From a virus: DNA of 23,774 nucleotides. The first letter of the stretch is position 1, and each line of letters begins with the position of its first letter. The notes below the pieces were generated by a model. It did not search any database and was not told the DNA's origin. It saw only the letters and a program-made list of their open reading frames with translations. The position numbers and the translations under genes are program-made. Below, piece after piece: positions 1 through 23,774 of the stretch. Where the stretch lies: positions 1 through 23,774 of IMG/VR virus record IMGVR_UViG_3300009441_000046. The stretch is one strand, 5' to 3'.

Positions 1-363
1 GAAGGTTTCTTCCATTATTTGGAATGGGGTAAAAACTTGATAGGGGTTAATCATGGTAACAAAATCAAGGCTCAGAAACTTGTTAGTGTAATGGCCAGAG
101 ATATGCCCACTGCTTGGGGAAGATGTACTTACAGAATGTGGGCGTTAGGTCATTGGCATCACCAGAACACTTTAGAGTTGGATGGTTGTATCGTTCAGAA
201 ATTTGGAACATTGGCACCCTCAGATTCTTACCACGCCGAACATGGCTATGGGTCCAGTGCTGTCATGGAAATGATTACTTTTAGAAAGTCAGGGGGTAGG
301 CATTCAACGTTAATTTATGAGATTGAAAAACCCGGAAATGAACCCGATATGAGGATAGAGTAA
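1..363 (+). CDS. Metallophosphoesterase, C-terminal part (gene starts before the window)
   Basis: The reading frame is open from the first base, so this is the last 120 residues of a longer protein; the first ATG at 19 is probably internal. Two metal-binding signatures of calcineurin-like phosphoesterases are visible: GVNHGN near residues 15-20, and GHWHH near residues 50-54, the classic GHxH motif. Similar phage proteins end with a YRMWxxGHxHH block followed by a GTLAPSDSYHAEHGY-like stretch, as here. In phages such enzymes are usually predicted DNA nucleases or phosphodiesterases of the replication region. The exact substrate cannot be told from this fragment. The stop codon overlaps the next start by one base (taATG), so the two genes are likely co-translated. 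Confidence 0.75.
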   Translation, partial: EGFFHYLEWGKNLIGVNHGNKIKAQKLVSVMARDMPTAWGRCTYRMWALGHWHHQNTLELDGCIVQKFGTLAPSDSYHAEHGYGSSAVMEMITFRKSGGRHSTLIYEIEKPGNEPDMRIE

Positions 364-572
364 TGGATGTAAAATCACAACAAGTAGGTGGGGACCACTA
401 CTTAAAAAATAACATTCAGCCTTGGGATATTGTTGACGAGTGGGATTTATGCTTTTATAGTGGTAATGCAATCAAGTATATCTTGAGAGACAAAGGAAAT
501 AAAAAAGAGGATTTGCTAAAAGCAATTCATTACTTAGAAAAGATGGTCAATGATTTGGAGGGTATAAAATGA
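363..572 (+). CDS. DUF3310 family protein
   Basis: This 69-residue protein has the DUF3310 (SaV-like) pattern: VGGDHY near the N-terminus, IQPWDIVDEWDLCFYSGNA in the middle, then IKYILR and a KEDLLKAIHYLEKM helix. The family is very common in phage replication and nucleotide-metabolism regions. Its biochemical role is not established, so none is claimed. The start overlaps the stop of the upstream phosphoesterase gene by one base, and its own stop overlaps the next ATG (ATGA). That is typical of a tightly coupled phage operon. The length is normal for the minimal form of the family. Confidence 0.88.
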   Translation: MDVKSQQVGGDHYLKNNIQPWDIVDEWDLCFYSGNAIKYILRDKGNKKEDLLKAIHYLEKMVNDLEGIK

Positions 573-889
573 ACACGTCATATTCTAAATATAATATGTC
601 TATTAAAATTAATTCAGAGTTATCACGCAATGAAACAATAATGGTTTATTGGTCGATTAGTGATGAGAACTTTGACGTAAGGGAGGAAGGAGATTGGGAT
701 GATATTACTGAAGACAATCTAATCGGTATCTATACTAGCTGGATAACGACGGCAGAAGTTCTAGCAGACTGCGATGACTTTCTTATCGAGTTAGACTCGC
801 ATGATGTTGACTGGCCAGACGTAGACCAAACGAGATTAGCAGCAATCGGCCAGAACGGTAACGATGGATTGGTCTACGAAAATGAGTAA
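569..889 (+). CDS. Hypothetical acidic protein
   Basis: This 106-residue protein is not recognised. It is strongly acidic (many Asp and Glu) and has no membrane segment or Cys/His cluster. Its first half (SIKINSELSRNETIMVYWSIS) looks beta-like, and residues 65-95 (TTAEVLADCDDFLIELDSHD and following) are probably helical. The start overlaps the DUF3310 stop as ATGA, and the next small gene starts inside its end, so it belongs to the same operon. An internal Met at residue 10 is an alternative start. The support is its length, its packing between overlapping genes and its plausible composition. An acidic protein here could be a host-protein inhibitor or DNA mimic, but that is only a guess. Confidence 0.7.
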   Translation: MNTSYSKYNMSIKINSELSRNETIMVYWSISDENFDVREEGDWDDITEDNLIGIYTSWITTAEVLADCDDFLIELDSHDVDWPDVDQTRLAAIGQNGNDGLVYENE

Positions 890-1019
890 GGGTTCAAAAC
901 GTAGGATTGAAAATAGGAAGAAGGTGGAAGATAATTACGATAAAATTGATTGGACTAAAAAATCTAATCAACCAAAATCAAGCGATAACCAACCACCATC
1001 GTTTAAGCAAAAGCTATAA
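882..1019 (+). CDS. Small basic phage protein (MSKGSKRR type)
   Basis: This 45-residue ORF begins MSKGSKRRIENRKKVEDNYD and ends PPSFKQKL. Tiny phage proteins starting M(S/G)KGSxxR and containing a later NYDxIxW-like segment are common near DUF3310 genes, and this one (NYDKIDW) fits. Function is unknown. It is basic at the N-terminus and Lys/Gln/Ser-rich at the C-terminus, so probably short and partly disordered. It overlaps the upstream gene by 8 bases and converges with the leftward gene at 968-1342, overlapping it by 52 bases. It is the last + strand gene before the leftward block. Confidence 0.6.
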   Translation: MSKGSKRRIENRKKVEDNYDKIDWTKKSNQPKSSDNQPPSFKQKL

Positions 1020-1342
1020 GTTTTTATGGCACCAGCGTTTATTAATGTGTCTATTATTTTATGTATATCTGCTTCTAAGTTATAGAAATCTGACTTGTCC
1101 ACAAAATGTAGGGCTAAGTCAGCGGCTGTTACAGCTGGTCCAGCTTTATTTATCACGTCTATCGCACCATTGACTAAATAAACACCCGCCAAAAATATAT
1201 CTATGGTTCTAGCAACTTCACGTTCTGCTTCTATGCTAAGTCTGTCAAATAAATCAGCACGAAGTGAGTCATCATGAAGACGTATTATTGTCAGAGTAAA
1301 GTGCTTTATCATTCTCTGTCTATTTTGACTAGATATTTTCAT
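968..1342 (-). CDS. Hypothetical protein, last gene of leftward operon
   Basis: This 124-residue protein is not recognised. The N-terminus is basic (MKISSQNRQRMIKHFTLTII). The rest is predicted mostly helical, with a hydrophobic patch near residues 50-65 (FLAGVYLVNGAIDVINKAG) that is too weak to call a membrane segment with confidence. A good Shine-Dalgarno (AGAGAGG on the minus strand, just right of 1345) supports the ATG at 1342. The start lies 14 bases inside the upstream 54-residue gene, so translation is probably coupled. Its 3' end overlaps the convergent + strand gene, and no terminator is visible between them. Confidence 0.65.
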   Translation of the reverse strand: MKISSQNRQRMIKHFTLTIIRLHDDSLRADLFDRLSIEAEREVARTIDIFLAGVYLVNGAIDVINKAGPAVTAADLALHFVDKSDFYNLEADIHKIIDTLINAGAIKTYSFCLNDGGWLSLDFG

Positions 1343-1493
1343 TTTTGTATACCTCTCTTTTAAAAGTTAATCTTTTCAACTCATGCTTATGATAGTCATA
1401 GATTTGATGGTCGTAAGCATCCCAAGCATCCAGTGCCTCTAAATTTCTCATTAATTTCTCAACTTTGAGTATCTGTTCTTCTGTTGTTTTCAT
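1329..1493 (-). CDS. Hypothetical 54-residue protein
   Basis: A short leftward ORF encodes MKTTEEQILKVEKLMRNLEA followed by an aromatic and His-rich stretch (LDAWDAYDHQIYDYHKHELK) and a basic tail. It is preceded on the minus strand by AAGGA, eight bases from the ATG at 1493, which is a convincing ribosome-binding site. The N-terminal half looks like one amphipathic helix. It overlaps the next leftward gene (968-1342) by 14 bases and lies 54 bases after the stop of the 184-residue gene, with a hairpin between. Function is unknown. The ribosome-binding site and the overlap argue that it is real. Confidence 0.55.
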   Translation of the reverse strand: MKTTEEQILKVEKLMRNLEALDAWDAYDHQIYDYHKHELKRLTFKREVYKNENI

Positions 1494-1508
1494 TTTATTA
1501 TCCTTATG

Positions 1509-1538
1509 TTCTTCTGCCTCATTGCTGAAGCAGAAGAA
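1509..1538. other. Intercistronic hairpin in the leftward operon
   Basis: TTCTTCTGC (1509-1517) pairs perfectly with GCAGAAGAA (1530-1538) around a 12-base loop. It sits between the stop of the 184-residue gene (1548) and the start of the 54-residue gene (1493). No T-run follows on the minus strand, so it is not a standard terminator. It may be a processing or stability element, or may slow access to the downstream AAGGA. Role is inferred. Confidence 0.45.
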
Positions 1539-1547
1539 GTTAGTTGT

Positions 1548-2102
1548 TTAAAAGTTGAAGTCATAAAAAGCGTAAGGACTTTCTTTAAGCATGAACTTCA
1601 TGCCTTTGTGGACCCACCAGTCTTTGCTGTTCTTTTTCTTTCTGATCCTAATAACATCTGCTTCGGGGTTGCTTTCGTAAGTAACTGTTTGAGCATGTTG
1701 GTTGGCAACGTGACCAGAAAATCCACCAACGTATGTTGTTAAGCCTTTAATGTTGTGGTCAGTTTTCATCCTGCGAATCTCGATGGTTTTATCGCTGATC
1801 ACTTTGACTATCTCAAATGCATCAACATCAGTGTACATATAATGAGACGCATGAGTGTAGTTGACTGCTATCTCATTTATTTTGAAAGTATGTTTCTTTC
1901 TTACTTCTTCCATATGAGCAGCATCACCCCAAGTTCCATCATCTAGAATTCTTTTGAAACTAGCCTCATTTTCAGCTGCGTCCTCTTCAGCTTCTTTTAA
2001 AGAATGAAACGTCTGGCTACCTTCACACCATCCCCAAATTCCTAAGCCTTTGGGTGAGTTAAATTCATATGTGCTTACAGTGTAGTGTGTTGTGTTGATC
2101 AT
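1548..2102 (-). CDS. Hypothetical protein, first gene of leftward unit 1
   Basis: This 184-residue protein is not recognised. It starts MINTTHYTVSTYEFNSPKGL and is rich in aromatic and His residues. Residues 35-75 (SLKEAEEDAAENEASFKRIL and on) look helical and acidic. The second half alternates beta-like segments (KTIEIRRMKTD, TTYVGGFSGHVANQHAQTVT) with a basic RIRKKKNSKDWW patch. There is no signal peptide. AAGGA lies nine bases before the ATG on the minus strand, supporting the start. It is the first gene behind the promoter and inverted repeat at 2125-2183. Functions typical of such leftward phage genes are host takeover or immunity, but nothing in the sequence shows which. Confidence 0.72.
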   Translation of the reverse strand: MINTTHYTVSTYEFNSPKGLGIWGWCEGSQTFHSLKEAEEDAAENEASFKRILDDGTWGDAAHMEEVRKKHTFKINEIAVNYTHASHYMYTDVDAFEIVKVISDKTIEIRRMKTDHNIKGLTTYVGGFSGHVANQHAQTVTYESNPEADVIRIRKKKNSKDWWVHKGMKFMLKESPYAFYDFNF

Positions 2103-2124
2103 TTTATTTTCCTTATCTTCTTTG

Positions 2125-2150
2125 TTAAGTTAGTTAAATTACTAACTTAA
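2125..2150. promoter_or_regulatory. 26-bp inverted repeat (operator or 5' stem-loop), copy 1
   Basis: TTAAGTTAGT (2125-2134) and ACTAACTTAA (2141-2150) are perfect inverted 10-base arms around TAAATT. The element starts at about the predicted transcription start of the leftward promoter, whose -10 box is at 2156-2161. It could be an operator for a dimeric repressor that blocks promoter clearance, or an mRNA 5' stem-loop that stabilises the transcript. The sequence alone does not decide between these. Confidence 0.75.
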
Positions 2151-2155
2151 GTACT

Positions 2156-2183
2156 ATCATACACTATGTAGTATTAATGTCAA
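2156..2183 (-). promoter_or_regulatory. Leftward sigma70-type promoter, copy 1
   Basis: Read on the minus strand: TTGACA (2178-2183, perfect -35), a 16-base spacer, then TATGAT (2156-2161, one mismatch to TATAAT). It points at the 184-residue gene at 1548-2102. The AAATTTGACATT context of the -35 box is shared with the + strand promoter at 3569-3596. Confidence 0.8.
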
Positions 2184-2194
2184 ATTTATTTTTA

Positions 2195-2245
2195 AAGTAA
2201 TATTGCAAAGAGGGCTAAGAGCTAACCCTCTTCACGATATTACTT
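2195..2245 (-). terminator. Long hairpin terminator after leftward unit 2
   Basis: Outer arms AAGTAATAT (2195-2203) and ATATTACTT (2237-2245) are perfectly complementary. Inner arms AAGAGGG (2208-2214) and CCCTCTT (2226-2232) are also perfect. The hairpin begins directly after the stop codon of the gene at 2246-2701. On the minus strand the stem is followed by an A/T-rich stretch with short T-runs rather than a clean run, so termination may be partial. It insulates the downstream promoter at 2156-2183. Confidence 0.65.
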
Positions 2246-2701
2246 CTAAGCAAACTTTTCTTGGTGATCTTTAATGTATGTTTCGCAAGCATCTATCGCC
2301 GCCATAAGACTATCGCAGCTGTGACCATCAACTCGTGGATCATCTTCAGATTCTTTATCCGTCATGTAGTGTTTTGACCATACTTCAAATTCAGGATTTC
2401 TGTGCATATATCTATCACCCCATTCATTTTCTTTTACGTCAATATCTAAAAAGTCGTGTTCCTTTGCCATCTTTTGTATTTTAGAAACGCGCTCAATGTC
2501 TTCATTGAGAGATTTCTTTCTGATTTTAAGGTGCTTATCTATTGCCGCTAAAGTTGTCTTTGCATCTTTGATTTGTGCTTCCCAGTATTTGATCCGTTCC
2601 GCAATGGGTTTACGTTGATCTTGCAGCGGCTTAATCTTATCTTCAGTAACAACTTTAGTCATTAAGCTTTTAACGCGCCCTAGTTCGTGTTGAATTGTCA
2701 T
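2246..2701 (-). CDS. Hypothetical coiled-coil protein
   Basis: This 151-residue protein begins MTIQHELGRVKSLM. Residues 15-80 are rich in Lys, Glu, Ala, Leu and Ile with heptad-like spacing (YWEAQIKDAKTTLAAIDKHL, LNEDIERVSKIQKMAKEH), suggesting a coiled coil. The C-terminal half has aromatic and acidic residues (NEWGDRYMHRNPEFEVWSKH) and ends in a helical DSLMAAIDACETYIKDHQE. The start at 2701 is chosen because a strong GGAGGT lies nine bases upstream on the minus strand. A further in-frame ATG at 2740 has no ribosome-binding site. It follows the 68-residue gene by one base. The family is not recognised. Confidence 0.75.
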   Translation of the reverse strand: MTIQHELGRVKSLMTKVVTEDKIKPLQDQRKPIAERIKYWEAQIKDAKTTLAAIDKHLKIRKKSLNEDIERVSKIQKMAKEHDFLDIDVKENEWGDRYMHRNPEFEVWSKHYMTDKESEDDPRVDGHSCDSLMAAIDACETYIKDHQEKFA

Positions 2702-2702
2702 G

Positions 2703-2909
2703 TTATAAGTACCTCCGTCGTGAAGAATGCTCGTTGTCATGTTCTTGTTTTTTGTCTTTTAAAATGTTAACCGCATCTCGTCTGCACTCTTCTTTAGTAT
2801 CATATTCTCCGTCTATTATTAAATCTCCCTGATGTTTGTGATCTGCGCTAATAAATCCTTCACTATCCACGGTGAGTGTTATGCCTGTTGCTGACCATAA
2901 GTTTCTCAT
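2703..2909 (-). CDS. Hypothetical 68-residue protein
   Basis: This small leftward gene begins MRNLWSATGITLTVDSEGFI and ends in a charged, basic stretch (KDKKQEHDNEHSSRRRYL). The first half looks like beta strands and the second like a helix (EECRRDAVNILKDKK). AAGGA sits nine bases before the ATG at 2909. A TTG six bases further upstream is poorly spaced and was not used. It is the first gene behind promoter/operator copy 2, and its stop is one base from the start of the next gene, so the two form one transcription unit. Function is unknown. Confidence 0.7.
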   Translation of the reverse strand: MRNLWSATGITLTVDSEGFISADHKHQGDLIIDGEYDTKEECRRDAVNILKDKKQEHDNEHSSRRRYL

Positions 2910-2925
2910 TATCAATATTCCTTTG

Positions 2926-2951
2926 TTAAGTTAGTTAAATTACTAACTTAA
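2926..2951. promoter_or_regulatory. 26-bp inverted repeat (operator or 5' stem-loop), copy 2
   Basis: It has the same perfect 10-base arms and TAAATT centre as the element at 2125-2150. It lies at the predicted 5' end of the leftward transcript from the -10 box at 2957-2962. Identical placement in both copies argues that one regulator or RNA-level signal acts on both units. Confidence 0.75.
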
Positions 2952-2956
2952 GTACT

Positions 2957-2984
2957 ATCATACACTATGTAGTATTAATGTCAA
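2957..2984 (-). promoter_or_regulatory. Leftward sigma70-type promoter, copy 2
   Basis: On the minus strand, TTGACA (2979-2984) is followed by a 16-base spacer and TATGAT (2957-2962). The only difference from copy 1 is one base just upstream of the -35 box. It drives the genes at 2703-2909 and 2246-2701, and lies back to back with the rightward terminase genes that start at 3065. Confidence 0.8.
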
Positions 2985-3064
2985 CTTTATTTTTGATTCA
3001 ATTGATATGTGTAAGCAATCGGTGCTACCATGTTTGTAGGAACATATATGAGAGGTAGGAATTG

Positions 3065-3562
3065 ATGGCTTATAAGAACTCTGAACGCAAAGCTATAGCT
3101 GATAAGGTTTGCGCTCTAATGCAGACAGGTATTCCGTGCGGTAAGGCTTGCGCTAAGGTGGGTATTCCTAAGACAACTTTCCTCGGTTGGACTAAAGGAA
3201 CAGGGGGTATCCCCGACCAGTATGCGCACGCGCAGGAAGCAATGATACATAGTATCGCTGAACAAATCATGGCTATAAGCGATGAAACGCCTGTAACCAT
3301 CGTTGACCAGAACGGTATCTCTCGCTATGACTCTGCGGCTGTTCAGCATCAGAGATTACAGGTTGACAGCCGCAAATGGCTGCTCAGTAAGATGATGCCC
3401 AAGGTGTACGGCGATAAAAACGTGCAGGAGATAACTGGACCGAACGGTGGACCAATTACATTGGCGGCGTTGGACCTGAAGAACTTATCAGATGAGGAAT
3501 TAGAAAGCATGGACTATCTCATCGGCAAGAGTACAGATATTGATGGGACTGTCATCGAATGA
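3065..3562 (+). CDS. terS: Terminase small subunit
   Basis: This 165-residue protein lies directly before the large terminase, as expected for the DNA-recognition subunit of the packaging motor. Residues 22-45 (GIPCGKACAKVGIPKTTFLG) form a predicted helix-turn-helix. The middle is helical (AMIHSIAEQIMAISDE), followed by QHQRLQVDSRKWLLSKMMPKVYGD, the hallmark of this phage TerS family. The C-terminal tail contains GPNGGPITL and an acidic segment (LSDEELESMDYLIGK) likely to contact TerL. The ATG at 3065 has AGAGG nine bases upstream. A TTG three bases earlier is also in frame but is less likely. TerS would bind the packaging site on the genome as a ring; no pac site was identified. Confidence 0.9.
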   Translation: MAYKNSERKAIADKVCALMQTGIPCGKACAKVGIPKTTFLGWTKGTGGIPDQYAHAQEAMIHSIAEQIMAISDETPVTIVDQNGISRYDSAAVQHQRLQVDSRKWLLSKMMPKVYGDKNVQEITGPNGGPITLAALDLKNLSDEELESMDYLIGKSTDIDGTVIE

Positions 3563-3568
3563 TTAAAT

Positions 3569-3596
3569 TTGACATTGTTTGTACTTCCTGTATAAT
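3569..3596 (+). promoter_or_regulatory. Perfect-consensus sigma70 promoter before terL
   Basis: TTGACA (3569-3574), a 16-base spacer and TATAAT (3591-3596) match the bacterial housekeeping consensus exactly. The predicted start of transcription is near 3603, only about 18 bases before the terL ATG. The -35 flank AAATTTGACATT also occurs in the leftward promoter at 2156-2183. Confidence 0.85.
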
Positions 3597-3620
3597 AATA
3601 ACTATTAAATACTTAATAAA

Positions 3621-5192
3621 ATGAGTGCAAAACATACGCCAGCAGCTGTAGCATTAGCGATTAAAAATGAGAAGGATAGACGGGCCGCCAGCGCATCGCT
3701 GTACGAATTTGTTAGGCAATGTTGGCATGTTGTAGAGCCGGGAGTGCCATTTGTGCACGGTTGGCATATACAAGAGATATGCGAGCATTTAGAAGCTATT
3801 TCTGCGGGAGAAATGCGTAAATTATTGATAAATATACCTCCAAGGCACTCTAAGTCTACGATTGTATCAGTTATTTGGCCAATGTGGGAGTGGTTGACAG
3901 ATCCAAGTCAAAAATTCCTCTGCGCGTCTTATTCTGGCTCACTTTCTATCCGTGACAACTTAAAAGCGCGTAGATTGATACTTTCTCCATGGTATCAGGA
4001 AAGATGGGGCCATATGTTCAAGTTAAGCGGCGATCAGAACGCTAAACAGCGGTTTGAGAACAGCGCAACAGGCTATCGTATAGCTACATCTGTAGGAGGT
4101 ACTGCAACAGGTGAAGGTGGCTCTAGACTCCTATTAGATGACCCTCATGCAGCACAAGAAGCTCAATCGGATGCTATACGTGAGTCTGCGTTAGATTGGT
4201 TCGACCAAGTGTGGTCTACACGATTAAATGACCCTAAACGTGACGCAATGGTCACAGTTATGCAGAGATTGCATGAAAGAGATATATCTGGCCATATATT
4301 AGAAGAGATAGGTGGCTGGGAACATTTAATGATACCAGCAGAGTATGACGGACGTAGACGTACAACTTCGTTGGGTGAGTACGACCCACGAAAAGAAAAA
4401 GGTGAGCTAATATGTCCAGAGAGATTCGGAGAGAAAGAAGTAGCCGACCTGAAGAAATTATTAGGTGTCTACGGTACAGCTGGACAGCTACAACAGGAGC
4501 CTAGCCCAGCAGAAGGCGGTATACTTAAGACAGGATATATTGAAATGTGGCCAAGCAAAAAAGGCTTACCACCCTTTGAATATATTTTACAAAGTTACGA
4601 TTGTGCCTTCACGGAGAAATCCACCGGAGACCCAACTGCGTGCACTGTTTGGGCAATATTTACCCATGCAGGTCAACGAAACGTAATGTTAATTGACGCA
4701 TGGGATGAACATTTAAGTTATCCTGATTTAAGAGCTAGAGCCATAAAAGATTGGACAACAGAATATGGTGGCATGAGTAAAGACAGTCAATTTTCTAGAG
4801 CACGCCGACCTGATAGAATATTAGTAGAAGCTAAGGCAAGTGGGCAGTCATTACTCCAAGATTTACGCCTTGCCAATGTACCAGCAATAGGGTATAATCC
4901 CGGTAACGCGGATAAAGTTTCTAGAGCACATCAGGCTGCGCCAACATTAGAACTTGGTATGGTGTGGATACCTGAGTCAAAACAAAATCCCGGTCATTAT
5001 GTAAGCTGGGCAAATGACTTTGTAAAGGAGTTAGCTAAATTTCCTGTGGCATCTCATGATGATTATGTTGACACATTTACCCAAGCAATAATTTACTTTA
5101 AGAATGATAGATGGTTTGAGCTACCGCAAGCAATAGATCCAGATGAGCGTAAAGCCTTACCGTTTAAAGCAGTTAACCCATACGCAGCTTAG
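3621..5192 (+). CDS. terL: Terminase large subunit
   Basis: This 523-residue protein is the ATPase/nuclease motor that packages and cuts phage DNA. The N-terminal ATPase has a Walker A-like loop IPPRHSKST (residues 72-80, Lys78) and a Walker B LLLDDP (catalytic acidic pair at 173-174). The C-terminal RNase H-like nuclease has its first acidic residue in SYDCAF (Asp327), the ILVEAKASGQSLLQDL block typical of phage terminases in the middle, and a final SHDDYVD motif (Asp480/481/484). Length and order are normal for the family. No Shine-Dalgarno is visible before the ATG; the leader is AT-rich and very short. It follows terS by 58 bases and is followed 10 bases later by the giant polyvalent protein. 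Confidence 0.97.
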   Translation: MSAKHTPAAVALAIKNEKDRRAASASLYEFVRQCWHVVEPGVPFVHGWHIQEICEHLEAISAGEMRKLLINIPPRHSKSTIVSVIWPMWEWLTDPSQKFLCASYSGSLSIRDNLKARRLILSPWYQERWGHMFKLSGDQNAKQRFENSATGYRIATSVGGTATGEGGSRLLLDDPHAAQEAQSDAIRESALDWFDQVWSTRLNDPKRDAMVTVMQRLHERDISGHILEEIGGWEHLMIPAEYDGRRRTTSLGEYDPRKEKGELICPERFGEKEVADLKKLLGVYGTAGQLQQEPSPAEGGILKTGYIEMWPSKKGLPPFEYILQSYDCAFTEKSTGDPTACTVWAIFTHAGQRNVMLIDAWDEHLSYPDLRARAIKDWTTEYGGMSKDSQFSRARRPDRILVEAKASGQSLLQDLRLANVPAIGYNPGNADKVSRAHQAAPTLELGMVWIPESKQNPGHYVSWANDFVKELAKFPVASHDDYVDTFTQAIIYFKNDRWFELPQAIDPDERKALPFKAVNPYAA

Positions 5193-5202
5193 GAAAGTAC
5201 AA

Positions 5203-8200
5203 ATGGCTTTAAAAGATGATTTAGAATTAAACAAGCCAATGCGAACCCCATCGCACTCCAAGAAATCTCATGTTGTTAAAACGACAGTAGACGGTAAACC
5301 AAAAATAATTAGATTTGGTGAACAGGGGGCTAAGACATCTGGAAAACCTAGCCCTAACGATTCAGCAAAAACAAAAGCAAAGCGTAAATCATTTAAAGCA
5401 AGGCACGCTAAAAATATAGCAAAAGGTCCAGCATCAGCGGCATACTGGTCAGATAAGGTCAAATGGCGCGATGGTGGTTATGTAGACGGTTACCCTACAG
5501 ACGGAGAGATCGCAGACATAGGCGCTGATTTTTTATCTGGTGTTGCAGGACCTATTGCAGCTGCTGGCGTATCTTTAGCAGAACAAACATTTACCGATAA
5601 CAACATAGAAACATTAAAAGCAAATAACGAAAAGTACAATAGGGCATTAAACTATACCCCAAGAACTGAGACTGGTTACAACGTCAATCAGGCCGCGATG
5701 AAAACATTGGGAGAAGGCGTTACCGCAGTAACGGACGCATACACCGAAAACAAAGATAACTTGGGCTATGTCCCAGACGTAATTGACGCGGGCGTTGATT
5801 ATTACAATACCATGGACCCACGCAACCAGTTTTTAGCTGGCAATGTTTTAACTGTGGGCGAGGTTTTGCCCCTAGGTAAAGCCGCTTCTATGGCAAAAAG
5901 AGCGAGTAAAAACAAAGCTGATACAAATGCTATAGCAGGAGCAGCAGCTAACGTTTTACCAGAAGAAGCCAACATTCCACTACAGACTAGATTAGAGGAG
6001 ATGGGCGGCAAGTACAACATGGATGCTTACCATGGTTCCCCTAAGTCTTTTGATAAGTTTGACCCTAATTATGTAGGAACGGGAGAAGGCGCGCAGCAAT
6101 ATGGTCATGGCGCTGCTTATCTCAGCGAAAGCAGTGACTTCGCTAAAACTTTCACTCCGCGTGATATGGAGTATGAAAGAGCGCTTGGCTTGAAATATTC
6201 AGCCCTTGAAAAGGCTGGCGATTATGAGGGGGCGCAGATTTATGAATATGCCATGCAACATTACACTCCATCAGAAATAAGAGCAATGGCTATAGACCCT
6301 GATAGTGTTCTTTATGATATGCGAGAAAGGGCTATGGATATAGCCGATGAGATTGACGAGATACCAGTCAAGGATTTCTCTTTATATAAAGTGCAGGTAG
6401 ACGATTATAAAGTAGATAGAATGCTTGACTTGGACAAACAAGTAATTGACCAAGATATTATACTTGGATTACTAGAGCCAGCAATACCCGGAATAGCCGC
6501 AGCAGCTAAAAGATATAAAGACATAGATATAGATTTAAAGAAACGTAAAAACATGAAAGCGCCGGGAGCAAAAAAACTTCAAGCCGAGGCAAATAGAATA
6601 GCCAAAAAATTCCCGCAGCTAAACCAAACAGGGATGAGTTTTTATCGCGCAACAGCTTTTAATAAAACAGCTGGAGACAGTAGAGGTCAAGCGGCGGCTT
6701 CTTTACTTCTTAACGACTTAGGGATTGCTGGGAATAAATATATTGACCCATATTTTGAGAATGGAAAGACTAGAAACTTTGTAGTATTTGACGAGGTTGA
6801 CGCAAAGATACTTAGTCGTAACGGTAAGGACATTAAACGTGAGTACACAGATGTAGAGGTCCGTGGTTCTTTTGATGACGGTAAAATTACACCAACAGGA
6901 GTTACAGCTGCACGAGATGTTGCTGAACTGAAACTAGCGCAAGAGCTTACTGAAGACAAGAAACTTTCAGAAATGTTAGGCGACGCTAATGTAGTAGGTA
7001 AAGGCAATAGGATTGTTACTACTCAAGCCGACAGGACGAGGATCAGAGACGGCGCTGGTCCGGGATACCCTATAATTGGCCAAGAGTACTATGAGATGGC
7101 AGAAAAGTACTATGCCATGACGGGTAAAATAATACCAAGACTAAACATAGGCAGTAATGATTATCCTGTATGGGCGGTTGATGATAGTGGAGTCGCTACT
7201 GCTCTTATGAATAATCTTAAGAAGCAAGGCGATATGCTTATACCGATGATTGGAGGCCCTGAGCAACTTATAACAAACTCTATAGTTTTTGGCAGACTAA
7301 AGGGAGCTTTCTTCGACGCTGTTGACAACGGTAAGTTGAAAAAAGATTTAGCAAAAAAGATGAACATTAATCTAAAAGCCGCTACAGGAAAAGATTTAGA
7401 TATTAGAGACCCAGCATCGTGGGCCGAGCTTGAGACTACCTTTGATGGCCGAGCCATATTAGGCGGTATGATGAGTGGTACAAAAACTAGATTAGGTAAG
7501 AAAGACCTTAAGGCACTTCGCACCTCAATAAATACACAGCGTAAACTAGACGGATTAAAACCACTTGCAATGAAACCTCCTACGGTACCTTTAGGTGGTA
7601 AAAACAGTCAAATATTTAAATTTGACGATATGTTAGAAGAAGCAACAGAGTCTTCACTAAGGGGAGCTGATACTTTTTCGGTAGGTCCGAATGTAGTGGT
7701 ACCAAACAGAAAACTTGAACAAGTTTCAGCTAGTGATATGCACTCTGGCTTTGAATATCAAATAATGGGAGAAAGATTGCCCGGCTCTGTAATACAAACT
7801 CCATTGGAAATTTCACATCCAGCCTTTATGGAGTTTGTAAAATATAAAGAGAGGGTAACAGGGAAGCCTTTTCCATATGGAATGAATGCTAGGATGGGAA
7901 TAGCAGAAGATAACAAAGGTGGATTTCCTTCTGGTTTACCCAGCCAAGAAATAACAGAAGAATATTTAAAGTGGTTACAAGCTAACGGTTACGCTGAAGG
8001 CGGAGCTGTAGACGCTGAAGAGTATAATAAAGAAAAAATAGACATGCTGGCTAACCAGTTAATTGAGGGTTTTGCTGAAGGCGGCTATGTAGAGGATATG
8101 GCTAATTATGCCCTTGGTCCAGTTGACGTGGTAGCTGATGCGGTTTCTGGAATTGTTGGTCCTCCTATATCGGCAGCGATGTCTGGGGCAGAGCAACTGT

Positions 8201-10419
8201 TTACTGATAACACTCTAGCTGAAATGCAAGCGACAAAAGAGATAAGAGATGATGCTCTTAATTACAATGCTAGAACACCAAAAGGCATAGCAATTAATCG
8301 TCAGTTCAATGAGGACATGTCACAGGGAATTGAAACGTTAGCAAGAACGTATAACGAAAATACAGATAGATTAGGTCCGATACCTGACATGATTGATTAT
8401 GGTGTTACTGAATATCAAAAGCTACAACCTGAAACACAATTTGCTTTAGGCAACGCACTAGGAACGGCTGAATTGGCGGCAATGGGTGTGGCTGGTCAGC
8501 AAGTTCGTAGGGGAATGCAACAACGAGCTGATTCCGAAAAAATTAATAGAGCAGCTGATAACGTACCGACAGACGATGCCTATTCTAATGTACGCGAGAC
8601 ATTAGAAGAGATGGGCGCAAGACAGCTAATGGTTAAGGATAAAGGCGGCAATTGGGCTAAAGATAATTTGGACTACCAGCTTGAACCATTAAAAATTGGA
8701 AAATCAAAAGCGTTAAGCAAATGGGTAGATCAAAAAATCGTACCCTACATTAGAAACAATATGGGTACGGGTAGAAACGATCCATTAGTTGCGTCTGCGC
8801 TTGAAGAACAACCATCTTACTTTAATCCAGATATTCGCCGTGCGGAAAGAAATCCATCAGAAGGGCCACTCAATAACGCTGAACTCTTAAGGTCTAGCCT
8901 GATAATCGAATACCCACAAAGTGTTGGGTTGTCTGGTGGATTGACTCCGACTGCTGCTAACAGGATAGAGAGGACCGGTGATGATTTAATAGGAGTGTAC
9001 ACAGTTGATAGTCTTCTTAATCCTAAAAATATTATTGAACCTTCATTCCAGACTTCAACAAATCGGCCTACGGGACCTAATTCATTATTTGAACAAACTA
9101 GAAAAGAGCTTCAATTTGACATGTGGATAGCTAATGCACCCGATGATTTATTGAGGGAGGCTCCATTATCTGATCAAATTTTTGACGAATATCGCGTAGA
9201 ACTGGATGATATTACAGATGAAATGGTCAAGCAGAAGCTAATAAAAGACAATCCTTGGCTTGCAAACGCCGACCCATCGACTAAAATTAATGTATTAGAT
9301 GACTTTTATGATGGGTCCTCCGTAGCAAGCGATTTACAGCTCAATGCATTAATGGATGGACTACAAGAGCTAACCTATACAGATAATAACCTTCCGAGTA
9401 AGTTAGCTCTTACTGATGAACAGTTAAGTAAATTAACTATTGAGCAAGCATCAAAAAGGGTAGGCGAACTTAATATTTACAAAGAGAAAGATGCTTTCAA
9501 GAGCAATCTTAAAGATAAACCTGTACGCTTCAATGACCCAGAATTACAGCTAACTAATTTTAGTCAAGACAAAGGGATGAAGTGGGTAGACCTTAATGAA
9601 ACAGATAGCGCTGCTGGAATGGGAGCTTGCACCGCCATTGGCAAAGCTGGCGGTTGGTGTACGATGGCCAAGCCAGAGGCTCAGGCTTACACTTCCGATG
9701 ACAGTCAACTCATTGTCGGACTAGATGGGGATGGGAGACCTCACATACAAATAGGAGCCCAAGTTATACCTGAAGATTTTTTATTCAAAGGCTCTCCTAG
9801 CCAGATAAATATAAATCAGATAATGCCCGTCGAGAATACTTTTGGTGGCAGTAAAGCTCAAAGTTATATAAAGCGCGACCCAGATTATGAAATTAAAATT
9901 AATAAATCATTGGCATCTTTATTAAACGATATGGATAAAACCAACGAAATTGAGATAGGTCGTAGGGCGTCTCGCAACGCTGCAATAAAAGGCTTCGACA
10001 TATACGATACTAAATATAGCGGGTTCGTTAGATCGTTCTTTTTTGATCAAAGAAATCCATCAGAAGCAGACAAGGCCATTGCGCGACAAGGGCTTGATTT
10101 TTTTAATGGAGTGGGAACGAACGCTTATGAAGACGCTGCAGCGCTTGTCGTTGGCACTAAAAAACTTTTAAAAGGAAACAATAAAAGATTTTTAACCCAC
10201 AAGGAATTACAACCTTACATATTAAAAGCATTAGAGAAAGTTGCTCCATCAAAATCTGTAGACGGCTTTGCTGAAGGCGGAGCTGTAGAATATGATAAAG
10301 AAAAAATAGATATGTTGGTTAAAGAACTTCAAAACTTTGCCGAAGGTGGTATAGTTGAAGAAGAATATGATCCAATCCGTATAAACCATAGCGCCAACTT
10401 ATTATTGCAGGAGATTTAA
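5203..10419 (+). CDS. Giant polyvalent protein: ADP-ribosyltransferase and PcfJ-like domains
   Basis: A 1738-residue protein lying between terL and the portal. The start at 5203 is chosen for the AGGAAAG just upstream; an in-frame ATG at 5143 lies inside terL. Order of parts: a basic N-terminus with FKARHAKNIAKG and AAYWSDKVKW (about 60-85, resembling DUF6321 segments); linker module 1 (91-269, after GGYV); a predicted ADP-ribosyltransferase domain of the polyvalent class (273-540), with YHGSP (His277), GTGEGAQQYGHGAAYLSE (Tyr306) and VVFDE (Asp530/Glu531); an unnamed domain (about 570-920); an AEGG cassette (930-963); linker module 2 (960-1139); a helical region; a PcfJ-like domain with CTAIGKAGGWC (Cys1476, Cys1486) and GRPHIQI (His1514); and a second AEGG cassette (1689-1718). 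Polyvalent proteins are thought to enter the host with phage DNA. Cargo status and enzyme activity here are inferred. Confidence 0.85.
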   Translation: MALKDDLELNKPMRTPSHSKKSHVVKTTVDGKPKIIRFGEQGAKTSGKPSPNDSAKTKAKRKSFKARHAKNIAKGPASAAYWSDKVKWRDGGYVDGYPTDGEIADIGADFLSGVAGPIAAAGVSLAEQTFTDNNIETLKANNEKYNRALNYTPRTETGYNVNQAAMKTLGEGVTAVTDAYTENKDNLGYVPDVIDAGVDYYNTMDPRNQFLAGNVLTVGEVLPLGKAASMAKRASKNKADTNAIAGAAANVLPEEANIPLQTRLEEMGGKYNMDAYHGSPKSFDKFDPNYVGTGEGAQQYGHGAAYLSESSDFAKTFTPRDMEYERALGLKYSALEKAGDYEGAQIYEYAMQHYTPSEIRAMAIDPDSVLYDMRERAMDIADEIDEIPVKDFSLYKVQVDDYKVDRMLDLDKQVIDQDIILGLLEPAIPGIAAAAKRYKDIDIDLKKRKNMKAPGAKKLQAEANRIAKKFPQLNQTGMSFYRATAFNKTAGDSRGQAAASLLLNDLGIAGNKYIDPYFENGKTRNFVVFDEVDAKILSRNGKDIKREYTDVEVRGSFDDGKITPTGVTAARDVAELKLAQELTEDKKLSEMLGDANVVGKGNRIVTTQADRTRIRDGAGPGYPIIGQEYYEMAEKYYAMTGKIIPRLNIGSNDYPVWAVDDSGVATALMNNLKKQGDMLIPMIGGPEQLITNSIVFGRLKGAFFDAVDNGKLKKDLAKKMNINLKAATGKDLDIRDPASWAELETTFDGRAILGGMMSGTKTRLGKKDLKALRTSINTQRKLDGLKPLAMKPPTVPLGGKNSQIFKFDDMLEEATESSLRGADTFSVGPNVVVPNRKLEQVSASDMHSGFEYQIMGERLPGSVIQTPLEISHPAFMEFVKYKERVTGKPFPYGMNARMGIAEDNKGGFPSGLPSQEITEEYLKWLQANGYAEGGAVDAEEYNKEKIDMLANQLIEGFAEGGYVEDMANYALGPVDVVADAVSGIVGPPISAAMSGAEQLFTDNTLAEMQATKEIRDDALNYNARTPKGIAINRQFNEDMSQGIETLARTYNENTDRLGPIPDMIDYGVTEYQKLQPETQFALGNALGTAELAAMGVAGQQVRRGMQQRADSEKINRAADNVPTDDAYSNVRETLEEMGARQLMVKDKGGNWAKDNLDYQLEPLKIGKSKALSKWVDQKIVPYIRNNMGTGRNDPLVASALEEQPSYFNPDIRRAERNPSEGPLNNAELLRSSLIIEYPQSVGLSGGLTPTAANRIERTGDDLIGVYTVDSLLNPKNIIEPSFQTSTNRPTGPNSLFEQTRKELQFDMWIANAPDDLLREAPLSDQIFDEYRVELDDITDEMVKQKLIKDNPWLANADPSTKINVLDDFYDGSSVASDLQLNALMDGLQELTYTDNNLPSKLALTDEQLSKLTIEQASKRVGELNIYKEKDAFKSNLKDKPVRFNDPELQLTNFSQDKGMKWVDLNETDSAAGMGACTAIGKAGGWCTMAKPEAQAYTSDDSQLIVGLDGDGRPHIQIGAQVIPEDFLFKGSPSQININQIMPVENTFGGSKAQSYIKRDPDYEIKINKSLASLLNDMDKTNEIEIGRRASRNAAIKGFDIYDTKYSGFVRSFFFDQRNPSEADKAIARQGLDFFNGVGTNAYEDAAALVVGTKKLLKGNNKRFLTHKELQPYILKALEKVAPSKSVDGFAEGGAVEYDKEKIDMLVKELQNFAEGGIVEEEYDPIRINHSANLLLQEI
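5473..6009 (+). repeat. Linker module 1 in the giant protein (residues 91-269)
   Basis: It starts at GGYV and ends at LEEMG. It shares with module 2 (8080-8619) the ordered landmarks SG(V/I)xGP, EQxFTDN, ALNYxxRTxxG, YxENxDxLGxxPDxIDxGVxxY and QFxxGNxLxxxE. The distance from GGYV to LEEMG is almost identical in both (172 and 173 residues). The similarity is clear in protein but diverged in DNA, so the duplication is old. Confidence 0.85.
7990..8091 (+). repeat. AEGG/KEKIDML cassette 1 (residues 930-963)
   Basis: YAEGGAV, then a KEKIDML helix, then FAEGGYV. The same arrangement occurs at 10267-10356. About 20 bases around the first AEGGAV are identical between the two cassettes (7993-8012 and 10270-10289). 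The cassette closes the first half of the giant protein. Confidence 0.85.
8080..8619 (+). repeat. Linker module 2 in the giant protein (residues 960-1139)
   Basis: This is the second copy of the linker module, beginning at GGYVED and ending at TLEEMGA. In copy 1 the ADP-ribosyltransferase domain follows directly; here a different helical and PcfJ-like region follows. The module therefore looks like a standard adaptor placed before different effector domains. Confidence 0.85.
10267..10356 (+). repeat. AEGG/KEKIDML cassette 2 (residues 1689-1718)
   Basis: FAEGGAV, then KEKIDMLVKEL, then FAEGGIV, mirroring cassette 1. It closes the second half of the protein and is followed by a short tail (EEEYDPIRINHSANLLLQEI). 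Confidence 0.85.
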
Positions 10420-10420
10420 T

Positions 10421-12982
10421 GTGGCTGAAGAAGTAGAAGTAGAAGTAGAAGAAACAACAATGATAGAACTTCCGATAGAAGAACTGGAAGTTGAAGATAC
10501 CGAAGACGGTGGGGCGTTCATTCGCATGGAAAGTGTTTCTATACGCGAAGGCTCTAGTCACTTTGATAACATTGTGGAAGAGGTTGACCAAAGCCTTTTG
10601 ACATCATCTATCGCTGACTTAATGACTAAGATAGAGCGCGACAAAGAAGCGCGTCAAAAAAGAGACCAGCAGTATGAAGAAGGTTTAAGAAGGACAGGTC
10701 TTGGTGACGATGCACCGGGCGGAGCGCAGTTTAGCGGTGCCAACAAAGTTGTTCACCCTATGCTAGTTGAAGCCTGTGTTGATTTTTCTGCAAGATTTAT
10801 TAAAGAAGTATTCCCGCCAACTGGCCCAGTAAAAAGTAAAATTATTGGAGAAGCAGATAAGGGTAAAGTAAGCAAAGCTCAACGTAAGACTGAGTTTATG
10901 AATTGGCAGACAACTGAACAGATGGTCGAGTTCCGTTCTGAGCTTGAACAGCTTAGTACACAGCTTCCATTGGGTGGCGGTCAGTACATGAAGTTTATGT
11001 GGAACTCACGTTTCATGCGTCCAACTTCTGAGTTCGTTCCTATTGATGATATCTACCTTCCTTTTTCGGCTACTAACTTTTATACAGCTGAACGTAAAAC
11101 TCATGTTCAGTATGTTACGCAAATGGAATATGACAAACGTGTTGAAGCTGGAATGTATTCGGATGTGGACCTACCATCTCCAACAGACCCAGAATATAGT
11201 TTAGCTGAACAGGCTAACGAAAAAATTGAAGGTAAGCAGAACACGTCTTACAATGAAGATGGCCTACGAACTATATTTGAAATCTACACCTACATGGACT
11301 TTGATGACGGTGAAGGTTTAGCTCCTTATATTCTTTCTGTTGATAAATCTTCAGATAAACCTTTATGTCTTTACCGTAACTGGGAAGAAGACGACAAGAA
11401 ACAAAAAGAACTGCATTGGATTGTAGAGTTCCCGTTCGTACCTTGGCGCGGTGCTTATCCGATTGGTTTAACACACATGATTGGCGGATTGAGTGGCGCT
11501 GCAACAGGTGCGCTAAGAGCGTTACTTGACTCAGCTTACATTCAAAACGTACCCACGTTGTTGAAATTAAAAGGTGGTCCAAACGGACAAACTTTAAATG
11601 TTCAACCTACAGAAATTGTTGAGATGGAAGGCGGCGCGCTTATTGATGACGTGCGCAAATTAGCTATGCCTTTACCGTTTGCTGGACCAAGCCCGACATT
11701 ATTTCAACTCTTAGGATTTTTAGTAGACGCTGGTAAGGGTGTTGTTCAAACATCTTTTGAAAAATTTAATGACCAAAATCCTAATGCTCCTGTTGGAACA
11801 ACGATGGCTATTATTGAGCAAGGGATGGTTGTTTTTAGCTCAATTCATTCTCGCTTGCATTCATCTATGGCTAGAAGTTTTGGTATTCTTCATCGTATTA
11901 ATAGCATGTACTACACCCAAGAAGAACTTGATGCTTTAGATGCTGGGTTAGATATATCGGTAGAAGACTTCGATGGTCCTTCTGATGTTGTACCTGTTAG
12001 TAATCCTGCTATATTTAGTGAAGCTCAACGTTTTGCGCAGATACAAGCTATCATGCAACGTGCTCAAACTAATCCGCAAATGTACGATGCTTATGCTATT
12101 GAGGAAATGTTCCTTAGAACTTTAAAAGTTCCGCCTCAAGAAGTATTGAACCCATTACCCGGATCTGAAGATAGAGACCCTGTTAGTGAAAACGTAGCCG
12201 CTGCATTAGGTCAGCCTGTCTATGTTCTTCCTAATCAAGACCATATGGCTCACTTACAAGTCCATCTACCATTTTTAAAATCACCTATGTTTGGTTCAAG
12301 CCCAGCTATAGCCAATACATATATGTATCCAATGGCTCTACATTTAAGAGACCATCTGTTAAATTATTATTTATCAGAAGCACATAACGCTATAGATAAA
12401 GCTCAATCACAAGAACTCATACCAGAAGAAGCTGAAGAACAAGTAGGCGTTATATTAAAAGTTCAACAATTTATAGAACAACAGCTTGGTGAATTTGGTC
12501 AAGAGCTTGCTCAAATAACTGAAATGGCGCAACAATTTAAACCATCACGCCTTGTAGAAAAAGAAAGCGATGCAATGCAAATTGCGCAGCTTAGTGCTCA
12601 ACTTAAACAAGGAGAACTTGCACAGCGTGCAGAACTTGAAGCGGCTAAACTTCAACTAGACCAAGTTAAACTAGAACAAAGTAATCAGATGGAGCAGTTT
12701 AAAATGCAACAAACTGCGGAACTTGAACGGGCTAAGTTTGCAGTTAAAGAGGAAGAACGTAAAGAGAAGGCTGAGTTAGCTGGAATGAGAGAAGTTTCAC
12801 AGACACAAAGAAATAATATAAATGAAATGTCTGATAGTGACCGTCAACAAAATCATGAGCTAAACGAGAACGCACGCTTAACAGAAGATTTGGCAGCTAG
12901 AGAACGAATGAATACTCAAGATAACCAAACAGCTAGAGATATAGCGTTGCTTAAAGAACTAAACGACAAGTCTGGATTTTAG
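10421..12982 (+). CDS. Portal protein
   Basis: This 853-residue protein forms the dodecameric ring at the capsid vertex through which DNA enters and leaves. It begins at GTG with AGGAG seven bases upstream, one base after the previous stop. The N-terminus is very acidic (about residues 1-30). The IADLMTKIERDKEARQKRDQ segment, GAQFSGANKVVHPMLVEACV and FIKEVFPPTGPVKSKI match the large portals of short-tailed phages. The Asn-rich NDQNPNAPVGTTMAIIEQG block and the region following it fit the crown and wing. Residues from about 700 to 853 are a long Gln/Glu/Lys/Ala coiled coil (QIAQLSAQLKQGELAQRAEL and on), comparable to the C-terminal barrel of P22-type portals. Gene position after terminase supports the call. 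Confidence 0.9.
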   Translation: MAEEVEVEVEETTMIELPIEELEVEDTEDGGAFIRMESVSIREGSSHFDNIVEEVDQSLLTSSIADLMTKIERDKEARQKRDQQYEEGLRRTGLGDDAPGGAQFSGANKVVHPMLVEACVDFSARFIKEVFPPTGPVKSKIIGEADKGKVSKAQRKTEFMNWQTTEQMVEFRSELEQLSTQLPLGGGQYMKFMWNSRFMRPTSEFVPIDDIYLPFSATNFYTAERKTHVQYVTQMEYDKRVEAGMYSDVDLPSPTDPEYSLAEQANEKIEGKQNTSYNEDGLRTIFEIYTYMDFDDGEGLAPYILSVDKSSDKPLCLYRNWEEDDKKQKELHWIVEFPFVPWRGAYPIGLTHMIGGLSGAATGALRALLDSAYIQNVPTLLKLKGGPNGQTLNVQPTEIVEMEGGALIDDVRKLAMPLPFAGPSPTLFQLLGFLVDAGKGVVQTSFEKFNDQNPNAPVGTTMAIIEQGMVVFSSIHSRLHSSMARSFGILHRINSMYYTQEELDALDAGLDISVEDFDGPSDVVPVSNPAIFSEAQRFAQIQAIMQRAQTNPQMYDAYAIEEMFLRTLKVPPQEVLNPLPGSEDRDPVSENVAAALGQPVYVLPNQDHMAHLQVHLPFLKSPMFGSSPAIANTYMYPMALHLRDHLLNYYLSEAHNAIDKAQSQELIPEEAEEQVGVILKVQQFIEQQLGEFGQELAQITEMAQQFKPSRLVEKESDAMQIAQLSAQLKQGELAQRAELEAAKLQLDQVKLEQSNQMEQFKMQQTAELERAKFAVKEEERKEKAELAGMREVSQTQRNNINEMSDSDRQQNHELNENARLTEDLAARERMNTQDNQTARDIALLKELNDKSGF

Positions 12983-12991
12983 GAGGAACAA

Positions 12992-13156
12992 ATGAAAACA
13001 TATATGATACCTAGTAGAAATGTAATGAAAGGCGCTACTCGTGGTCCAACTCGCATGGCCAAGGGTGGCGATGTTAATATGGACTCGCCTGATGTACCTC
13101 AACACAAACGCATGGCAGCGGGTTGTTCATGCAAACAAGGTTCGGGTAGAAAATAA
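12992..13156 (+). CDS. Small basic protein with AKGG motif
   Basis: This 54-residue ORF is preceded by AGGAGG seven bases before the ATG at 12992, a near-ideal ribosome-binding site. It contains GPTRMAKGGDVNMDSPDVPQ and ends in GCSCKQGSGRK. The MAKGGDV segment matches the AEGG/AKGG motif seen in the giant protein and in the basic protein at 18276. Net charge is positive and the protein is probably unstructured. The CSC pair near the end could bind metal or form a disulfide, but nothing proves it. It lies between portal and co-chaperonin, so it is likely a minor head component or assembly factor. No named family is recognised. Confidence 0.65.
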   Translation: MKTYMIPSRNVMKGATRGPTRMAKGGDVNMDSPDVPQHKRMAAGCSCKQGSGRK

Positions 13157-13158
13157 TC

Positions 13159-13332
13159 ATGAAAAATGTAAATCACTACGAGAAGAACGGGAAGCTGTTT
13201 ACGGGTAAAACCCACAAGCATCCCGATGGTACTTTAATGAGTGGGGCTAAAATGGGAAAAACTTCCAAGACTATACTTCATTTTGGTGAGCTTAATGAAA
13301 CCGCTAAAAAGAAAGCAAGAACTCAGTGGTAA
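13159..13332 (+). CDS. Small conserved-looking phage protein
   Basis: This 57-residue ORF begins MKNVNHYEKNGKLFTGKTHK and ends HFGELNETAKKKARTQW. Tiny phage proteins with the pattern HYxKNGKxxxGKTHKxPDGxLxxGxxxxKxSKxxxHFxELxxTAKxKA are widespread in phage head regions, and this fits from beginning to end. It is strongly basic. It starts two bases after the stop of the previous small gene and has no strong Shine-Dalgarno of its own, so translation is probably coupled. Function is unknown. Confidence 0.68.
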   Translation: MKNVNHYEKNGKLFTGKTHKHPDGTLMSGAKMGKTSKTILHFGELNETAKKKARTQW

Positions 13333-13345
13333 GGGAGATGTTTTA

Positions 13346-13369
13346 ATGGCAGCTAAGAAAGCTAAATGA
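13346..13369 (+). CDS. Seven-codon minicistron MAAKKAK
   Basis: GGGAG (13333-13337) lies eight bases before ATG at 13346, and the frame stops after seven codons at an ATGA that is also the start of the next gene (13366). The next gene has no strong ribosome-binding site of its own. The minicistron may therefore exist to load ribosomes, or may be the remnant of a longer basic gene. Confidence 0.35.
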   Translation: MAAKKAK

Positions 13370-13563
13370 ATACAGACTTAAAACTTTTGAATCTTATCAA
13401 AGCTAATCAAGCGGAGTTTGCGCTTGAAGCATTGAAAAGACCTCAGAAACGCGATACTTTTGAGTATGGGTATCGCGTGGGTATGGTTGCTGGACATGAA
13501 GCAGCTATAGACATACTTTTAAACTTGATAGATGAGGATAGGAATGGAAACGATGACTTATGA
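13366..13563 (+). CDS. Hypothetical 65-residue protein
   Basis: A helical 65-residue protein with FEYGYRVGMVAGHEAAIDIL in the middle and an acidic tail (DEDRNGNDDL). Similar short proteins carrying FEYGxRVGxxxGxxxAL are common beside phage portal and scaffold genes, but no function is assigned to them. Its ATG overlaps the TGA of the seven-codon minicistron, and its own end overlaps the start of the co-chaperonin gene by 11 bases. This fits a tightly coupled chain of small genes. An alternative start is not apparent. Confidence 0.65.
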   Translation: MNTDLKLLNLIKANQAEFALEALKRPQKRDTFEYGYRVGMVAGHEAAIDILLNLIDEDRNGNDDL

Positions 13564-13960
13564 GGATGCACTTGTAGAGGCTTTTCCAGCGGCAGACGCT
13601 GGTATTCGGCCTTTCGGTAGCCGCGTTCTGGTTCAAATACGAACAGCTAAGACACAAACAGCTGGCGGTATTATATTAACAACAGACACAACAGACACTG
13701 AAAAGTGGAACACTCAAGTAGCTAAGGTCATTTCACTTGGTCCGTTAGCTTTCAAAAATCGTAATACGATGGAAAGTTGGCCAGAAGGTGATTGGTGCAA
13801 AGAAGGTGATTTTGTACGTGTAGCTAAGTACGGAGGCGATAGATGGGAAATTCCTCTTCCTGAGTCTTCTACTGGTGAGACTGCGATGTTTGTTATTTTT
13901 AACGACCTTGACATTATGGGTAGCGTTGCTAACCCACTTAAAGTCAAGGCTTTCATCTGA
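13553..13960 (+). CDS. GroES-like co-chaperonin (Cpn10 family)
   Basis: About 135 residues. GIRPFGSRVLVQI matches the first strand of Cpn10 proteins. It is followed by a mobile loop ending AGGIIL (residues 37-42), the segment GroES uses to bind GroEL. Later come VAKVISLGP, EGDFVRVAKYGGDRWEIP and FVIFNDLDIMGSV, in the Cpn10 order. A 15-residue insertion (AFKNRNTMESWPEGD) before the GDFV strand makes it longer than GroES, as in phage relatives such as T4 gp31. It should cap the host GroEL and favour capsid-protein folding. Starts at 13532 and 13544 are also in frame; 13553 has AGGA nine bases upstream. No GroEL gene is seen. The position just before scaffold and capsid fits this role. Confidence 0.85.
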   Translation: MTYEDALVEAFPAADAGIRPFGSRVLVQIRTAKTQTAGGIILTTDTTDTEKWNTQVAKVISLGPLAFKNRNTMESWPEGDWCKEGDFVRVAKYGGDRWEIPLPESSTGETAMFVIFNDLDIMGSVANPLKVKAFI

Positions 13961-13975
13961 TAAAGGAGATGAGTA

Positions 13976-14926
13976 ATGGCTGAACAAGAAATAGTTGATG
14001 AGATTTTAGTTGACGATGTTCTAAGCGAACAAGACGACAATGAAGAAATTGTAATCACAGAAGAAGCACCTGTTGAAGAAGAAGCGGAAGATGATAGTAT
14101 TAAAGCTGAAGCTGAAATAGAAGAAGATAACGCTGACGAAGAACGTAATGCTATTCGTCAACGTAGACGTAAAGAAAAAGCTGAACGTAAAGAACGTCAA
14201 CAGACAGCAATTAAACGTGATAAGACAGAGTTAGATTTTCTAAGAGGTCGTAACGATGACTTAGAAAGACGTATCAGTACACAAGAACAAAGAGCGCATA
14301 AACAAGAACTTTCAAGCATTGACCAAGCGATTGCTCAAGCTAATAAAGAAGTTGATATGGCAGAGCGCGTTATTGCTAAAGCGGTTGAACAGAACAATGG
14401 CAATGATGTTACCAAAGCGATGAAGTATCGTGACGAAGCCATGAACAAGGCTCAACACCTTACTTATAATAAACAGCAAGCATCTCAGCAAGCGGTGTCG
14501 GCACCTCCAACTCTTGATGACCGTACTATGCATCTAGCTAAACAGTTTATGGATGATAACCCGTGGTATGACTCAAATGGTCAGGATGAAGATTCAGCTA
14601 TTGTAATGGCTATTGACCAGTCTCTTAGTCGAGATGGTTATAATCCTCAGACGGATGAGTATTGGGATGAGTTAACAGCTAGAGCTGCGCGCAGATTACC
14701 TGAAAGATTTGAAGATGAAGTGTCTCCAAGTAAAGGAACGCGCAAAGCAAGGGGTGGTCCAGCAGTTGGATCGGGCAAAGAACATGCTCCATCTTCGACT
14801 AGGAAAGAAGTTTACATTAGTCCAGAACGTAAATCAGCCTTAGTAGAGGCGGGTGTTTGGGACGACCCAGTACTAAGAATGCGTTACGTAAAAAGATACG
14901 CAGCTTATGACAAAACGAACAACTAA
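13976..14926 (+). CDS. Capsid scaffolding protein (putative)
   Basis: This 316-residue protein has a very acidic N-terminus (about residues 1-55, Glu/Asp-rich), a basic RQRRRKEKAERKERQQ helix, and a long coiled coil to about residue 165. A C-terminal domain contains FMDDNPWYDSNGQDED, DEYWDELTARAARRLPERFE and a Gly/Ser-rich linker. This composition and the position two genes before the head proteins are typical of phage scaffolds, which template procapsid assembly and then leave. Similar C-terminal DNPWYD and YWDELxxRxxRRLPxxF segments occur in known scaffold genes of podovirus-like phages. AAGGAG precedes the ATG at good spacing. No protease motif is visible. Confidence 0.75.
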   Translation: MAEQEIVDEILVDDVLSEQDDNEEIVITEEAPVEEEAEDDSIKAEAEIEEDNADEERNAIRQRRRKEKAERKERQQTAIKRDKTELDFLRGRNDDLERRISTQEQRAHKQELSSIDQAIAQANKEVDMAERVIAKAVEQNNGNDVTKAMKYRDEAMNKAQHLTYNKQQASQQAVSAPPTLDDRTMHLAKQFMDDNPWYDSNGQDEDSAIVMAIDQSLSRDGYNPQTDEYWDELTARAARRLPERFEDEVSPSKGTRKARGGPAVGSGKEHAPSSTRKEVYISPERKSALVEAGVWDDPVLRMRYVKRYAAYDKTNN

Positions 14927-14993
14927 CACACTACTTGCTTTTTTAGCAAATATAAATGATAATAAACCCATCGCTGTATAGGAGCGACTAAAT

Positions 14994-15530
14994 ATGAGTA
15001 AAACAGACGAACGAGTAAAGAAATCCGTAGATGAAGGACGTGCAAACCGTGCGATGGTAGATCGTGCGCATACCGAAAGTCGGGAAGTCACCGAAAACGA
15101 ACGGGTAGAAATGTTCCGTCAACAATTATTTCAATCTTCATTACCAGATTTACCAGAAATCAACGGCTGGCATACGTGCTGGCTTACAACGACTAATCCT
15201 CGTGATTCAATCCAAGGTCGTATCCGTTTAGGTTACGAGCCTGTAAAGCCTGAAGATGTACCGGGCTGGGAATATGCAGCACTCAAAACGGGTGACTGGC
15301 AGGGATTCATTGGGGTTAACGAAATGCTGGCTTTTAAATTGCCAATGTCGCTATATGAGAAGTATATGATGGAAGCCCATCACGATGCTCCTTTACGCGA
15401 AGAAAGCAAGTTAACAGACACGGCTGATTTCCTTAAGCAACAGGCTGAAGGGGACGGTAGTAGCATTGCAGAAGGTGATGGTAACAAGAGTTTTGGAGAG
15501 AAGCGGCAAGGTCGATTTGATCTTGTCTGA
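14994..15530 (+). CDS. Conserved phage head-region protein
   Basis: This 178-residue protein has a charged helical N-terminus (residues 1-45), then LPDLPEINGWHTCWLTTTNPRDSIQGRIRLGYEPVK, split by short turns, and VPGWEYAALKTGDWQGFIGVNEMLAFKLPMSLYEKYM. Proteins with this WLTTTNPRD, RLGYEPV and GVNEMLAFKLP order regularly lie between scaffold and capsid genes in phages. They are probably structural, but no precise role is known to me. The C-terminus is acidic and Gly/Ser-rich. The ribosome-binding site AGGAG (14980-14984) lies in a small hairpin (TCGCT 14971-14975 with AGCGA 14983-14987), which may modulate translation. Confidence 0.72.
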   Translation: MSKTDERVKKSVDEGRANRAMVDRAHTESREVTENERVEMFRQQLFQSSLPDLPEINGWHTCWLTTTNPRDSIQGRIRLGYEPVKPEDVPGWEYAALKTGDWQGFIGVNEMLAFKLPMSLYEKYMMEAHHDAPLREESKLTDTADFLKQQAEGDGSSIAEGDGNKSFGEKRQGRFDLV

Positions 15531-15559
15531 CGAACAATCTATTAACCAAGGAGTTCAGT

Positions 15560-16153
15560 ATGTCTAGTACATCTGCACCATTTGGCTTTCGTGCTTCTTA
15601 CCACAATAGTGGACGAATTACAGCGAAAGCGTACGTTATAGCTTCGGGATATGCGCAAAACATCTTCCAAGGCGATCCAGTAAAACTAGTTGATGGTGGA
15701 ACTATCCAACTAGCGACATCAGACGGAACAAGATCAGGTACAACTGATGGCATTAACATGTTGGGCATTTTTGCAGGCGTTGAGTACTACGATTCTACGG
15801 GTCGTCCATCTCTATCACCTTTCTGGCCAGCAAGCACAACAGGAACAGAAGTAGTCGCATTTGTCTACGATGATCCAGAAACTATTTTCGATGTTGAGTA
15901 TCCTAACCCATCAGCTGGAACTACGGTTCAAACAGCTGTAGGTGAAGAATGTGATTGGGTTGTAGCAAGTCCGGGTGGTAACACTTCTATCGGTCTTTCT
16001 TCAACAAAATTAACAGCAATCCAAAGCACCAGTGGTCAATTTCAAATCACAGGTATTGCGGGCGGCGCTGACAATTCATTAACAGACGCTCATGTAGTGG
16101 TATCAGTTCGTATTAACGAACACCAGTACAAAGCTGCTGTAAACTCAGTATAA
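15560..16153 (+). CDS. Head-associated structural protein (putative decoration)
   Basis: This 197-residue beta-rich protein begins MSSTSAPFGFRASYHNSGRI and contains SGYAQNIFQGDPVKLVDGGTI, GIFAGVEYYDSTGRPSLSPF and VVAFVYDDPETIFDVEY. Proteins with the APFGFRxxYHxSGxI start and the QGDPVKL block occur immediately before the major capsid gene in many phages and are usually annotated as structural or decoration proteins. Small decoration proteins bind the outside of the capsid and stabilise it. AAGGAG lies at good distance before the ATG. The assignment rests on position, pattern and beta-rich composition; direct evidence of capsid binding is lacking. Confidence 0.68.
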   Translation: MSSTSAPFGFRASYHNSGRITAKAYVIASGYAQNIFQGDPVKLVDGGTIQLATSDGTRSGTTDGINMLGIFAGVEYYDSTGRPSLSPFWPASTTGTEVVAFVYDDPETIFDVEYPNPSAGTTVQTAVGEECDWVVASPGGNTSIGLSSTKLTAIQSTSGQFQITGIAGGADNSLTDAHVVVSVRINEHQYKAAVNSV

Positions 16154-16167
16154 GGGGGGAATAGACT

Positions 16168-17082
16168 ATGGCTACTCCAATGCGTAGTACAGACTTCCGA
16201 TCAGTCGTTGAGCCAATCCTCAACGAAGTTTTTGACGGAGTTTACGATCAACGAGCTGATGAGTGGAAGCAGGTCTTCCGTGAGCAGAAAGGTATTCCAC
16301 GCAACTACCATGAAGAACCAGTTCTTTACGGTTTCGGCGCGGCACCTGAGCTTCCAGATGGCATGGCTGTCACTTATGAGTCAGGTGGTATTTTATTTGT
16401 GCAACGTTACCTTTACCATGTCTACGGTCTTGCATTTGCATTGACTAAAGTATTGGTTGAAGATGGCGATCACATTCGTATCGGTCAAACATACGCTAAA
16501 CATTTAGCGCAATCTTTGATCGAAACTAAAGAAACTTTAACTGCTAACATTATGAACCGAGCTTTTAACGGTGCATTTACAGGCGGTGACGGTGTTTCTT
16601 TGAGCAGCAATGCTCATCCAATTGTTAACGGTACGTTCAGTAATGTTCTTACCACTTCTGCTGCGTTGTCTCAGACTTCACTTGAGCAAATGCTTATTCA
16701 GATCCGTAACGCTGTTGATAACAACGGTAAACGAATCAGATTGGCCCCAACTCAAATCGTTACTGGTCCAAGTAATGTTTTCCAAGCGGAAACATTGTTA
16801 AAATCAGTACTGAAAGCTGGAACAGCTGACAACGACATTAACCCCATTAAATCAATGGGTCTTTTGTCAGACGGTCAAGCAAACCTTTCTCGCATTACTT
16901 CAAGTACTGCTTGGTGGGTTCAAACTGATGCGCCAGAAGGTTTAAAACTTCTAATGCGCCGTGGTTTGGAAAAATCAATGGAAGGCGATTTTGCAACTGA
17001 CTCTATGCGTTATAAAGCGACAGAGCGTTACACAGTCGGCTGGACAGATCCTCGTGGTGTCTTCGGAACTCCGGGAACCTAG
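16168..17082 (+). CDS. Major capsid protein
   Basis: This 304-residue protein is the main shell component. It begins MATPMRSTDFRSVVEPILNE and contains EWKQVFREQKGIPRNYHEEP, the VQRYLYHVYGLAFALTKVLVEDGDH segment (split by turns), HLAQSLIETKETLTANIMNR, and a C-terminal half with GKRIRLAPTQIVTGPS and MRRGLEKSMEGDFATDSMRYKATERY. This pattern matches HK97-fold capsid proteins of the Mu gpT-like/marine phage type. Length is right for the fold without a delta domain, consistent with a separate scaffold gene. A very strong GGGGGGA ribosome-binding site precedes the ATG, and a strong terminator follows directly, as expected for the most expressed virion gene. Confidence 0.88.
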   Translation: MATPMRSTDFRSVVEPILNEVFDGVYDQRADEWKQVFREQKGIPRNYHEEPVLYGFGAAPELPDGMAVTYESGGILFVQRYLYHVYGLAFALTKVLVEDGDHIRIGQTYAKHLAQSLIETKETLTANIMNRAFNGAFTGGDGVSLSSNAHPIVNGTFSNVLTTSAALSQTSLEQMLIQIRNAVDNNGKRIRLAPTQIVTGPSNVFQAETLLKSVLKAGTADNDINPIKSMGLLSDGQANLSRITSSTAWWVQTDAPEGLKLLMRRGLEKSMEGDFATDSMRYKATERYTVGWTDPRGVFGTPGT

Positions 17083-17090
17083 AGAAGTAA

Positions 17091-17130
17091 TCTCCCTGAC
17101 TTTATTTTTAAAGTCAGGGAGACTTTTTTA
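17091..17130 (+). terminator. Rho-independent terminator after the capsid gene
   Basis: A perfect 14-base stem (17091-17104 with 17109-17122), a TTTT loop and a C-T6 tail. It begins eight bases after the capsid stop codon. It should end or strongly reduce transcription, separating the head genes from the following structural genes. Confidence 0.93.
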
Positions 17131-17141
17131 AAAGAATTTCT

Positions 17142-17186
17142 TTTTTTGCTGACAGCTTCGGCTGACTACATGCAGACAGCAAAAAA
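17142..17186 (+). other. Structured leader before the 122-residue structural gene
   Basis: TTTTTTGCTG (17142-17151) is complementary to CAGCAAAAAA (17177-17186). Inside lies CAGC-TTCG-GCTG (17153-17164), a hairpin with the very stable C(UUCG)G tetraloop. There is no T-run after either stem on either strand, so it is not a usual terminator. It lies 30-75 bases before the start at 17216. It may stabilise a processed mRNA 5' end or regulate translation. No promoter was recognised around it. Confidence 0.5.
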
Positions 17187-17215
17187 TATTTTAACTCGCA
17201 TGTGAGGAATTTATC

Positions 17216-17584
17216 ATGAGCTCTACTACTTTTTCAGGTCCAGTGACATCTACCAATGGTTTTGTTGGTACAATTTCAGGCGCATTTAAGGGTGATGTAC
17301 AAACAGTCACTACTTCTACAGCGGCTAATCTTACAACTCTGTCTACAGTTATGGCACCTCCCGGTGGTGGCAACTTGGCGGTCACACTAGCTGATGGTTA
17401 TGCTGGGCAATTAAAAATTCTTACCGTATCTTCTACAGGTGGCGGTTCAGCAGTAGTCACTCCAACCACATTTGCTAACGGTTCGACATTGACGTTTAAT
17501 GCCGCCGCTGACACTTGTATGTTACTGTTTGTTGCAACTGTTGGGTGGACTCTTGTATCTGATCGTAGTGTGACTGTAGCGTAA
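17216..17584 (+). CDS. Beta-rich structural protein (putative head fibre or decoration)
   Basis: This 122-residue protein starts MSSTTFSGPVTSTNGFVGTI and is rich in Thr, Ser, Gly, Ala and Val, with very few charged residues. Such composition and the N-terminal FSGPVTSTNGF style are typical of phage surface proteins that carry a fibre-like repeat. Residues 40-120 alternate short beta strands (LTTLSTVMAPPGGGNLAVTL, GQLKILTVSSTGGGSAVVTP). It follows the capsid terminator and a structured leader, and is the first gene of the next unit. GAGG lies 10 bases before the ATG. It could be a capsid decoration protein or head fibre. No catalytic motif is present. Confidence 0.6.
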   Translation: MSSTTFSGPVTSTNGFVGTISGAFKGDVQTVTTSTAANLTTLSTVMAPPGGGNLAVTLADGYAGQLKILTVSSTGGGSAVVTPTTFANGSTLTFNAAADTCMLLFVATVGWTLVSDRSVTVA

Positions 17585-17594
17585 GGAGTAAATC

Positions 17595-18248
17595 ATGAGA
17601 CCAGTAAAAATAGGACCTTTGACTCCTAGTGATACCAGCACTGTTTGGTTTAATCCTGCGTCACTGACAAGTACGGGAGCAGCAGTTGCTCCTTTGCAGA
17701 CCAGTACGTTAGATAATCTAGCTCATAGAATCACCTTAACCGCACCCGTCCAAGCATCATTGGCGGCGATTGCGTTCACTGTGGTTGGCACTGATGCAGC
17801 TGGTAATCCTCAGACTGAAGTTATTGCAGCTGGACCAGTCAGCGGAGCAACGGTAAATAGTACTAAGTTCTTCCTAAGCGTTTTGACAATACAACCTAGC
17901 GCAACTATGGGTACTGGTGCTGGCGCAAAAGTATTAGCGGTAGGTTTATTGGCTGAAGCTATTGGTTACTGGGTTAATTTAGAAAATACCATGTCTGCTC
18001 CTATGGTAATGGTTAACGTAACTGGGACAATTAACTACACTGTTCTTCAAACACCAGCCAACATCTTTGATGAAGTAGGAACTGCTTATACCGCTCTGGG
18101 AATAGCTATTCCCAATATGAGCGCGGTAACAACTCAAGTTCTAGCAAATGGTGGCGAAAGCTGCCGAGCAATTATGCTTAGAGTTAATTCATTCACAGCT
18201 GGAGCCACGATAACCGCACACATAAATAATTCAGGTGGCGGTTACTAA
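17595..18248 (+). CDS. Beta-rich phage structural protein
   Basis: This 217-residue protein is rich in Thr, Ala, Val and Asn and poor in charged residues. It contains an Ig-like or beta-sandwich pattern (APVQASLAAIAFTVVGTDAA, IGYWVNLENTMSAPMVMVNV). No signal peptide is apparent. A good AAGGAG precedes the ATG, and the gene lies 10 bases after the previous one, so the two are likely made together. Such pairs beside the capsid gene are commonly annotated as hypothetical structural proteins. A role on the capsid surface or at the connector is plausible but not shown. No family could be named. Confidence 0.58.
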   Translation: MRPVKIGPLTPSDTSTVWFNPASLTSTGAAVAPLQTSTLDNLAHRITLTAPVQASLAAIAFTVVGTDAAGNPQTEVIAAGPVSGATVNSTKFFLSVLTIQPSATMGTGAGAKVLAVGLLAEAIGYWVNLENTMSAPMVMVNVTGTINYTVLQTPANIFDEVGTAYTALGIAIPNMSAVTTQVLANGGESCRAIMLRVNSFTAGATITAHINNSGGGY

Positions 18249-18275
18249 TAACTATTAAATACTAGGAATACTATT

Positions 18276-18788
18276 ATGAAACAAGGTTACAATGACCGTT
18301 TAGATGATTCAATGGGTGCTAGAAATGGCAAGAAAAAACAATCAATGACATCTCGACGTAACGAAAGTAAAGGCACTGAAAAGTCAATGGGCAAAGGCGC
18401 TTACTCTGGTGATACTAGAATGATGAAGAGTGGCGGTAAAGTTGAGGGCTACGCTAAAGGTGGCGCTAGTAAGTTGGAGCTGTTGAAGAGCAAGCCGGGT
18501 GGAATGCTTTCAGATTATGAACGGGAAGCTCCCGCTCGTGCTGAACGTGCTGCTCGTAAAGCTCGTAGTGATAAGAAAGATGCTCGTACTAAAAAATCAA
18601 CGTTTGGCGGAATTGTTTCAGATGCGGAAAAGACAATTTCAAAACGTATTAAGGCTGGCGCTGCGGCCGGTGCAATGTCTGGGTTTAAACAGATGGGATC
18701 TATGAAATCAACGTTTGGCGGAAATGTTTCAGAAAGAAAAACGACTGGTGTTCGGCGTAAGGCTAAGAAACCTATGAAAAACTACTAG
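18276..18788 (+). CDS. Lys/Arg-rich structural or assembly protein with AKGG motif
   Basis: This 170-residue, strongly basic protein starts MKQGYNDRLDDSMGARNGKK, a start seen in many phage proteins of this neighbourhood (KxGYNxRxDxSxGxRxG). It carries KSGGKVEGYAKGGASK (about residues 52-67), matching the AEGG/AKGG motif of other proteins here. The second half repeats KSTFGG(I/N)VS twice, 37 residues apart. The protein is probably disordered and may bind DNA or the negatively charged portal/scaffold. AGGA precedes the ATG. It sits between the structural proteins and the connector; the exact role is unknown. Confidence 0.65.
   Translation: MKQGYNDRLDDSMGARNGKKKQSMTSRRNESKGTEKSMGKGAYSGDTRMMKSGGKVEGYAKGGASKLELLKSKPGGMLSDYEREAPARAERAARKARSDKKDARTKKSTFGGIVSDAEKTISKRIKAGAAAGAMSGFKQMGSMKSTFGGNVSERKTTGVRRKAKKPMKNY
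18594..18733 (+). repeat. Pair of 29-base repeats inside the basic protein
   Basis: 18594-18622 and 18705-18733 are identical at 28 of 29 positions and 111 bases apart, in frame. They encode the twin KSTFGGxVS segments. The high DNA identity suggests a recent internal duplication or gene conversion. Confidence 0.9.
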
Positions 18789-18865
18789 GACGAGAAGTAT
18801 TTCTTCAACATTTATAGGGCTTGCTGTATCAGCGACCATAACAGCTAAAAACATATGGGAAAGGT

Positions 18866-19876
18866 ATGGCTTATTCTGGCAACATTGGGATCAAAACATT
18901 TAATGCCCTGAAAGTGATTGACCATGCTTTCAGAAGGTGTCGCTTGCCCGCACAAGCAATAACGTCAGAGATGCAAGAGTACGCTCTTGATTCTCTGACG
19001 TTTATGCTTGATGAGCTTGCTAACATCAAAACTCCATCGTGGTGCATAGAAAAACAAATCCTACCTTTATATCAAAACAATCAAATTGTTACTCTACCAA
19101 AGGGAACAATAGATGTTTTAAATCTAGGATTAAACATACCTCAAGTGCTTAGTGGAACTGTTACGGCTGTCAATACGTCTTATAAAGTTAATTTTACAAC
19201 AGCAACAATAGTTAACTTTATTGGAATAAAATGGTCTGCCACAGCCGTTCCTGTTACTTTTCAAACCAGCGCTGATAATGCCGCGTGGACTGATGTAGGT
19301 ACCTCAACCAGTAAAAACTTAGCCACTAATGCTATAGCAGGAGCTGGCGATATAGTGTGGTCCGAGATAAACGGTGCGTTAGCTAAACAGTATTTTAGGA
19401 TTGTACCAACAGATGGTGCGTCTACAATATCTTATACTTCCATTACTTTAGGAAATACACCACAGTCTATTCCTTTAGGTATCTTAAGTAGAGATAACTA
19501 TGTTAATCAGAGTAATTTAGTTTTTACAGGTCGTCCTAGTAGTTTTTACTACCAAAGAGACCTTCCAGAACCCGTTGTTAATTTATGGCCAGCGCCTGAC
19601 GCGGCATCAGAAAATCACGTATTAATTTTATGGCGGCATCGTCAAATAATGGATACTGATAATTTACAACAACAAGTAGAGATACCTAGTCGTTGGTTAG
19701 AAGCCATAATAAACGGTTTAGCTGCTAGAGTTTGTGCAGAAACACCTAGCTCCGACATAGCACTTGTTGCTTCTCTTGAAGCAAAAGCAGTTGTTAGTTT
19801 TCAACGCGCATGGGACGGAGACAACGATGGTTCTGTAATTCAAATTAATCCGGGCATTGGGGTTTATACAGCGTGA
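18866..19876 (+). CDS. P22 gp4-like head-tail connector with a discoidin-like insertion
   Basis: This 336-residue protein matches the gp4-like (packaged DNA stabilisation / head completion) family. It has a helical N-terminus with ALKVIDHAFRRCRLPAQAIT and a LDSLTFMLDELANIK helix, then the QIVTLPKGTIDVL strand, and later IPLGILSRDNYVN, GRPSSFYYQRDLPEPVVNLW and a C-terminal helical part with PSRWLEAIINGLAARV. Between TIDVLNLGLN and the ILSRDNY block, an extra domain of about 110 residues (91-200) is inserted. It resembles an F5/8 type C (discoidin-like) beta-sandwich, with VNFIGIKWSATAVPVTFQTS, SADNAAWTDVG and KQYFRIVPTDG. The connector closes the portal and joins the tail. The start has weak, close-spaced GGGAAAGG. 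Confidence 0.8.
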   Translation: MAYSGNIGIKTFNALKVIDHAFRRCRLPAQAITSEMQEYALDSLTFMLDELANIKTPSWCIEKQILPLYQNNQIVTLPKGTIDVLNLGLNIPQVLSGTVTAVNTSYKVNFTTATIVNFIGIKWSATAVPVTFQTSADNAAWTDVGTSTSKNLATNAIAGAGDIVWSEINGALAKQYFRIVPTDGASTISYTSITLGNTPQSIPLGILSRDNYVNQSNLVFTGRPSSFYYQRDLPEPVVNLWPAPDAASENHVLILWRHRQIMDTDNLQQQVEIPSRWLEAIINGLAARVCAETPSSDIALVASLEAKAVVSFQRAWDGDNDGSVIQINPGIGVYTA

Positions 19877-20178
19877 GTATATATCTTGATCCAACGGGTC
19901 AACCGACACTTGGAATTGCCTTGTGTGCGCGCTGCTCACGTAAATTTGTATTAGCTGATTTATTTCCAGATCCAAATTTCCCCGGACTTATGGTATGTCA
20001 AGAAGATAGGGATGAATTAGACCCTTATTTATTAGCGCCAAGAAGACCCGACCAAATTGTTTTGCCTTTTAATAGGCCAGACACAAATATTGACACACAC
20101 CCTTCAGGAGTTATCCAAGAAGCAGGTGACGAATTTATTATCGCTGAAGATGGCGAAGAATATCTGGAGATGGATTAA
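19873..20178 (+). CDS. Small zinc-finger-like phage protein
   Basis: This 101-residue protein begins at GTG (19873), overlapping the connector stop by four bases. It has CARCSRKF (Cys18, Cys21) and, after a Leu/Pro-rich stretch, FPGLMVCQEDRDELDPY (Cys42). The same layout, CxxC followed by PGLxVCxxCxD and a Pro-rich acidic tail, is found in small phage proteins near connector genes. Here the expected fourth cysteine is replaced by acidic residues, so zinc binding may use Asp or be lost. The C-terminus is acidic and probably disordered (EFIIAEDGEEYLEMD). Function is unknown; a tail-assembly adaptor is possible. Confidence 0.7.
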   Translation: MSIYLDPTGQPTLGIALCARCSRKFVLADLFPDPNFPGLMVCQEDRDELDPYLLAPRRPDQIVLPFNRPDTNIDTHPSGVIQEAGDEFIIAEDGEEYLEMD

Positions 20179-21749
20179 TGGCGAACGTTCCTAGCAATTT
20201 AATACCAAGTAGGGTTACACAACTCCCTATAGCACCTGTTGCTTCTCCCGATGGATTACTCCTATTTACTTATCAGGGAGTTAGTTACCAAGTTAGAGCA
20301 GGAGACTTATTACAAGTATCTGGTGTTCCAACAACAAGACAAGTTATTGCTGGAACGGGCATGACTGGAGGTGGTCCACTTAGCTCTGATGTTACTCTAA
20401 GTATCGCTAATGGCGGAGTAGGAACAACTCAACTTTCTGATACAGGAGCTACTGCTGGAACTTACGGTGATTCTACAAATATACCCGTTTTAACAGTTGA
20501 CGCTAAAGGGCGAATTACAGCTGTCACTTCTGTTACTGCAACATTAACTGGTTATGTACCAGTAACTAGACAAATTATTGCAGGGGCAGGTTTAGAAGGC
20601 GGTGGCAATCTTAATAGTAATGTTACTTTAACAGCAGACTTTGAAGATACAGCACCGTTAACTTCAACTACTGGTGGCGCTGCTGGAACTCTAAATGAAC
20701 TTTCACGAGGAGACCATCAACATCCTCCTGTAGATTTAAGTGACCAAAATCAAATTGACGGTACGTTGCCAATTGACCAAGGTGGTACAGGTAAATCAAA
20801 TACAAGCACGCCGGGCGGAATAGCTTATGGTGGCGGTAATGATATTAGCTTAGGCGTAGTAGGTATTTCGGGCCAAGTTTTAGTTTCAGGTGGTACTGGA
20901 GCATATACTTGGGGTTCCGCGATTATTCAAACGGACCAACCAGCGAATGTATTTTATGGTGGTCCAGCTTCTGGTGGAGCAGCTCAAACAGGTTACAGGG
21001 AATTAGTTAACGCTGATTTACCAGTTTCTGGAGTTACCGCTGCAACTTACGGCGCTGCTAATGCTATACCAATAATTACCGTAAATGCTGAAGGTGTTGT
21101 TACTAACGTAACAACAACAGGCTTTTCAAGTGGACTAAGTTTTCAAGGTACATGGAACGCGGCAACGAATACGCCAACATTAGCATCAGGCACTGGTGTA
21201 AATGGTCAGTATTACATAACAAATGTCGCTGGAACAACAAACTTAGACGGTATAACAGACTGGCAAGTTGGCGATTGGGCTATATTTAATGGGACTGTTT
21301 GGCAGAAATTAGACCAATCAAACACTGTTATATCGGTAAATGGTCAGACGGGGGCTGTTAACTTAACAGAGATAGCAAACGTTGCTGGAGGCGCTGCAAA
21401 CAGAATAGTTTATAATACAGGTGCTGGAGCTACTAACTTCTTAGATGCCCCAACGGTAACTGATACATTTCTAAAGTGGAACGGTTCCGCCTTTGTTTGG
21501 ACATCAGCTATAACATCGGCTGTTACTAGTTTTACAGCAGGAAGCACTGGATTAACGCCAAATACGGGTACGACTGGTAATGTTACTTTAGCTGGTACTT
21601 TAGTCGCTGCAAACGGTGGTACAGGGATAACAGCAGTTGGGGCAAGCGGAAATATCTTGACCTCTGACGGAACAAATTGGACCTCTGCTACACCAGCAGT
21701 TGGTGTAACACTTGATGATGTAGTGGCCTTGGCCGTTGCACTAGGATAG
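20178..21749 (+). CDS. Tail fibre-like protein with beta repeats
   Basis: This 523-residue protein begins MANVPSNLIPSRVTQLPIAP. It contains two copies of a repeat (TRQVIAGTGMTGGGPLSSDV near residue 53 and TRQIIAGAGLEGGGNLNSNV near residue 130). Later come the fibre-typical blocks LPIDQGGTGKSNTSTPGGIA, DWQVGDWAIFNGTVWQKLDQ and VISVNGQTGAVNL, and finally AVGASGNILTSDGTNWTSATP. These Gly/Thr/Asn-rich, charge-poor repeats form trimeric beta-helical shafts in phage fibres. The C-terminal LDDVVALAVALG is short, so the receptor-binding tip may lie in another protein. It overlaps the zinc-finger-like gene by one base. The protein is probably a tail fibre or its shaft; the host target cannot be predicted. 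Confidence 0.8.
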   Translation: MANVPSNLIPSRVTQLPIAPVASPDGLLLFTYQGVSYQVRAGDLLQVSGVPTTRQVIAGTGMTGGGPLSSDVTLSIANGGVGTTQLSDTGATAGTYGDSTNIPVLTVDAKGRITAVTSVTATLTGYVPVTRQIIAGAGLEGGGNLNSNVTLTADFEDTAPLTSTTGGAAGTLNELSRGDHQHPPVDLSDQNQIDGTLPIDQGGTGKSNTSTPGGIAYGGGNDISLGVVGISGQVLVSGGTGAYTWGSAIIQTDQPANVFYGGPASGGAAQTGYRELVNADLPVSGVTAATYGAANAIPIITVNAEGVVTNVTTTGFSSGLSFQGTWNAATNTPTLASGTGVNGQYYITNVAGTTNLDGITDWQVGDWAIFNGTVWQKLDQSNTVISVNGQTGAVNLTEIANVAGGAANRIVYNTGAGATNFLDAPTVTDTFLKWNGSAFVWTSAITSAVTSFTAGSTGLTPNTGTTGNVTLAGTLVAANGGTGITAVGASGNILTSDGTNWTSATPAVGVTLDDVVALAVALG

Positions 21750-21757
21750 GAAATATA

Positions 21758-22090
21758 ATGGCTAATACATTTACAAGAAAATTATCGACTGGCATTGGTA
21801 CAGCACTAACTGCTGTTGGTGGATACAGTGTTGGGTCTTCTACACAAACTACTGTTATTGGTTTAACGGTTGCAAATACAAGCGCTGCCACTGTTAATAT
21901 AGACGTAACAGTTAATGATGGGAGTACTGACTATTATGTAGTCAAAGACGCTCCTGTTCCTGTTGGGGGCGCTCTTGTTCCAATTGGCGGAAATCAAAAA
22001 ATAGTCTTGATTACTGGTGATTCTATAAAAGTAAACTCAAGTGCGGCATCATCTGTTGATGCGGTGTTATCAATTTTGGAGATCACATAA
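21758..22090 (+). CDS. Conserved small structural protein
   Basis: This 110-residue protein begins MANTFTRKLSTGIGTALTAV and contains QTTVIGLTVANTSAATVNID, YYVVKDAPVPVGGALVPIGG and SAASSVDAVLSILEIT. The pattern MANTFTRKxSxxIGTxxTxVG...KDAPxPVGG...SSVDAxxSILEIT is widespread among aquatic phage structural genes next to fibres. It is predicted to be an all-beta jellyroll or sandwich. No enzyme motif is present. It is probably a tail or fibre accessory protein. It starts eight bases after the previous stop, with TAGGA nearby. The family is recognised by pattern only, and its role is not established. Confidence 0.72.
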   Translation: MANTFTRKLSTGIGTALTAVGGYSVGSSTQTTVIGLTVANTSAATVNIDVTVNDGSTDYYVVKDAPVPVGGALVPIGGNQKIVLITGDSIKVNSSAASSVDAVLSILEIT

Positions 22091-22091
22091 A

Positions 22092-22310
22092 ATGTCTAAT
22101 CCTTATATCGGTAATGCGCCTACAGACATACCTTTAACTACTGACCAATTGGCTGATGGCATAGTAACCACAGCTAAATTAGCAGCGCCTATCGCTCCAA
22201 CCATTGTTGGTGGTACAATTAACAATACTATTATTGGTGGCACAACTAAAGCTGCGGGATCTTTCACAACCGTAACTGCGACGACAGGCATAACGGGCGG
22301 AACATTTTAA
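22092..22310 (+). CDS. Short fibre-like protein
   Basis: This 72-residue protein starts MSNPYIGNAPTDIPLTTDQL and contains DGIVTTAKLAAPIAPTIVGG and AAGSFTTVTATTGITGGTF. The phrases IxGGTIxxTxIGxxTxAAGxFTTxTA are classic in modular phage fibres, here reduced to one module. The ATG at 22092 follows GGAGAT 8 bases upstream (22079-22084) and lies just after the previous stop. It could be a stand-alone attachment module that joins the larger fibres, or a remnant of a longer fibre gene that lost its tip. The absence of disrupted codons favours a real small gene. Confidence 0.65.
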   Translation: MSNPYIGNAPTDIPLTTDQLADGIVTTAKLAAPIAPTIVGGTINNTIIGGTTKAAGSFTTVTATTGITGGTF

Positions 22311-22337
22311 TGCTATTAATAACAAGAGGACATCATC

Positions 22338-23369
22338 ATGGCTGAAACAGGCTATACACCAATCCAACTATATCGCACGGCAACTAGTTCAGCTGTTCCA
22401 ACTGCTGGTAACTTAGCCGAGGGTGAGCTGGCAATAAATACCAATGACGGTAAATTATTCTTTAAGAACTCTTCAGGAGCAGTTACTGTTCTTGCTGATG
22501 TTACTCCAGCACCGGCGGGCGTTTCGTATGTTGCTAAAACTGCCAATTTTACAGTCTCAAACTTGCAGGGTGTTCTTGCAGACACTAGCGGTGGAGCATT
22601 TACTGTTACTTTACCTGCTTCACCAACATTGGGTGATCAAGTTATTATTGCTGATTCTGGTGGTGCTTTCGGTACTAACAACTGTATCGCTGGTCGCAAT
22701 GGATCTACGATTGAAGGCACAGCGGCTGACCTTAATTTAGACATTACTGGTATTTCTGTACAGTTCGTGTACAGCGGTACAACTTGGGAAGTTTATGCTC
22801 AAGTGGGTGGTAATGGCGGTGATCTTGTTACTTTAACGGGTACTCAGACGCTAACTAATAAGACGATGACCTCTCCGGTGTTGAACTCTCCGGTGTTGAC
22901 TACCCCTGCTTTGGGTACTCCTGCTTCTGGCACACTAACCAACACAACGGGTTTACCGCCTTCTGGCGTTGTAGGCACGGCAGCTATTCTTGGAGCTAAT
23001 TCATTTACGGGTACTCAGAACTTAGCCGATCAGATTGTTCAGCGTCCTGTTCTTAAAGACTACGCTGAAACTAAAGTAGCAATGGCTGCTAATGACGTGG
23101 ACTTAGCGCTGGGCAACGTGCAAACCAAGACTATTTCAGGGGCGCAAACAATAACATTCTCTAATCCATCAGTTTCTGGTAATGCATGTTCATTTTCGTT
23201 AATCCTAACTAACGGTGGTAGTGCAGCAGTAACTTGGCCTACTTCGGTTGATTGGCCAGCCGCTACAGCTCCTACGCTTACAGCTGCTGGTGTTGATGTT
23301 CTTGTTTTCATTACGATTGATGCAGGTACTACGTGGTACGGGATCGCCTCTGGAATAGGGATGGCTTAA
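22338..23369 (+). CDS. Tail fibre-like protein
   Basis: This 343-residue protein begins MAETGYTPIQLYRTATSSAV. The N-terminal region holds AGNLAEGELAINTNDGKLFF, a common fibre-anchor module (GELAxNxxDGKLFxKN). The middle has ANFTVSNLQGVLADTSGGAF, then TLPASPTLGDQVIIADSGG, a well-known phage beta module. Next come short repeats around LTNKTMTSPVLNSPVLTTPA and LGTPASGTLTNTTGLP. The C-terminal part (TISGAQTITFSNPSVSGNAC and AAVTWPTSVDWPAATAPTLT) is typical of fibre or spike tips in aquatic phages. AGAGGA precedes the ATG. Together with neighbours it forms the adsorption apparatus. Confidence 0.8.
   Translation: MAETGYTPIQLYRTATSSAVPTAGNLAEGELAINTNDGKLFFKNSSGAVTVLADVTPAPAGVSYVAKTANFTVSNLQGVLADTSGGAFTVTLPASPTLGDQVIIADSGGAFGTNNCIAGRNGSTIEGTAADLNLDITGISVQFVYSGTTWEVYAQVGGNGGDLVTLTGTQTLTNKTMTSPVLNSPVLTTPALGTPASGTLTNTTGLPPSGVVGTAAILGANSFTGTQNLADQIVQRPVLKDYAETKVAMAANDVDLALGNVQTKTISGAQTITFSNPSVSGNACSFSLILTNGGSAAVTWPTSVDWPAATAPTLTAAGVDVLVFITIDAGTTWYGIASGIGMA
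22871..22900 (+). repeat. 15-base tandem repeat in the fibre gene
   Basis: CTCTCCGGTGTTGAA is followed directly by CTCTCCGGTGTTGAC (14 of 15 identical), in frame, encoding SPVLN/SPVLT. It is a small tandem repeat of the kind that changes length by slippage in fibre shafts. Confidence 0.85.
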
Positions 23370-23371
23370 AG

Positions 23372-23774
23372 ATGACTATTGAAAGTAAGTTATTAGGTGT
23401 TAGCCCTAGCGGTGCTGCTGCTAATGTGGCTGATGTGTTTAGCACTTACGTATACACGGGTAATAGCACCACACAAATTAATGCAAATGGGATTGACCTT
23501 GCTGGTGAGGGTGGGTTAGTTTGGTTAAAGTGGAGAAGCGGATCTAACGGGTTTGGTCATGCGCTTTACGATTCTGAAAGAGGCGTTACTAAAGAATTAA
23601 AAAGCCAAACAGCAGGCGCTGAATCAACAGAAAATAGAATAAGCAGTTTTAATAGTAGCGGTTTTACCCTCACAAGTAACACAGAAACGAATTTATCGGC
23701 TAACAAGTACGTCTCATGGACATTCAGAAAAGCCCCTAAATTCTTTGATATTGTGACTTATACGGGGAATGGGA
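23372..23774 (+). CDS. DUF7483-like tail protein, N-terminal part (runs off the window)
   Basis: The frame is open to the end of the window, giving 134 residues of a longer protein starting MTIESKLLGVSPSGAAANVA. It contains GLVWLKWRSGSNGFGHALYD, RGVTKELKSQTAG, ISSFNSSGFTLTSNTETN and YVSWTFRKAPKFFDIVTYTG. This order (VWxKxR...LYDxxRGxTKxL...FNSxGFxLxS...YVxWTxxKAPKFFDIVTYTGNG) is a recurrent domain of phage tail or fibre proteins, annotated as DUF7483 and lectin or laminin-G-like. It probably binds a surface glycan. The gene starts two bases after the previous stop, so it is part of the same operon. The missing C-terminus prevents a fuller assignment. Confidence 0.78.
   Translation, partial: MTIESKLLGVSPSGAAANVADVFSTYVYTGNSTTQINANGIDLAGEGGLVWLKWRSGSNGFGHALYDSERGVTKELKSQTAGAESTENRISSFNSSGFTLTSNTETNLSANKYVSWTFRKAPKFFDIVTYTGNG

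Follow-up and report, generated by a model that had tools for sequence, protein, structure and literature searches.

Small accessory genes in a group of uncultured phages are headed by copies of a 74-bp block that unites a promoter close to consensus, a short dyad at the predicted start of the transcript and a leader with a ribosome-binding site. This module is real, conserved and mobile; its parts are ordinary and their combination is unusual. In our preferred reading, which we consider somewhat probable, it is a 5' control module whose dyad would serve as a 5'-terminal stabilizing hairpin of the mRNA and whose copies would also provide homology for cassette exchange. Two such blocks are present in the stretch of DNA analyzed here (the window), a complete IMG/VR virus record of 23,774 bases, and copy counts given for the window refer to this record only.

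Genomic context

The window covers part of the genome of a tailed phage that has not been cultured. It starts with rightward genes (1-1019), comprising the end of a DNA repair exonuclease gene, a DUF3310 gene and two small genes, followed by a leftward group of small genes without assigned function (968-2909). Thereafter, the small and large terminase, a 1738-aa protein, the portal, a GroES-like protein, the major head protein and the tail proteins are encoded rightward. The small terminase is of the Sf6 type, and the large terminase (TerL) belongs to phrog_38, with Roseobacter phages CRP-902 and CRP-901 as nearest isolates (45% identity); the first 8 kb of the window had no DNA match among 50,697 phage records.

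The 1738-aa protein (5203-10416, plus strand), encoded between TerL and portal, matches a family (phrog_7595) within its N-terminal 80 residues only and has no Pfam match. It contains repeated GFAEGG segments as well as YHGSPKSFDKF...YGHGAAYLSE, which, by eye, we take to resemble ADP-ribosyltransferase-like parts of polyvalent phage proteins. A gene for a GroES/Cpn10-like co-chaperonin (13532-13957, plus strand; phrog_3188, PF00166) lies amid the head genes, and a strong terminator with a 14-bp stem and a T run (17091-17122, plus strand) is located past the major head protein gene. Furthermore, the near-identical 21-nt sequence TA(A/C)TAATAACTATTAAATACT occurs on the plus strand in the TerL start region (3593-3613) and at 18243-18263; the latter copy lies between genes ending at 18248 and starting at 18276, and a promoter is absent there.

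The two blocks and the genes behind them

The blocks form a direct repeat (2120-2193 and 2921-2994) of 74 nt with a single mismatch and a spacing of 801, which reproduces the 73 of 74 identical bases and the offset given in a preliminary description of this DNA. On the minus strand, both read TTGACA-TTAATACTACATAGTG(16)-TATGAT-AGTAC-TTAAGTTAGT-AATTTA-ACTAACTTAA, and then continue through a short leader, which includes a ribosome-binding site, to the ATG. Their promoters have 11 of 12 consensus bases and are the best leftward ones within positions 1-12000; they would presumably be used by the host sigma-70 polymerase. The 26-bp inverted repeat with 10-base arms (10-6-10), also described before together with the TTGACA-16-TATGAT promoter, was recovered in each block at the predicted start: it begins 5 nt past the -10 hexamer, its AAG lies 7 nt past this hexamer, about where a transcript is expected to begin, and its center is at about +11 (the first A of AAGTTAG, 7-8 bases past the -10 hexamer, was assumed to be the start). 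The inverted repeat occurs twice in the window with zero mismatches and in none of 100 dinucleotide shuffles, even with three mismatches allowed.

Block B (2921-2994, minus strand; TTGACA 2984-2979, TATGAT 2962-2957) heads the unit MRNLW-MTTSI, and block A (2120-2193, minus strand; TTGACA 2183-2178, TATGAT 2161-2156) heads the unit MINTT-MKTTE-MKISS. The predicted 5'-terminal mRNA hairpin corresponds to the inverted repeat at 2926-2951 in block B (-9.2 kcal/mol, z -2.75) and at 2125-2150 in block A (-9.2 kcal/mol, z -3.28). As the flanks of the two blocks have nothing recognizable in common, only the control region is duplicated, in agreement with the preliminary description. The leftward units are indeed separate, being parted by an intrinsic terminator (2235-2205, minus strand) that ends unit B 22 nt ahead of the -35 hexamer of block A and is kept in the relative G001.

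MRNLW (68 aa; 2703-2909, minus strand) belongs to no family; its relatives are MINGW (about 66%) and MRNLW of G001 (74%). Its end is overlapped by the gene for MTTSI (164 aa; 2246-2740, minus strand), which has weak matches to coiled-coil families and was seen in the window only. MINTT (184 aa; 1548-2102, minus strand), absent from the other block-carrying contigs, matches phrog_19789 (unknown function) with its C-terminal half. MKTTE (54 aa; 1329-1493, minus strand) and MKISS (124 aa; 968-1342, minus strand) are of unknown function; the latter is 93% identical in G002, G003 and G005, and its gene is convergent and overlapping with the rightward genes. A family search yielded nothing informative on the function of the small block-headed genes.

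Block copies in related phages

Exact and degenerate pattern scans over 2.9 million viral contigs revealed the block in just seven contigs beyond the window (G001-G007, IMG/VR), all from the same phage group and with one to three copies each. The blocks head four unrelated families of small leftward genes (in the relatives they precede MRNLW/MINGW, MRNFE and MEKLY genes), and each block seen in full is followed by an open reading frame. Written leftward with B for the block, the cassette order is B-MRNLW-MTTSI-terminator-B-MINTT-MKTTE-MKISS in the window; B-MRNLW-terminator-MKIDL-dyad-B in G001, where the contig ends inside the second block; B-MINGW-B-MRNFE-terminator-B-MEKLY-MKTTE'-MKISS in G005; P2-MINGW-B-MRNFE-terminator-B-MEKLY-MKTTE'-MKISS in G002; and P2-MINGW-B-MRNFE-terminator-MKSYK-P3-MSTRA, continuing into a leftward operon with the exonuclease gene, in G006 and G007. 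P2 and P3 denote promoters that differ in sequence from that of the block but are accompanied by a similar hairpin. A single block, at the contig end, is present in G003 and in G004. As terminators sit just upstream of several blocks, outside the repeat and themselves not repeated, the complete module consists of promoter, 5' hairpin, gene(s) and terminator.

Similar DNA was not found in the phage collection. TerL relatives with 77-88% identity have neither the block nor a promoter-dyad pair of this type, and the leader is absent from the exonuclease relatives L152-L154 and L158. The pattern AAGTTAGT-N6-ACTAACTT was present in 44 viral stretches; those beyond the phage group were mostly coding or unrelated, and among them a clear promoter lies directly upstream in L008 only. 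Another candidate, L164, was rejected as a chance match past a gene end.

The exonuclease operon of G006 and G007 (L141, 8580-12069) is directed leftward and follows the cassettes. In G002, G003, G005 and the window, by contrast, the exonuclease gene is directed rightward and converges with them. This difference is a local rearrangement between close relatives.

Junctions at the block edges

In two comparisons, homology breaks within 1-3 bp of the upstream edge of a block. The window and G001 have the terminator after the first unit in common (88%), and their homology ends at window position 2191, with the edge of block A at 2193; beyond this point, block-MINTT follows in the window, and MKIDL and then a new block follow in G001. 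Similarly, G002 is about 99% identical to G006 and to G007 until its position 6579, and the block begins at 6580; beyond it, G002 has block-MEKLY, and G006 and G007 have MKSYK. In both cases, gene content therefore switches at the edge of a block, and recombination would be the likely cause of these breakpoints. All contigs are metagenome assemblies, and three of them (G001, G003 and G004) terminate within or next to a block. As G002 resembles G007 on the left and G003 on the right and all three originate from one metagenome (G002 and G006 are from different ones), G002 may be a within-sample assembly chimera of G003-like and G007-like sequence, and some junctions may be assembly effects; the window/G001 junction and the order in G005 are independent of G002.

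The two block copies of the window differ at 1 of 73 positions, compared with 2-3 differences from the G004 block (the small terminase genes of G004 and the window are 99.0% identical) and 7-8 from the block of G001. Since they are closer to each other than to either of these and have the changed start TATGATAGTAC in common, block A appears to have been recently copied from block B, or both were homogenized, in the window's own lineage. Such recent copying is not general, because the MEKLY blocks of G005 and G002 resemble each other more than their neighbors.

Hairpin in RNA or dyad in DNA

The preliminary description had left the choice between a common regulator of both units and a protective 5' stem-loop; the architecture of the cassettes and the switch of gene content at the edges of blocks are additions to it. 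The relatives favor the stem-loop, and the regulator is retained as a rival. With modest confidence, and on comparative sequence evidence, we favor a 5'-terminal mRNA stem-loop over a repressor operator, because the hairpin is kept under a different promoter, its stem pairs change on both sides and the MSTRA hairpin differs in sequence. The block leaders and the P2 leader open with AAGUUAGY, and the first base of the hairpin falls on nt 1-3 of the predicted transcript. The folding energy of the hairpin is -9.2 kcal/mol for the window and between -5.6 and -9.2 kcal/mol for the relatives, better than at least 97% of shuffles with the exception of MSTRA (93.5%). The MINGW leader of G002, G006 and G007 possesses the same hairpin and leader under a different promoter. 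All eight leaders form the inner six pairs of the core stem, as GTTAGY/RCTAAC or as its counterpart in MSTRA, and two stem pairs are changed on both sides (UA is replaced by CG in two leaders and GC by AU in one). The covariation score of the eight leaders exceeds all 500 shuffles and all slid controls; the covarying pairs themselves are two, in three leaders, a number reached by 28 of 500 shuffles (5.6%) with sequences that are few and closely related. In the MSTRA leader, a 7-bp stem of partly other bases, with one G-U pair and a 5-nt loop, occupies the same position at the 5' end (-5.6 kcal/mol), and a hairpin of this type at that position arises in 0.8% of shuffles. Judged from the two pairs changed on both sides and from the MSTRA shuffle test, it is the structure of the hairpin rather than its sequence that is conserved in this small sample.

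Other functions of the hairpin were considered and rejected. A terminator or attenuator does not fit, as the dyad lacks a U run behind it and a genuine terminator is located upstream. A stem of 6-10 bp is short for an RNase III site, and no Rfam family matched at the gathering score. The A+U richness of the hairpin (-5.6 to -9.2 kcal/mol) speaks against the stabilizing reading.

The main rival, which we regard as rather unlikely, is that the dyad is an operator: a dimer of identical repressor or activator subunits, with its gene in the host or in another part of the phage genome, would bind from about +1 to +22 and co-control all block-bearing units. The 10-bp arms are perfectly symmetric and their center is at about +11, as it is in many operators, and in G001 and G005 the arms extend to 14 bp and cross the expected start site; the upstream part of these arms is not needed by an RNA hairpin and counts against the RNA reading. 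In unrelated DNA, perfect palindromes with the same core also directly follow a -10 hexamer ahead of an XRE-type HTH gene in L008 and a TetR gene in L163. In L008 (9420-9441), TTGACA-17-TATAGT is followed by AGTAAGTTAGT-TAACTA-ACTAACTTACT, and the HTH gene adjoins a type I restriction methylase-like gene, so this dyad is probably the autoregulatory operator of a phage-borne restriction locus; in L163 (6527-6552, Oceanobacillus), a perfect dyad past a -10-like hexamer ahead of the TetR-family gene is probably an autoregulatory operator as well. Both loci, picked by searching for perfect dyads, suggest that dyads with such a core can be autoregulatory operators. Furthermore, a gene for a small HTH_3 protein precedes that of the primase in the relative G006; a connection of this protein to the dyad is hypothetical. 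However, half-site sequence and spacing, constant in the two copies of the window, are not constant if the MRNFE, MINGW-P2 and MSTRA leaders are included, and they vary even within one genome (GTTAGC-6-GCTAAC versus GTTAATC-5-GATTAGC in G006), and a G-U type pair breaks the symmetry of the DNA. No regulator gene was recognized in the window, as the preliminary description had stated, and a search for a host regulon found the 20-base dyad only twice in 84,980 bacterial and archaeal genomes, in unrelated places; no host regulon with the exact site is therefore evident.

Two further readings appear improbable to us. The hairpin could be the site of an RNA-binding protein or act on the start of translation, as phage translational repressors do, and thus exert post-transcriptional control of the small genes. 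In every leader it closely precedes the Shine-Dalgarno stretch, and all block copies have the loop AATTTA, including those with a changed stem; yet the ribosome-binding site lies outside the stem, the loop of the MSTRA leader differs, and constancy of the loop says little at such low divergence. It is equally doubtful that the block is an evolutionary repeat only, duplicated by recent recombination in the window's lineage, with a dyad that has no role beyond the promoter: the closeness of the two window copies, compared with the blocks of near-identical G004 and of G001, is what this would predict, but the stem core is kept with compensatory changes in diverged copies and under a different promoter, and an open reading frame stands behind every complete block. 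The stabilizing-hairpin reading has its own difficulty in TerL, whose promoter is of the same class (TTGACA-16-TATAAT, 3569-3596, plus strand; 12 of 12 consensus bases) and is followed by just a weak short dyad (0 to -0.9 kcal/mol) without a stable hairpin.

According to the stabilizing-hairpin reading, the block would be a self-contained 5' control module, consisting of a near-consensus sigma-70 promoter, a stem-loop of 6-10 bp at the transcript start or 1-2 nt from it and a ribosome-binding site, that is placed before different small accessory genes in units closed by terminators. The hairpin would act in the RNA, where a 5'-terminal stem-loop would shield the transcript from 5'-end-dependent decay, and it would keep the leader uniform whatever gene comes next. 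Since related genomes have this module in common and may hold more than one copy of it, it would offer homology for the gain, loss and exchange of cassettes.

Comparison with known systems

PeSL (promoter early stem-loop) cassettes are reportedly shuffling promoter-stem-loop units. Compared through citing text and titles, they appear to be the closest known kind. They were described for T4-like phages (Arbiol et al. 2010, Comeau et al. 2014, both as cited in PMC4503421); in the citing text, these repeated promoter-stem-loop units are held to mediate shuffling, and the title of Comeau et al. calls them promoter-terminator motifs. As far as these sources go, both systems intersperse small accessory genes with a repeated unit that unites a promoter and a stem-loop, and in both, differences in gene content between relatives are flanked by repeats (here with the assembly caveat for G002). 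In contrast, the PeSL stem-loop would end the upstream gene, whereas the repeated stem-loop described here is downstream of the -10 hexamer, in the 5' leader, without a T run, and terminators are separate and outside the repeat. Moreover, the phage studied here is not T4-like by its terminase, and one to three copies were seen.

In cluster K mycobacteriophages, SAS/ESAS elements combine 17-bp imperfect repeats separated by 4-13 bp spacers (ESAS) with a 13-bp translation-start repeat in 11-19 copies (PMC3203893). As here, inverted repeats that vary by subcluster directly precede a start-site motif and stand before some of the non-structural genes, which are not the same in every genome; ESAS are, however, not described as holding a promoter, which is fused to the dyad in our blocks. 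The 17-bp dyad repeats of cluster O mycobacteriophages (more than 30 copies with invariant arms, many inside genes; PMC4351075) likewise represent short perfect dyads that recur across a phage genome and have indels between copies, but they are not fused to a promoter.

For the hairpin itself, the model is the stem-loop at the mRNA 5' end that hinders 5'-end-dependent decay (Emory 1992, Bouvet 1992, Bricker 1999, cited in PMC3997798), a principle established in E. coli with ompA and papA according to the references given there. To the extent these are summarized in the citing paper, the likeness would consist in a stem-loop that begins no more than a few nt from the predicted 5' end and a ribosome-binding site outside the stem. 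The blocks differ in having an A+U-rich stem in the transcript of a phage.

Significance

We tentatively propose, as a possibility, that a phage group that is not T4-like has evolved a portable expression unit, made of a promoter, a 5'-terminal stabilizing hairpin and a ribosome-binding leader, that is copied onto newly acquired genes; these would thereby obtain a strong promoter and a decay-resistant transcript at once, and selection on RNA structure would maintain the hairpin even when the promoter is exchanged. If the dyad is an operator instead, the block marks a regulon whose regulator remains to be found. If the stabilizing hairpin is the right reading, promoter-stem-loop shuffling cassettes arose outside the T4-like phages as well, with a hairpin that protects the new transcript rather than ending the previous one, and the block would be both a marker for accessory genes in this uncultured phage group and a portable leader.
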